This document shows positions 1 through 64,000 of a stretch of 64,000 nt of DNA, in pieces (within the stretch, counting starts at the first letter, position 1; each line of letters starts with the position of its first letter). The translations under genes were made by a program, and so were the position numbers. This DNA comes from Pyropia yezoensis (taxonomy: Eukaryota; Rhodophyta; Bangiophyceae; Bangiales; Bangiaceae): positions 31,878,685 through 31,942,684 of the forward strand of contig CM020619.1 of NCBI GenBank assembly GCA_009829735.1, in the 5' to 3' direction. Below the pieces are notes generated by a model. That model had not been told where the DNA came from and made no database searches. It worked only from the letters and a program-made list of their open reading frames with translations.

Positions 1-43
1 TGGGGGGCGGGGGCTGCCCGCGTTGCGGGGGCGGTTGGGGTGA

Positions 44-832
44 CCCCCCTCCTCGGCTCAACTTGAGTTTCCTCAGCAGTCTGCTGCCAGTAAGGAGCAA
101 TACTACCCGAAGAAGCCCGAGTGGTGGCCTCAAGTTGAGGTCCCCTACGGGTTCCCGGCATTGTTGCCACGGTTGCTTGACCACTTCGGCTCCGTCATGT
201 TGACGGCTGGCCCTGATCATCTGGTGTGGGCCATGTTGGCCACCCAGTGGCTCCTCGAGGTCATGTCGACCTGGGTGTCATGTGTTCAGCGGCGGGGGAT
301 GCTCTGGCATCTCCCCCTCCGGCTCATCCAGGGTTTGGAACAGCTCACCCCTCAGCTAGTTGCTGAGGGGTGCTCGTCAGGACAACTCACTCTACTTGAG
401 GAGATGCTCCGCCTCCACAAGTTTATCGAGTGGGAGAGCATTGAGCACAAGTTGCGCCGCCCCACTCGGGGGCCCAAGGACGATGGCGCACTTCGCCAGT
501 TCGTGTGGGTCGCTCGTGAACTTCACGACGGCCGTGTGGTCCTACGAGAGGGGTTGGGCATCGGGGACTACCCGTATGCCCCGGGGGTGGATCGTCACAC
601 TGCGCCACCCCCGGACAAGCCCATAGTTATGGCTGTGCCCTCATATGATGACCATATGACTCAACCTACTGCGGGGGCCCCAAGTCGGGGTCGCAGTTAC
701 ACCCGGGTACCGCCACCTCGGCGTGCCCCTCCGCTTCCTCCTGTTCCTTTCCAGCCTCACGGGAACATCCCGATCAGCGTGGCCGTAGAGTCATCCACAC
801 CGGTGTCTCCCAACTTGGGGCCACCCTCCTGA
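44..832 (+). CDS. candidate antisense ORF of E1 (unknown function)
   Basis: An open frame runs from a stop at 41-43 to a TGA at 830-832, opposite in strand to E1 gag-pol and in the same relative position as the antisense ORF of E2 and E4. The first ATG in frame is at 197, so the true start or an upstream exon may lie further left. The N-terminal half is hydrophobic and aromatic (motifs such as PEWWPQ and DHFGSV); the C-terminal 80 residues are rich in Pro, Arg and Gly. I see no recognisable domain and no convincing similarity to the E2/E4 antisense protein. It could also be a shadow of high-GC sequence. Confidence 0.4.
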   Translation, partial: PPSSAQLEFPQQSAASKEQYYPKKPEWWPQVEVPYGFPALLPRLLDHFGSVMLTAGPDHLVWAMLATQWLLEVMSTWVSCVQRRGMLWHLPLRLIQGLEQLTPQLVAEGCSSGQLTLLEEMLRLHKFIEWESIEHKLRRPTRGPKDDGALRQFVWVARELHDGRVVLREGLGIGDYPYAPGVDRHTAPPPDKPIVMAVPSYDDHMTQPTAGAPSRGRSYTRVPPPRRAPPLPPVPFQPHGNIPISVAVESSTPVSPNLGPPS

Positions 833-1539
833 CGGTATACCCCAAGTTGTGTTACCGCCCACGCCTCTAAACCTCAGAGATGATGATCACCACGTTGGTG
901 GCGCACCATTTCCTGGTTGGCCGCGTCGACCGCAACCCTCCAAAGTTCCGAGACTCCTCAACTTGAGGAGCGCGTTCGTACTGCAGTGGCGACCCGAGTT
1001 GCGAGTCGGTGGCGGAGTTTATGACGGCCGAGTTGGCTCGCATTGGGGCTATTATGCCCCAGCCAAACCCCACTTGGGCGTGGCAAGCGTCGTGCGAGCC
1101 GGGCATACTCGCCTCCTCGCCGTCGTCGCCGTCACTCGCGGCGCTTTCCCTCCGTGTCGGAAGACGAGTTGTCTTACTCCGTCTCGGAGTCCTCTACCCC
1201 TCGGAGACGGAGTCTGTCCAGCGTCTGCGTCGCAAACTTGCGCGCAAGACCAGGCAGAAGAGTAGCCACGGTCGGCGCCACTTGCGCGACCGTGAGGGGC
1301 GCGACGGTTCCGACTTGGAGCCGCCGCCCCTTCCAACGAGTGGAGACCGTTATCGGCGTGGGTCTCGCCGCTCGCCTCCACGTGAGGGCGAGGGCCGTGG
1401 AGTGGGAGAGTCTAGCATGCGTGCCTAGTTGGCAGCTGCCTTTGTTGTGAGAGTGTGAGGGTTAGGGCTGTAGTTTAAAGCCACTCTGCGTACCACTTCG
1501 ACTTGAAGCACTCTCTTGGCACTGTTGCTCGGCCTTCCC
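833..1539. other. E1 3' region between antisense ORF and chromodomain
   Basis: This stretch belongs to E1. All three plus-strand frames carry pieces that look compositionally coding, including an Arg/Ser-rich stretch around 1100-1420 that changes frame more than once. That suggests a decayed continuation of the antisense ORF, but no single frame is open. Short inverted repeats of the CAACTTGAG type recur (for example near 958 and in the opposite sense near 130). No tRNA or other RNA gene is seen. Confidence 0.3.
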
Positions 1540-1848
1540 TCACGTTGAGGGAGGGCTGTTAGGGTCTATCTCGTTCCGGGCACAGTACGCCCGGACCTTC
1601 TCAGCAGGAAGGTCCTCCACATACTCCCACGTATCATCCTTGGCTTTGTAGCCAAACCAACGCACCCTCAACATGAGGCGGTCAGTATCCTCATCCCAGC
1701 CGTGGTCGATGAACTTGTCGAACACGTACTCCTGCGGGCCCTGTTTGGCTGCAGGCAGCGAGGGCAGGCGCCACGTTTTCAAAGCACGCGCCCAAGCTGG
1801 GTCGCCTGCAGGCGGTGGTGCAACTTTGACCACGTCCTGTCCGTTCAC
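1540..1848 (-). CDS. E1 pol C-terminus: chromodomain
   Basis: A 102-residue open frame whose middle (about residues 40-85) has the chromodomain pattern: EYVFDKFIDH, then LRVRWFGY, then DDTWEYVEDL. Chromodomains at the integrase C-terminus help target chromoviruses to chromatin. Its ATG overlaps the pol stop (ATGA at 1845-1848). The pol frame just before reads as noise, whereas the shifted frame continues the integrase tail (GPYQVL, as in E2), so this is part of pol displaced by a one-base frameshift near 1918 and not a separate gene. Confidence 0.8.
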   Translation of the reverse strand: MNGQDVVKVAPPPAGDPAWARALKTWRLPSLPAAKQGPQEYVFDKFIDHGWDEDTDRLMLRVRWFGYKAKDDTWEYVEDLPAEKVRAYCARNEIDPNSPPST

Positions 1849-4800
1849 TGTGCGGACCCCATCGTCACTTTCGATGGTGAAGCGCCGCCCATCAGTACGA
1901 AGGACCTGGTACGGCCCTTCGTCTGGAACACCAACTTTCCCCCAGTTGGGGTGTGTGAGTGGACCAATACCCAGTCACCCTGCTCGGGGACATGCTTGGC
2001 GTTGCGCACCTTTTTGTCAAAGGTACGCTTGTAGCGCTTTTGTGCTTTGTCCATCTCAGCCCTGACTTTAGGGATGAGGTTTTCAAGCCTAGCAGCGAAC
2101 TCCGCCTTACTCTCAGTAGGAGTGGGCGTACTGCCACCATCCTCCCTAGTTGGGAGCGGCCGCCGCACGGCAATAGACCGCACGCGACGGGGGGTCACAA
2201 AAGCGAGGGGTACTTCCCCGGTAGATGAGTGAACCTGCGAATTGTAGGCAGTGGTCAGAATAGAAATGTATTGGTCCCACGTCTTCACGTGCTCACTCAC
2301 ATAATGGCGCAGCTGCCTAACAATAGTTTTGTTGAAGCGCTCCACCTGCCCATTAGTTTGTGGGTGGTAGGGGGTGGCATAGTTTGCCTTAACCCCCAAC
2401 ATATCCAGCACTCCTTGAAACAGTACAGACGCAAATTGCGGTCCATTGTCCGATAGTGTACTATCCGGAATGCCATACGCGGCAACCCAGTGATCTAGGA
2501 AGGCTGACACGACCGACATGGCCGTGATCTCTGCCAGTGGGATCGCTCGCGTAAGTTTCGTGAAGCGGTCACAGATGACCAGGAGGTACTGGTTGCCCTC
2601 CTCGGTCACTGGCAGTGGCCCAAGGATGTCCATCGCCAACGCGGCGAAGGGCTCCTTGGCCGGGAACAATAGCATAGCCGTAGTAGGCCGCCGTTCCATC
2701 AGACGGTTCTGTGCACAACTTGTGCAGGCAGCCACCCAACTGTAGATGTCCACCACCATGGACGGCCAGTAGTACCTGGTCCTCAGGGTCTGGTACAGTT
2801 TACTAGACCCCAGGTGTCCACCCGTGGGAGCGTTATGCTCCCTCTCAAGGATACTGTCCTTGAGGGATGCGGGGACGACAAGTTGTTCGGTCCCCTGGAA
2901 TACCCCCCTCCTCATGAGGAGGCCATCGTTTCCCAGGAAGAACCGCGTCTCCGCCACTGTATCCAGGGTATCCCTCTGCGACTTGCAGAAGGGATCCTCG
3001 GCCTGGGCCTTCACTACTTCGTCCAGGGACAGGGGCAAGTACTTCTTGTTCCCTGGCGCCTCGGGATTCAACGCCTGACCCGAGCGCGTGACTACCCCCA
3101 CGATGGGGATGTCCTCATCGACTGGGGTGGTGTCCAGTCCCTCGGTAGGTACCCGAGAGAGGCCGTCGGCAAGGGCATGTTGCCTGCCAGGTCGGTACTC
3201 AATATCAAAGTTGAAGGGTGCAAGTCGCACCCTCCACCGGTTGAGACGAGTGTTCGTACAGTCCGTCTTGAAGATGAACTGCAACGCGCGGTGGTCACAG
3301 CGGATGAGGAACTTCTCACCCTCTAGGTAGTGACGAAGTGACGTCACCGCCCATACCACTGCGAGTCCTTCCAACTCGGTGACTCCGTAGTTCTTCTCGG
3401 CCGAGTTTAGCCCCTTGCTGAAGTATCCCACCGGCAAGTACTCCTTGTCCGGCTGTTGCTGAAGCAACACACAACCAAGTTGGTCGTAGCTAGCGTCCAC
3501 ATCCAGGATGTAGTGGCCTCCCAACCTGGGAATAGCCAGGATAGGGGGCTTCAGCAGAAGGTCCCGAAGAGTCTCAAAGGATTCCTGCTCCACCCGACTT
3601 GGGGGAGGCAGGTTCTTCGGTAGCGTTGAGCTCACTAACTCATTCAACGGCTTCGCCACTTTGGCGAAGCCCTTAGTGAAACGTCGGTACACGTTACACA
3701 TCCCGAGGAAGCTCCTCATCTGGGTCTGGGTCCGGGGGTACTGAGCCTTGCGGATGGCCCTCAAGTTTTTCTCGTTGACACTGAGACGCCCCGGACGGAC
3801 AACATGTCCCAAGTACTCCACCTCTTGAGTGAAGAGGTGGCACTTACTCGCCTTCAGTGACACTCCGGCGTCAGCAAGTAGCTTGAACACCTGGCCAAGA
3901 TGGCCAATGTGTTCCTCCGGACTTCGGGAGAACACAATGATATCGTCTAGGTACACGAGACAGATCTGCCACCGTACTCCGGCCAGAATCATGTCCATAG
4001 CGCGCTGGAAAGTTGCCGGCGCGTTACACAGGCCAAACGGTAGACGCTTGCACTGGTAGGTACCACAGTGACAGGTAAAGGTAGTTTTATGCCTGTCCTC
4101 CGGGGCAATGGGAATTTGCCAGTACCCCGCGTTACAGTCCAGGGTAGAGAACACGTTTGCCTCCCCCAGAGAGTCCAGACAGTCATCCATCCGAGGTAGG
4201 GGATAACTATCCTTCACCGTGCTCTCGTTGAGCTTACGGTAGTCGATACAGAACCGGGGGGTCCCATCAACTTTGGGGACGATCACCACCGGACTCGCCC
4301 ACTCGGCGTTGCTGGCCTCGATCACATCGAGGGCCTCCATGCGAGCAACTTGCTCCTTAACGAGGGCCCTTGAACGGGGTCCCCCCCTATACGGTTGTTG
4401 GCGTATAGGGGGCGCACCGGGTTTCAACTCGATCCGGTGTTGGGTAGCTCTCATGAGTCCCAATTGACCATCCCACAACTTGTGATATTGGTCCAAGAGG
4501 CGTTCAACTTGAACCCTCAACCTGGGTGGAACACCCTCCATGTTTACCTGGGGCCGAGGAGAGGCGGCCGACTTGGCTTGATGCTTCTCCTTTCCGGACT
4601 TCGGGTCGCTACTTGCGCCCGCGCTGAGGGTGACCGCTACTACCGGTCCCTCGTGTTGGTCGATATAGCCGAACTTGGCCCCCGACTTGAAGAACTTGGG
4701 CGACGAGCTCAGGTTCATCACCTGGATCCTCCACGGGACTCCGGCTTTGGAGTCCATCGTGCCAAGGGCAACATGCACTTGGTGCTTGCGAGCAAGACGG

Positions 4801-5522
4801 GGGTTAGGGTGCACCAACCCGTTCCCCGCATAATCAGTTACAACATCCACGTGCGCCACCGAGTTGGGGGGCAACGTGACTTTACGGGCTAAACGCAGAG
4901 TAGCAGTAAACCCTTCCCTCACAGAACAAACAGGCTTCGACTGTGAAACTGTCACAGGAGCCACAGACTTTCCCTTACCAAGGATGGGGATAGTCTCCCC
5001 ATTCATCAACTTGACCCAGTACTCAGGGCCACAAATCAAAGGCACTTGTGTTACGACATAAGGGGTACCCAGAAGCAGGGGTACCGATATATTCTCAACT
5101 ACACCATAGGTCACGTCGACCTCATGGGTCCCCAACCGAGTTGGTAGGGTCACGGCACCAACGATGGGAAGTACCCCACCATTGATATCGATCAGATGGT
5201 CAGCTTTAGACTTCCAGCGTTGGAGCCTCATCCCCTTTGGTAATAGCGACTTGCGTATCAAGGAGGCTCCTGACCCGGTATCAAGTACGATACGGGCACA
5301 ACAGGCGCGGCCGGGGGCAAGTTGCACCCGTCCAGCCACCTGGAAGTTCTCACCCGTCAGCACCGCGATGACCCGACGTGGGTTTACGTTCTTGGGAAGT
5401 CCCACCCGAGGTGGGCGGACTCCCTTAGGTCGCCGCAGTATCCGACACGGTTGGTTCGTCCTCCTGGCCCACTTGGCCGAGGCTGCCGTTGTGAGCTTCG
5501 GACGACCAGCCCCAACGGTCAT
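1845..5522 (-). CDS. E1 Pol polyprotein (protease, RT, RNase H, integrase)
   Basis: A 1225-residue polyprotein. In order: aspartic protease with DTGS at about residue 81; reverse transcriptase with FCIDYRKLN and the YLDD active site near residue 524; RNase H beginning at the ILDVDAS motif; integrase with an HHCC zinc finger (EREHN...GHLG...CTSC), then catalytic MDILG, LSDNG and a final Glu in QTNGQVERF. The reaction is reverse transcription of element RNA and cDNA integration. The ATG at 5522 overlaps the gag stop (ATGA), suggesting stop-restart translation. The last 20 or so residues are out of frame because of a frameshift near 1918 that cuts off the chromodomain. Confidence 0.92.
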   Translation of the reverse strand: MTVGAGRPKLTTAASAKWARRTNQPCRILRRPKGVRPPRVGLPKNVNPRRVIAVLTGENFQVAGRVQLAPGRACCARIVLDTGSGASLIRKSLLPKGMRLQRWKSKADHLIDINGGVLPIVGAVTLPTRLGTHEVDVTYGVVENISVPLLLGTPYVVTQVPLICGPEYWVKLMNGETIPILGKGKSVAPVTVSQSKPVCSVREGFTATLRLARKVTLPPNSVAHVDVVTDYAGNGLVHPNPRLARKHQVHVALGTMDSKAGVPWRIQVMNLSSSPKFFKSGAKFGYIDQHEGPVVAVTLSAGASSDPKSGKEKHQAKSAASPRPQVNMEGVPPRLRVQVERLLDQYHKLWDGQLGLMRATQHRIELKPGAPPIRQQPYRGGPRSRALVKEQVARMEALDVIEASNAEWASPVVIVPKVDGTPRFCIDYRKLNESTVKDSYPLPRMDDCLDSLGEANVFSTLDCNAGYWQIPIAPEDRHKTTFTCHCGTYQCKRLPFGLCNAPATFQRAMDMILAGVRWQICLVYLDDIIVFSRSPEEHIGHLGQVFKLLADAGVSLKASKCHLFTQEVEYLGHVVRPGRLSVNEKNLRAIRKAQYPRTQTQMRSFLGMCNVYRRFTKGFAKVAKPLNELVSSTLPKNLPPPSRVEQESFETLRDLLLKPPILAIPRLGGHYILDVDASYDQLGCVLLQQQPDKEYLPVGYFSKGLNSAEKNYGVTELEGLAVVWAVTSLRHYLEGEKFLIRCDHRALQFIFKTDCTNTRLNRWRVRLAPFNFDIEYRPGRQHALADGLSRVPTEGLDTTPVDEDIPIVGVVTRSGQALNPEAPGNKKYLPLSLDEVVKAQAEDPFCKSQRDTLDTVAETRFFLGNDGLLMRRGVFQGTEQLVVPASLKDSILEREHNAPTGGHLGSSKLYQTLRTRYYWPSMVVDIYSWVAACTSCAQNRLMERRPTTAMLLFPAKEPFAALAMDILGPLPVTEEGNQYLLVICDRFTKLTRAIPLAEITAMSVVSAFLDHWVAAYGIPDSTLSDNGPQFASVLFQGVLDMLGVKANYATPYHPQTNGQVERFNKTIVRQLRHYVSEHVKTWDQYISILTTAYNSQVHSSTGEVPLAFVTPRRVRSIAVRRPLPTREDGGSTPTPTESKAEFAARLENLIPKVRAEMDKAQKRYKRTFDKKVRNAKHVPEQGDWVLVHSHTPTGGKLVFQTKGRTRSFVLMGGASPSKVTMGSAQ

Positions 5523-7465
5523 TCGTTTCCCGCCGACTTGGCGTCCGAATCTGAGGGCGAAGGGGACGACGACGAGTCCGAGGACGACGTGTCCGCCCCC
5601 TCCGTCGAGGGTGTGGCGACCGCCACCACTGGTCGAGACCCACCCTCGCGGCGTGAACGCACTTCGTTCGTAGCCGACTTCTTACTCGCATTCCTAACAA
5701 GCTGTTGGATGCGTTTACTCAACTTGGGGCAATCATATGCCCAGTGACCATCGGAGTTGCAGTTCCAACACCGATGATCAGTTCCCGGAGGGGTCTTCCC
5801 AACTGGGGAAGACGACGAGGTACCTTGGGAAGTTCCCACGGCAGCTACCACCCTCTCCTTGCGGATTCGGCGTGCCTCTCGCAACTCTCTGGCCTGGCGC
5901 GCCTCTTCCCGTTCCTTGGCCAACTCGGCCTGACGCTCCTGGCGTTGTTCTTCCCGCAACTTGCGGTAGGCCTCGCCTCTGCGGTAGGCGAACCTAGCCA
6001 ACTCGGCCAGGGTCGCCCGGGCAGTGTTATGCTCCCGGGTCTCCATCCGGACTGACCAGTGGAGTCCTTCCACAAACCGACTCTTCACCACAGCTTGTGG
6101 ATGAAGAAACCCACAAAGATTGTTGAGCTTACGGACTCGCTCCGCAAAGGACAACTCGTCCTCCGCCTCTTCCTGATGGGCTTGCGTAAACTCCTCGACT
6201 TGAGAAGCCAACGCCGCTTCATCAACCATGGCCCTCAACAACCAGTTGACGAGCTCCAAATAGGACGTCACCTCCCCAGCGCCTCCACTTGAGGAGCTGG
6301 GCATGACGGACATAAGTTCTGTCCGCAGGTCTCCCTTCGTAAACTCCTGTAGCATGTAAAAAGCCATGCCTTCACTTATGGCATTGTCGTCACAGGCTTT
6401 TGTGAAACGACGTAGGAACTCAAAGACAAGGAGGGGGGGAGTTCCATCCCACTCCGCTCTGTGCCCAAAAGAATGAAGTGCATTCTTCTTGGCACGGCCC
6501 ATAGCTCGGGCCTGGTCAGGACCATACGCCACCGACTTGTTGTGGAGAGCGTAGGTCTCACAGTCAAAGATCCGCTGGTAGACCGGGTTGGCTACCTGAA
6601 TCTTGGGCGGCACCTCACGTTGAGGGAACAGCCGCTGTGGCACTGGGGTAAGTCCACCCTCAGTGCCTGTAGTCTGGTACGGCGAGCTTGGTGTAGCCGC
6701 CGGCGTTTCCGAGGGGAACTCCCCCGTGAAGGGCGTACGCCCCACCGCGTATGGTGTGGCTCCCTCGTTGGGAGTCACAGGTGTCGCCCCCAGTTCGGGG
6801 CGACCCGAGATAGGCGTGGGGAAGGATTCCCCCTGCGCCTGTGGGCTCGAAAGCCCCAATCCGGTCTGGACATTCAGGCCATCTGGCAAACTCGCTACAA
6901 TCTGATTCAGAATAGTATTCGTCATCGTGACCACCAGGTCCGGCAAAGTCTGCCGCAACACGTTGGTCGCCTCCCGACGGACAGTTTCCGCGAGGAGTGG
7001 ATTGACGACTCCAGTTGAGTCTCGGTCCGCCTCCGGGAGTCCACCTGAGGGGTAACCACGTTCCTCAGGGGTCTCAACCGGGGGCATGGGCGCGAGCCCA
7101 TCGCCGACCAACGGAGGTCCGCCGTCCTCCGAAAGCCTAGTTGGCGATGGCTCCATGCCAAAGTTGGCTCCAACCCGAGTGGAACTCGCGGGGACAGTCC
7201 TCACCCCTTGGGACGTTCCCGTTGAGTATACCACGCGGTGGCCAGACTTCGGCCCACCCACGTCAGAAGTGTCACCCGAGTGAACTCCCGACTGAGTCGG
7301 GGTGGCCTGTTGCCCGCCCGCACTTCCAGTCCTGCTGGCTTGAGGGACCTCTAGTCCCTCTGCGACCCCAGGTAAACCCACCTGTGTCTCACCAGTATTC
7401 AAAGGCACTGAAGTACGTGCGTCACCCGCGTACTCCCCGGACGACGGGGGGTCCGAGCTAGCCAT
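5519..7465 (-). CDS. E1 Gag (capsid/nucleocapsid)
   Basis: A 648-residue Gag starting at the ATG at 7465; the open frame extends eight codons upstream without another ATG. The N-terminal 300 residues are low-complexity, rich in Gly, Thr, Pro and Ser. A capsid-like helical core follows (LLVFEFLRRF ... ELVNWLLRAM ... FVEGLH), then a highly charged Glu/Arg helix and one zinc knuckle, CWNCNSDGHWAYDC (CX2CX4HX4C), near the C-terminus, before a Ser/Asp tail. Gag forms the virus-like particle and binds RNA. The pol ATG overlaps the stop codon by ATGA. No internal stop is seen. Confidence 0.88.
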   Translation of the reverse strand: MASSDPPSSGEYAGDARTSVPLNTGETQVGLPGVAEGLEVPQASRTGSAGGQQATPTQSGVHSGDTSDVGGPKSGHRVVYSTGTSQGVRTVPASSTRVGANFGMEPSPTRLSEDGGPPLVGDGLAPMPPVETPEERGYPSGGLPEADRDSTGVVNPLLAETVRREATNVLRQTLPDLVVTMTNTILNQIVASLPDGLNVQTGLGLSSPQAQGESFPTPISGRPELGATPVTPNEGATPYAVGRTPFTGEFPSETPAATPSSPYQTTGTEGGLTPVPQRLFPQREVPPKIQVANPVYQRIFDCETYALHNKSVAYGPDQARAMGRAKKNALHSFGHRAEWDGTPPLLVFEFLRRFTKACDDNAISEGMAFYMLQEFTKGDLRTELMSVMPSSSSGGAGEVTSYLELVNWLLRAMVDEAALASQVEEFTQAHQEEAEDELSFAERVRKLNNLCGFLHPQAVVKSRFVEGLHWSVRMETREHNTARATLAELARFAYRRGEAYRKLREEQRQERQAELAKEREEARQARELREARRIRKERVVAAVGTSQGTSSSSPVGKTPPGTDHRCWNCNSDGHWAYDCPKLSKRIQQLVRNASKKSATNEVRSRREGGSRPVVAVATPSTEGADTSSSDSSSSPSPSDSDAKSAGNE

Positions 7466-7564
7466 GTTGGCTAACGATCCGTATGACACGGTCCAAGTCC
7501 ACCGTTCCTCTGAGACAGAGGGCCCCCTACACCCGGGTGCACCCGGAGGTAAAGTTTACCTCTG

Positions 7565-7582
7565 TCCCCTGCTGCTCCACCA
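7565..7582 (-). promoter_or_regulatory. E1 primer-binding site
   Basis: On the minus strand, two bases after the 5' LTR, lies TGGTGGAGCAGCAGGGGA, starting with TGG, the complement of a tRNA CCA end. The same 18 bases sit at this position in E3 and E4. It does not resemble the usual initiator-Met PBS (TGGTATCAGAGC); the priming tRNA cannot be named from the sequence alone. Confidence 0.75.
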
Positions 7583-7584
7583 AA

Positions 7585-8052
7585 TGTGGCAAAAACCACT
7601 CGCACACACAGTACCCAAGTTGGGGCGGTGTGCGAGGGCTGCCTCCCGTGTCGGGGGAACCGGAAGAAGTGCAAGTCGCACACACTCTATCCCTGTTGTG
7701 GGGCAATCCCCCCACGGACAAACAAGAAGATGGTGTGTGGTCCAACAGTTTCTTGGTCGGGACGGGGACGCAGGGCCAAGCCCCGCTGTCCCTCCCCTTA
7801 TCCCCCCAGGGTCCACTCAGAATCTCGCCACTCAGAATCTCCCACCCCAGCACCTGCCCACCGGGCCACACGAAAATTCAAGACGATAAATGCAGAAAAC
7901 CCTCAAATCCAAGTTGGATTTACTACTAAGCTAACTATCCCGAACTTAGGGAATATGGACCCAAATGCAGGGGGAGGAACGGATCAGGCTAGTGGCCTGC
8001 CGCCCCTTGCATGGCACGTGTTGCCCCCTACCTGGGGGTCAATACTGCCACA
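7585..8052 (-). repeat. E1 5' LTR (468 bp)
   Basis: The LTR begins TGTGGCA and ends TGCCACA, a 7-bp terminal inverted repeat with canonical TG...CA ends. The inner edge is fixed by the adjacent PBS. The outer edge is fixed because the sequence from 8053 (GTTACTCTCC) continues exactly in register with the 5' leader of E3 and E4. The partner LTR lies left of the window, so LTR divergence cannot be measured. Confidence 0.85.
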
Positions 8053-8124
8053 GTTACTCTCCCCAATCTACCCCCTCGCTCTCTTATTCGTGGTGATTGT
8101 TACGTCGGTTCACTGATTGTGACT

Positions 8125-10308
8125 ATGTCTACCCAAGAGACGGGGAACGTTCAAGATGACGGATCGGCGTCGACGCCGACTCCGGAGGTGACTACGGGAA
8201 CCGGGATGGGGAACCCGATCGACAACATTGAGACGCCAATGCTTTCCGGTGCCGGATCGACGTTTGGCACGGCTCGGACGGCAGGAGGCGGGGGCCCGCC
8301 TCAACTGTCGTCGACCGACCTCACTCCGCCGCCTCCTTCACCAGGGGATTCCCTGATGGCATCATTGGCCCGCATCGAGGCCCGGTTTTCCGGACTCGAC
8401 GCCCTTCGGGAGCGGACGGAGGACGCAATGGCAGTGTTGATGTCAACACGCCACACGACGGGACCCCGTCGTGTTCCTCCCACACCGGTACGGTTCAAAC
8501 CGGCCGGACTACTTTCGGAGTCCACCAGGGTCAACCCCGGTGTTGCTACTCCCGGACAGCCCCCGGACACAATGGGGTATGGATCCGACTCGTCGGCAGA
8601 GTTGGAACGGAGTCACACGGAGCGATACGCTCGGAGCACCCGAAGCGGACTCCGCGGACACGACCCGGCGGATACTTACGCCGGTGGAGAGTCGGTTATT
8701 GGCGGAGGGGGTACCCTCTCACAGTATCCCCACGACGAAGGAGGCCAGGCAAATCGGGTTCCCGAGGTGCCGACGCCTGAAGTACCACCGTCAGTAGTGG
8801 AAGCTATGACCGCGCAGGTAACTGCGAGCCTACTGAAGCGGATGGAGTCCGATGAGTTTGCTCATCAACTGGCTAAGCGACTGGATATCCAGGACGCTGA
8901 CACGGAGATCGTCAACGAGGTCTTCCGGTCGGTTCTTACTCCGGAACGTTATCGTTTGGAGGACCGCTCTACCACCGTATCGGAATCGATGCGTAATACG
9001 TCGCACCGAGCGATCCGCTCTATGCAGACCCTCATGAAGGGAGTCCCTATGTTCGGAGGGCCAAACGGACGCCCGTTGGCAGTCATCGGCTTCTTGACTA
9101 GCTTCAACGCAGCCGCGGACAAGGCCCTCGTTAACGAGGGGCTGGCCCTGGAGATCCTCCCGTTCTTTGTTGACGAACGGGTGCGAGGCATCCTTCGCCA
9201 GGCATCCCCGATGCCGGGAATGAGGGTTGCGGCCACCCCCATGGATTACCGTGGGATTCTCAAGGAGCTGCTGAGCAGTTACCTCAGTGAGGATAAGTGC
9301 GAGGACCACTACCGGGCCCTGCGCACTGCCACCGCCCAGAGCTGGGAGGATGAGGAGATGTTCGGACGACGGATTCAAGAGCTCGACTACGAGCTGGGGA
9401 AGCTCCTCGGAGAAGGGGAGCTACGGGCCATCCTGTTCGCAGGAGTACCCAACTACGTGCGGATATCCGCACGAGGCGCCAACACGGCACGGACGAACTT
9501 CAGTCGACTGATGCATATGTGCAAGTCCCTAGGGGACGCCTACCGGGTTCTACACCCGGAATGTGCCTTGGCCCCGAAGCCCAAGGGTGAGGGGGGCAGG
9601 CCCAGTCTTACCCCGGTACCGAGGCAAGAGAAGGTGGAACGTAAGGCCGCACCAGTACTGGTGGCAACCGAACATCCCCCTATTGGTGAGGATGAACCTC
9701 TAGTCGACCAACAGGGCCACCTGTTGCTACCGGCGACGCCGGTGATTGACGAGCATGGTACGGTAGCGTACATCGCCCCGGCTGGAGCCCAGTTCCAGGT
9801 CAACGAAGGAGCGGGACGGCGCGTCCCGTATGTACGGACTACGGGGCACTCCCCGGTGACGGGTAACCCTCACCAACCCTTGCCAACATGGGCGGTGCGC
9901 ACGGAGGCACCTCCGCAGATTGCGGGCCGACCCAACCGGTTGGGGGAGTCCATGTTCCGGTTGACCCAAGGACCCAAGGCCTACCAGGGAGCAGGCACTC
10001 GGGCGCCCGAGGGAGGCAACCGTAGCTACGGGGCTACCCCGATGCGAACTCAAGGGGGGACCGGCACGTCCGGGTGTATGTTGTGTGGGGATCCCCAGCA
10101 CTGGGTGTCTTCCTGCCCACTCATCCCCGAGGAGTCTCGGCGGGCAGCGGCGCAACGCAAGGCATCCACCGGGGGGTATCCCACCAGAGCACCCGGACCC
10201 GCACCGGGTAGGCAGGCAGCTCCAGGGGTTGTACTGGCCGTCGAGGAGGCACCTCCTCATCCGGATGTCCCGGCGGACAGCCCCCTACCAAGCACGGGAA
10301 ACGAGTAA
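8125..10308 (+). CDS. E2 Gag
   Basis: A 727-residue Gag. I choose the ATG at 8125 because the leader upstream aligns with E4, where the same Met is the first in frame; the open frame reaches back to 8011 only because E1's LTR happens to be open there. The N-terminus is low-complexity. The helical capsid-like region spans about residues 240-480 (for example LLKRMESDEFAHQL and LTPERYRLED). One zinc knuckle CMLCGDPQHWVSSC (CX2CX4HX4C) lies near residue 650. It differs from E4 Gag at about a dozen positions. Pol starts 8 bases after the stop, in another frame. Confidence 0.9.
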   Translation: MSTQETGNVQDDGSASTPTPEVTTGTGMGNPIDNIETPMLSGAGSTFGTARTAGGGGPPQLSSTDLTPPPPSPGDSLMASLARIEARFSGLDALRERTEDAMAVLMSTRHTTGPRRVPPTPVRFKPAGLLSESTRVNPGVATPGQPPDTMGYGSDSSAELERSHTERYARSTRSGLRGHDPADTYAGGESVIGGGGTLSQYPHDEGGQANRVPEVPTPEVPPSVVEAMTAQVTASLLKRMESDEFAHQLAKRLDIQDADTEIVNEVFRSVLTPERYRLEDRSTTVSESMRNTSHRAIRSMQTLMKGVPMFGGPNGRPLAVIGFLTSFNAAADKALVNEGLALEILPFFVDERVRGILRQASPMPGMRVAATPMDYRGILKELLSSYLSEDKCEDHYRALRTATAQSWEDEEMFGRRIQELDYELGKLLGEGELRAILFAGVPNYVRISARGANTARTNFSRLMHMCKSLGDAYRVLHPECALAPKPKGEGGRPSLTPVPRQEKVERKAAPVLVATEHPPIGEDEPLVDQQGHLLLPATPVIDEHGTVAYIAPAGAQFQVNEGAGRRVPYVRTTGHSPVTGNPHQPLPTWAVRTEAPPQIAGRPNRLGESMFRLTQGPKAYQGAGTRAPEGGNRSYGATPMRTQGGTGTSGCMLCGDPQHWVSSCPLIPEESRRAAAQRKASTGGYPTRAPGPAPGRQAAPGVVLAVEEAPPHPDVPADSPLPSTGNE

Positions 10309-10316
10309 GAGGAAGG

Positions 10317-12641
10317 ATGACCGGGGGGCGCTGGGGTAACCCAAGCAAGCCACCCCGGAGTGCCGCGGGGAGAGCCCCATGGAGAGCGCGGTTGAGCCGA
10401 CGCCGCATCAACCCCCGGGCACACCTTCCGGCCCCGACGACACGGCTTCAGGAAATTGATGACCAACCACCAAGGTTGGGAGGAGAGGACGGGATGCCCC
10501 GTCACCTGGAACCAGACAAGGGCCCTGTTCAGGATGCCCGAGCTACACCGGATATCGGTGTAGGCCACGTGCTGTTTACCTTGGAGAACTTCAAGGTATC
10601 AGCCACACTGGGGGTTGACCCCCAGTCGACACGATCGTACTACCCTGTACTGGATACCGGGGCTGGACCCAACCTTATCCGGAAGGATACCCTTCCGGAC
10701 AAGTGGCTTCCACGAGTCAGAGTGACTCGGGGACCCATCATCAAGGACGCGAACGGTCGCCTCATTCGTACGACCGCAGCGATTTCGCTGCGGGTTACCA
10801 TCGGGGAACTCACCACGGAAGTCGACTTCCTGGTGTGTGAGACCCTATCGGTGCCCTGCATACTGGGGTGCACCTTCATCAACGTTCACGTTGATGCAAT
10901 CCGGCCAGGCCGGAGGACCGTCGAGCTTCAAGAAGCTGACGGGACGAAGAGAGGACACACGGCTATCGTCAGGGACCTGACGCTACAAGGGAGCCACGTT
11001 AACGTGGCTGAGGTGTACGCAAGCGTCGAGCCGAAGACCCTTCGGTTGGCCAAGCGAACTCGCTTTGAGCAGTTGTCGGAGACAGTCCTCCCGGTTAACT
11101 GCGACCTCGCAGGCATCTGCAGAGTCCGGTCCAACCTGCGGACGTACAAGCGGCATGGGTTGACCATGGCCAACGGTCTCATAGACCTCCCAGCAGGAGG
11201 GTCGTCCCTCCTGGTGATGGCGAACTATCGCCGTAAGGCAGTCACCCTCCCGAAGGGAACTATCCTCGGGATTGCCGAGCTCTACGAAGGAGATATCCTT
11301 ACCCCTGACAAGGAAGGTCAAGTGGAACCACTTGAGGTGCTGGCGGTCGCCGAGACCACCGAGCGACAGCAACCCGATGACGGGAAGCCTAGTCGACCAT
11401 CATTACCGGCGGATATTCCGCCGAAGGACCGAGAAGCATTGAAGGCACTGGCCGAGGCTGACCTCGACCACCTTCCCCCTTCGGTAGCCGAAGGGGTACG
11501 ACGGATGCTAAGAAAGCATGACGTCATGTGGACAGGCGGAGCCTTGGGTACCATTGGGGCAACCCAACATCGTATAGACCTGGTACCAGGCGCACGACCC
11601 GCCCGGTCACAGCCGCACCGAGCGGGACCTATGCAACGAGAGATCGTTGATGGAGAAGTGAAGAGGATGAGCGAAGCGAAGGTGATACGACCTTCGATGT
11701 CGGAATGGGGTGCCCCAGTCGTCATCGTACCGAAGAAGGATCAAACTCCTCGGTTCTGCATCGATTATCGACGCCTCAACTTGGTTACCAAGAAGGACTC
11801 ATACCCGTTACCGAGGATGGATGAATGCATCGACTCCCTGGGGGAAGCTACGGTGTTTACCACCATCGACTGCAATGCCGGATACTGGCAGATCCCGGTG
11901 GCGGACGAGGATATCCCCAAGACGGCATTCGTCTGTCACAGTGGAGTGTACGAGTTCCTAAGGATGCCCTTCGGATTGTCCAACGCCCCCGCTACATTCC
12001 AGCGGGCTATCGACATTATACTGTCGGGGGTGAAGTGGCGTAACTGCCTAGTGTACCTCGATGACGTCATCGTTTTCTCGCGTAACATGGATGACCATGT
12101 GCAACATGTTGACGAGGTACTCACCCTCTTGAGGAACGCCGGGGTAACCCTGCGTCTGAAGAAGTGCGCCTTCTTCCAACAGACGGTCGAGTATCTGGGC
12201 CACCAGATAACCCCTGGTAAACTAGGGGTACTCGAAGCCAATACCCGGGCACTCCGGGATGCCCGGTTCCCTAACACCCAGACACAGCTCAAGAGCTTCC
12301 TGGGAATGTGCAATGTATACCGACGGTTCGTCAAGGACTTCGATCGGATAGCTAAACCGTGGACGGTTCTCACGAGCAGCACCTTACCCAAGGTACTCCA
12401 ACCCCCTTCGCCTAGCGAAGAGGAGGCATTCGAGTCGCTGAAGCGAGCCCTACTGTCCCCACCCGTCCTTGCGTTACCGCACAGACGGGGTACCTTCGTC
12501 ATCGATGTCGATGCCTGCGATACACAAGTGGGATGCACCCTGTTGCAGGGAGAGACGTTGATCGGTACCGATAACGTTATCCCGGACCTAAGTCCGGTAG
12601 GGTACTTCAGCCGGACACTCAACCCGGCTGAGCGTAACTAA
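10317..12641 (+). CDS. E2 Pol, N-terminal part: protease, RT, start of RNase H
   Basis: A 774-residue frame from the ATG at 10317, eight bases after the gag TAA. Protease motif DTGAG is near residue 112 and is followed by the hydrophobic flap region. Reverse transcriptase carries FCIDYRRLN (about 480) and YLDDVIVFS (about 580). RNase H begins with the VIDVDACD motif (first catalytic Asp). The frame ends at a TAA at 12639-12641, inside RNase H and before its conserved Glu; the same frame then continues with intact RNase H and integrase. E4 has the identical TAA, E3 has a sense codon there. Confidence 0.9.
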   Translation: MTGGRWGNPSKPPRSAAGRAPWRARLSRRRINPRAHLPAPTTRLQEIDDQPPRLGGEDGMPRHLEPDKGPVQDARATPDIGVGHVLFTLENFKVSATLGVDPQSTRSYYPVLDTGAGPNLIRKDTLPDKWLPRVRVTRGPIIKDANGRLIRTTAAISLRVTIGELTTEVDFLVCETLSVPCILGCTFINVHVDAIRPGRRTVELQEADGTKRGHTAIVRDLTLQGSHVNVAEVYASVEPKTLRLAKRTRFEQLSETVLPVNCDLAGICRVRSNLRTYKRHGLTMANGLIDLPAGGSSLLVMANYRRKAVTLPKGTILGIAELYEGDILTPDKEGQVEPLEVLAVAETTERQQPDDGKPSRPSLPADIPPKDREALKALAEADLDHLPPSVAEGVRRMLRKHDVMWTGGALGTIGATQHRIDLVPGARPARSQPHRAGPMQREIVDGEVKRMSEAKVIRPSMSEWGAPVVIVPKKDQTPRFCIDYRRLNLVTKKDSYPLPRMDECIDSLGEATVFTTIDCNAGYWQIPVADEDIPKTAFVCHSGVYEFLRMPFGLSNAPATFQRAIDIILSGVKWRNCLVYLDDVIVFSRNMDDHVQHVDEVLTLLRNAGVTLRLKKCAFFQQTVEYLGHQITPGKLGVLEANTRALRDARFPNTQTQLKSFLGMCNVYRRFVKDFDRIAKPWTVLTSSTLPKVLQPPSPSEEEAFESLKRALLSPPVLALPHRRGTFVIDVDACDTQVGCTLLQGETLIGTDNVIPDLSPVGYFSRTLNPAERN

Positions 12642-14483
12642 AGTGCCACCGAGCGTGAGTGCCTCGGAGTTATATGGGCAGTGCAACTGCTCCGTCCATA
12701 CCTGGAGGGCTCCAGGTTCATCGTGAGGTCCGACCACGAACCCCTACGATGGCTCCTCAACCTTGGTGACAAGGATTCCGATAGCCATGGGAGGCTAGCC
12801 CGATGGAGGCTGAAGATGGCCGAGCACGACTACCGTACCGTGTATAAGGCTGGGTCAACCCACCACCTCGGGGACGCATTGTCTCGACTCGAGACCCCGA
12901 GCGGGGATACCCGCCCGGTGGACGAGGACATCCCGGTGGTACCGGTCTGCATGGTGGGTAACGCTACCCAAGGTATGGTTAACCATACCATGGCACACCG
13001 AGCATGCCCATTGACCCTCGCGGACTTCCGCGAGGCACAAGCCAATGACGACGACTGTAGACGCCATCGCGCTAACCTGCTGGCCGGTACGGCCGGCATC
13101 TTCTCCGAGAACGAAAACGGACTCATATACCGGCGGGCACCCGCCGATGGACGACATCAAGTCGTGGTTCCCGTGTCCTTACGGCAAGCCGTCATGGAAC
13201 GAGAACACGAGAACCCCACAGCCGGACACCCGGGGGGTTCACGTATGTTCGCAGCAATGCGAAGGTTCTTCTACTGGCCAGCAATGGCCGTCGACGTGGT
13301 CGACCACGTAAGGGGATGCCACCCCTGTGCACGTAACCGCATGAGTCTACATAGGCAGGCGTCTGCCATGAAGTTATTCCCACCCGATGCGCCCAACGAG
13401 CAGGTCGCTATCGACATACTCGGGCCACTTCCGGTAACGGAAGAAGGGAACAGGTACATCCTAGTCATGTCAGACCGATTCACTAAGCTGTCACGAGCGG
13501 CAGCCATCCCGAATGATACAGCATACACGATTATGAACGCAGTGGTTGACCACTGGATCAGTGCATACGGAGTCATGAAGCAACTCCTCTCCGACAACGG
13601 AGCAAACCTGACGTCGGCATTCTGCACTAAGGTCATGGGCATGTTCGGTATCGAACCCCGTCGGGCATCCGACTACCACCCGCAGTCCAACGGGCAGGTG
13701 GAGCGGTTCAACCGCACCATCTTCAAGATGCTCCAATGCTATGTGGCGGAACACACGAAGACGTGGGACAGGCTTCTGTCCGTACTCACCCTGGCATACA
13801 ATACCAGGCTACATCGGAGCACAAACATCGCCCCATTGGAGTGGGTCATGCCACTAGGCGTCGGTAACCTGACGCTGCCACCCGGCAGGTGCACTCGGTA
13901 TGATACACCGAAGGGCCGACCCGCCGAACGCATCCACCTAGCTTGGTTGGCCAAGCTATCGTGGATGATTCCTAAACTCAAGGGTGCCCTTGACAGAACA
14001 CAACTTCGATACAAGAAGAACTTCGATGCCCGACTACGGGTGCGCAACGCTACCCCGATGACAGGTGACTGGGTTTATATCAGACACCAGAAATTCCAAG
14101 GGAACAAGCTCATGCAACCGGTCGAGGGACCTTACCAGATCCTCTACAGAGATGACCACTCTGTTATCCTCCACTCCGATACGGAGATACAACGCATCAG
14201 TATTAACGATGTCACACCAGCGCCGAAGCCGGAACAGCCTCAGCCGGTACCGGCTGGGTTGCTACATGAAGCGCTTACCACCCACCGGTCGGAAAACCCG
14301 GTGGGACCGGATGGAATCCCATACCAGGTGGAGAGCATCGTCGGACATACCGACCCAGGCCTACCAGAACCCTGGTACGTCAAAGTAATGTGGGTCGGAT
14401 ACGACTCACCCACCTGGGAACAGGCGGCAAATATACCCCGCCAACTACTCATGCCGTACATGAGGCAACGCCGCCTCCTGTAA
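12642..14483 (+). CDS. E2 Pol, C-terminal part: rest of RNase H, integrase, chromodomain
   Basis: Same reading frame as the upstream Pol part, separated only by a TAA. It has the remaining RNase H residues (ATERECLGVIW and VRSDHEPLRWL), the integrase zinc finger (EREHEN...GHPGG...CHPCARN), the DDE core (AIDILGPLPV, LSDNGANLTS, QSNGQVERFNRT), and a C-terminal chromodomain-like block (VKVMWVGYDSPTWEQ) over the last 60 residues. No good start codon follows the stop at once, so this part is made only if the stop is read through or from a copy without it. The frame ends at TAA 14481-14483. Confidence 0.88.
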   Translation, partial: SATERECLGVIWAVQLLRPYLEGSRFIVRSDHEPLRWLLNLGDKDSDSHGRLARWRLKMAEHDYRTVYKAGSTHHLGDALSRLETPSGDTRPVDEDIPVVPVCMVGNATQGMVNHTMAHRACPLTLADFREAQANDDDCRRHRANLLAGTAGIFSENENGLIYRRAPADGRHQVVVPVSLRQAVMEREHENPTAGHPGGSRMFAAMRRFFYWPAMAVDVVDHVRGCHPCARNRMSLHRQASAMKLFPPDAPNEQVAIDILGPLPVTEEGNRYILVMSDRFTKLSRAAAIPNDTAYTIMNAVVDHWISAYGVMKQLLSDNGANLTSAFCTKVMGMFGIEPRRASDYHPQSNGQVERFNRTIFKMLQCYVAEHTKTWDRLLSVLTLAYNTRLHRSTNIAPLEWVMPLGVGNLTLPPGRCTRYDTPKGRPAERIHLAWLAKLSWMIPKLKGALDRTQLRYKKNFDARLRVRNATPMTGDWVYIRHQKFQGNKLMQPVEGPYQILYRDDHSVILHSDTEIQRISINDVTPAPKPEQPQPVPAGLLHEALTTHRSENPVGPDGIPYQVESIVGHTDPGLPEPWYVKVMWVGYDSPTWEQAANIPRQLLMPYMRQRRLL

Positions 14484-14933
14484 CAACCCAACCGACACCG
14501 ACTTCGGATGTTGGGGGGTGAGGCTTATACCTACTAAGTAGGGTGTGACATGGTTATGGCAGACTTAGGTTTCTAAGTCAAATCGGACTTGGGCTTTTAA
14601 GTCCAGCCAAGCTTAGGTATCTATGTAAAACCTGAACCTTAATAAGTTAACTTAAAGGTAGAGGCTAACTCCGATAATATCGAAGTATCTAGGGGGCTTA
14701 CAAGGGAGGATGACCTCCCCAAGCCAAGACACAAAGTGAGGGAGGATGACCTCCCCAAGCATGAACCATCCGGAAGAAGTTGGACGGGAGGCAAGGCACC
14801 ACTGAGCCAGAAAAGGTACTCCCCAGGGCAGCAAACAGAGGCAAGCAATGCCCCCAAAGGGGATGAGTTTAGACTCAGTAATACCCGGCCACCATGAGGG
14901 TCACCGGGTCCCTCACTCTCACTCCCACAACCA
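14484..14933 (+). other. E2 convergent 3' intergenic region with 24-bp hairpin repeats
   Basis: This 450-bp stretch separates the pol stop from the stop of the antisense ORF. It includes three tandem 24-bp units at 14562-14633, each a small hairpin of the type CTTAGGTTTCTAAG followed by a spacer. E4 has four such units at the matching place. Further on are two copies of GGAGGATGACCTCCCC (near 14705 and 14743), themselves palindromic. Likely roles are RNA structure or convergent termination, but that is inference. Confidence 0.7.
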
Positions 14934-17464
14934 TCAGAATGGGTTACCCCCGCCAGCAGAAGGGGGCCAGTCACGCGTCGTCGCGTACACCTCCGTACTC
15001 CAACGGTCGGCTATCTCACGCCGGTTGAGCGCCTGAGCTACCTCAGCGCTAAGATGCACCAGAGTGCTGTCACCAGCCTCCACATCATCCAGAGCCATCT
15101 GTAGGCGGTTGAGCACCCAACCGAGGCAACGCGCGGTACCGACCAGCGCAGCACCTGGGGGGATGTCCCCCCAGCTAACCGGAGGCGCCTCCGTCAACTC
15201 ACGAGAGAGAAGGGCGTTAACGCCCTCATACCACAAGCGAGGACCCCCGTCGGGCAAGACGGGAGCCGGCGATGCCACCGGAAGAACCGGAGCTACAGCC
15301 GGAGGAGTGGACACCGCCACCGCCGGAGGCGGCGGTTGCTGGTGAGGAGCACGGTACGACCGTGAAGGAGGACCAGACTCCTGGGCAGAACGCCCACCTG
15401 GAGCCCGGTGGAACTCCCCACGACGACGATACGTCTCGCGGCCCCCACCAGTGGAGTCCCACTCACGGCGACGGCGACCCGTCCCCATAGGAGTCGGTTT
15501 ACCGAACCAGGGGGTTCCCACCTGGAGAGGGTCGGGCAGGACCACGGGAATACCCAGGCCGGGTACCGACTCGGTGGATGCCCACCCCTGGTATCCATCC
15601 TCACCCGAGATAACTCGGCGGATACGTAGCGAGTGACGAGGCAACGGGAGCGTTCCCGGTTGCGCGTCGCGGAACGGCGGCAAGGTCGCCACCGCCGACC
15701 AGTTCACGGCATCGTGAACGGCCACGAGCGCAGTCAGCTCGCGGGTTAACCCCGTCCCAGTAGCAATGGCGGTAACGCCTAGCTCCCCAAGATGCCGACG
15801 GACACCCGTCGGAAGATGGAAGAGCCGGCCCTGTCGGCGGGCCGACAACAGGAAGGAAGAAACCTGCCCGAGGGTAACCTCGAGGGTGAACACACCTTGC
15901 AGCACATGCGTGGGCCGAGCGGCCAGCACACTGCTGAAGTAGCGCAGGCAAGGACCGGTGTCAAACCGGAAAGCCGGGGCGGGCTCCCACCCCTCTTGCC
16001 ACCCAGGCGGGCGCAACAGAGTGTATACGGGCGCACGACCGTTACCGGTCTGCAACGCGCACGTTACATCCGTGCGGAATGGGTCCGCCATGACACCATG
16101 GTTTCGACGCCAGCTGGACGCCGACTTCAGGCCACCCATGGTCGGGAAGGGCGGCGTCAGCCACAGATACGGGGGATCCCCCGGGTAGTAATCCAAACCG
16201 GGATACCGGTTGGTACCAGGCACGAGCTGCCCGAAGGCCACAGGGGTCTGGGTAGCAGCCACCCCGCGGGCACCCGCAGGGTAATCCACCTCCGGCGGCA
16301 GCGCGGGGGCAACCAAGTCGCACACCCCAAAGGCGGGGTGGAGGGCAGCCTCAGGCCGCCCGACCCGGGCGCGCCAGAGTTGAGCATGCCGGTCATCCGG
16401 CTGGCTGAGTATCCAATGATGCTCGGCGCGAGCCGCGTCAGGCTGGGCAACCAGCCGAGCCAACTCCCGCTCCCAGCAGGGGTCCAACGGGACCGGACGG
16501 GAGGTACCTCCGCGGCGACCCGACGGGTGGAAGTCCACCGGCATCCGACCGCCCGAATCCATGGGCTCTTGCACGGTCAGGCTGCGCACCCGGGCCACCA
16601 GCTCGGGGACCGACAACGGGGGATGTCCCACCGTAGAGGCGTCGCCGCCACTCGCGGAGGCGGTACCGCCAACCGCAGAGGCGACGCCGCCACCGACCAA
16701 GCCAACGCGGCCACCCAACGGGGCAACCCGGCCCGGCCCAGGAAGAAGCGCCGGCGCCGGCGGAAGTCCAACGGGTAGGTGCACCGGCGCCGGAGCACGG
16801 GGACGAGGAGGAAAAAGTAGGGCGGGCACCCGCCCGGAGTAGCTCCCGGTGTCAACCGCCATGGGGGAAGGAGCGTCTTGACCGCTCGACGCCCGCGGCA
16901 CCGCGGGTAGAGTACCGGCGCCGGCCCCACTCGTCGACGTCGCCCCCGCCTCGGGAGGGGGAGGCACTTGGACAGCCTCGGGAGCCTGAGCGCCAGCCGT
17001 GCGGGCACCCGCACCGTCTTGACCGGCCACCCCGGGTGTCGCGCGACCACCACCACCCGCGTCAACGTCGGGGTCGCGTTGAGGATGCACCGTCCGGACT
17101 CCCGGACCACCTTGCCCAGCCGGAGTCGGCCGGGGATCGCCACTTCCGCCGAGGGCGGGCCATCTTGGGGTAGCTGCGGCGAGCCGGCACCGGCACCAGG
17201 CTCCATCCGGGCAACCGGCAGAGAGGGGGTAGAAGCCGCCACGCGGGGTTGACCGCCGGGTTGACCCCCGACCGACGGCACCGTCGTGCCGCTGCACACG
17301 GACGACAGTCCGCCGGCCGACAGACGGACGGACACCGCCGGCTCGGCGTCTTCAGACGAGCTCGCCCCGTAACGCGCGGCGGCAGGACCGACAGGCCCGT
17401 CGTCCTCCATCTCCTCCCCGATCAGGGGGTCTTCCTCCTCCCCAAGCACCTGGGGATAGGACAT
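14934..17464 (-). pseudogene. E2 antisense ORF (aORF), one frameshift
   Basis: A large protein encoded opposite to gag-pol. The 787-residue main frame (17297-14934) matches the E4 antisense protein over most of its length. The N-terminus (MSYPQVLGEEED..., from the ATG at 17464) lies in another frame, so a frameshift between about 17060 and 17160 breaks this copy. The N-terminal half is acidic then Pro/Ala-rich. The C-terminal half is well conserved: WRRNHGVMAD, TCALQTGNGRAPVYT, WQEGWEPAPAFR, LPLPRHSLRIRR, LWYEGV, VSWGDIPPGAALVG, RREIADRWSTEVYA. I recognise no known domain. The best conserved block is only about three quarters identical to E4 by eye. Confidence 0.75.
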
Positions 17465-18038
17465 GATAACGGGTGCCAGAGTCCCCCGCGCCCACAAGCC
17501 GTCAACGGCTACGACCCGGTACGGTGGGACAACCGGGACGAGCCAGGGAAGCGCGGGCACCCGCGCTTGTGACCACAAACGGCCACGAGAAGCGCCGCAG
17601 GCACGCGGGTCGACCCACGCCGCACGGGGCTACGAACGCACTCCACCCAGGCACCTGGGCGGGCCGGGGCCACACCCCCGTACGGAGCAACCAAGAGGGG
17701 TTCACCCCGAAACCGCCCCCGCGAAAAGCGGGAGCGGCCGCCCCCATTCACTCGGTAACACGAGAGGGGCTCCCCTACCACCAGACACCTGGTGGCGGAT
17801 CCGCTTGCACCACCCCTCGGAAAGGGGGGTCGTGAACAGAAACCCGCATCGGGAATTTAACGGTCCGGAAAACGGATCGTGTGTGTACCACACAAAAGGG
17901 GGCACCCCCCTCAGACAACCTCGAAAAGGGGTGTCTGTCGCGACAGGGCGCAAAGCCCCAACCGACTGGTAAACGGTCACGCGACCCACTTACATTCGGT
18001 AACCCGAATGCAACTCGACCCGAGGACGGGCCGAATCT

Positions 18039-18050
18039 AAGAGGGGAATA
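18039..18050 (+). promoter_or_regulatory. E2 polypurine tract
   Basis: AAGAGGGGAATA sits directly before the 3' LTR, where plus-strand DNA synthesis of LTR elements is primed. E4 has AAGGGGGGGATA at the same place. Confidence 0.75.
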
Positions 18051-18408
18051 TGTAGCAATATGGTTGGCCGTGTTGTGACCCTAATATTAGGGGGGCTACT
18101 TCTAACCCTTAACTTTCAATTTGGTCGTTCGTACTGGTCACGGTATCTATAAGTTACGTATGACAGAGGGACTTGCATCTTGGGGTGGAGGGTAGCTAGA
18201 AGTGTCTCCGAGAGTTTATAACGTGGGGGCCGGTGGCGAATCCACCGCCGGCCAAGGAGAACAACAAACCCCTCCCATTTGGGCTCCCATCTTGGTCCCG
18301 TGGCTTGCGCTCCAAGGACAGCAACCTTGGCCTCCCGGTGACGTTGGTGCCGATCCCCCTTGGTGAGTGTTCCCTGAGAGCGGACGTGCGACGGATACCT
18401 ATTGTGCT
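18051..18408 (+). repeat. E2 3' LTR, last three bases missing
   Basis: Begins TGTAGCAATATGG like the other LTRs of this family and runs to ...TATTGTGCT, without the final ACA. It then joins E3 sequence through a shared GTGCTT. It contains the CCCTAATATTAGGG palindrome and a TTTATAAC box also present in E4. Several substitutions separate it from the E4 LTRs (for example GTTGGCCGTGTTG against GTTGTCCATATTG). Confidence 0.88.
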
Positions 18409-18412
18409 TTAG

Positions 18413-18586
18413 TTGGACCGCCTCCAGACAGCTCTGGAGGACGTGGAGGGTGGCCGCAGCACCTTCGTCCAGTTATGCACCGAGGTACGGGCGATTGACC
18501 GTCGCGAGATTGCCGACCGGTGGAGCAAGGAGGTGTACGCGCTTACGCGTGAGTGGCCTCCCTCTGGCAGTGGGTCTACCCACTGA
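18413..18586 (+). pseudogene. E3 antisense ORF remnant (last 57 codons)
   Basis: The plus strand from 18413 encodes the C-terminus of the antisense protein (LDRLQTALEDVEGG ... RREIADRWSKEVYALTREWPPS) and ends at TGA 18584-18586. Compared with E4 it has lost exactly one codon (Thr) and keeps frame, which supports coding constraint on this strand. It is closer to the E4 than to the E2 version. The upstream part was lost at the junction with the E2 LTR. Confidence 0.8.
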
Positions 18587-19037
18587 GGAGTGTTATTGTT
18601 TGTGAGGGAGAGGGACCCGGCGACCCTTATGGTGGCCGGGTAGTAGTGAGTATAAACTCATCTCCCGCTGGGGCGTTTGCATGATACCAATGCCTGCCTT
18701 TGGGGAGTACCCCGTATGCCTCAGCCGAGGCCTGCCTCGGTTCTTTCCCGCGCCCCCCAACCCATCCTGGTTGGTTAATACTCATCAAGGTCAACCTTCC
18801 TTGGTCCGTCACTTGCCCCATGGATGAGGGTTTACATTGGTGTAGGCCTCAGGCTACTTTGAAATTATCGGAGTTAGTCCTCTCCTTCAAGTAAACTTGT
18901 AAAAGTCAGTAGCTTACTTTGCTTGCCTAAGTCCGCTCCAACTTAGTGAACCTAAGTCTTGCCGAATCCATGTGACACCGTACTTAGTAGGTATAAGCCT
19001 CACCCCCCAACAGCCGAAGTCGGTGTCGGTTGGGTTG
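18587..19037 (-). other. E3 convergent 3' intergenic region
   Basis: Corresponds to the E2 and E4 region between the pol stop and the antisense-ORF stop. It carries degenerate CTTAG...CTAAG hairpins near 18910-18960 and the conserved block around the pol stop (CCCCCCAACAGCCGAAGTCGG). No gene is seen. Confidence 0.6.
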
Positions 19038-19310
19038 TTACAGTAGGCGTCGTCGCCTCGTGTGAGGCATGAGAAGTTGGCGGGGTATATTTGCCGCCTG
19101 TTCCCAGGTGGGTGAGTCGTATCCGACCCACATCACCTTGACGTACCAGGGTCCTGGTAGGTCTGGGTCGGTCTGTCCGACCACGCTCTCTACTTGGTAT
19201 GGAATCCCATCCGGTCCTACCGGGTCATCTGACCGGTGGGTTGTAAGTGCTTCATGTAGCAACCCAGCCGGTACCGGCTGAGGCTGTTCCGGCTTCGGAG
19301 CAGGTGTCAC
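19038..19310 (-). pseudogene. E3 chromodomain fragment of Pol
   Basis: A 90-residue frame in register with E3 pol, containing the C-terminal chromodomain-like block (VKVMWVGYDSPTWEQ). It follows a nonsense codon at the end of the main pol frame and continues the same frame. It is not an independent gene. Confidence 0.75.
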
Positions 19311-19376
19311 ATCATTGAGGTTGATGCGCTGTATCTCCGTATCGGAGTGCAGGATGACAGAGTGATCATCTTTGTG

Positions 19377-21925
19377 TCAGATCTGGTACGGTCCCTTGAC
19401 CGGCTGCATGAGCTTGTTCCCTCGGAACTTCTGGTGTCTGATATAGACCCAGCCACCTGTTACCAGGGTTGCGTTGCGTACCCGTACCCGGGCGTCAAAG
19501 TTCTTCTTGTATCGAAGTTGTGTACTGTCAAGGGCACCCTTGAGCTTGGGTATCATCCACCATAGCTTGGCCAACCAAGCTAAGTGGATCCGTTCCGCCG
19601 GTCGGCCCTTCGGTATGTCATACCGAGTGCATCTGATTGGTGGCAGCGTCAGGTTACCGACGCCCATCGGCATGACCCATTCCAGTGGGGCAATGCTGGT
19701 AATGCGGTGGGGCCTGGCATTGTATGCCAGGGTCAGTACGGACAGAAGCCTGTCCCACGTATTTGTGTGTTCCGCCACATAGCATTGGAGCATCTTGAAG
19801 ATGGTGCGGTTGAACCGCTCCACCTGCCCGTTGGATTGCGGGTGGTAGTCGGATGCCCGACGGGGTTCGATACCGAACATGCCCAGGACCTTAGTGCAGA
19901 ATGCTGACGTAAGGTTTTCTCCGTTATCGGAGAGGAGTTGCTTCATTACTCCGTAAGCACTGATCCAGTGGTCAACCACTGCGTTCATGATGGTGTAGGC
20001 CGTATCGTTCGCGATTGCTACTGCCCGTGACAGCTTAGTGAAGCGGTCCGACATGATCAGGATATACCTGTTCCCTTCTTCCGTTACCGGAATCGGCCCG
20101 AGTATGTCGATAGCGACTTGCTCGTTGGGCCCATCCGGGGGGAACAGTTTCATAGCGGATGCCCGCCTATGAAGACTCATACGATTCCGTGCGCATGGGT
20201 GGCATCCCTGCACGTGGTCGATTACGTCGACGGCCATTGCTGGCCAGTAGAAGAACCTTCGCATTGCTGCGAACATGCGCGAACCCCCCGGGTGCCCGGC
20301 TGTGGGGTTCTCGTGTTCTCGTTCCATGACGGCTTGCCGTAAGGACACGGGAACCACGACTTGATGTCGTCCATCGGCGGGTGCCCGCCGGTATATGAGT
20401 CCGTCCTCGTTCTCTGAGAAGATGCCGGCCGTGCCGGCCAGGATGTTAGCACGATGGCGTTTACAGTCATCGTCATTGGCCTGTGCCTCGCGGAAGTCCG
20501 CGAGGGTTAATGGGCAAGCAAGGTGTGCCATGGTATGGTCGACCATACCTTGGGTAGCATTTCCCACCATGCAAACCGGTACCACCGGGATGTCCTCGTC
20601 CACCGTTCGGGTGTCCTCGCTCGGGGTGTCGAGTCGAGACAATGCGTCCCCGAGGTGGTGGGTTGACCCAGCCTTATACACGGTACGGTAGTCGTGCTCG
20701 GCCATCTTCAGCCTCCACCGAGCTAGCCTCCCATGGCTGTCGGAATCCTTGTCACCAAGGTTGAGGAGCCATCGTAGGGGTTCGTGGTCGGACCTCACGA
20801 TGAACCTGGAGCCCTCCAGGTATGGACGGAGCAGTTGAACTGCCCATATGACTCCGAGGCACTCGCGCTCGGTGGCACTATTGTTACGTTCAGCCGGGTT
20901 GAGTGTCCGGCTGAAGTACCCTACCGGACGTAGGTCCGGGATAACGTTATCGGTACCGATCAACGTCTCTCCCTGCAACAGGGTGCATCCCACTTGTGTA
21001 TCGCAGGCATCGACGTCGATGACGAAGGTCCCGCGTCTGTGCGGTAACGCAAGGACGGGTGGGGATAGTAGGGCTCGCTTCAGAGACTCGAATGCCTCCT
21101 CTTCGCTAGGCGAAGGGGGTTGGAGTACCTTGGGTAAGGTACTGCTCGTAAGAACCGTCAACGGTTTGGCTATACGAGCGAAGTCCTTGACGAACCGTCG
21201 GTATACGTTGCACATCCCCAGGAAGCTTTTCAGCTGTGTCTGGGTGGTCGGGTATCGCGCATCCCGGAGTGCCCGGGTATTAGCTTCGAGCACTCCCAGT
21301 TTACCTGGTGTGATCTGGTGACCCAGATACTCGGCGGTCTGCTGGAAGAAGGCGCACTTCTTGAGGCGCGGGGTTACCCCGGCGTTCCGCAAGAGGGTGA
21401 GTACCTCATCGACATGCTGCACATGGTCATCCATGTTACGAGAGAAAACGATGACGTCATCGAGGTGCACCAGGCAGTTACGCCACTTGACTTCCGACAG
21501 TATAATGTCGATGGCCCGCTGGAATGTGGCGGGGGCGTTGGACAATCCGAAGGGCATCCTTAGGAACTCGTACACGCCACTGTGACAGACGAACGCTGTC
21601 TTGGGGATATCCTCCTCCGCAACGGGGATCTGCCAGTATCCGGCATTGCAGTCGATGGTGGTAAACACCGTAGCTTCCCCCAGGGAATTGATGCACTCGT
21701 CCATCCTTGGTAAAGGGTATGAGTCTTTCTTGGTAACCAAGTTGAGGCATCGAAAATCGATGCAGAACCGAGGGGTTTGATCCGACTTCGGTACGATCAC
21801 GACTGGGGCGCCCCACTCCGACATCGAAGGTCGGATCACCTTAGCTTCGCTCATCCTCTTCACTTCTCCATCAACGATCTCTCTTTGCATCGGTCCCGCG
21901 CGATGCGGTTGCGACCGCGCTGGTC
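19377..21925 (-). pseudogene. E3 Pol remnant (RT, RNase H, integrase)
   Basis: Open frame covering RT (FCIDFRCLN, with YLDD changed to HLDD in CLVHLDDVIVFS), RNase H (VIDVDACD, SATERECLGV, with AAT where E2/E4 have TAA) and integrase (AIDILGPIPV, LSDNGENLTS, QSNGQVERFNRT). The open frame extends to 22049 only through out-of-frame Gag sequence, so I start the homologous part at the deletion junction. It has no protease and no start of its own, and ends at a TGA where E2 reads Leu. The Tyr-to-His change in the RT active site is a further sign of decay. Confidence 0.85.
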
Positions 21926-22152
21926 GAGTCCCCTGGTGAAGGTGGCGGCGGCGTGAGGTCGGCAGAGGACAGTTGCGGCGGTCCGCCGCCCCCGGCCGTC
22001 CGTGCTGTACCAAACGTCGATCCGGCACCTCAGAGCATCGGCGTCTCAATGTTGTCGATCGGGTTACCGATCCCGGTTCCCGGGTTCAGCTCCGGGGTCG
22101 GCGTCGACGCCGATCCGTCATCTTGAACGTTCCCCGTCTCTTGGGTAGACAT
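21926..22152 (-). pseudogene. E3 Gag 5' fragment
   Basis: Starts at the Gag ATG (22152) with the family N-terminus MSTQETGNVQDDG, but a TGA at 22030-22032 replaces a Ser codon after 40 residues. Gag-like sequence continues to about codon 83 and then jumps out of frame into the RT region. It cannot give a functional Gag. Confidence 0.8.
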
Positions 22153-22358
22153 AGTCACAATCAGTCAACCGACGTAACAGTCACCACGAATAAGAGAGCG
22201 AGGGGGTAGTTGGGGGAGAGTAACCGTAGATCGCAGTCAACCGCAACCACTCAAAACAATCAAACAGATCGCAGCACCACGAGTACAAGAAAAGGACTGG
22301 ATCCCTATCCGTGTGCCAGGGCCGAAGACGGCGTCACCACAAGGGTGACGGAAACCCG

Positions 22359-22376
22359 TCCCCTGCTGCTCCACCA
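22359..22376 (-). promoter_or_regulatory. E3 primer-binding site
   Basis: Minus-strand TGGTGGAGCAGCAGGGGA, one base from the LTR; the same 18 bases as in E1 and E4. Confidence 0.75.
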
Positions 22377-22377
22377 A

Positions 22378-22741
22378 TGTAGCACAATAGGTATCCGCTG
22401 CACGTCCACTCTCAGGGAACACTCACCAAGGGGGATCGGCACCAACGTCACCGGGAGGCCAAGGTTGCTGTCCTTGGAGCGCAAGCCACGGGACCAAGAT
22501 GGGAGCCCAAATGGGAGGGGTTTGTTGTTCTACCTTGGCCGGCGGTGGATTCGCCGCCGGCCCCCTCGTTATAAACCCTCGGAGACACTACTAACTACCC
22601 TCCACCCCAAGATGCAAGTCCCTCTGGTCATACGTAACTTATAGATACCGTGACCAGTACGAACGACCAAATTGAAAGTTAAGGATTAGAAGTAGCCCCC
22701 CCCTAATATAGGGTCACAATGCGGACAACTATATTGCTACA
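22378..22741 (-). repeat. E3 5' LTR (364 bp)
   Basis: Begins TGTAGCACAATAGG and ends ATATTGCTACA, with the TGTAGCA/TGCTACA terminal inverted repeat of the family. It differs from the E4 LTRs at several positions, including a small deletion in the CCCTAATATTAGGG palindrome. Sequence right of 22741 is not LTR. Confidence 0.9.
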
Positions 22742-22742
22742 C

Positions 22743-23360
22743 GGCGGCGCGGTCGTCGTGGCCATGGGCACCGCGCGCGTGCGCGGGGGGGACGCCTGGC
22801 TCCGCCGCCACCTCCGACGGCTGTGCTGGTTTGTCGACCAGGACGAGTTCAAGAAAAGCCAGGCGTGCTCCGAGTGTCACGACAAGATGGTGCTCATCAA
22901 CTAGACGGGCAACTCCTCCCCCAAGATTCCAAGAGAGCTCTACGGGCCGCCGGCCGGCCCTCTGCCGTCGACACGGCGTGTGCGGTTGGCGGCTGGGTCG
23001 CGTCGGGGGCGGCCAAAGCGGGCCCTCCCCTCTACTACCCACGTGACGCGCCGAGGGCCAGACCCCGACGCCTACCGGGCGGCCGTCCGAGCCACTGCCC
23101 GTGCTGCTGCCGTGGCGCGGCGCGCGGCCGCGCTGGCCGCCTGTGCCGTCGAGGACCGCGCCGTCTATGCCGACCCGAGGCGGCTGAGCGAGTAGGCGGC
23201 CAAGGGCTGCTACACGTGCTCTCTCGCGGCCCCACAAGGCCCGGGTCATCCAGCGCCACACCCGCCCGTGATTCGCAATCGGGACGACGTTGCGGTCCGC
23301 AACATGGCGTGGGTGGCCGCTCGTCTTCTGACGGGTACCAACGTGTGGCCTTTCAAGCGC
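22743..23360 (+). pseudogene. decayed TnpB/Fanzor-like nuclease C-terminus
   Basis: One plus-strand frame runs from the E3 LTR edge to about 23360 with two TAG stops (22901 and 23193). It encodes a block ending in LVDE-type sequence (FVDQDEFKKSQACSECHDKM), then a second cysteine pair (GCYTCS) and an NRD motif (RNRDDVAVRNM). In OrfB/TnpB and eukaryotic Fanzor proteins the C-terminus has the D-E-[FY]-x-T/K-S-x-x-C-x2-C zinc ribbon, a second CX2C, and a final RuvC Asp in NRD-V-x-A-x-N. Order and spacing fit, but the region between is decayed. The N-terminal part is missing because E3 inserted here. Family assignment is by eye. Confidence 0.5.
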
Positions 23361-24307
23361 CCGTTTGGTATGACGTGGGCCTGGACGACCAAGCGTCCTC
23401 CAAGTGGTGTTCCCGTCCCGCCTGTACGTCGCACCCGTGCGACTGCGCGGGTCGATGTATGGCCCGTATTGGCGGCAGTGGACACTGTCGTCGACGGTGG
23501 TGGTGGTGGTGGTGGTAGTGGTGGTGGTGGCGGTGACGGTGGCGGTTCGGGGGTTATCGACGGCGACGCGACGGCGGCGTCCTGTACGACGCGACGCGGT
23601 GCTCCTGGTGGGGAACGGGTGGCGGCGGCCGGCAGTGCCATGGACGGGATACGTCGGGCGGAGACGGGGGCGACAGACGCGCCCCGTGGTCTGGTGGACA
23701 CTGCAAGACGCTAAGACAGCGCACATTTTGCCCGTGACCCTCACCTACCACGGGGTGCGTCACCCGCCCCTTTTTCGCCGACGAGCCAATTATGGGTAAT
23801 TGTCGGCCGTTCACTAGAAGGTTAGACGCCGGCTTTTCCCGGGGACCTTTCCGAGGATGAGTCGGATGCTTCCCGGAGGGTTTTAACCGATAGTTACCTA
23901 GGATGTCATAAGGCCAGGGGCCACTTTGAACATTATAGCCTGCGCTGCTTTCGAGCTCTCTTCGCTCTCGCACGGGGGCTTCCTGAGACTCTTTCTTGTT
24001 TCTTTTTATATCCGCAGTGCAAGTAGGAAAACGATGGACCGGTTTCCAGCGAGGAGCCGCATGCGTACGGCCGGGATAAAATATAAAGTTTGTGTGCCAT
24101 ATTATGTAAGATAGACCTTGAGTTTTTATTCTATTCTACCGGAGAAATGAATGCAGCATTACGGTCTTCAGGATAACTTAGAGCACAGCTACCGTCGTGA
24201 ATCCCATTCGCAATATGGCAACGTGGCTCGTAATTGGACGTTAAAACGGCTTGAAACGGCATCAAATCTTTGTTCTGGAGCTTGCAAGTATTGCAAAGGG
24301 TCACATA
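23361..24307. other. intergenic, with a GGT microsatellite
   Basis: GC-rich up to about 23800, then nearer to AT/GC balance. A GGT/GGC trinucleotide run lies at about 23495-23536. Long frames exist on both strands to about 23740 but are repeat-driven and show no domain. From 23800 to 24300 I see no gene. Confidence 0.4.
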
Positions 24308-24536
24308 CAGTGCGACCCCTCACTTGGCCGCCCCGCAGTTGTGCCGATCGGCACAACTGAGGGGGGGGTACGCGTGAAGTAACCCGGCGGGGCGGCTCAT
24401 ATTCGGGCGATTGACGGGCGCTGATTGGCTCATACCGTCCAGATCGCTGAAATCCGAACATCCCAGGACAACTGTCGGACACTGGAAGGGGGGCCACCTC
24501 CTTGGTCTACCCCAGGGCAAGTGAGGGGTCGCACTG
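24308..24536. mobile_element. Tc1/mariner-like MITE (229 bp)
   Basis: Perfect 19-bp terminal inverted repeats: CAGTGCGACCCCTCACTTG at 24308-24326 and its complement at 24518-24536. Both ends are flanked by TA (24306-24307 and 24537-24538), the target duplication of the Tc1/mariner superfamily, whose termini often start CAGT. There is no coding capacity. Inside, 24336-24359 is a perfect 24-bp palindrome. Confidence 0.82.
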
Positions 24537-24900
24537 TAGTGGTGTGAACGACCCCATCTCGATGTTCCCGGATCGGATTCGACACAACCCGTTTTAAGTA
24601 ACTCCTCCCGGTTTTCGTGCCTCGTTGGGGCACGGATGGGGAATGGGAATGGGGATACCCCATTCTTGTCGGAAATGGGGTGACCCCATCCCCATTCCCC
24701 ATTCTCGCACGCTGGTTGGGGCTCGACAACGTGTCCGATCGTGATCGCACAGGCAATTTTTGCAATATCATTCTAGCGCGGCACGATCGATGACGACCGC
24801 TACTCGATCGCTGGCGGATCTGGCTCCTGCAGAACGTGGAAGGGGGGGAATGCGGTGTGCCAGGTGTCGCGAGGCCGCTGGGTCGACCGCGTCAGGCGGG
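24537..24900. other. intergenic, G/C-run inverted repeats
   Basis: Contains a stretch with GGGGATACCCC and ATGGGGTGACCCCAT hairpins (about 24640-24710) and otherwise no recognisable gene. It ends with GCGGG, the left target duplication of E4. Confidence 0.4.
24896..24900. other. E4 target-site duplication, left copy
   Basis: GCGGG directly before the LTR start; repeated at 35652-35656 directly after the other LTR. A 5-bp duplication is typical of Ty3/gypsy integrase. Confidence 0.9.
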
Positions 24901-25263
24901 TGTAGCACAATAGGGTATCCGTCGCACGTCCACTCTCAGGGAACACTCACCAGGGGGATCTGCACCAACGTCACCGGGAGGCCAAGGTTGCTGTCCTTGG
25001 AGCGCAAGCCACGGGACCAAGATGGGAGCCCAAATGGGAGGGGTTTGTTGTTCTGCCTTGGCCGGCGGTGGATTCGCCGCCGGCCCCCTCGTTATAAACC
25101 CTCGGAGACACTACTAACTACCCTCCACCCCAAGATGCAAGTCCGTCTGGTCATACGTAACTTATAGATACCGTGACCAGTCCGGACTATCAAATTGAAA
25201 GCCAAGGATTAGAAGTAGCCCCCCTAGTATTAGGGTCACAATATGGACAACCATATTGCTACA
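24901..25263 (-). repeat. E4 3' LTR (363 bp)
   Basis: TGTAGCA...TGCTACA ends. It differs from the 5' copy at three sites by my alignment: C/T in the GTTCTGCCTTGG region, G/C in GTCCGTCTGG, and G/A in CCTAGTATTAGGG. It contains the GGCCGGCGG...CCGCCGGCC hairpin and a TTATAAAC box. Confidence 0.95.
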
Positions 25264-25275
25264 TATCCCCCCCTT
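25264..25275 (-). promoter_or_regulatory. E4 polypurine tract
   Basis: Minus-strand AAGGGGGGGATA immediately before the 3' LTR. Confidence 0.75.
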
Positions 25276-25856
25276 AGATTCGGCCCGTCCTCGGGTCGAT
25301 TTGCATTCGGGATACCGAATGTAAGTGGGTCGCGTGACTGTTTACCAGTCGGGTGGGGCTTTGCGCCCCGTCGCGACAGACACCCCTTTTCGAGGTTGTC
25401 TGAGGGGGGTGCCCCCTTTTGTGTGGTACACACACGATCCGTTTTCCGGACCGTTAAATTCCCGATGCGGGTTTCTGTTCACGACCCCCCTTTCCGAGGG
25501 GTGGTGCAAGCGGATCCGCCACCAGGTGTCTGGTGGTAGGGGAGCCCCTCTCGTGTTACCGAGTGAATGGGGGCGGCCGCTCCCGCTTTTCGCGGGGGCG
25601 GTTTCGGGGTGAACCCCTCGTGGTTGCCCCGTACGGGGGTGTGGCCCCGGCCCGCCCAGGTGCCTGGGTGGAGCCCGTTCGTAGCCTCGTGGAGCGCGGG
25701 TCGACCCGCGCGCCTGCGGCGCTTCTCGTGGCCGTTTGTGGTCATAAGCGCGGGTGCCCGTGCTTCCCTGGCTCGTCCTGCGCGAGCGTTGCTTGTACCG
25801 GGTCGAGCCGGCCTCGGCTTTTCTGCACGGGGCGCCCCTGCTGCCCCGGTCGCACA

Positions 25857-28226
25857 ATGTTGGACCCCCAGGTACCCGGGGGCGAGGACGACCTTCTGCT
25901 CGAGGAGGAGGAAGAGGTGATGGTGGACGACGTTCCCCTCTCTGCCACCGCCGCCGAGTGCTTCTTAGCGAGCTCGTCGGAAGACGAGGACGACCGGGTG
26001 ACCGTTCGTGTGGCCCCAGAAGGCGCGCCGGGCGGGTTGTCGTCCGTGTGTAGCGGCACGACGGCTCCGGCGGGTGGCGGACAACCGCGTGCAGCGGTGG
26101 GCTCCACCGCTACTCCTCCGGCGGCCCGGATGGCTTCTGACGCCGGTGCCGGCGGGGCTCAACCTCAAGACGGCGTAGCCGGCGTGGCGGGTGGTGATAA
26201 CGGCACCCCGGCCGGTACGGCGGGTCAAGACGGCGCGGGTGCCCGCCCGGTTGGTGTGTCCGCTGCGGCGGGTAGCGGGTCTACCCGTGCTGCCGACGTG
26301 GTACCCACGTCGGGTCCGGGTGGCGGCGATGCTCTGCCCGCGGTGCCGCGGACGCGCGATGGTCAAGATGCATCTACCCCGATGGCGGTGGACTCCGGGA
26401 GTTACTCCGGGCGGGCACCCGCCCTTCTTCTTCCTCCTCGGCCGCGTGCGCCTCCGGCGCCGGCCCCTCTGCCGGTGGGGCATCCCCCGGCGCCCCCGAT
26501 TCTTCCTGGTCCTGCCCGGGTTGCCCCGTTGGGTGGCGGCGTCGCCGTGGCGGCGGGTCAACCCGCCATGTCGGTGTCCGACTTGGTGGCTCGGGTTCGA
26601 GGCCTCACTGTGCAAGAGTCAATGGAATCCGCTGGGCGGATGCGGGTGGACTTCCACCCGCCGCATCCCCGTGGAGAGTCCTCCCGGCGCGTCAAGGTGG
26701 ACCCGAGTTGGGAGCGGGAGTTGGTGCGGCTGGTCAACCAGCCGAACGCGGTGCGAGTGGAGCACCATTGGGTCCTGAGTCAGCCGGACGACCGGCATGC
26801 GCAGCTCTGGCGCACCCGGGTGGGACGGGGTGAGGTCTACCTCGACCCCGCCTTCGGGGTATGCGACCTGATTGCTCCCGCGTAGCCGCGGGAAGTTGAC
26901 TACCCGGCTAGTGCTCGGGGGATTGCGGCGGCGGCGGAGCCGGTTGCGTTTGGGGAGACGGTGGGCAGTACCGGTCGGTATCCCGACTTTGATTACTACC
27001 CGGGGGTATCCCCGTACCTGTCGTTGACGGCTCCCTACCCGCCTATGGCGGGGTTGAAGTCGACGTCGAGCTGGCGACGTAACCATGGTGTCATGGCGGA
27101 TGCGTTCCACACCGATATAACGTGTGCGTTGCAGACCGGCAACGGTCGTGCACCGGTATACACTCCCGTGCGCCCGCCTCTATGGCAGGAGGGGTGGGAA
27201 CCCGCCCCTGCTTTCCGGTATGACACCGGCTCCTGTCTCCGATACTTCGGGAGTGTGTTGGCCTCCCGGCCGGTCCACCCGTTGCAGGGTACCTTCACCC
27301 TTGAGGTTACCCTCGGGCAGGCTTCCTCCTTCTTACTGTCCGTCCGCCGGCAGGGGCGCCTGTTTAATCTTCCGACGGGTGTCCGTCGGCACATCGCGCA
27401 GTTGGGCGTGGACCTGATAGCTGCCAAGACCGGGTTGGCCCGGGAGTTCGAGGCCCTGCTGGCTGTTCACGATGCCGTGAACTGGGCTGGGGTACTAGCC
27501 CTTCCCCCGTACCGTGACCCGCAGGCTGGGGCTATCCCCTTGCCTCGTCACTCGTTGCGTATCCGGCGTACTCAGCCGGGTGAGCCCAATTGCCATGGGT
27601 GGGCGTCCACCGAGGCTGTTGCTGACCTGGGTATTCCCATGGTTATCCATGACCCTCTTCAGGTCCTTGCCCCGTGGTTCGGTAACCCGATACCGGCGGC
27701 GGTTGGCCGTCGTCCCCGAGAGTGGGGCTCTGCGGGTGGGGAGCGTGAGGTGTCCCGTCGTCGGGCGGAGCCCCGCCGGGGTTACGGTGGAGCCCCTTCG
27801 GTGGGGTCCTACCGGGCCTCATATCAGGCGCCACCGGCTCCGGTGGTGGCCGTGTCGGCCCCTGTGGCTCCTCTGGCTGCGCCAGTGTCACCTCCCGTTC
27901 CTGTCATGCATGACGGGGGTCCCCGTCTCTGGTATGAGGGCGTTGACGCCCTTGTTGCCCGCGCAATGCGCGAGGGTCTCTCTGTCAGCTGGGGGGATAT
28001 CCCCCCAGGTGCTGCGCTGGTTGGGTCAGCGCGTTGCTTCGGTAGCGTGCTTGACCGCCTCCAGAAAGCTCTGGAGGACGTGGAGGCTGGCCGCAGCACC
28101 CTCGTCCAGCTATGCACCGAGGTAACTCGGGTGATTGACCGTCGTGAGATAGCCGACAGGTGGAGCACGGAGGTATACGCGCTTACGCGTGAGTGGCCTC
28201 CCTCGGGCAGTGGGTCTACCCACTGA
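25857..28226 (+). pseudogene. E4 antisense ORF (aORF), one nonsense codon
   Basis: Encoded opposite to gag-pol. The open frame begins at 25533, but the ATG at 25857 (MLDPQVPGGEDD) aligns with the E2 start MSYPQVLGEEED, so I choose it. An acidic N-terminus and an Ala/Pro/Gly-rich linker precede a conserved domain from about residue 240 to the end. A single TAG at 26883-26885 stands where E2 has a Leu codon; the frame continues unbroken to TGA at 28226. Conserved motifs are those listed for the E2 copy. No signal peptide, membrane span or zinc finger is evident. The product is unknown; candidates are an accessory RNA-binding or regulatory protein. Confidence 0.75.
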
Positions 28227-28704
28227 GGAGTGTTATTGTTTGTACGGGAGAGGGACCCGGTGGCCCTTATGGTGGCCGGGTATTAGTGAGTATAAACTCA
28301 TCCCCCTTGGGGGCATTGCTTGCCTCTGTTTGCTGCCCTGGGGAGTACCCCTTCTGGCTCAGTGGTGCCTTGCCTCCCGCCCAACTTCTTCCGGTTGGTT
28401 CATGCTTGGGGAGGTCATCCTCCCTCACTTTGTGTCTTGGCTTGGGGAGGTCATCCTCCCGTGTAAGCCCCCTAGTTACTTCGATATTATCGGAGTTAGC
28501 CTTTACCTTTAAGTTAACTTATTAAGGTTCGGGTTTTGCTTAGTTACCTAAGCTTGACTCTACTTAGTTACCTAAGCTTGGTTCGACTTAGAAACCTAAG
28601 TCTGATTTAACTTAGAAACCTAAGTCTGCCGTAACCATGTCACACCCTACTTAGTGGGACTAAGCCCCACCCCCCAACAGCCGAAGTCGGTGTCGGTTGG
28701 GTTG
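28227..28704 (-). other. E4 convergent 3' intergenic region
   Basis: Lies between the stops of the antisense ORF and pol. Four tandem 24-bp hairpin units occupy 28539-28634 (CTTAGTTACCTAAG-type and CTTAGAAACCTAAG-type). Palindromic GGGGAGGTCATCCTCCC-type blocks lie near 28410 and 28444. Confidence 0.75.
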
Positions 28705-30546
28705 TTACAGTAGGCGTCGTCGCCTCATGTAAGGCATGAGTAGTTGGCGGGGTATATTTGCCGCCTGTTCCCAGGTGGGTGAGTCGTATCCGACCCGCAT
28801 CACCTTGACGTACCAGGGTCCTGGTAGGTCCGGGTCGGTGTGTCCGACCACGCTCTCTACTTGGTATGGAATCCCATCCGGTCCCACCGGGTCATCTGAC
28901 CGGTGGGTTGTAAGAGCTTCATGTAGCAACCCAGCCGGTACCGGCTGAGGCTGTTCCGGCTTCGGAGCAGGTGTGACATCATTCACACTGATGCGTTGGA
29001 TTTCCGTATCGGAGTGGAGGATAACAGAGTGGTCATCTCTGTGGAGAATCTGGTACGGTCCCTTGACCGGTTGCATGAGCTTGTTCCCTCGGAACTTCTG
29101 GTGTCTGATGTAGACCCAGTCACCTGTTACCAGGGTAGCGTTGCGCACCCGTAGTCGGGCGTCGAAGTTCTTCTTGTATCGAAGTTCTGTTCTGTCAAGG
29201 GCACCCTTGAGCTTCGGTATCATCCATGATAGCTCGGACAACCAAGCTAGGTGTATACGTTCGGCCGGTCGGCCTTTCGGTGTATCATACCGAGTGCACC
29301 TGCCTGGCGGCAGCGTCAGGTTACCGACGCTTAAGGGCATGACCCACTCCAGTGGGGCGATGTTTGTGCTCCGATGTGGCCTGGCATTGTATGCCAGGGT
29401 GAGTACGGACAGAAGCCTGTCCCAAGTGTTCCTGTGCTCGGCCACGTAGCACTGTAGCATCTTAACGATTGTGCGGTTGAACCGCTCGACCTGCCCGTTG
29501 GTCTGCGGGTGGTAGTCGGATGCCCGACGTGGTTCGATACCGAACATGCCCAGGACCTTAGTGCAGAATGCTGACGTAAGGTTTGCTCCGTTGTCGGAGA
29601 GGAGTTGCTTCATGACTCCGTATGCACTGATCCAGTGGTCAACCACTGCGTTCATAATCGTGTATGCTGTATCATTCGGGATGGCTGCCGCTCGTGACAA
29701 CTTAGTGAAGCGATCAGACATGACCAGGATGTACCTGTTCCCTTCTTCCGTTACCGGAAGCGGCCCGAGTATGTCGATAGCGACCTGCTCGTTGGGCCCA
29801 TCGGGTGGGAAAAACTTCATGGCAGACGCCTGCCTATGTAGACTCATGCGGTTACGTGCACAGGGGTGGCATCCCCTTACGTGGTCGACCACGTCGACGG
29901 CCATTGCTGGCCAGTAGAAGAACCTTCGCATTGCTGCGAACATACGTGAACCCCCCGGGTGTCCGGCTGTGGGGTTCTCGTGTTCTCGTTCCATGACGGC
30001 TTGCCGTAAGGACACGGGAACCACGACTTGATGTCGTCCATCGGCGGGTGCCCGCCGGAATATGAGTCCGTCTTCGTTCTCGGAGAAGATGCCGGCCGTA
30101 CCGGCCTGCAGGTTAGCGCGATGGCGTCTACAGTCGTCGTCATTGGCTTGTGCCTCGCGGAAGTCCGCGAGGGTCAATGGGCATGCTCGGTGTGCCATGG
30201 TATGGTTAACCATACCTTGGGTAACGTTACCCACCATGCAGACCGGTACCACCGGGATGTCCTCGTCCACCGGGCGGGTATCCCCGCTCGGGGTGTCGAG
30301 TCGAGACAATGCGTCCCCGAGGTGGTGGGTTGACCCAGCCTTGTACACGGTACGGTAGTCGTGCTCGGCCATCTTCAGCCTCCATCGGGCTAGCCTCCCA
30401 TGGCTATCGGAATCCTTGTCACCAAGGTTGAGGAGCCATCGTAGGGGTTCGTGGTCGGACCTCACGATGAACCTGGAGCCCTCCAGGTATGGACGGAGCA
30501 GTTGCACTGCCCATATAACTCCGAGGCACTCACGCTCGGTGGCACT
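28705..30546 (-). CDS. E4 Pol, C-terminal part: RNase H end, integrase, chromodomain
   Basis: In frame with the upstream Pol part and separated from it only by the TAA at 30547-30549. Integrase motifs: EREHEN...GHPGG...CHPCARN, AIDILGPLPV, LSDNGANLTS, QTNGQVERFNRT. A chromodomain-like C-terminus follows. It is almost identical to E2. Translation would need readthrough or help in trans. Confidence 0.88.
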   Translation of the reverse strand, partial: SATERECLGVIWAVQLLRPYLEGSRFIVRSDHEPLRWLLNLGDKDSDSHGRLARWRLKMAEHDYRTVYKAGSTHHLGDALSRLDTPSGDTRPVDEDIPVVPVCMVGNVTQGMVNHTMAHRACPLTLADFREAQANDDDCRRHRANLQAGTAGIFSENEDGLIFRRAPADGRHQVVVPVSLRQAVMEREHENPTAGHPGGSRMFAAMRRFFYWPAMAVDVVDHVRGCHPCARNRMSLHRQASAMKFFPPDGPNEQVAIDILGPLPVTEEGNRYILVMSDRFTKLSRAAAIPNDTAYTIMNAVVDHWISAYGVMKQLLSDNGANLTSAFCTKVLGMFGIEPRRASDYHPQTNGQVERFNRTIVKMLQCYVAEHRNTWDRLLSVLTLAYNARPHRSTNIAPLEWVMPLSVGNLTLPPGRCTRYDTPKGRPAERIHLAWLSELSWMIPKLKGALDRTELRYKKNFDARLRVRNATLVTGDWVYIRHQKFRGNKLMQPVKGPYQILHRDDHSVILHSDTEIQRISVNDVTPAPKPEQPQPVPAGLLHEALTTHRSDDPVGPDGIPYQVESVVGHTDPDLPGPWYVKVMRVGYDSPTWEQAANIPRQLLMPYMRRRRLL

Positions 30547-32871
30547 TTAGTTACGCTCAGCCGGGTTGAGTGTCCGGCTGAAGTACCCTACCGGACTTAG
30601 GTCCGGGATAACGTTATCGGTACCGATCAACGTCTCTCCCTGCAACAGGGTGCATCCCACTTGTGTATCACACGCATCGACATCGATGACGAAGGTACCC
30701 CGTCTGTGCGGTAACGCAAGGACGGGTGGGGACAGTAGGGCTCGCTTCAGCGACTCGAATGCCTCCTCTTCGCTAGGCGAAGGGGGTTGGAGTACCTTGG
30801 GTAAGGTGCTGCTCGTGAGAACCGTCCACGGTTTAGCTATCCGAGCGAAGTCCTTGACGAACCGTCGGTATACATTGCACATTCCCAGGAAGCTCTTGAG
30901 CTGTGTCTGGGTGTTAGGGAACCGGGCATCCCGGAGTGCCCGGGTATTGGCTTCGAGTACCCCTAGTTTACCAGGGGTTATCTGGTGGCCCAGATACTCG
31001 ACCGTCTGTTGGAAGAAGGCGCACTTCTTCAGACGCAGGGTTACCCCGGCGTTCCTCAAGAGGGTGAGTACCTCGTCAACATGTTGCACATGGTCATCCA
31101 TGTTACGCGAGAAAACGATGACGTCATCGAGGTACACTAGGCAGTTACGCCACTTCACCCCCGACAGTATAATGTCGATAGCCCGCTGGAATGTAGCGGG
31201 GGCGTTGGACAACCCGAAGGGCATCCTTAGGAACTCGTACACTCCACTGTGACAGACGAATGCCGTCTTGGGGATATCCTCGTCCGCCACCGGGATCTGC
31301 CAGTATCCGGCATTGCCGTCGATGGTGGTAAACACCGTAGCTTCCCCCAGGGAGTCGATGCATTCATCCATCCTCGGTAACGGGTATGAGTCCTTCTTGG
31401 TAACCAAGTTGAGGCGTCGATAATCGATGCAGAACCGAGGAGTTTGATCCTTCTTCGGTACGATGACGACTGGGGCACCCCATTCCGACATCGAAGGTCG
31501 TATCACCTTCGCTTCGCTCATCCTCTTCACTTCTCCATCAACGATCTCTCGTTGCATAGGTCCCGCTCGGTGCGGCTGTGACCGGGCGGGTCGTGCGCCT
31601 GGTACCAGGTCTATACGATGTTGGGTTGCCCCAATGGTACCCAAGGCTCCGCCTGTCCACATGACGTCATGCTTTCTTAGCATCCGTCGTACCCCTTCGG
31701 CTACCGAAGGGGGAAGGTGGTCGAGGTCAGCCTCGGCCAGTGCCTTCAATGCTTCTCGGTCCTTCGGCGGAATATCCGCCGGTAATGATGGTCGACTAGG
31801 CTTCCCGTCATCGGGTTGCTGTCGCTCGGTGGTCTCGGCGACCGCCAGCACCTCAAGTGGTTCCACTTGACCTTCCTTGTCAGGGGTAAGGATATCTCCT
31901 TCGTAGAGCTCGGCAATCCCGAGGATAGTTCCCTTCGGGAGGGTGACTGCCTTACGGCGATAGTTCGCCATCACCAGGAGGGACGACCCTCCTGCTGGGA
32001 GGTCTATGAGACCGTTGGCCATGGTCAACCCATGCCGCTTGTACGTCCGCAGGTTGGACCGGACTCTGCAGATGCCTGCGAGGTCGCAGTTAACCGGGAG
32101 GACTGTCTCCGACAACGGCTCAAAGCGAGTTCGCTTGGCCAACCGAAGGGTCTTCGGCTCGACGCTTGCGTACACCTCAGCCACGTTAACGTGGCTCCCT
32201 TGTAGCGTCAGGTCCCTGACGATAGCCGTGTGTCCTCTCTTCGTCCCGTCAGCTTCTTGAAGCTCGACGGTCCTCCGGCCTGGCCGGATTGCATCAACGT
32301 GAACGTTGATGAAGGTGCACCCCAGTATGCAGGGCACCGATAGGGTCTCACACACCAGGAAGTCGACTTCCGTGGTGAGTTCCCCGATGGTAACCCGCAG
32401 CGAAATCGCTGCGGTCGTACGAATGAGGCGACCGTTCGCGTCCTTGATGATGGGTCCCCGAGTCACTCTGACTCGCGGAAGCCACTTGTCCGGAAGGGTA
32501 TCCTTCCGGATAAGGTTGGGTCCAGCCCCTGTATCCAGTGCAGGGTAGTACGATCGTGTCGACTGGGGGTCAACCCCCAGTGTGGCTGATACCTTGAAGT
32601 TCTCCAAGGTAAACAGCACGTGGCCTACACCGATATCCTGTGTAACTCGGGCATCCTGAACAGGGCCCTTGTCTGGTTCCAGGTGACGGGGCATCCCGTC
32701 CTCTCCTCCCAACCTTGGTGGTTGGTCATCAATTTCCTGAAGCCGTGTCGTCGGGGCCGGAAGGTGTGCCCGGGGGTTGATGCGGCGTCGGCTCAACCGC
32801 GCTCTCCATGGGGCTCTCCCCGCGGCACTCCGGGGTGGCTTGCTTGGGTTACCCCAGCGCCCCCCGGTCAT
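30547..32871 (-). CDS. E4 Pol, N-terminal part: protease, RT, start of RNase H
   Basis: Starts 8 bases after the gag stop, in a different frame. Protease DTGAG, RT FCIDYRRLN and YLDDVIVFS, RNase H VIDVDACD, then TAA. One change of note is Cys to Gly in FTTIDGNAGYWQ, where E1, E2 and E3 have DCNAGYWQ; this lies beside the RT catalytic Asp region and could weaken activity. Confidence 0.9.
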   Translation of the reverse strand: MTGGRWGNPSKPPRSAAGRAPWRARLSRRRINPRAHLPAPTTRLQEIDDQPPRLGGEDGMPRHLEPDKGPVQDARVTQDIGVGHVLFTLENFKVSATLGVDPQSTRSYYPALDTGAGPNLIRKDTLPDKWLPRVRVTRGPIIKDANGRLIRTTAAISLRVTIGELTTEVDFLVCETLSVPCILGCTFINVHVDAIRPGRRTVELQEADGTKRGHTAIVRDLTLQGSHVNVAEVYASVEPKTLRLAKRTRFEPLSETVLPVNCDLAGICRVRSNLRTYKRHGLTMANGLIDLPAGGSSLLVMANYRRKAVTLPKGTILGIAELYEGDILTPDKEGQVEPLEVLAVAETTERQQPDDGKPSRPSLPADIPPKDREALKALAEADLDHLPPSVAEGVRRMLRKHDVMWTGGALGTIGATQHRIDLVPGARPARSQPHRAGPMQREIVDGEVKRMSEAKVIRPSMSEWGAPVVIVPKKDQTPRFCIDYRRLNLVTKKDSYPLPRMDECIDSLGEATVFTTIDGNAGYWQIPVADEDIPKTAFVCHSGVYEFLRMPFGLSNAPATFQRAIDIILSGVKWRNCLVYLDDVIVFSRNMDDHVQHVDEVLTLLRNAGVTLRLKKCAFFQQTVEYLGHQITPGKLGVLEANTRALRDARFPNTQTQLKSFLGMCNVYRRFVKDFARIAKPWTVLTSSTLPKVLQPPSPSEEEAFESLKRALLSPPVLALPHRRGTFVIDVDACDTQVGCTLLQGETLIGTDNVIPDLSPVGYFSRTLNPAERN

Positions 32872-32879
32872 CCTTCCTC

Positions 32880-35063
32880 TTACTCGTTTCCCGTGCTTGG
32901 TAGGGGGCTGTCCGCCGGGACATCCGGATGAGGAGGTGCCTCCTCGACGGCCAGTACTCCCCCTGGAGCTGCCTGCCTACCCGGTGCGGGTCCGGGTGCT
33001 CTGGTGGGATACCCCCCGGTGGATGCCTTGCGTTGCGCCGCTGCCCGCCGAGACTCCTCGGGGATGAGTGGGCAGGACGACACCCAGTGCTGGGGATCCC
33101 CACACAACATACATCCGGACGTGCCGGTCCCTCCTTGAGTTCGCATCGGGGTAGCCCCGTAGCTGCGGTTGCCTCCCTCGGGCGCCCGAGTGCCTGCTCC
33201 CTTGTAGGCCTTGGGTCCTTGGGTCAACCGGAACATGGACTCCCCCAACCGGTTGGGTCGGCCCGCAATCTGCGGAGGTGCCTCCGTGCGCACCGCCCAT
33301 GTTGGCAAGGGTTGGTGAGGGTTACCCTTCACCGGGGAGTGCCCCGTAGTCCGTACATACGGGACGCGCCGTCCCGCTCCTTCGTTGACCTGGAACTGGG
33401 TTCCAGCCGGGGCGATGTACGCTACCGTACCATGCTCGTCAATCACCGGCGTCGCCGGTAGCAACAGGTGGCCCTGTTGGTCGACTAGAGGTTCATCCTC
33501 ACCAATAGGGGGATGTTCGGTTGCCACCAGTACTGGTGCGGCCTTACGTTCCACCTTCTCTTGCCTCGGTACCGGGGTAAGACTGGGCCTGCCCCCCTCA
33601 CCCTTGGGCTTCGGGGCCAAGGCACATTCCGGGTGTAGAACCCGGTAGGCGTCCCCTAGGGACTTGCACATATGCATCAGTCGACTGAAGTTCGTCCGTG
33701 CCGTGTTGGCGCCCCGTGCGGATATCCGCACGTAGCTGGGTACTCCTGCGAACAGGATGGCCCGTAGCTCCCCTTCTCCGAGGAGCTTCCCCAGCTCGTA
33801 GTCGAGCTCTTGAATCCGTCGTCCGAACATCTCCTCATCCTCCCAGCTCTGGGCGGTGGCAGTGCGCAGGGCCCGGTAGTGGTCCTCGCACTTATCCTCA
33901 CTGAGGTAACTGCTCAGCAGCTCCTTGAGAATCCCACGGTAATCCATGGGGGTGGCCGCAACCCTCATTCCCGGCATCGGGGATGCCTGGCGAAGGATGC
34001 CTCGCACCCGTTCGTCAACAAAGAACGGGAGGATCTCCAGGGCCAGCCCCTCGTTAACGAGGGCCTTGTCCGCGGCTGCCTTGAAGCTAGTCAAGAAGCC
34101 GATGACTGCCAACGGGCGTCCGTTCGGTCCTCCGAACATAGGGACTCCCTTCATGAGGGTCTGCATAGAGCGGATCGCTCGGTGCGACGTATTACGCATC
34201 GATTCCGATACGGTGGTCGAGCGGTCCTCCAAACGATAACGTTCCGGAGTAAGAACCGACCGGAAGACCTCGTTGACGATCTCCGTGTCAGCGTCCTGGA
34301 TATCCAGTCGCTTAGCCAGTTGATGAGCAAACTCATCGGACTCCATCCGCTTCAGTAGGCTCGCAGTTACCTGCGCGGTCATAGCTTCCACTACTGACGG
34401 TGGTACTTCAGGCGTCGGCACCTCGGGAACCCGATTTGCCTGGCCTCCTTCGTCGTGGGGATACTGTGAGAGGGTACCCCCTCCGCCAATAACCGACTCT
34501 CCACCGGCGTAAGTATCCGCCGGGTCGTGTCCGCGGAGTCCGCTTCGGGTGCTCCGAGCGTATCGCTCCGTGTGACTCCGTTCCAACTCTGTCGAAGAGT
34601 CGGATCCATACCCCATTGTGTCCGGGGGCTGTCCGGGAGTAGCAACACCGGGGTTGACCCTGGTGGACTCCGAAAGTAGTCCGGCCGGTTTGAACCGTAC
34701 CGGTGTGGGAGGAACACGACGGGGTCCCGTCGTGTGGCGTGTTGACATCAACACTGCCATTGCGTCCTCCGTCCGCTCTTGACGGGCGTCGAGCCCGGAA
34801 AACCGGGCCTCGATGCGGGCCAATGATGCCATCAGGGAATCCCCTGGTGAAGGAGGCGGCGGGGTGAGGTCGGTCGATGACCGTTGGGGCGGGCCCCCGC
34901 CTCCTGCCGTCCGAGCCGTGCCAAACGTCGATCCGGCACCGGAAAGCATTGGCGTCTCAATGTTGTCGATCGGGTTCCCGATCCCGGTTCCCGTAGTCAC
35001 CTCCGGAGTCGGCGTCGACGCCGATCCGTCATCTTGAACGTTCCCCGTCTCTTGGGCAGACAT
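32880..35063 (-). CDS. E4 Gag
   Basis: A 727-residue Gag from the ATG at 35063 (MSAQETGNVQDDG); two further in-frame codons upstream lack an ATG. Same length and layout as E2 Gag: low-complexity N-terminus, helical capsid-like core, zinc knuckle CMLCGDPQHWVSSC, Pro/Ala tail. Forms the particle and binds RNA. No internal stop. Confidence 0.92.
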   Translation of the reverse strand: MSAQETGNVQDDGSASTPTPEVTTGTGIGNPIDNIETPMLSGAGSTFGTARTAGGGGPPQRSSTDLTPPPPSPGDSLMASLARIEARFSGLDARQERTEDAMAVLMSTRHTTGPRRVPPTPVRFKPAGLLSESTRVNPGVATPGQPPDTMGYGSDSSTELERSHTERYARSTRSGLRGHDPADTYAGGESVIGGGGTLSQYPHDEGGQANRVPEVPTPEVPPSVVEAMTAQVTASLLKRMESDEFAHQLAKRLDIQDADTEIVNEVFRSVLTPERYRLEDRSTTVSESMRNTSHRAIRSMQTLMKGVPMFGGPNGRPLAVIGFLTSFKAAADKALVNEGLALEILPFFVDERVRGILRQASPMPGMRVAATPMDYRGILKELLSSYLSEDKCEDHYRALRTATAQSWEDEEMFGRRIQELDYELGKLLGEGELRAILFAGVPSYVRISARGANTARTNFSRLMHMCKSLGDAYRVLHPECALAPKPKGEGGRPSLTPVPRQEKVERKAAPVLVATEHPPIGEDEPLVDQQGHLLLPATPVIDEHGTVAYIAPAGTQFQVNEGAGRRVPYVRTTGHSPVKGNPHQPLPTWAVRTEAPPQIAGRPNRLGESMFRLTQGPKAYKGAGTRAPEGGNRSYGATPMRTQGGTGTSGCMLCGDPQHWVSSCPLIPEESRRAAAQRKASTGGYPTRAPGPAPGRQAAPGGVLAVEEAPPHPDVPADSPLPSTGNE

Positions 35064-35269
35064 CGTCACAATCAGTCAACCGACGTAACAATCACCACTA
35101 ATAAGAGAGCGAGGGGGTAGATTGGGGAGAGTAACAGTAGATCACAGTCACAGGTAAAAACTCAACACAATCGATCAGGTCGCGACACCACGAGTACAAG
35201 AAAAGGACCGGATCCCTATCCGTGTGCCAGGGCCGAAGACGGCGTCACCACAAGGGTGACGGAAACCCG

Positions 35270-35287
35270 TCCCCTGCTGCTCCACCA
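35270..35287 (-). promoter_or_regulatory. E4 primer-binding site
   Basis: Minus-strand TGGTGGAGCAGCAGGGGA, one base after the 5' LTR. Identical to E1 and E3 although E1 belongs to a different lineage. Confidence 0.78.
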
Positions 35288-35288
35288 A

Positions 35289-35651
35289 TGTAGCACAATA
35301 GGGTATCCGTCGCACGTCCACTCTCAGGGAACACTCACCAGGGGGATCTGCACCAACGTCACCGGGAGGCCAAGGTTGCTGTCCTTGGAGCGCAAGCCAC
35401 GGGACCAAGATGGGAGCCCAAATGGGAGGGGTTTGTTGTTCTGTCTTGGCCGGCGGTGGATTCGCCGCCGGCCCCCTCGTTATAAACCCTCGGAGACACT
35501 ACTAACTACCCTCCACCCCAAGATGCAAGTCCCTCTGGTCATACGTAACTTATAGATACCGTGACCAGTCCGGACTATCAAATTGAAAGCCAAGGATTAG
35601 AAGTAGCCCCCCTAATATTAGGGTCACAATATGGACAACCATATTGCTACA
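35289..35651 (-). repeat. E4 5' LTR (363 bp)
   Basis: TGTAGCACAATAGGG to ATATTGCTACA, same length as the 3' LTR. It carries the perfect CCCTAATATTAGGG palindrome and a TTATAAAC box that may be the promoter TATA element on the minus strand. Confidence 0.95.
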
Positions 35652-36038
35652 GCGGGCAGCCCCCGTAACCCGTCTCCAGGAGGCCACTCCGCTGCCCGCT
35701 GCTGCAGGGCCGCTCGCGTGGGGGGCAGGGCGCCCACGTGGGGCGCCGATATTGTGGGGCGGTCGGTTGCGTGCTGGCCCCCTCCCCGTCGAGCGGGGGA
35801 CACGACGTGTTCTGATTGGCCGTGAGGCATAGAGTTGGCGGGAGGGGGGGGGGGGACTGCGAGGCACCACCATGGGGAGCGCGGGAGACAATTTTTTTAT
35901 TGGTCGAGCGGACCGGGTCGCGGGTGGGGTGCAGAAGACACTGATTGTGGAACCTGTCGACGTGACCACCTTCCCCTCAACCGCCACCGTCGTCGCGGCC
36001 GTCTCTCTCCCGCGCCACTTTTTTCCCACCCACGCATC

Positions 36039-37487
36039 ATGGCCGAGCAGGACCCGCTGGCCCTGGACGTTGAGGCTGTGCTGGCTGACTCGGAGGACAT
36101 GGACGTGGCAGAAGCTGTTGCTGCACATATGACGGTTCTGCACCACTGGCGGGTGCGCAAGCGTGGTGCCCTTGTTGGCGGCATCCGTCTCTTTCGTGGA
36201 CGTGTCGTGGCGCGTCGGCATAATAAGCTGCGCAACTTTGGGAGGGGGTTGCGTGGGATTCTAATCGATTACTTTGGGGTGTCTGGAAACCCGCCGGTGT
36301 ACGACGAGGATGACTTTGAGCGTCGCTTTCGGGTGCCGCGGAGTGTGTTTGTGCGTGTATACCAGGCTGTGAAAGACCAGCCTGGGTTTATACAAACTAT
36401 TGATGCTACTGGCCGACCGCGCGCGCACCCGCTGCAGAAGCTGGTCGCCGCATTTCGGGTGCTCGCGTATGGGGAGTCAACTGATCGTCCGGACGAAAAT
36501 TGCCGCATTTCTCGCTCGACGGTGGATAATACTGTGCGTGACCTGGTGTATTACATTGTGGATATCTTTAGGCCTAACTATTTGCGGCAGCCGAACGCGG
36601 AGGAGCTGACGATCTTGCTGAAGCGGAGCGCGGAGCGGGGCGTACCAGGCTGTATTGGATCGCTTGACTGCTCCCATTGGGAGTGGCGGGCGTGCCCGAA
36701 GGGCATGCAGGGGTCCTTTCAGAATCGCAAGGGGCGCAGATCTATCGTTATGGAGACTGTTTGCGACGAGGACCTGTACATTTGGCATCTTTTTGTTGGT
36801 TGCCCCGGCAGTACGAACGACATCAACGTTATGCAGCAGTCGCCGCTGTACCACGACATCACCGCGGGTTTGTGGCCGCCACGGGACCGGCCCTTTACCG
36901 CCAATGGAGTCACTCGCACGCTGCTGTACTACCTCACTGACAAGATCTATCCCAACTATGCTTTTTTTGTGCAGGCGTATGCCAACCCAGACACGGAGAA
37001 GAAGCGGATCTTTAACCGTTTGCAGGAGGCGCTGAGGAAGGACGTGGAGAGGGTCTCTGCTGTTTTGACCGCACGCTGGCACATTGCCCTTCATCCTGCG
37101 CGCTATGCGACAGTCGCGCGGATCACGGTCGTCGCCAAGGCCGTGGCCATTTTGCACAACATGGTTACGGAGGTACGTCGGGGCGGGTATTTGTCTCGCC
37201 GGCGAGCGCGCATGAGAGCTGCTGGGGGGGGGGCGGGGATAGGGGGCGCCGGTAGTGCTGCTGCTGGGGTTGGGGCACCCGGCGGTGGGGCTGACGGGGG
37301 GCTCCCCCCTCTGGCACACCCTCCCCCCGCTGTTCAGCCACTTGGGCAGCTGCCTGTGGACTCTTTTTTGCGGGCTGCGCAGGCGTGGAGGGAGGTGCGG
37401 AACCAGACCGCGCACGTGGCTTTGCGCAATGACCTGGCTGCCGACATCGTCAAGGAGCGCGCAGCACTTCTGGAGCACTACCTTTGA
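36039..37487 (+). CDS. PIF/Harbinger-type DDE transposase
   Basis: A 482-residue protein from the ATG at 36039 (MAEQDPLALDVE); the frame is open further upstream without matching codon character. A helix-turn-helix-like stretch (GESTDRPDENCRISRSTVDNTV) precedes the DDE domain of the Harbinger/plant transposon type. Catalytic residues visible: Asp210 in SLDCSHWEW, Asp261 in GSTNDINV, and Glu337 in KDVERVSAVL. The C-terminus is an Arg-rich then Gly/Ala-rich tail. PIF/Harbinger transposases normally act with a separate Myb-like DNA-binding protein, and a candidate lies convergently 1.4 kb downstream. The frame is intact, so it may be active or a domesticated gene. I could not find the element's terminal inverted repeats. 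Confidence 0.85.
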   Translation: MAEQDPLALDVEAVLADSEDMDVAEAVAAHMTVLHHWRVRKRGALVGGIRLFRGRVVARRHNKLRNFGRGLRGILIDYFGVSGNPPVYDEDDFERRFRVPRSVFVRVYQAVKDQPGFIQTIDATGRPRAHPLQKLVAAFRVLAYGESTDRPDENCRISRSTVDNTVRDLVYYIVDIFRPNYLRQPNAEELTILLKRSAERGVPGCIGSLDCSHWEWRACPKGMQGSFQNRKGRRSIVMETVCDEDLYIWHLFVGCPGSTNDINVMQQSPLYHDITAGLWPPRDRPFTANGVTRTLLYYLTDKIYPNYAFFVQAYANPDTEKKRIFNRLQEALRKDVERVSAVLTARWHIALHPARYATVARITVVAKAVAILHNMVTEVRRGGYLSRRRARMRAAGGGAGIGGAGSAAAGVGAPGGGADGGLPPLAHPPPAVQPLGQLPVDSFLRAAQAWREVRNQTAHVALRNDLAADIVKERAALLEHYL

Positions 37488-37516
37488 GTTTTATGGCTGA
37501 GCTGGACATGGTACAA

Positions 37517-38156
37517 GAGCAAAGGTTTTTTTTTCCCCTTTGGGCAGGGGTTTTTTTTCCTTGGAACACTTCGCCGTACCGCAGAGCTTGGGCAGTATAG
37601 TACAAAAGTACAAGAGAGCGCCAGCGTCCATAAAACAGTGCGCCATGATGGAAACAACGGCCCTACTTAAGTATATACGTGAGTGTAGGGCGGCCAGTTT
37701 CAAAAAAGAGCGGAAAGAGATGGACCAACAGTCGGTGGTAGTCCCCAAGTCTTTTTGTAGCGCGATCGCTGAGCGGCCGGTCGTGCAGCAGGCACTGCCG
37801 CCTCCTTCGCGCGTGGTGGTCATCAGGATAATCCCTCCGCCCCTCCATAGGACTCCGCCACTCTCCCGGTCACGCGCCTCACACCTCGGAACGCCATCAG
37901 ACACACACGTGGTCGCTCAAGCCGGCCACGGCACGTGCCGCCACTTCCCCCCCCCCACCCACACCAAGTGACTCCCCCCAACTCCCTTCTACGTACCTTG
38001 TGGCGGACACCGTCCCCCCCTCAGTCGGACCCACATGTGGGCACAAGCGACTCCTTTGAGGTGAGGACGGCTTATAGGGCTGACAAGACAAAGGGACAAG
38101 GTAGGTAGGAAAAAAAAAAGCCCCTGCCGAATGGGGCAAAAAAAAAACCTTTGCTC
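37517..38156. repeat. inverted pair of T-tract/GC-hairpin elements (about 45 bp each)
   Basis: Left arm 37517-37560 reads GAGCAAAGG, T-tract, CCCC-TTTGGGCA-GGGG, T-tract, CC. The right arm 38108-38156 is its imperfect reverse complement. Each arm lies downstream of a gene and reads in that gene's sense: the transposase on the plus strand and the NAM-like ORF on the minus strand. Either they are 3'-end signals shared by the two transposon genes, or they are the termini of a 640-bp MITE. No target duplication is obvious. The sequence between has no convincing gene. Confidence 0.6.
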
Positions 38157-38712
38157 ATGCGCTGCCACTACTCAAGCTACAACAGGTCCAATGGCTGCCA
38201 CTCGTATCACAGGTCCACCAGAAACAGCAAGTACATAGTCGTCACAAAGATCCAAAACAAAGCAAAAGAACACAAGAAAGTGCACGCTAGGTGCAGTGGG
38301 AGTCGCTGCTGGCGGACGAACCGGAGGACATGTCCTGCAACTGTGGCGGGGGGCGAGGGAAAGGAGGGTAGTCGGGTTCGTCCTCAGAAAGGGGCACGGT
38401 GGTGATAAGCGCGCGATTGAGGCGCTTCTCGGCTGTGGCGGCTTTGCGCCGCTGAGACTCGGTGCCACGCGTCCGCTTCATCGGCACAACCGCAGGTGTC
38501 GGAAGTGCGGAGGGCTGTGGCACGGCCGCAGCAGGTCCATCAGTTGCAGAGGGTGGGAAGGCCTCTGTGACGACGGGTTCAACAGCTTCTGTGGCCGCAG
38601 ATGCGGCCGGATCAGGTCCATCAGGTACAGCAGCTTCATCAGCAGGGGCTCCCGACCGTGGGTGTGACTCCCAAACGGGCGGGGCCTGGGGAGGTGGCGG
38701 GGGTGGCTGCTC

Positions 38713-39739
38713 TCACTCGGCGTCTTCGATCTCATATACTGCCGGTCCTGCAGGGGTAGCTGTAGAAACAGCAGGAGGAGCGCTCTTGTCCATAGTGATG
38801 CCAGCGGCGGCCAGTGCAGCGCGGGCCTTGGCCTGACGGAACATCTTCGCCTCCTCAGTAAACCGCATCTCAGGTAGGTTGAAAAAGTAGAATAGAGGAC
38901 CGCTCCTTGGAGGCGTTGGCAATAGCCTCAAGAGCGGCCGTGCTGGCCTTCATCTCCCTAGACATGATCAGCTCCTCAGCTTTTTGCCGCTTGGCCGCCT
39001 TGGTGCCCATGGGGCGGCGCTCAAATGGGCGGCCGGCGCGCGGGGACTTGCCAGCCCCGGATGCTCGTCCAGTACCCAAGGCACCACCCGCAGCTCCAGT
39101 TCCCGCAGCACCACCAGCACCTACAGAGACACCGCCGGCACTTGCGCTTGCAGCACCTGCACCGCGTCCAGATCCACTGCCGCTGTCCCCGACATCTGCA
39201 GAGTCGTCGTCGTCGTCGCTGTCACTGTCGCTGCTCTCACCACCGGAGAGGCCACAAGCAAAAGCCCCAGCCGCCCCACTCCACTTGTCGTACCCCCGCA
39301 TCACCCTCCAGCATGGCACCCACTTCTCCAGGTGGTAGTATTTGCGCTTGTCCGCCGCAGTGGCTGTCCCGCCTAGACGACGCTGGTGGGCCTGGATCGC
39401 TGCATAGACGGGCTGGCCCTTGCTGTGGGCAAGGGCCCCCAAAATCATCGCCGCCTCGTCCGGGTTTCCAGTCAGGTCCATCCATTGCACGGCCAGCCAG
39501 GAGGATGCAAATGCGCTTACCCCCTTCTTGGCCTTGTCCATCACCTTCTTCACCGCGCTCACCGTCCGCGCCACATAGTCCGCATTTCCTAGCACCGCCT
39601 CGTCGTACGCCTCTGACACTGCCGCCCAAAACTCAGCGCTCCTCTGGTCGGTCCCCTTGATGGGGCCGTTGCTCACAGCCAAAAACCCCTTGCAGAGCAC
39701 CTCCAGCTCCCCACTTGTCCACCCCCGTTGCGTGCCCAT
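38713..39739 (-). CDS. NAM-associated/Myb-like protein, putative Harbinger partner (frameshifted tail)
   Basis: From the ATG at 39739 (MGTQRGWTSGELEVLCKGFL) a 289-residue frame runs to 38870. The N-terminal 100 residues have the Myb/SANT-like trihelix pattern seen in no-apical-meristem-associated proteins (W at 8, FWAAVSEAYDE, then WLAVQWMDLTG). An acidic Ser/Asp stretch and a Gly/Ala-rich linker follow, then a Lys/Arg helix (KAAKRQKAEELIMSREM). After the stop, a shifted frame continues with NLPEMRFTEEAKMFRQAKARA to 38713, so the last 60 or so residues are displaced by a frameshift near 38885 or by a tiny unseen intron. Likely role: DNA-binding partner of the transposase. Confidence 0.6.
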
Positions 39740-39749
39740 CTTGCGGGGG

Positions 39750-39861
39750 CTAGTAGCGCGGCGGGGGCCGCGGGTGTCGCCCGTCAGGGCGGCGAGGGCT
39801 GTCGTCAGCGTCGCCCCTGCGGTAGTTGGGCGGCGGGGGCGGGCCACGCGGAGGGAGCGGC

Positions 39862-39892
<31 letters not shown>

Positions 39893-40511
39893 AGGCCGCC
39901 CCCTGATGCGGATGGTAGCGCGGGGGGTAGCCGCGTCCGTCGTCGTGGCGGCCACCAAACCGCTGCGGCGGCGGCGGACGGGAAGGGCGACGGCCGGCGG
40001 GCGGGCCCAAGCTTCTTGGCCCCCCTGCAGGTCGATAGGTCGGCGACCAGCCGTCGCGGGTGCGCTGCCGCTGCGGCGGCGGCAGGTACTCGTCGTTGGG
40101 AGGGGGGGGCGGGGGCGGCCAACCGTTCTCGTGGTCAGCGTCCTCGTAGTAGCGTTGCCGGGGGGGCGGGGGTGGGCGATCGAAGCCTCCCCGACCGCGG
40201 TCCAGCTCCCAGAGAGGGCGGCGCGCCGGCGCCCACGAAGACGCGGGGTAGGTAGGAGGGCTGCGACGATGAGGCGGTGGTGAGCGGCGGGGATGGGCAG
40301 GTCCCGCCCCTGAAGAAGGCCACAGCGGGCGCGCCGGCGTCTGGCAGGGGCACACATAGCCCATGTGGCGATGGCAGGAGCAACCGGGGAGGGGCGGGGG
40401 CGGGGGGCCACCCCAACGGCCCCACTCATCCGCGTACGGGCCGCGGGGGTCTCGCAGCGGCCGCTTGCCGCTCGCGGCGTACCGGCCGCCGTCGTCGTAA
40501 CGGTGGCTCAT
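39750..40511 (-). CDS. Pro/Arg/Gly-rich ORF of unknown function
   Basis: A 253-residue frame from an ATG in good context (CCACCATGAG) at 40511. It starts SHRYDDGGRYAASGKRPL, has a Cys/His cluster (CSCHRHMGYVCPC, about residues 45-57), and then is Pro-, Arg- and Tyr-rich to the end. It stops 11 bases before the ATG of the NAM-like ORF and may be a first cistron, a separate gene or a 5' exon. The low-complexity tail could be compositional, but the start context and Cys/His cluster favour a real protein. Confidence 0.4.
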
Positions 40512-40898
40512 GGTGGGCGGGAAGGGTAGGTGGTGGTGGTGTGCGTGAGTGACGGCGCGCGGGAGAGGGCAGCGAGCCCCGCACCCGGCGAAGGCAGGCA
40601 GGGGCCGCACGCGGGAAAGAAGTGCGCGCGCGGGCAGGTTGGCGCGGGCGGGAAGGGGACGGTGACCACGGCGAAGGGAAACGGGTCGGGCTTCCCGCGC
40701 AGGACGGCGTGCCACCCCCCCACTCAAATCGGGGGACGGCATCCCCCCCCCTCTGACCGTGTTGCACGGGGGGGGGCGCGCCTGGTGCAAACGCCACCAC
40801 CCCCCCCCCCCTCAGAACGCGATCCAGGGGGGTGGCCCCCCCCTCAGGTCCGGGTGGGTGGGGGGGCACCCCCCACCCCTCCTGGACTATTCAGGGGG

Positions 40899-41420
40899 GG
40901 GGGGCACAGCGCGATCCACATTGCAACCCACGCACCCCCCCCCCCAGAAGCGCTCTCTCGCGCCACCCCCCCCGCCCCCCCGCCCATCGGCCGCCCCATC
41001 GTCGCGCGGGGTGTCCCCCCCCCTCACAATCAAGCGTTGGGCGGGGGGGAAGTCGCCCCCCACGTCACCTGCCCTGTTCAGGGGAGGGGGGCACAGCGCG
41101 ACACACAATCTAACCTACGCACCCCCCCCCCTGGAGTGCCCTCCCGCGCACCCCCCCCTGGAGTGCCCTCCCGCGCACCCCCCCCGCCCCCCCGGCAATT
41201 CGGTGCCCTCCCGCAAGTCCGGCGCCCCCTCGTCCCGCCTAGTGTCCTCCCCCCCCTTGAACCAAGCGCTGGGCGGGGGCGGGCGCTCCCCACGCCTCCC
41301 GCACACTTCAGGGGGGGGGGGGCACAGCGCGGTCCACCATCCAGCACACACACACCCCCCCAGGAGCTCCCTCCCCAGCCCCCCCTCCGCCAACCCGCCA
41401 ATCCGGCGCCCCCTGGTCCT
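40899..41420. repeat. diverged G/C-rich tandem repeat, three units of about 190-225 bp
   Basis: Three units start with a G-run and CACAGCGCG (40899, about 41086 and about 41309) and continue with a C-rich part, an AAGCG[T/C]TGGGCGGGGG block and a TTCAGGGG block. An inner 28-bp direct duplication (CTGGAGTGCCCTCCCGCGCA) lies near 41131-41185. Long frames here are driven by C-runs and are not called as genes. Confidence 0.65.
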
Positions 41421-44085
41421 GCCAATCAGGCGGGCGGATCGCCCAAACCCCCCCCACCACCACGCACGAAAGGGGGCGGCCGCGAAACGAGTCTTCTGCG
41501 CGCCCGCGCTCAACAACGACTCCCCTCGAACCCGGCCACCCTCCCGCTGGCCGCGGACGGCGGTTTTTGTGGCGCGGGGGGCGCGACACACCCCGCGCAG
41601 GCGCTGTACGCCTACATGGGGCCGATGTCGCGGGAGCCAGCCCCCCCTCCCCTTCGCCCCCCCCCCCCCCGCCCCAGGTCGACGACCCTGCGGCGCCAGA
41701 CGCTCCCGGGAAAGCGTCCAGGCGCCAACGGGAGGCGTGCGGGGGCGTTGACAGCGCGGCGCTGTGGTCGCCACTGACCGGCAGCCGCTCAGGAGACGAG
41801 CCTGTGCGCCACACACGCACGCTTCAACGCCTGCTGGAAACGATCACAAAAAATCTCCCAGGGACTGGGGGGGCGTGGAGGACCATGCTCGGCCACGCGC
41901 CACCAATGGCAGGCCTCGGCGGGCTGCCATCGCTGAGGTTGGGATTCACACGCACGCCAACATGGGGACGTGGCCCGCCACGGCTGCGTCGTGGCACGCC
42001 GAGGGCTCCGTTTTAAGAAAATTGACCAGCGACGACCGCTTCTCGATCGCCCATGATCGCCCATGACCGGCTAGGATCGCGCGTGATCACCGACGTGTCA
42101 CGCCATACAGCCATGCACCGAGCGACGATTGCGCTTCGAAAGCCGGTCGATTGACAGCGTGCACTCGATACACGCAACACGCCAGGCAGCCAAGTTTTAC
42201 AATTTTAAAAAAATGGAAAACAGTGGAACGTCACCATGTGTGTCGGTGCCCAATCGTATACCGCCCGTTAACGCCGTTCTACACAAGTCCATCCGAATCG
42301 GTTGGGGCACCAGGTTTGTAAATGGGCACTCCACTCACAGGCCGCCACGTGACATACGTGGCATCCTAGAATGAATATTTGGGGCGTTGGGATGGACGTG
42401 GTTAGCTGTGCTCTTATCTAAGCTTCAGCGAAATCCGCGACTTTGACCACCCTGTCGAGGCCCGACGGAGGGCCTTTGTATATTGTGGTCCTCTTCGTTG
42501 ATTGGGCGTCGCTGGAGGTGCAGCTCCGCCCAGCGCACCAGGCCGCTGACGACTCTGTCAGGCATTCCAGGCGTAAGCCAATTGCGCAGATTTGCATGCT
42601 TCTTTCAGAATGAGCAAGCGATGTCGGGAATCATCAAGAAACAAGCCTCATAAAATATGGATTAATAAGTCCGCAGAGGACAAGATGACCCTGTCAGTAC
42701 AGTATCTAGACAACCGCACACCACACAAGTCTTTCAGAGCTTCTCAAGCAATACCCATCGGCAAGAAAAAAGGTTTCGAAACAGGCTAATCCCAGTGTCC
42801 AGTACCTCGTTCACATATCTAACGGATGCCTAAAAAAAAAGGTGTACATTTTTCACCCTCTATTATAGGATCAGAGGTGGCGCGCTCGGCGTTGTTCAAG
42901 TCTTGTTCGTTCCCCAAGTCGGCTGGATAAGCCCGATAACGACAGTTAGATTGCTCTTGAGGCCGCCTTCTCCAGCTGTACTTCCTTTCAATGAGGGCCC
43001 AACAGCCTTAGTCGGAGGTAGCGCCCGACATGCTGGCAAAGGGCGTGTTGACGGCTTCTCAACCCTTGTTGAATTGTCCTGCATGTCCTATGAACACTGT
43101 TCTTTTACATCTTCTGGTACACACCATGAGGGGTGGATCGGGCGCCCGGGCGCTTTTTATGAGCGATTTTTGGCGCGTTTAAGGTGCGCATAGGGCGCGC
43201 AACCGCCCCGCGCCCAGCCCAAGTGTGCGCCCACATGGCGCATTTCCGTTGTTCTTTCTTCCAGGGGTCCACTTCTTCTACTTCACGAGCCGAGACAAGT
43301 GGTTCATAGCAAGCTTGTATAGGAGTTACCAACACGGCGGCGCCGCGACCAAAACACAAGTCGACGAGACGATAAGACACTGGCTCTCAGATGACGAAGT
43401 CATACACAAGTCTTGTGACTCTTCGTGAATGAGCCACATACATTTATAGTTCAAATACATTATTCTCTTAAAAAGGGGGCCACATGCATATTTGATAGGG
43501 TGCTGCTGGAGGACGCTTAGTACGCTCAGGGCGCGCTTTGGCGCGCTTTTGGGCGCCTTTTGACACCGCACCTTGAGAAATGGGGCGCCCAATCCAACCC
43601 TACACCACACCCAGTTAAAACGGCGATTCCAGTGCAGCCTGGGTTTCAGCGGCCACCGCCTCCCCTGGTTGGCTCCGCTGCTTCAATTCTGTCGGGGGCA
43701 AAGCAATTCTGGCGCCGCATTGGCTCGATGACATTGTGTCAGAATCTTTCCGGCGTTAGTGTCTAAAGCACACATGAATCGTCAAAGAATGCACACGTGG
43801 ACCATCGCACCTCTCGTCGCCGCTGTCTGAGGAGGCTGAGGACAGCAAATAATGGAAAACAGTTCATCTCATGGAGTCCTCCAGTGCTCACCCAGTGTCG
43901 AAAAGTCGGTTCTCGGACCCCACTCAGAGCCTCTATATTTTACGGTACCAACTCCCCCCCGTCACGCCACGGCGCATGGCCTTTGCCCTCGCTTGCCATA
44001 GCCCCTTCCTGCCTCAACGCGTGGTATTCATTATAGGTATATTAAACCAGGATTACTCACCCACCACTCTGTTGTACTGATATCA
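41421..44085. other. intergenic, no recognisable gene
   Basis: The first 600 bases are C-rich with low-complexity frames. From about 42000 base composition becomes more balanced and only short frames occur. Around 43100-43200 and 43520-43570 there are repeated GGCGCGCTTT/GGGCGC blocks. I see no RNA gene, no domain and no clear repeat termini. Confidence 0.4.
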
Positions 44086-44345
44086 AGGGAGTGGGGTGGT
44101 TGCCGCAGGCGTCTGCGGGCGACTTGGGGGCCTGTGGTCTCGCCAAGACCACCCCCGGCCCTGCGAAGGTGCAGGCGGGGAAGGGGGTGGGCGCTCGGAC
44201 TGGGGCCGAAACTGCATCCGAGCCCAAGACCCGCGGGTGTGCGAAGCGCCGCTGCGACGCAACCCCCTCTGATGGGCCCTGTGGCGTGGGGACATAATTG
44301 GTGACAAGCCTCTTGTCACCAATTCTCTCTAAGCCACTGAGAGGG
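44086..44345. repeat. hairpin-rich relic, possibly a fragment of a retroelement
   Basis: Over 260 bases there are several short hairpins in the style of E1-E4: CCGCAG-GCGT-CTGCGG near 44103, GTGGTCT-CGCCA-AGACCAC near 44131, and a 13-bp stem with a 3-base loop at 44296-44324 (AATTGGTGACAAG arm). The flanking DNA lacks this pattern. It may be an LTR or internal fragment of another family; no TG...CA pair could be assigned. Confidence 0.4.
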
Positions 44346-44663
44346 GTCCACGTAGGCATGAAAAGCTTGTGTAATGAAAACCCAGGATGCACACCTTAAC
44401 TAAAACTTTAGGTGTGACACACCATGACAGGACTTCTCATGGCGCCTTCAGACCTGTGTTCATAAGACTAGGAAGACTATTGAAGAGGAGGTACATGCAA
44501 AAATTATGTTCTTCCGGGCCGTACGGTGGTGTCAAGGGCGTTTTAGGGGTCTCCTTGACTAAGTGTCGAACAAGCTTACATTACGGGAGAAAAACGCACT
44601 CGTCGTGGATCCCGCATTAAGCCTTGCTGCGCGAAAGCCTTGTGTACATGCGAGAGGCCGCCG

Positions 44664-45310
44664 GCGCAGCACTGCTTATCGCCTGTCAAAATTTTCTTGC
44701 TTTTTTGGAATTCTCGAGCAAAAACCTGCATAAAACCTGCATCGACCCCCCCTCAAGGCATCATAGACACCGCTTTTACCCCCGCTTCTTGCTTTCTGCC
44801 TATGACAGCTCGGGCGATCGGTAGTCGCCACCTCCCTAGGTATGACCGGAAGCGCACGGGGCAGAAGAGCACTCTCGTGAAGCGCAAAGAAGCGACCGAC
44901 CATCGCTACGCTTGGGAGCAATGTTTATACAAACGCGTTTAAAAACCGCGCAATCTCTCGCTTTGGTTAAACAAAAACCTGCGCGACGACAGCTTTCGAG
45001 GGTCTGCACGGAAAAATCTCTCCGCCTTGCTCAACATCTAGAACGTGAACTCTGACCAATGGAACGCTCCGTCCAGCGAACAGCAGCGCCACCGCTGTTG
45101 TCATTGGTTGACAGAACACCGACAGCGGCCGTCGTGTCGGTTATCCTGGGGGAGATTCTTTGGCCTCGGCCCATCCCCTCGATCAGAAAAGCAAAATTCT
45201 GCTCGAGCCGTTCATTTTCGTGCTCGAGCAGGGCAAGAATTTGCACAACGAAGCAAGAGATCTGGCCAAAATCGGGCTTGTATCTTGACAGGGGATAAGC
45301 AGTGCTGCGC
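44664..45310. mobile_element. candidate MITE with 26-bp terminal inverted repeats
   Basis: GCGCAGCACTGCTTATCGCC... at 44664-44689 is the reverse complement, with one mismatch, of 45285-45310. The 647-bp element has no coding frame of note. No convincing target duplication is seen, so the superfamily is undetermined. It ends about 30 bases from the left arm of the large inverted duplication. Confidence 0.55.
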
Positions 45311-45976
45311 GGGGGTCATGGTCGTTCTGGGTCTCCCCCTGCATTGGGCAGATGCAGGCCGGTCGCGCAAACCCGCACGCGAGGACTGGTTTGCTCTGGC
45401 CCGCGGGTGTGTGTTGACTTTTCTCACTCATTCTGCCTCGTGCTGGATGCCACAGCTGTGGCACCCCACCGGCCAAGTAAATGGAGAGTATGCACGTCTG
45501 TGGCCACAACACCCTCACCCGGAAACGTGGTACGTCGGTGGGCGGCAACCATTCGCGGGCCGCCATTACAAGGCCCGTTGCCGCTGGAGCCGCCGCTACC
45601 CCCACCGCCGCCGTCACTGTGCTCATACGTAGCCCTGGCCCTGCATCCGTTGCATCGCAGAGCGGCTGACAGTGCCGCATGAAGCGCCTGCCGGGGTGGA
45701 CGGCTTCCTGCTGACTCCTTACTCATGCTCAACCCATCTGCGGACGTGCGTGCACGTATGTACAGTACATGCGTCATGATTCCCCAGAGTTATCTTTTGT
45801 CGCGGCCCTTATCAGTTATCCTCGTCTGCTACATCAACCCCAGCCTCCCCTCTCACCCCCTCGCGGCCTCGACACTTGCTTCCCCGCCCACCCCTCACTC
45901 CCTCACTTGCGGCGATACTTCTGTACACTGTTGTCTCACGCCGCTGCCGGCCACCTCGCCTCCCCCGCATCCCCGC

Positions 45977-46678
45977 TCAGCACTTCTTCCACACCGGGTT
46001 GTTGCCGTCCTTGCAGTGGCACGTCTCCACGTCCTTCCACACCCACTGGCACGCCTGCCCGTCGTTGCTGTTGTCCACCGACAGGGTGGCGGGCCACCAG
46101 TGGGACACGCACGTCTTGGTGGCCGACCCCCGCTTCATCGTCTTGGCCGCTGGCTTCTTGCACGGCGGCTTGCACGTCAGCACGTCACAGCCCTTCCAGC
46201 TGCACACCCCGCGGCGGAGCACCTTGCCACACGCTGACCACGTCTTGACACACCGCTCCCCGCCCGCCTTGACGTACCGCGTCTTCATCACCGCCGGCCG
46301 TGGCGGGCACACCGGCTCCGCACACACCGTCTTGTCACACCACTTGCGCACGCAGTTGCCGTCGCCGTTGAGCGCCGTGTCGCACTGGCGCCACGTGGAC
46401 GTGCACTTTTTGCCCCCCCGGTAGACGGTCATGGTCTTGGTTGGCATCCGCGGCGGGCAGCACCGCGTCACGTCCGTCCACACCCACTTGCCAGTCGCCA
46501 CGTCGGCGCCCGACACGTACCAGCGGCTGATGCAGTCGACGCCGCCGGCCTTGACAATCTTCATGGTCTTGGGCGTCGGCTTGGGACCGGTCGGCGCCGC
46601 CGCCGCCGCCCCCGTCACGACCGCGGCGGCAGCAACGGCGGCGGCGGCGACAGCGGCCAGGGCGGCAAAGCGGCCCAT
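45977..46678 (-). CDS. secreted Cys/Trp-rich four-repeat protein, copy A
   Basis: A 233-residue protein from the ATG at 46678 (context ACCATGGG). Residues 1-28 are an Ala-rich signal peptide. The mature part has four repeats at about 36-79, 80-127, 128-177 and 178-233. Each opens with a KTM-type motif and usually a GG, then C-x3-W, a second Cys, and a C-x-W-type motif with W-x-DV or W-x2-CD. There are 20 Cys in the mature part, which suggests disulfides and secretion to the wall or matrix. I do not recognise the family. It differs from copy B by one residue in the signal peptide (Ala for Thr). The longer frame upstream to 47122 is 5' leader. Confidence 0.8.
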   Translation of the reverse strand: MGRFAALAAVAAAAVAAAAVVTGAAAAAPTGPKPTPKTMKIVKAGGVDCISRWYVSGADVATGKWVWTDVTRCCPPRMPTKTMTVYRGGKKCTSTWRQCDTALNGDGNCVRKWCDKTVCAEPVCPPRPAVMKTRYVKAGGERCVKTWSACGKVLRRGVCSWKGCDVLTCKPPCKKPAAKTMKRGSATKTCVSHWWPATLSVDNSNDGQACQWVWKDVETCHCKDGNNPVWKKC

Positions 46679-46943
46679 GGTAGGAAGAAAAAGGGGGAGG
46701 TGGAGGGGGGGGGGAGGGCAGGCTGGTGGGAAGGGAGCGGTGGGGAAGGGGGACTGGCGGCCGATGCGACGGCGATGTGGCGGCGGTGCGGCGGCGGAGT
46801 GGGGATGGGGTGGGGGTGGGTGGGAGATATTAGGGGTGAGTGAGCGAGGTAGGTAGCGGTGGCGGGTGGGTGGTGGAGACGAGTGTTGCTGAGGTACAGA
46901 TGACGGACACAGATGCTCTTCAGCGGCGCGCCCCCCGGCGCAG

Positions 46944-46949
46944 CATATA
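46944..46949 (-). promoter_or_regulatory. TATA-like box of copy A
   Basis: Minus-strand TATATG in the context GACGTATATGC, about 270 bases before the ATG. Copy B has TATATA at the matching distance. Confidence 0.45.
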
Positions 46950-48945
46950 CGTCGCCGGAGGGCACCGGCAAGGAGCACACGTACCCGCCCAGGCAGCTGG
47001 CGCGTCGCTGGCGCTGGCGCGCCGCCGGTGTGCCCACGCGGCCGGGTCGCCACTGCCGCCCCGGTCGGCGCACCCGTGCGGCCCGCCGTGACAGTGGCAG
47101 GGGGAGGAGGGATGGTTTGCACCGGCGCCAGCCGGCGGTGACAAGGCCGCCGCTCGCCCCGTCGGGGCTGTCAACTGCCGCGAATGGCGACGGGCCGGGG
47201 GGAGGGTGGAAAGGGGAGTGACAGTAGATGCGCTGCGCGCGGCCACGGCTGTTCGGCCCCCCCCCCCCCCCCCCCCCACACCACAGGTCCTCCCCGCCGC
47301 GTCGCTGGGTGTCGGCCGCGGGTGGTCTCGGCGGGGAAGCGCCGCAGGCGTGGCGGCAAAGAGGTAGATTGGCCGCGGTGTGGCACGCGCGCACGCACGC
47401 ACCCGCCCATGGGGGAATGAGGACGGGATGGCGTGCCGCGGGCGCTCCCGCCCGGGTCTTCCCGGCTGATTGCGTGGTGGTGGCACCCGGCAGCGCGGGT
47501 GGAGTGTTCGAGACCGCGGGGGGGGTGACGAGCGAGGGGCTTACAAGCGATTGTCAATCGTTTTTCTCTCGCCCCACGGCGTGGCGACGGCCTTTGCCGT
47601 CCTGTCGTGAGGTTGCCTCGGCGCACGAGGCCGGTACAGCATGGTGGTAGCTAAGCGTTGTGTCTGGATCCCCATCGTGGGCGACTGGTTCCCAGAGGCT
47701 CTCGCCGGTGTACCCACTGTCCCGGTCCGCTCATCGCCACCGGTTCATGTAAGCTGAAAGAACTCTCAATGGGCGAGCTCCGACAGCTGTGCTATTCCAT
47801 GAATTGATATATGCTCAGAATCCGTTGTTCACACCTGAAAATTAATATATGATTAATACGTATTCGCTGAACAACTGGTACCGAGCCCTCCGACCTGTCA
47901 TTGGACCACGCAGATCTGTTGCTCGATTGCCGAGCATCATCGGCTCTTTACTTAAGGATGGCATTTAACAATCGTTCAGAAAAACCTTAACGAGTTGACG
48001 ATCGTTTAACGACTTTAACGACTCTAGTTACCGATCTACTTACGCTGTATTCAGAGTACAACTTTGTCAACTGCACTCAATCTCTGAAGTCCCCACAAGC
48101 CTGCGACCACCCGTTGAACACACACCTCGTCAGTTGCAGGCCGCGCCGACGACCAGGCCCCAGCACGGGAAGCTCGATGCGCAGTGCCAACTCTACTCGG
48201 TGCGCCCCTGCCGCTAGTCTGCTAATAGAACGGGCACTTCTGCAGGTGAGGGACCATGCGTCCCTGCGGCCATTCCCCGGCGCGGCGGCTGGAACAACTG
48301 GAAGATTGCAGATGGCGACCTCGTCCCCATTGCAAGCGTCTACGTCGCGCGGGTACGGCTCATGGACTGCCTCGCAAGCATGGTAGAAGGTAAACCAAGA
48401 GTTGGTTGCCTGCCCATCGCCGTCCAGCACGTGGTCCCTAGGTTTCTGCAAGGCAGACCACAGGTCCCTCTAGCTGCTGATATGCGACCGAAAGTGACAA
48501 AAACGAAAAGCAGAGGGGGTGTGTCCCGGCCGGCACGTAGGTCGCAGACGCGCGCGCAGGTTAGAGGCAAAGAAGGCTATCCGGACCCAGACTGGTTTGA
48601 CTTTGCGCACGAGTGGCGCTGTCCTCCAGAATTGCATTGCCTGAAAGTAAATACGACAGGCACTGGACTTAACTAAAATAACGAGTTTTCGCAGAGGGCC
48701 TTAAAGATTCAACGATCGTTGTAACGGTCTTTTAACAACTTTCGTTTAACGACTTTTGTTAACGACAGACAACCTCACTTAACTGTGCGTCTCTTATAAA
48801 AAGTGGACATGTACGAGTCGTGCAGTGTGGGTTTGAGTGGGTTTGAGTGGTCCAGTGGCCGATTTTTGACAAGATCACGTCACGTTAACGGGACGCACAA
48901 TACGTAGTGGGCTCAGTGTACTGTTCATCCATACACGCAGGTCAA

Positions 48946-49023
48946 GTTGCCCACGTCTCTTGGAAAGTTTGGTCCATGTACAAAGTTGCCCACGTCTCTT
49001 GGAAAGTTTGGTCCATGTACCCT
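48946..49023. repeat. 39-bp tandem repeat, two copies
   Basis: GTTGCCCACGTCTCTTGGAA... repeats with a period of 39 bases; the two copies are identical except at the last bases. Confidence 0.9.
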
Positions 49024-49796
49024 GTGACCTGTGTCTCTACTTTCAGCACCTTGCCAAACTCACGGACGAGACACAATCCCACGAGATTTGCAATTTCTCG
49101 TCGTCCTTCCGCGTTTCGCGCACGCCCCCACACGCAGAGCCCGAAAACGGGGATGCCGACTGAACGAGGCGGCGGCTGACCGTCGCCACTGGCATCGTGT
49201 AAGGGGGTTGTGGACCCGGTGCACCCCAGAGCTCTTTTTTGCCGGCGGGAACGGGTCCCACGGGCCCCACGTCTGGGGCGGCTCGGTTGCTGCTGGCCGG
49301 CATTGCACGCTCAGCAGAGGCTGTTTCCAGCTGGTGTCATGCCCGCCAGCCGGGAACGCACCCCCACCCAGCCTGCCTGCCACGGCCGGCGCTCCCCGTG
49401 GCGTCAGCCGCGGAGTCAAGCCTCGCTCCCCCCTCCCTCCCCCTCGACGCTGGAGGAGGGGGGGGGGGTGACTGACTTTCACCGCCTGCCCCCCCTCTCC
49501 CCACTTTTCTCTTCCTTTTCTCCACCCCATCGGTGGCGCTTGCCGTTGCGGCTGCGCCGCCGCCTCGTGTCTTTCTCTTTTTCCCTTCCTTTTTCAAGTG
49601 TGGCACGTGCGGCCTGCTGCGCAGCGGTGTGCCCCGGTCGCGTCATGGTAAATAGGTGCGCCGCGGTGGTCGCGGCCCCCCCCCCCTCCCCCTCCAGCCT
49701 GCAGGCTGAGGGCTGCCGCCGCCGCCGCGGCAGGCGCGGCAGGCGCGTGCAAACCGGCGGTGAGCGGGGTGCGCCCGACCCCCTCCGGAGGGCAGC

Positions 49797-49826
49797 GTAG
49801 CGTCGCAGGAGCTCCTGCGACGCTAC
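49797..49826. repeat. perfect 30-bp palindrome
   Basis: GTAGCGTCGCAGGAG is followed directly by its reverse complement with no loop. A smaller palindrome, CCCTCCGGAGGG, lies just upstream. Confidence 0.95.
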
Positions 49827-50379
49827 ACGGGTCGTGGCCCACGCGCCCCGACGCGGTGACGCGGGAGGGTTGTCGGCGGGGGGGGGGGAAGGAGGCGGGG
49901 GCCGCCTCAGATTCGTGCGTGCCCTGGGCTCCCGCGGAGGCGAGGACGGGAAAAGAGGAGGCAACATGAGGGGGGCAACGGGCTCGGCGCCGCAATTGGG
50001 GGCCTGGGGGGGGGAGGTTGAGGATGGGGGGCAGGGGGGGGGGGGGGGGCGGGGGGGCGGGAGTGGGGGCGGTACGCATGGGAAGGGCGCTGCCTGCGGA
50101 CACCATAGGTGTACAGTATGTCCATTCTTAACGGGACGACGACCACGAGGACAGCGTAATCCCCAGCGGCGTCAGGCCACGCCACTCCCTCGGCGACCCA
50201 CGGGCTCGAGTGGTCACCCAGCCCGCCACAGCCGCCGGTAGCCCGGCGTGTCCCTGTACGCCCACGGCGGTCGCAGGGCGGGGCGCGCCAGGACCAGCGA
50301 CGCACCAGCTGCCTGGAGGGGTACGGGTCAGCCCGCGCCCGCCGGCACGTGTGCTCCTTACGGGCGCCCACCGGCGACG

Positions 50380-50385
50380 TATATA
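50380..50385 (+). promoter_or_regulatory. TATA box of copy B
   Basis: TATATA in the context GACGTATATACCGCG, 271 bases before the ATG; conserved in position with copy A although the surrounding promoter has diverged. Confidence 0.5.
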
Positions 50386-50650
50386 CCGCGCCGGGGGGCG
50401 CGTCGCTCAAGAGCATCTGTGTCCGTCATCTGTACCTGGGCAACACTCGTCTCCACCACCCACCCGCCACCGCTACCTACCTCGCTCACTCACCCCTACT
50501 ATCTCCCGTCCTCCCCGACCCCACCCCCACCCCGCCGCCGCACCGCCGCCACATCGCCGTCGCATCGGCCGCCAGTCCCCCTTCCCCACCGCTCCCTTCC
50601 CACCAGCCTGCCCTCCCCCCCCCCTCCACCTCCCCCTTTTTCTTCCCACC

Positions 50651-51352
50651 ATGGGCCGCTTTGCCGCCCTGGCCGCTGTCGCCGCCACCGCCGTTGCTGC
50701 CGCCGCGGTCGTGACGGGGGCGGCGGCGGCGGCGCCGACCGGTCCCAAGCCGACGCCCAAGACCATGAAGATTGTCAAGGCCGGCGGCGTCGACTGCATC
50801 AGCCGCTGGTACGTGTCGGGCGCCGACGTAGCGACTGGCAAGTGGGTGTGGACGGACGTGACGCGGTGCTGCCCGCCGCGGATGCCAACCAAGACTATGA
50901 CCGTCTACCGGGGGGGCAAAAAGTGCACGTCCACGTGGCGCCAGTGCGACACGGCGCTCAACGGCGACGGCAACTGCGTGCGCAAGTGGTGTGACAAGAC
51001 GGTGTGTGCGGAGCCGGTGTGCCCGCCACGGCCGGCGGTGATGAAGACGCGGTACGTCAAGGCGGGCGGGGAGCGGTGTGTCAAGACGTGGTCAGCGTGT
51101 GGCAAGGTGCTCCGCCGCGGGGTGTGCAGCTGGAAGGGCTGTGACGTGCTGACGTGCAAGCCGCCGTGCAAGAAGCCAGCGGCCAAGACGATGAAGCGGG
51201 GGTCGGCCACCAAGACGTGCGTGTCCCACTGGTGGCCCGCCACCCTGTCGGTGGACAACAGCAACGACGGGCAGGCGTGCCAGTGGGTGTGGAAGGACGT
51301 GGAGACGTGCCACTGCAAGGACGGCAACAACCCGGTGTGGAAGAAGTGCTGA
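50651..51352 (+). CDS. secreted Cys/Trp-rich four-repeat protein, copy B
   Basis: A 233-residue protein from ATG 50651 (CCACCATGGG context). Mature sequence identical to copy A; the only difference is in the Ala-rich signal peptide. Cys49, Cys73-74, Cys92, Cys99 and later pairs recur with Trp in each repeat, for example CTSTWRQC and CVKTWSAC. The two genes point away from each other across the spacer. Identity of the coding part against a diverged promoter suggests gene conversion or selection on the protein. Function unknown; a wall, matrix or defence protein is possible, but nothing in the sequence settles it. Confidence 0.8.
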   Translation: MGRFAALAAVAATAVAAAAVVTGAAAAAPTGPKPTPKTMKIVKAGGVDCISRWYVSGADVATGKWVWTDVTRCCPPRMPTKTMTVYRGGKKCTSTWRQCDTALNGDGNCVRKWCDKTVCAEPVCPPRPAVMKTRYVKAGGERCVKTWSACGKVLRRGVCSWKGCDVLTCKPPCKKPAAKTMKRGSATKTCVSHWWPATLSVDNSNDGQACQWVWKDVETCHCKDGNNPVWKKC

Positions 51353-52175
51353 GCGGGGATGCGGGGGAGGCGGGGTGGCCGGCAGCGGCGTGAGACAACA
51401 GTGTACAGAAGTATCGCCGCAAGTGAGGGAGTGAGGGGGGGGGCGGGGAAGCAAGTGTCGAGGCCGCGAGGGGGTGAGAGGGGAGGCTGGGGTTGATGTA
51501 GCAGACGAGGATAACTGATAAGGGCCGCGACAAAAGATAACTCTGGGGAATCATGACGCATGTACTGTACATACGTGCACGCACGTCCGCAGATGGGTTG
51601 AGCATGAGTAAGGAGTCAGCAGGAAGCCGTCCACCCCGGCAGGCGCTTCATGCGGCACTGTCAGCCGCTCTGCGATGCAACGGATGCAGGGCCAGGGCTA
51701 CGTATGAGCACAGTGACGGCGGCGGTGGGGGTAGCGGCGGCTCCAGCGGCAACGGGCCTTGTAATGGCGGCCCGCGAATGGTTGCCGCCCACCGACGTAC
51801 CACGTTTCCGGGTGAGGGTGTTGTGGCCACAGACGTGCATACTCTCCATTTACTTGGCCGGTGGGGTGCCACAGCTGTGGCATCCAGCACGAGGCAGAAT
51901 GAGTGAGAAAAGTCAACACACACCCGCGGGCCAGAGCACACTAGTCGTCGCGTGCGGGTCTGCGTGACCGGCCTGCATCTGCCCAATGCAGGGGTACACC
52001 CGCAACGACTGTCATCGCCGGCGGCCGCTGGAAAATCACCAGGCGACAGGCTTCCGCGTGGTCGCTAAGAACGAGCGAGAAAGATCAACGACAATGACAA
52101 TCGCCTCACCGACTGGCGAGATCGCTTAAGAGGTCGCGTGCGGGTACGGGTGCATTCGGACGGGAGCACCCGCCC

Positions 52176-53897
52176 TCAACCCGCCCAGTGCGAAGGGACC
52201 CCCGCAACGACCGTGATCCGCGGCAGCCGCTCAAGCATCCACCTGGCCATGGGCTCCCGTGCGGCCGCAGCGTCGGCGGCCATGCGGTACGGCACGCCGT
52301 CATCGTCGACAAAGCGGCAGTACAGGTGCCGCAGCCGCGTCAGGCGACCCAGCTGCTCGGCCGATGACGCCGCCTCGAGCGGCCGGCATGTCAGCGCGAG
52401 GGAGCACAGCGTCGACGCCGACAAGGAGGCGGCCAGCCCATCCAACAGCGGTGGGATCAGCGCCTGGGGCGGTACGCCCGGCCACATGGCAACGCCCAGG
52501 TGGGTGAGCCCCTCGATGGGCCACCCACCAAAGACCGCCTGCTCGTCGGTCACCACGATGGACAGGGAGGCCAAAGCGGGCAGACGGCCCAGCACAGGGA
52601 GCCCCTCTGCTATTGCGTCGGCGTCGAGCGCCACTCGCAGCCGCGCCAGTCGCGCCACGTTGATGGATGCGTCCACGAGGCGGCGGAGCTTGGTGATGGT
52701 GAAAAACCCTACCGCAACCAAGTCCAGCTCCACCGGCAGGGCGGCGGCATCGTTAAGGGCCGTCACCACCACGTCGTGCACGGTTGAATGCACCGCGAAC
52801 GGCCCAACGCCGAAGTGGTAGGCAAAGGAAACCGCATCAAGTGAACGATCAGCAAGAAGCCGGGTCAGGTCGCCAGGCTGCGACCACTGGCCCACCACTG
52901 TCCACGACAGGCGAGTCAGGGCGGGCAGCGCATATGCGTCCAGCGCGCGGCAAGCGTCCCGGCCAATGAGACCATCGACGGTCAGACTGGTCAGCTCCGG
53001 GCACGCAGCCACCACCGCCGCGGCATCATCAACGCTAAAGCATACAGCGATAAGGGTTAGGGTGCGAAGGGCGGGCATGCCACCGACAGGGGCATTGAAC
53101 ACATTCCCCACCTCTGGATGGGTGGGCCAACAATCGAACGCAACGCCGCCCAGCGTTAGCTCCGTCAGAGTGCCACCGTGGTGGACCACCAGCGGCACAA
53201 CCACCGCGCGCCAGGCCAAAGCCGGAATGTAGTGCAGGTGGAGCACCCGCAAGCGAGCGCCAGTCAAACGCTCAGTTCCAAGCCAGCCTACGACGGTGTC
53301 CGAAGCAGAGAAGGAGTGCAGCTGCATCCTCCGCAATGCCGGCATCAGTGTCCACCCATACCATGCATCAATGCTCGCTGCGACAACGCTGCTGGGCGCT
53401 GGGCGCTCCCCCCACCCGCCGTCTCCCGTTGCCACAGTAACGGCCTGACACGCGGCACACGCCGAGCCGCTGCAGTCGCCCGCTTGCAGCGACACCGCCC
53501 GTACCCGGACGGCGCGGCGCAAAAACCTGCACCCCCGCTCCGCCACGTCCGTGAACACAACAGGTACGTCGCCTGCGGCGAGGTCGGCACGTGAATGATA
53601 GCCAGGCATGGGGATGCGGGGCAACGCGCCGTCCACGGCCGCCGCAGCCGCCACCTCTTCATTCGGGCCGCACGGCCGCCGCACCGCCAACGTGACGATA
53701 GAGGCCGGCCCGATCTCGGCCAACCGGCGGCAGGCGCTAAAGAGGCCCGAGTAGCCGCCAGCAGAATATGCCGCCGCGGTGATGAGGTCGAGGACGTCGT
53801 CGGGGAGGTCGGTCAACGTCAGGGGTTGCAGCGGCGGCGGCGACGGTGGGGAGCGGGGGGGGGAGCCGCCTTGCCCCGGTGAAGGCGGGGACGACAT
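52176..53897 (-). CDS. F-box/LRR-like protein
   Basis: A 573-residue protein from the ATG at 53897 (AACATGTCG). The frame reaches back to 54314, but that part is Arg/Gly/Cys-rich low complexity, so I prefer the later start. After a Pro/Ser-rich N-terminus comes an F-box-like segment (LTDLPDDVLDLI, about residues 27-38, followed by the helical SGLFSACRRLAEIG). Then follow leucine-rich repeat-like units (MPALRRMQLHSF, LRVLHLHYIPAL, MPALRTLTLIAV, CPELTSLTVDGL, LPALASLSIVV, LTRLRHLYCRF). Such proteins usually act as substrate receptors of SCF ubiquitin ligases. No intron is evident. Confidence 0.65.
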   Translation of the reverse strand: MSSPPSPGQGGSPPRSPPSPPPLQPLTLTDLPDDVLDLITAAAYSAGGYSGLFSACRRLAEIGPASIVTLAVRRPCGPNEEVAAAAAVDGALPRIPMPGYHSRADLAAGDVPVVFTDVAERGCRFLRRAVRVRAVSLQAGDCSGSACAACQAVTVATGDGGWGERPAPSSVVAASIDAWYGWTLMPALRRMQLHSFSASDTVVGWLGTERLTGARLRVLHLHYIPALAWRAVVVPLVVHHGGTLTELTLGGVAFDCWPTHPEVGNVFNAPVGGMPALRTLTLIAVCFSVDDAAAVVAACPELTSLTVDGLIGRDACRALDAYALPALTRLSWTVVGQWSQPGDLTRLLADRSLDAVSFAYHFGVGPFAVHSTVHDVVVTALNDAAALPVELDLVAVGFFTITKLRRLVDASINVARLARLRVALDADAIAEGLPVLGRLPALASLSIVVTDEQAVFGGWPIEGLTHLGVAMWPGVPPQALIPPLLDGLAASLSASTLCSLALTCRPLEAASSAEQLGRLTRLRHLYCRFVDDDGVPYRMAADAAAAREPMARWMLERLPRITVVAGVPSHWAG

Positions 53898-54825
53898 GTT
53901 AACCGAGCGGGGAGGAACGGGCGGGGGGGAGGGGCCAACGCACAACAACGGCCCCGTGGACGAGTTGGGGGTAGGCGCAACGCCCGCTCCAGCAACCGCC
54001 TTAAAGATGCGCGTGACGACGCCGCCTCCGGCGCTCGTAGCACCCCTCGCCCGTCCAGACACCACGTCGGCCAAGCTGCCGACACATGGGGGGGACCGTC
54101 GACGGTGACGCGCTTCCCGTTCGCCCCACCCCCCGCCACAGCAGCAGCCGCGTGTGTCGAGCGCCGCCCTTGTACTCGTCCGCGGAGGGGGGCCCCGCGC
54201 TGGGCAACAACGCCCGCCACCGCATGCCGCCGCCGCCGCCGCGCCCGCCGTCGCTCCCGCCCCCACCGTCGCAACAGCCGCCGCCCCCGACCCCGCCGCC
54301 GCTACCAAAGCCACCGTTACGCCGCCACGCCTGCTACGTCAGTCTCCAGGGGCGGCGCCAACCCACGGATGGCGCTGGCACCCCGCCCTCGTTTGCATGT
54401 CGCGTCCATACCCCCCGTCAGCGCACCCAGCCGGCCACCTCCCCCCCCCCCACCCGCCATCATCCCCCCCCCCACGGGGCACACATGCCGTCTGCAACGG
54501 CTGTAGCAGTGCGTGTGGGATGCGGCTCCTCGACCATGCTGTGCGAAAAAGCGCGCGCCCAGCGAGACATGCGGCGCGAGGAGGGCGGTGGGGCGCGGAA
54601 CCGCGTCGGCCGACCGAGACGCAAACCATGAGCAAAACGGGCACAACGGCCGGCCGAGGGGGGTAGAGGTGCATGGCGGGACGGCAGCTGAGCGGGAGAG
54701 GAGGGTGGCCCCAGTGGGTGGAGAGGCCTCCGAAGCGGGGCAAGGAGCTCCGTGGGGGGGGCAGTGACGCTCAGCCCTTGTGCCGCGCAACGGCCGTGGG
54801 GCTCGGGGAGGGGGACTGTTTGAAC
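53898..54825. other. intergenic, GC-rich
   Basis: Likely 5' leader and promoter of the F-box-like gene and beyond. Long frames on both strands from 54086 to 54840 are Pro/Arg- and C-run-driven and show no domain. Confidence 0.4.
54818..54825. other. hAT target-site duplication, left copy
   Basis: GTTTGAAC; repeated exactly at 55449-55456. Confidence 0.85.
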
Positions 54826-55448
54826 CAGGGCTGTTCAAGGGTATCAGATTTCGCCATGTGTATCGTATCGGAGGGTCTCACGTCACGGAGTGTATGAAGC
54901 TGACAGTGGACCGTGGCTGAGCCAAGTGTACGAAGCGGGGAGGGAAACACCAGCGTATTGCCCAAGGGTATATATACCCTTGCTCCAGATTAGGCGTACG
55001 TATGACTAAGCACGGACCATCCGAGTGTATTGATACCCTTAAGGACGACTGACTTCATCAAAGAAGACGGGAGTATCGTGAAAAAACCACAGTGGAACGC
55101 ATCGAGCCAGCCGTTTCCGATGAGCAGTGCGCAATCTGATGCCTACAGCCAATCAGAAGCCTTGCATCATGAGAAACAACGGCGTTCTTTGCACTCCTCT
55201 GGGTCATAACGGTACAATGTTGGGGTAACTACGCAAGTTAATGTGGTCAGTGGGCACATTGGTATTTTATTGCGTACTTTCTATATACCCTTGGGAATCT
55301 AGGGAAGTGTATCACAGATACTCTTGGATACCCACTTCCCACCAAAGAGAGTATATGCCCTCTGAACGGAATTCCGCCTTGTGTATCGTGTATACCCTTG
55401 ATTTGATACATGCGTAGTACCCTTGGCCAGATACCCTTGAACAGCCCT
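54826..55448. mobile_element. non-autonomous hAT element (623 bp)
   Basis: Perfect 20-bp terminal inverted repeats CAGGGCTGTTCAAGGGTATC at both ends and an 8-bp target duplication, GTTTGAAC. The CAGGG start and 8-bp duplication are the hallmarks of the hAT superfamily. Subterminal copies of AAGGGTAT and its complement ATACCCTT recur many times inside (for example near 54965, 55035, 55285, 55394 and 55418), as expected for transposase-binding sites. There is no transposase frame, so it depends on a partner elsewhere. Confidence 0.92.
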
Positions 55449-55456
55449 GGTTTGAA

Positions 55457-56145
55457 CCAGTCAGCCAACCGTTACTTACCGCTGCCACGCAGATAAGCAA
55501 GCGGTTTTCGTTCGCCCAAGTGTTTCACTGCAGTTGCGTGCATTTGAGCTTGTCCAGCCCACTGCCCCGTCGTCACGGGACGCCGGGGGGGGGGGAAGGG
55601 GGCTTCAGAAGGCTCCATGACGAATGCTGGGAGGGGAGGTGGGGGGCGCGCGGACTGGTCCGTGACGTCGTTGGGATGCAGGGCGGGGGGAACGCGGAAG
55701 GGGGGAAATGCAAGAAGGTCTGCGGCGGTGTCCAGTGTACTGTACTGTACAGTACATACAGACGGTCGTGCCCTATCAAGCGGGCAGAATCAATAGCAAG
55801 CGGGGGCGAAACGGAACACCAGCATGCCTGTCAGGGGCCATGTCACGCTCGCATCCGTCCCCACGCTGCTAGCGCACAAGAGGTCTACGGCAGGCAGCTG
55901 CCGACCACGGACGGCACTTCTGCGTGGGCAACACGGGCTCACCCAGCGGCGGGCAGGCCCTGCAGCCGTAATCCCTACTGTCCTTGCCAGACCACATGCA
56001 GAGTATAGAAAAAAGCACGTACGGGTCGTCCGCACAAAAGAAAAACAGAAAGAACAGATGAAGAGCCCAAGTACCCACCGCAAGGGCTCCCCGCCCTCGC
56101 ACCACCCCCCATGTCAACAGCTCCGAGCGTTACCAGGCATGCGCG
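55457..56145. other. intergenic, no recognisable gene
   Basis: Contains a TGTACTGTACTGTACAGTACA stretch near 55736 and otherwise short frames without domains. Confidence 0.4.
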
Positions 56146-56712
56146 TCAAAAAACACCACTACCGCCCGCCCCAATTCCCCCCCACGGCACCGCCCCCAGC
56201 CTCTTTACAAGTCCAGCACCTCTTCCAAGACGGTGTCCCCCCCCCCCCCCCCCCCCCGCCCCCACCGCTGACGGTGCCCCCCCCACGCCCGCAATCCCCC
56301 CCCCCGCCGCCACCGCCACCATCGCCGCGCCGACCAGGCCAATGACGCCAATGCCGACCAGGAAGCCCCAGTCAAACGACCACGCCGACAGCAGCGCCTG
56401 CAGGCGCCTGTCGGAGGCGTCCCCCCCCCCCGGCGTCGGCGGGCCACCCCCCCCCCCCCCGGACCGTCCGTTGCCGCCGCCGCCGCCGCCGCCGTCCGAG
56501 GGGGGGGGCGGCGGCGGCGGCAGCCGAAACTCCCCACCGCTGCTGCTGCTGCCACGGCGGCGGGGAGGCGGGGGGGTGGCGGCGGTGAGGGGGACGGCAC
56601 CGGCGGCGCGGCGGAGAGGGCGACCGGGGGGGGGGTGGGCGGGGCGGCGCGTGTGCCGACGGCCGGCAGGGGTTGTGAGAGGGGGCGGCGGGAGGAAGGC
56701 GGGCGGCGCCAT
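56146..56712 (-). CDS. candidate plastid-targeted or membrane protein with one C-terminal span
   Basis: A 188-residue frame from the ATG at 56712. The N-terminus is Ala/Pro/Arg-rich with no acidic residues for about 45 residues, compatible with an organelle transit peptide. The middle is Gly/Pro/Ser low complexity. Then DRRLQALLSAWSFDWGFLVG begins a hydrophobic segment of about 28 residues rich in Gly, Val and Ala, probably one membrane span. A Gly-rich tail follows; the true end may differ if there is an intron. I do not recognise the family. Confidence 0.35.
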   Translation of the reverse strand: MAPPAFLPPPPLTTPAGRRHTRRPAHPPPGRPLRRAAGAVPLTAATPPPPRRRGSSSSGGEFRLPPPPPPPSDGGGGGGGNGRSGGGGGGPPTPGGGDASDRRLQALLSAWSFDWGFLVGIGVIGLVGAAMVAVAAGGGIAGVGGAPSAVGAGGGGGGGHRLGRGAGLVKRLGAVPWGGIGAGGSGVF

Positions 56713-58604
56713 CCCGCCGCAGCGAGGAGGAGGAAGGGCGCCGGGGAGGAGTAGAAACAGAGGGGGACAGGGGGGGGAGCCGCCAAGTGAGCACAGGGGC
56801 GGAGCAGCAGAAACCGAGGCGGTTGCTGGCAGGTGTGGGGGCAAAGCGGCCAAGCGAGGGTGACCGGGTCGTCAAGAGGGACGTCAAGAGGCAGGGAGGG
56901 GGGGGGACAAGGGGGGGGGCACTGGAGGCGACGTAGCGGAAAACTCGGGAAGACAACGGTGGGCGGGGGCTCTGTGTGTGTATTCGGGTGCTGGAGGCTC
57001 GGATGTCGAGGGCAGACCGCGACTGGTTTGCTGTTGGCCCATTTGATCTTCTGGCCTCGCTGGTCGATCGGCTGGGCCACGACACACGGGCCGAAGACGC
57101 CGCCAGAGCGTGGGCGCCCCAGCCTCCGCCCAAGAGTACATACACACGTACATACAGTACAGGTGTGTCGGACAGGCAACGGACGGGGACGCATAAACCG
57201 GGCGGACGCGCCCGACACTGTCACTTGCCATGCGTCAACCGGTGCGCACTCGATTGGGTAGAGACGGGGGCATCCGTCGACGGCACTGCGGGTCTGTTTC
57301 TTTCACAGCCCCTGCTGGTTGGTTTGCCCACTGGCACTGGGGACTGCCCCAAAGGGACACGGCCGGGAGGCGACAAGCACTGGCCGGAGAGAAACCACCG
57401 ACGCTGTCAATGGCCGGGGGGGCAGCATTGGCGATGACTGGTGGCCCCGGTGGCGACGCCGACGCCGCCGACGCCGCCGGTGAGGGCTTTGACGACGTAG
57501 CAGTGGTGGTGGTGGTGGTGGAACTTTGCATGCGGCGACGGCGGCGCCGCCAGACGACAGATGCGTGGGTTTGTGGCGGCTGGGCGGTGGTGCCCGATCA
57601 CTGGGTGCGAAGAGTTGCCCAAACCCCCGCCTGGTGGGGAAGAGGCAACGGTGACGGCGGCAACCGAGGGTCTTTTCCCTGACCAAACACCTTCGGGGGT
57701 AGGGTCCCCAGTCAATGGAGTAAGCGCAGGATCCAAGCCAGTTCAGTGCTGCTGGGGTTGTCCCCGCCACGACAAGCCAGTCGTCCCTGACAGCTGCAAC
57801 CGGTGGCGAGGGGCAGAAAAAGAACGCGAGCCTCGTCCCCCAAGGCGATGGGGACTCTTCAGGTGCCGGGGTTGCGCCGTCTGTCGTCCATGTCGCCGCG
57901 GCGCACTCCCTCACCACGGACGGGTGCTGTCCCCCGCCCCGGTCTGGAGCACTTCAGTCGATACACCGACTGAAAAGTGGGAGTGTTCATGAATCAAAAT
58001 GTGTTAAATATGAAACAAGGGCCTTATTCGTGTTCTTGCGGAGAATTAGATGAGTTCGTTGGACGATAGATACCCGAAGTCCATCCTATACCGAGGGCGA
58101 CCTATCATGAGATCCACTGATGGGATCACAGCGCGCGGACACCCCCCTCCCACGAGTGCGCCTGCGCGCCTCTTGGCCGCGCAACGGCAGAGCGGCTGGC
58201 TGCAGTGCGGCTGGCTGCAGAGCGGGCGGCGAAGCAGCCCGCTCCATCTGCATGCGGGAAGCCGGCGTGGCGCACGCCCGCTTCGACGCTTACCAGCTCC
58301 CCTCCGCGCGCTCGCCTCGCCACGCGAAAGGACGGGACGCTCGATTTTTCCGCATTCTGGCCCGCGTCTCTAGGTGGGGTGTGTGTTCTCTGCCTGTTGT
58401 GACTCCCCGTCGGCCATCCTGCCGCGCCGTTGCTGCTGGGGCTTGGCCCAGGCGTCGGCGCAGCAGCGTGCGACAGGCTCTGACTGACGACACCCTTGCG
58501 GGTGGGCCGCGTTCGCCCTGGGTGTTGGCACCCCCCCCCCCCCCCTTCCTTGCGCTCCTTCCTTCGTTCGCCCCCCCCCCCCCCCCTCGACCTTTGCTGG
58601 CGCC
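56713..58604. other. intergenic, no recognisable gene
   Basis: Frames on both strands (for example 57303-57917 minus and 58120-58911 plus) are Arg/Pro-rich and lack domains. A TTCAGTCG...CCGACTGAA hairpin lies near 57951-57975. C-runs just before 58605 are probably the 5' leader of the BAH gene. Confidence 0.4.
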
Positions 58605-59963
58605 ATGGACGACCCCACCCCCGCAGGGGAGACCGTCTTCCTCCGCCCCGAGGCGTCGGCGGGCCTCTCCTACACCTTTCTGGGGACGTCCAAGATGGAG
58701 AACGGGATTCCCACGTACAGCATGCTCCGGGCGGGGACGACTATCTACGCGGTGGGCGACAACGTGCTGGTCAACTGTGGCGACCTGGAGCACCCGTGGA
58801 TCGCCAAGATCCTCCTGTTTTACCGCGACCCGAGTGGCAACATGTGCGTTTTTGAAAGGCGAAGGGGAGGTTGGCTGTGAGTGGGTTGGGGCTCGCGGGG
58901 CCAGAGCGTGAGCTGGCGCGGCTTAGCGCGACGGTTTGTTATTGTTTTTTTCTTTGGGTGACGTGGACCTGGACGTCATACGTGGGTGAGGGTGGGCGCA
59001 TCTTGGGACGTCTCGCGCTGGTATGTCCGTGGTGCTGTTGATTGCTGTGCCTGCTCGGTGGCGCCGCCTGACCGTTTCGATACTGACAGGTCGTGTGTGC
59101 GTTTCTCTAGTCCTGCTGCGCTGTCCTTGGAATTCGTTCGCGACTCCTTATGGCGCATTATGCCCCCACCGCCGCACCCTCTTTCCGTGGCCACTCGCTT
59201 CCCGTCACTCACTTCACCGCTCTTTCAGGGTGTACGTGTCGTACTGGTACTACAAGCGGCCAGACATCCCGAGCGGGGTGCGCAAGCGCCCGCCGGGCCG
59301 CGACAAGACGGGCGCCGAGCTCTTCTTCTCCACCCACCTCGACGAGAATAAGGTGCAGACGCTGATGGGCCACTGCAAGGTGTATGGGCGGCCAGTGTGG
59401 CTGGAGCGGGGGGCCAGCTCGGCGCCCCTGCACACCTACTTTTGCTCAAAGGTTTACGACCTGCAGGGACAGTACGTTGGGGGCACGGGTGGGGTGCTGC
59501 GGGGGGAGGGGAGTTGTTCGGCCGCGGCTTTCGTTATTCCGGCAACGTGCCTGTGGCCCCCTTCTGTTTCTTGTTGTTGATCAGGACTGCAACTGGCGAG
59601 AAGGGGCTATCATTGGTGCTTCTCCCCGAGTGGCACCTGCGTGGTCGTCCTAGTTCCGGGACGGAGCTACAGCGACTGACGAGTTTGTGCGTGGTGTTTT
59701 GTGGTGCTTCCCGCTTCCTCCACACCCACCCTCGCGTTCCATCGTGTACGTGCTTGTTTCCAACCACTCGCGACCTCCCCGCCCGTTCCGCTCCCACACC
59801 CCCCCCCCCCATGGTTGTCTCTGTGTGTGTTTCCCTCCTCCATGTTGGCGACGTTTGTGACAGGCTCGTCGACGATGCTGAAAAGTTCACCTACGTCCCC
59901 GACCCGGAGAGCGAAGATGACGGGGACGTAGCGGAGAGCGAGGAGTACGAGGACGAGGAGTAG
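58605..59963 (+). CDS. BAH-domain protein, three exons
   Basis: Exons 58605-58843, 59229-59471 and 59864-59963, joined in phase (2, 2) by GT-AG introns: donors GTGCGT and GTACGT, acceptors TTTCAG and GACAG. The result is 193 residues. The BAH domain spans about residues 45-165: IYAVGDNVLVN, then HPWIAKILLFYRD, then VSYWYYKRPDIP, then AELFFSTHLDENKV and PLHTYFCSKVYDLQG. The C-terminus is acidic (YVPDPESEDDGDVAESEEY). BAH domains bind nucleosomes or histone tails in chromatin regulators; a short stand-alone BAH protein suggests a chromatin reader subunit. The start ATG is in good context (GCCATGGAC). Confidence 0.82.
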
Positions 59964-60786
59964 GGCCTCGGCCTTCTGCTGCTGCGTTGTGGGACCAAGG
60001 TTGAGCGCTGCTGTTTTCGCGTAGCGAGGTATCTGCTACGCGGAAGTACTACGTGGTGCGGGGGACGTCAGGAAGTCGGAGAGAGTGGCATGCATACTCG
60101 GATAAGTGAGGGGTTGGCGCAGGTCTGTGCTGTCCTCGCCAGCACTCTATCTGGTGACTCTGGATGGCCTTTATTGACGCTCTGGAGAGAGGCAAGTTAT
60201 GGTGGTGGGTAACATCTCGGGAGGTCCATTGCCAGCGCGACCCACGGTCGAGGTTGGCGGATGGTGGGAGGTGGGTTTTTCAGCAGAGGGTTGTTTGTGA
60301 CAACTCGGCGAGGTGGCGTCCACGCGGTTGTCATGGCCAGACCGTACAGTCTATACTGTTGTGGTCCCCTTTGAGGCCCCCTCGACGCCTTCCCGGTGCC
60401 TTCCCGGTGCCTTGCCGACGACCATGCAGGCCCAGTACACAAGGTGCGCTTGGGTCGTCACGGCTCCGCCTTCACTCTCACTGTTGATTTCGTTCGCGTA
60501 AGAAAGAGAACGTTCCCAACACACAAATACATGCTTGAATAGCGATTTTAGCGGATTTGGGTTTGTGTGCCGTCGACGTCGTCTCCACGCCCGATCGCGC
60601 GCAACCCCCCCTCCTCTTCGCCCGCTCTGCCTGCCCCCGCCCACCCATCCCCCGTCTCTTTCACACCACTGTGCCCGTCGCTCTGCCCGCCTCTACCACA
60701 CCCCCACAGCGCACCTCTGGGTCCTTTCTTGGCGGCCACTCACCTCACCCCGCGCCTCCCCCACCACCCCCACCTCACCGCACCCC

Positions 60787-60822
<36 letters not shown>

Positions 60823-60853
60823 CCCCCCCGCTCCTCCGCCCCTCCCCACCGCC
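59964..60853. other. intergenic and TIM9 5' leader
   Basis: No gene recognised. A GCGTAGC...GCTACGC hairpin lies near 60018-60041. The last 70 bases before the TIM9 ATG are an almost pure C-run. Confidence 0.4.
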
Positions 60854-60936
60854 ATGGCAGGCATGGGCGGCATGGGCGGCGGCATGGGCGGCGGCGGCAT
60901 GGGCGGCGGCGGCATGGGCGGCGGCGGCATGGGCGG

Positions 60937-60967
<31 letters not shown>

Positions 60968-62187
60968 AGCATGGCCTCCTCGATGGAGCAGCAGCGCATG
61001 ATGGCGGTGATGCAGGAGATGCAGGTGGCCGACTCGCTCCGCCTCTTCAACGACCTCGTCGGCCGCTGCTTTGGCGAGTGCGTCGACGGCTTCCGCACCA
61101 AGAAGCTGGATGGCAAGGAGGTACGTCCCTGCCCTCGGCACCGCCCCGCTTCGTTTCCTTTTTTTTGTTCCGTGTCCCCGCGGCCACTGCGGCCGTCGGG
61201 GAGGGGAGGGGGGGTGGTTGGTGTCGGAAGGCACCCACGATGGCAGGCGGGGGAATCACCAGGCGGGCGGGCGGGCGTGCCCGGCGGCACGGGCGTTTCT
61301 TCGACGCCCCCCGGCGGTGGGGGCCGCGGGGCAAGATGGCCCGCGCCGCGGCGGCAGCCGCCCGCAGGGTGTGGCCCGCGGGGGGGCCTTGCGGGGGGGG
61401 GGCTGCCGCCGCGCGGCGGCCCCCCCCCCCCCGCGCGGCTTGCTGCGCGCCGCGCCCGGCGGGCGTCGCTGTCCCCCCGGCAGGTTGCCTGCCCAGGGGC
61501 CGTCGCCGCCGCCGCCGTCGCTACCGCCGCCGCCGCCGCTGCGGCTGCGGCTGCGGCTGCGACCCGTCTGTCGCCGCTGCCGCCATCCCGCCTTTTTTTT
61601 TTTTTTTTTCTTTTTTGCCGCCCGCTGCTGGCCGCTGCCGCCGTGGCCCCCCGTGCGCTGCCGCCCCCTGCCGCCGTCGCGCGCGGTGCGTGCACCCCCC
61701 CGCCGGCCCTGCCGCCCGCGCGCCCTGCCCGCGGCCCCCCGTGGTCGCCGCCGCGGCCGCGGCCCGGCGGCGGGCGTGGGGCGCCCGCCGAGGCGGCGGC
61801 GCCTGCCCCAGACACGTTTTGACCCCTCACACCCGCTCCCCCGCTGCGTGGCTGGCTGCCGCGCTTCCCCGGTGCCGCCGCTCGTGGTTTGCCGTCCCAA
61901 CTCTGCACCCTCTCTGCCCCCCCTCCCCCCCACCTCGGGCGCCCCCCTCTGCCCGTTCCCCGCCCCCCCCCCCTCCTCCCCCCCCCCCCCCACCCCCCCC
62001 TGTGGGTGTGCCCGTGCGCCTGCCACCCGGCCTCCTCCCCCCCCCCATCACCCCACAGGAGGCGTGCATCCGGACGTGCGCGACCAAGTTTGTCAAGTTT
62101 AGCACCCGCGCCGGCCTCCGCTTTGCCGAGCACCAGCAGGAGTCGTACAATGAGGCCATGGCCAAGGAAGGCGGGGCGTCGCGGTAA
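60854..62187 (+). CDS. TIM9: mitochondrial import chaperone TIM9, with Met-Gly extension
   Basis: Two exons, 60854-61120 and 62059-62187, joined in phase 0 across a 938-bp GT-AG intron (GTACGT ... CCCACAG). The product has 131 residues. Twin CX3C motifs: Cys72/Cys76 (CFGEC) and Cys92/Cys96 (CIRTC), 15 residues apart, as in small TIM chaperones of the intermembrane space. The C-terminal RFAEHQQESYNEAMAKEGG matches Tim9 better than Tim10. It would form the Tim9-Tim10 hexamer that carries membrane proteins to TIM22. Unusual: about 40 residues of MGGGG repeats before the normal start, where Tim9 is usually about 90 residues in all. The intron holds long G, C and T runs. Confidence 0.88.
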
Positions 62188-62791
62188 AAGCGGACCGGGG
62201 GGTGCGGGGGGGCGGACGCCACGCGGGCTGGCGTCGCGACGAAAGGAGGGGGCTGGGTCGCCGGGGGGGGGGGTACTGTGGTGTGCGGTCGCGACACGCG
62301 GGGAGGAGGGGGGCCGGCAGGCAACGCGACCAGGGGGGGAGGGGGGGGCGGGCAGGGGGGGGAGGGGGTGGGGGGAAGGGCGTGTGGCCATGGGGCGGGG
62401 CGGGGTGGCGGGGTGGCGAGGGGGGGGGGGGGGGTAAGCGGCGGCGACGGGCGGAGGAGACGGGGGCAGACCCGACAGAGGGGGCGACGGCGACGGACGG
62501 CCGCGACGTACGGGCGGTGGGTGCTACGTTTGCCCGTTTTTTTTTGGGGGGTCACAACGGCGGCGGTGGCGGTGGCGGTCGCCGCGCAATGGCGCCGCCG
62601 GGGCGCCCCCCCCCCCCCCCCCCCCCCTCCCCCCACGACGACGCGGCGTGCGTGCGGCGTGCGCGCCTCGGGCGGCGACGGTGGGGTCGGTCGACGCCGC
62701 CCAATGGGGACGGGACGCTGTCCGTACAGTACATGGCGGCGAGACAGGGGCAGACAGGGGCGGGTCTGTCCCGTCCCCCAGTGTCGAGACC
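62188..62791. other. intergenic, G-rich
   Basis: Space between the TIM9 stop and the end of the convergent mTERF frame. It is composed of G-runs and low-complexity frames; no gene recognised. Confidence 0.4.
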
Positions 62792-64000
62792 TCAACCCGC
62801 GACGCCCTCCCCCTCCCCCCCCCCCCCCCCCCTCTCCCCCCTGGGGGCTATTCCCCCCACCCGGTGCTCCCGCGTCGAGCCCCCCCCCCGCGCGCTCACC
62901 TCCCCAAACCGCCCCCGCAAAAAAAGAAAAACTGCTCCAACTGGCAGGCGCGCGCAGGCGCGCCCCCCGCCCGCCGCTCCGCGCCCACACACCGGCCACC
63001 ACTCCTGGCCCTTGGCCGACACACGCCCGCCCCCCCCCCCCCCCCCGCCCCCCCCGGCCTCCATCTGACCACACACCAAGCACTCCCCCGTCCACCCCCC
63101 CCCACCCGTCCCCCCTCCATCCCTTGTCACTTGAGCGCGGACCGGGGCACGTGGGCCACCACCGCCCGCCGGTGGACCCCCCCCCCCTTGTCCGCGTCTT
63201 CCCCCCCCCCCCGTCGCCCTCGCCCCCCCCGACGCCGGCGCCGCCTCCCCCACCGCCTGCGGGGGGGCCCCCCCCCGCCTGCCCTCCCCGGCCCACCGCG
63301 CCTGCCGGCGGCGCCACGCAACCAGAAACGCCTCCCACTCGGCCACCGACGCGCGGGCGAGCGCACAAAAGTCCGCGTCCCCCCCGCGGAGGGCGGCGCC
63401 CAGCCCCACCGCCTTTACCGTCTTGCCCGTCCGGCGGAGGAAGGCCGCCCGCGGCCGCACCACCCCGTCCGAGTCGTACGCAAAGTAGGCGGGGAAGCCG
63501 ACCAGGTCGTACGCGTCGAGGCCCAGCTCGTCGCGGAGGACCGCCAGCTTGGGCGCCAGCTCCGCCGCCACCGGCTTGGCCAGCGTCGGCGGCGACCGCG
63601 CGAGCACCCGGCCCACGTTGCGGACGCCCGCGTCGCGGAGGAAGGCCACCACCGGCCGCATCGTTGCGGTAGCGTCAAGCGTGAGCGTGGCGGGAAAGGC
63701 ACGGATGACCCGCGCCGCCGCGTCGGGGGACAGCCCAGCGTCGCCGAGGAGCACCGCCAGCGCGGGGCGGAGGGTGGGGGTGACCCCAACGGCAAGCAGG
63801 GGCGGGTGGCTCCGCACCGCCGCCGCCGCCTGCGCCGCCGACAGGCCCGCCTCGGTGGTGAGGAAGGAGAGGGTGGCGGCGATCTCGTCGGGTGGCACGC
63901 CCAGCACCTCGGGGGCGGCGGCAATGAGCGGCGCGAGCCCCCCGTCCCCAACCAGCGGGGGGGGACGCCCGCTCGCCCCGTCTCGGGGGGCGCTGCTCAG
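62792..64000 (-). CDS. mTERF-family protein, 3' part (5' end outside window)
   Basis: The minus-strand frame is open from the right edge to a stop at 62792, with no plausible start inside, so the gene continues beyond 64000. It shows repeated mTERF units of about 30-35 residues with the Leu/Pro pattern: IAAAPEVLGVPPDEIAATL, VRSHPPLLAVGV, VIRAFPATLTLDA, VLARSPPTLAKPV, DLVGFPAYFAYD. mTERF proteins bind nucleic acid in mitochondria or plastids and act in transcription, splicing or translation. The recognisable part ends near 63300 (EWEAFLVAW); the following Gly/Arg-rich 170 residues may be read past a real splice site. Confidence 0.75.
   Translation of the reverse strand: MSSAPRDGASGRPPPLVGDGGLAPLIAAAPEVLGVPPDEIAATLSFLTTEAGLSAAQAAAAVRSHPPLLAVGVTPTLRPALAVLLGDAGLSPDAAARVIRAFPATLTLDATATMRPVVAFLRDAGVRNVGRVLARSPPTLAKPVAAELAPKLAVLRDELGLDAYDLVGFPAYFAYDSDGVVRPRAAFLRRTGKTVKAVGLGAALRGGDADFCALARASVAEWEAFLVAWRRRQARWAGEGRRGGAPPQAVGEAAPASGGARATGGGGRRGQGGGGPPAGGGGPRAPVRAQVTRDGGGTGGGGWTGECLVCGQMEAGGGGGGGGGGRVSAKGQEWWPVCGRGAAGGGRACARLPVGAVFLFLRGRFGEVSARGGGSTREHRVGGIAPRGERGGGGGEGEGVAG

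Follow-up and report, generated by a model that had tools for sequence, protein, structure and literature searches.

Inverted repeats along the window

Are the coding regions of a retrotransposon in Pyropia yezoensis really filled with short inverted repeats, and if so, what keeps them there? The window analysed is a stretch of 64,000 nucleotides, and an earlier note on it had claimed that one element, E2, is saturated with short-loop inverted repeats that have no known explanation. All 16 repeats listed there are exact, and within the limits given their stems measure 7-9 bp. Inverted repeats with a stem of at least 6 bp and a loop of at most 4 nt were then counted in 2-kb pieces, with the expectation taken from dinucleotide shuffles. 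Between 8 and 36 kb, 13 of the 14 pieces hold 12-28 repeats where 1.9-4.8 are expected, a density 4-11 times that of the shuffles; the exceptional piece (22001-24000), with 7 against 2.8, lies mostly between two elements. The first four pieces of the window, in the element E0, hold 7-10 against 2-3 expected, and the 14 pieces between 36 and 64 kb stay near expectation (1-8 against 2-9).

Does the excess persist when protein and codon use are kept? With 200 codon shuffles per ORF that keep both, the count observed at a stem of at least 6 was matched by no shuffle in nine ORFs of E2 copies 1 and 2 (the antisense ORF of copy 2 being taken in two pieces), nor in the pol ORF of copy 3. The antisense ORF of copy 1 shows no significant excess once stems of at least 8 are required, 19 of 200 shuffles reaching the observed count. 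Five of the six presumed host ORFs between 36 and 64 kb show no excess, their counts being reached by 153-197 of 200 shuffles; the sixth (36477-37478) has 4 repeats against 0.81, reached by 2 of 200, and none with a stem of at least 7. The E2 counts thus lie outside the range of the codon-shuffled controls, and what the note claimed, a saturation that is real and lacks an explanation, is borne out by the exactness of the repeats and by the excess over both kinds of shuffle.

Elements and their copies

The features are collected in Table 1. E2 is a Ty3-type LTR retrotransposon. Pfam domains follow the order RVT_1, RNase H, Integrase_H2C2 and rve across the two pol ORFs; the LTRs of copy 2 are 99.2% identical, end in TGTAGC...GCTACA and are flanked by a 5-bp target duplication; and the gag carries a CCHC knuckle, as do those of E0 and of a further family, F-C. 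The E2 gag has no Pfam match, though the CCHC pattern is present. The window lacks the 5' LTR of copy 1 and about 150 bp of its leader, and the E0 LTR adjoins at that end. The antisense ORF was judged to be coding because of the substitution pattern across codon positions, where differences between copies are 0.19, 0.125 and 0.35. Its relatives are present in Pyropia vietnamensis, and a Pfam search found no domain in its protein.

Table 1. Positions of elements, ORFs and selected hairpins in the window
Feature	Position	Strand	Remarks
E0, second Ty3-type family	1..8052	-	gag 5519-7489, pol 1845-5522, 5' LTR 7585-8052; 3' end not located
E2 copy 1	8053..18408	+	Ty3-type LTR retrotransposon; from self-alignment, hairpin counts and LTR limits
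E2 gag ORF	8011..10308	+	765 aa as listed; element sequence from 8053; one CCHC zinc knuckle
E2 pol ORF	10317..12641	+	Pfam: reverse transcriptase, RNase H start; aspartic protease-like below Pfam cut-off
E2 pol continued	12681..14483	+	Pfam: RNase H end, integrase
E2 antisense ORF	14934..17297	-	787 aa; coding by substitution pattern
E2 copy 1 3' LTR	18051..18408	+	final three LTR bases absent
E2 copy 3	18417..22744	-	partial; hairpin excess as in other copies
E2 copy 2	24901..35651	-	LTRs 24901-25263 and 35289-35651
Perfect palindrome, gag	9456..9473		7 bp with 4-nt loop ATAT
Hairpin	10678..10699		stem 9, loop ATAC, closing G-C
Hairpin	10774..10793		stem 9 with 2-nt centre (= 8 bp with 4-nt loop ATTT)
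Hairpin	10877..10896		stem 9 with 2-nt centre
Perfect palindrome	10992..11009		7 bp with 4-nt loop TTAA
Hairpin	11194..11213		stem 8, loop TCGT
Hairpin, integrase ORF	13016..13035		stem 9 with 2-nt centre

Hairpin geometry in E2 and other families

Is there any rule in the shape of these repeats? Sorted by central gap, those of E2 copy 1 number 28, 30 and 28 at gaps of 0, 2 and 4, against 7, 12 and 5 at gaps of 1, 3 and 5, with about 2.4 expected at each. This even-gap excess indicates that they belong mainly to one class, a hairpin with a 4-nt loop. The saturation is stronger than had been claimed, and it is not the generic short-loop pattern first described. In copy 1 (8053-18050) there are 56 tetraloop hairpins with a stem of at least 6 against 3.5 expected, and in the internal part of copy 2 there are 61 against 3.1; the closing pair is G-C in 50 of the 56 and 54 of the 61. 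At a stem of at least 5, tetraloop hairpins exceed the codon shuffles in gag (23 against 4.6), both pol ORFs (26 against 3.0, then 22 against 2.1) and the antisense ORF (32 against 4.1). Judged by codon shuffles, each of the four ORFs favours 4-nt loops above 5-nt ones, although 5-nt loops lie above all 200 shuffles in the pol ORF and at the upper edge in the integrase and antisense ORFs (5 and 9 of 200).

E0 follows another rule. In its positions 1-7700, at a stem of at least 5, 46 hairpins have a 5-nt loop against 9.3 expected, and 14 have a 4-nt loop against 10.1; codon shuffles likewise favour 5-nt loops and leave 4-nt loops within the shuffled range. In both families the closing pair and the loop composition each show a preference, and stems are richer in G+C and loops richer in A+T than the background. 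Loop preferences are almost reverse-complement symmetric, the loop motifs having dyad symmetry. A protein reading RNA loops would not require such symmetry, a point against the explanation favoured below. Spacing is mildly regular compared with hard-core random placement (CV 0.69 against 0.88, p = 0.026).

Elsewhere in the genome, the preferred loop is mainly 3 nt in the family F-D and 5-9 nt in F-C, set beside 4 in E2 and 5 (odd loops) in E0. The rule is not strict in every family: besides the 5-nt loops of E2, F-D carries 4- and 5-nt loops too, and the loops of F-C are broad, ranging over 3-12. Three other Ty3 families of the same genome (F-A, F-B and L015) show no comparable excess. Dense arrays of short hairpins, about one per hundred bases, are thus present in several Ty3-type families with family-specific loop size, and the excess is neither confined to E2 nor common to all retrotransposons of the genome. 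The specificity of loop size, the second and further families and the conservation of stems described below go beyond the earlier note.

Conservation of stems between copies

Stems change 2-3 times less than other sites between copies. The ratio of substitution rates in stems to those elsewhere is 0.31 in E2, 0.48 in E0 and 0.52 in F-D for true loop sizes, and 0.90, 0.76 and 0.93 for wrong-loop controls, where the effect is far smaller. Between copy 1 and L010, 3 of 170 third codon positions in E2 stems are changed against 200 of 1914 elsewhere, and in each of nine E2 comparisons none of 32 shifted masks reaches the stem value. For E0 alone, silent-site stem conservation is not significant. 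When E2 differences are split at a stem of at least 5, inherited ones affect 5 of the 559 stem sites and 161 of the 3340 others, and private ones 15 of 559 and 123 of 3340, a weaker depletion (p = 0.009). When a stem of at least 6 is required, stems are poor in private differences too (5/319 against 138/3676), and the shared-versus-private contrast is not significant (p = 0.25).

Six E2 stem pairs are altered on both sides with pairing kept; of five such changes listed, the antisense ORF contains four and the integrase ORF one, and each joins codon position 2 with 3. In the antisense ORF, at a stem of at least 5, 24 of 154 stem pairs are broken between copies 1 and 2 and only 4 are changed with pairing kept. 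Loop starts in E2 fall in the three phases 34, 28 and 9 times, as expected if third positions are used, and E2 hairpins are placed chiefly at sites that let a synonymous position pair with a constrained one; the phases of E0 at a stem of at least 5 are unbiased (10, 10, 12). Are the loops conserved as well? E2 loop bases change more than other sites in five of seven comparisons and less in two, and none of 23 fourfold loop sites is changed across three comparisons. Since loop bases are not clearly conserved, a protein reading the loop cannot be very sequence-strict.

Which strand, and what keeps the hairpins?

If the hairpins act as single strands, mismatches might tell which strand is folded. 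No preference for G-U pairs was found on the sense strand. Pooled sense-strand mismatches comprise 74 A-C and 36 G-T, a tilt to the minus strand that differs from wrong-loop controls (Mantel-Haenszel p = 0.009; 0.012 with continuity correction). Family by family, against its own wrong-loop control, the tilt is not significant (p = 0.14, 0.09 and 0.24), and the static near-miss count in E0 is opposite (10 G-T, 6 A-C). Predicted folding has a mean z of -2.29 on the sense and -2.42 on the antisense strand (17 windows each), against -0.52 in the 36-64 kb part (10 windows). The evidence for the minus strand is moderate, and the suggestion of structured genomic RNA in the earlier note is weakened by the missing G-U privilege, the opposite tilt and the equal folding of both strands.

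The explanation that we favour, tentatively and at somewhat less than even probability, is that the hairpins are selected and have a role during retrotransposition, probably as part of the minus strand, where a family-specific protein reads them. Purifying selection would keep them while the lineage transposes, and they would work as folded single strands, for which the first-strand cDNA or an antisense transcript is a likelier place than the plus-strand genomic RNA. The putative reader would be encoded by the element and differ by family in its loop-size preference; the leading candidate is Gag nucleocapsid, followed by reverse transcriptase or integrase. By analogy with the dispersed packaging signals of some RNA viruses, many weak, equivalent sites might together condense or protect the strand inside the particle, or mark it as the family's own. 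A bolder version, rather unlikely in our judgement, is a family-specific hairpin code along the whole element, its genes included, displayed in the first-strand cDNA and read by the element's own nucleic-acid-binding protein. By this code the element would recognise, condense or protect its own cDNA, and sibling families would have become separated by a switch of loop size (3, 4, 5, 5-9).

Could the hairpins have arisen without any function? During reverse transcription the nascent strand could fold back on itself and serve as its own template; such quasipalindrome correction or template switching would make and restore perfect repeats, and the family-specific loops would then reflect the geometry of each enzyme. 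Perfect arms without G-U privilege agree with this, as do loops nearly reverse-complement symmetric, which loop inversion would give; template switching has moreover been reported to create and maintain hairpins, with an association with 4-nt loops in rRNA genes (PMC8794818). Correction together with protein constraint could also lower silent stem changes in coding regions, the low private differences at a stem of at least 6 fit, and in 4 of 110 E2 loops three or four bases are not the same from copy to copy. The mutational footprint is against it. Each of the 13 non-identical comparisons in E2 gag-pol shows a single mismatch, which falls on the 3' arm in 8 cases and on the 5' arm in 5, with no multi-base replacement of one arm among these differences; in F-D, 48 of 64 are single mismatches and just 6 have two changes within one arm. 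Arm changes show no polarity (58/63, 16/23 and 26/23, unpolarised), and a loop inversion is seen in 1 of 198 shared hairpins (110 in E2, 36 in E0, 52 in F-D), in a 4-nt loop with two bases differing. With mostly single substitutions in either arm and almost no loop inversions, such an origin is unlikely; of the earlier note's interpretation, the saturation stands and template-switch copying finds no support.

Another possibility follows what has been proposed for several RNA viruses: the hairpins would be dispersed packaging signals, recognised by Gag in the plus-strand genomic RNA. This would account for the large number of degenerate hairpins all along the genome, for their family-typical loop class and for their somewhat regular spacing, and dispersed stem-loops with a loop motif are reported for virus capsid proteins. 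The sense strand lacks the G-U tolerance such signals would show, the tilt is opposite and the antisense strand folds equally well, so that we consider this decidedly unlikely. A general structuring of RNA or DNA, needing no specific reader, might help the element to escape silencing by small RNAs of the host or damage that affects single strands. It agrees with the spread over the whole element including the antisense gene and with G+C-rich stems and A+T-rich loops; it is quite improbable, as it cannot explain the 4-nt preference in four E2 ORFs against 5 nt in E0, nor sibling families without such an excess in the same genome. Might the palindromes be target sites of the element's own integrase, as landing pads for self-nesting? 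A weak palindromic preference at LTR retrotransposon insertion sites is described in the available part of PMC6911290, and the loop motifs are dyad-symmetric. The E2 target duplication is 5 bp (one copy) against 4-nt hairpin centres, and the flanks of E2 insertions (window copies 2 and 3, L010, L019, L024) are by eye not such hairpins, which makes this very improbable.

The coding sequence of these elements thus holds a second layer of structure, dense and conserved, with a geometry particular to each family, and families with and without such an array in one genome offer a natural experiment. Two questions can now be put to the test: whether Ty3-type elements recognise their own nucleic acid through many hairpins spread along it rather than through a single 5' signal, and whether signals of this type are active in cDNA.

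Comparison with known systems

How do these arrays compare with known systems? The comparison draws on the available parts of the sources. Dispersed packaging signals of some plus-strand RNA viruses and of hepatitis B virus are alike in their many degenerate stem-loops, coding overlap and common loop class; the stems here are by contrast strictly Watson-Crick, without sense G-U tolerance and with a minus-strand lean. Genome-scale ordered RNA structure in persistent RNA viruses (PMC3695492) likewise has hairpins over the whole genome, partly on synonymous sites, whereas here loop size is set per family, one closing pair dominates in E2 and folding is strand-symmetric. Template-switch hairpins (PMC8794818) share perfect stems that arise and are kept by copying and a favoured 4-nt loop, but the one-arm clusters and loop inversions expected of them are rare here. 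In the same superfamily, the genomic RNA of yeast Ty3, probed by SHAPE-MaP, has six 6-nt palindromes at its 5' end, one of them functional, in dimerisation; the available text (PMC11381356) mentions no array along gag and pol like that of E2. In Retand and other plant Ty3 elements an antisense ORF follows pol, ahead of the 3' LTR, the same place as in E2; their antisense proteins mostly have PF04195, unlike that of E2, and hairpins are not mentioned in the accessible part of that report (PMC11963269), in contrast to the arrays of E2.

Results

Hairpin saturation in the retrotransposons

The earlier note had claimed that retrotransposon coding regions here are saturated with short perfect inverted repeats. 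All 16 of the repeats that it listed are exact, and in E2, a Ty3-type LTR retrotransposon family with three copies in the window, the counts exceed both dinucleotide and codon shuffles. With stems of at least 6 bp and loops of at most 4 nt, 13 of the 14 2-kb pieces between 8 and 36 kb hold 12-28 inverted repeats, while dinucleotide shuffles give 1.9-4.8; the exceptional piece, 22-24 kb, holds 7 against 2.8 expected. In the 36-64 kb part, the 14 pieces have 1-8 against 2-9 expected. The check proposed in the note, codon shuffling that keeps protein and codon use, bears the claim out: none of 200 shuffles equalled the observed count in 10 E2 ORFs (stem at least 6 bp). For six ORFs of the 36-64 kb part, unannotated and assumed to be host genes, the observed count was reached by 153-197 of 200 shuffles in five; the sixth has 4 hairpins against 0.81 expected, reached by 2 of 200. 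Regular spacing of the hairpins has weak support (p = 0.026, with a minimal distance of 18 applied).

Elements and their genes

The source genome of the window is 107 Mb in size. Repeats are reported to form 48% of the Pyropia yezoensis genome, with LTR retrotransposons as the majority (PMC7423979). Across the genome, E2 gives at least 111 scored matches. Its gag encodes a CCHC knuckle; its pol has domains for reverse transcriptase, RNase H and integrase, and also a protease-like stretch that stays under the Pfam cut-off. E2 is an ordinary Ty3-type retrotransposon in its domain order, LTRs and target duplication.

Elements and other features in the window
Feature	Position	Strand	Remarks
E0 (second Ty3-type family)	window start	minus	5' LTR 7585-8052, adjoins E2 copy 1
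E2 copy 1	8053-18408	plus	
E2 antisense ORF	14934-17297	minus	without Pfam domain
E2 copy 3	18417-22744	minus	partial
E2 copy 2	24901-35651	minus	both LTRs
Inverted duplication	45321-46988 / 50341-52009		1.67 kb, 97.9% identity; 36-64 kb part

The antisense ORF is under constraint at the protein level; differences between copies are 0.19, 0.125 and 0.35 at the three codon positions, highest at the third. Scoring of 8000 candidates gave 7 relatives of its protein, five of them from Pyropia vietnamensis, where E2-like pol and antisense proteins are present. From pol to the 3' LTR (14484-18050), copies 1 and 2 are about 17% different, against about 0.5-5% in their gag and pol ORFs. This divergence suggests that subfamilies have recombined or that the antisense gene evolves fast. 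In a genomic region outside the window (G000:C1:809073-819072), tandem units of about 883 bp, made of E2 LTR, leader and gag start, fill the whole 10 kb. Another family, F-C, has a weak chromodomain match below cut-off in its pol frame (L050:3-1220, plus strand; G000:C2:13763579-13766578), and downstream in the frame a match to a Dam-like DNA adenine methyltransferase (PF05869, 31 bits, cut-off 28.1). Judged by this match, F-C may carry an adenine methyltransferase.

Loop size differs between families

Is there any preference in the loops? In E2 copy 1, central gaps of 0, 2 and 4 occur 28, 30 and 28 times against about 2.5 expected each; the other gaps give 7 at 1, 12 at 3 and 5 each at 5-8. 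Hairpins with 4-nt loops and stems of at least 6 bp number 56 in copy 1 (3.5 expected) and 61 in copy 2 (3.1 expected), and the neighbouring sizes in copy 1 give 15 against 2.6 for 3 nt and 9 against 3.8 for 5 nt. A G-C pair closes 50 of these 56 and 54 of these 61, and the middle of the 4-nt loop is a pyrimidine followed by a purine. E0 prefers 5-nt loops (46 against 9.3 expected, stem at least 5 bp), with 4-nt loops about as expected (14 against 10.1); 3- and 7-nt loops are also raised (38 and 32), partly nested within the same hairpins. The E0 loop centre is A-[C/G]-T, and C-G closes 25 of 46. For E0, an asymmetric pentaloop motif with C orientation (RACTN) is not claimed: position 1 is a purine in 33 of 41 and position 5 a pyrimidine in 25 of 41 (p = 0.09).

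The survey of families covered 20 reverse transcriptase regions together with the window and sample elements. Four copies of family F-D have 19, 18, 17 and 19 hairpins with 3-nt loops against about 3 expected, and 11-14 with 4- and 5-nt loops. F-C (one element) uses loops of 5-9 nt, and the E0-like L019 (one element) uses 3- and 5-nt loops. A comparable excess was not found in families F-A (9 loci) and F-B (6 loci), or in the elements L015, L013 and L024; L013 and L024 may be decayed copies. For the preferred loop sizes, which were picked post hoc on data already seen, none of 200 codon shuffles reached the count in four E2 ORFs, two E0 ORFs, F-C and two F-D copies (stem at least 5 bp); at stems of at least 6 bp, 5 of 200 did so in E0 gag and 9 of 200 in one F-D copy. 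Non-preferred loops fall mostly inside the codon-shuffle range. The 5-nt loops of E2 pol lie above all 200 shuffles, and those of the integrase (5/200) and the antisense ORF (9/200) are at the upper edge.

Among 20 regions of 10 kb drawn at random, the clearest excess was at E2- or E0-type sequence. One region, L026, has a broad excess. The first 2500 nt of L019 have a count raised by simple repeats, a cause read from even loops only. In L020:2501-5000 (77% G+C), hairpins are 3-4 times above expectation across all loops of 3-9 nt. A reverse transcriptase tree of 13 rows, with 5 of 10 inner branches open, places the hairpin families and L015/L013 in one clade and F-A/F-B far outside it; it does not fix the number of hairpin gains or losses.

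Stems are conserved

E2 stem sites (stem at least 6 bp) have 1.6-7 times fewer differences than other sites in 7 copy comparisons, while loop sites are higher than other sites in 5 and lower in 2. At third codon positions, copy 1 differs from the sampled copy L010 at 3/170 stem sites and 200/1914 elsewhere (p = 3.6e-5), from copy 2 at 1/170 and 83/1914 (p = 0.013), and from copy 3 at 5/86 and 196/940. Outside gag-pol, mostly in the antisense ORF, the numbers are 12/212 in stems vs 449/2636. When the stem masks were moved by 20-80 bases, 0 of 32 shifts gave as low a rate in each of 9 comparisons. The ratio of stem to other rates (stem at least 5 bp) is 0.31 in E2, 0.48 in E0 and 0.52 in F-D with true loops, against 0.90, 0.76 and 0.93 with wrong loops of 12-40 nt; in F-A and F-B it is 0.80 and 1.26. 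Taken alone, the silent sites of E0 show no significant stem conservation. In two of the three comparisons, third-position sites within E0 loops (1-7700) have a higher rate of change than third positions elsewhere (4/12 and 4/17, vs 7-8%).

When did the deficit arise? Among eight E2 copies, shared differences fall on 5/559 stem sites vs 161/3340 others (stem at least 5 bp) and private differences on 15/559 vs 123/3340 (shared-private contrast, p = 0.009); at stems of at least 6 bp, private differences are 5/319 vs 138/3676, without a significant contrast (p = 0.25). Since the shared deficit is strong and the private one small, the stem deficit comes at least largely from the transposing lineage, with private differences not purely post-insertion, as the sample lacks a close relative for some of its copies.

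Discussion

A mutation bias of the host chromosome was rejected: the excess is absent from the 36-64 kb ORFs, one small case excepted, and private differences are only mildly depleted in stems (0.027 vs 0.037 at stem at least 5 bp), the depletion being larger at stem at least 6 bp (0.016 vs 0.0375). Integrase targeting was also rejected, as the target duplication is 5 bp and the flanks are non-palindromic at five visible insertions. Copying of one arm from the other has a published model in template switching (PMC8794818). Single substitutions, in one arm or the other, make up most stem changes (13/13 non-identical comparisons in E2, 48/64 in F-D). Of 198 shared hairpins, 1 has an inverted loop, and three or four loop bases differ in 4 of 110 E2 loops. 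In the antisense ORF, 24 of 154 stem pairs are broken, while 4 have substitutions on both sides and still pair. Given three inner pairs, each next pair in E2 is added with probability 0.42-0.60 vs about 0.26; this odds ratio of about 2-4 is comparable in size to the drop in substitution rate. The coding frame is used as well: hairpins in E2 gag and pol start their loops in codon phases 0, 1 and 2 in 34, 28 and 9 cases (stem at least 5 bp), the avoided phase being that in which third positions face each other, and the antisense ORF gives 14, 18 and 0; no such bias was found in E0 (10, 10, 12; stem at least 5 bp). Stepwise substitution under selection fits these data better than arm copying.

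On which strand do the hairpins act? If plus-strand RNA were folded, tolerance of G-U on the sense strand would be expected, and no such privilege was found in the stems. Among single mismatches within otherwise perfect 7-bp stems, A-C and G-T number 15 and 8 in E2, 2 and 0 in F-D, 5 and 5 in L019x, and 33 and 18 in F-C (17.4 and 11.1 expected); in E0, G-T is commoner (10 vs 6). Pairs that are intact in one copy but mismatched in a second give A-C:G-T ratios of 43:22 in E2, 13:7 in E0 and 18:7 in F-D, against 220:173, 63:85 and 47:35 in wrong-loop controls, so background accounts for part of the E2 and F-D tilt. A stratified test gives p = 0.009 (0.012 with continuity correction), single families being not significant. 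The E2 tilt is 27:16 in gag-pol and 16:6 in the antisense-gene region, and thus does not follow the coding strand. An A-C mismatch in the sense strand corresponds to G-T in the complementary minus strand, so it is probably as minus-strand nucleic acid that the hairpins act. The two strands are predicted to fold equally, and loops of five families have no strand asymmetry in pyrimidine or keto content. The lack of sense-strand wobble weighs against a plus-strand RNA signal as a reading of the array.

The arrays are family-specific, with conserved stems, with synonymous freedom used in E2, and without sense-strand wobble. We suggest that the hairpins are kept by selection within the retrotransposition cycle. 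Their site of action may be the minus strand, the first-strand cDNA of such elements. They would be recognised by a reader protein that differs between families, and the Gag nucleocapsid is a natural candidate by its sequence, since gag of E2, E0 and F-C has a CCHC knuckle. The loops are not clearly conserved and are nearly symmetric under reverse complement, which argues for recognition of geometry; the reader would sense loop size and closing pair, not a loop word.

Among the literature matches listed, with subscription journals mostly outside coverage, none reports such arrays in any retrotransposon by title or start of abstract, and the word "retrotransposon" is absent from the available main text of an inverted-repeat survey of 118,019 genomes (PMC13155455). 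A search for relatives in viral contigs gave no match. For yeast Ty3, six short palindromes close to the 5' end are discussed, one of which serves in dimerisation (PMC11381356). In kind the array is akin to dispersed packaging signals and genome-scale ordered RNA structure, but it lacks the sense-strand wobble expected of plus-strand RNA signals.
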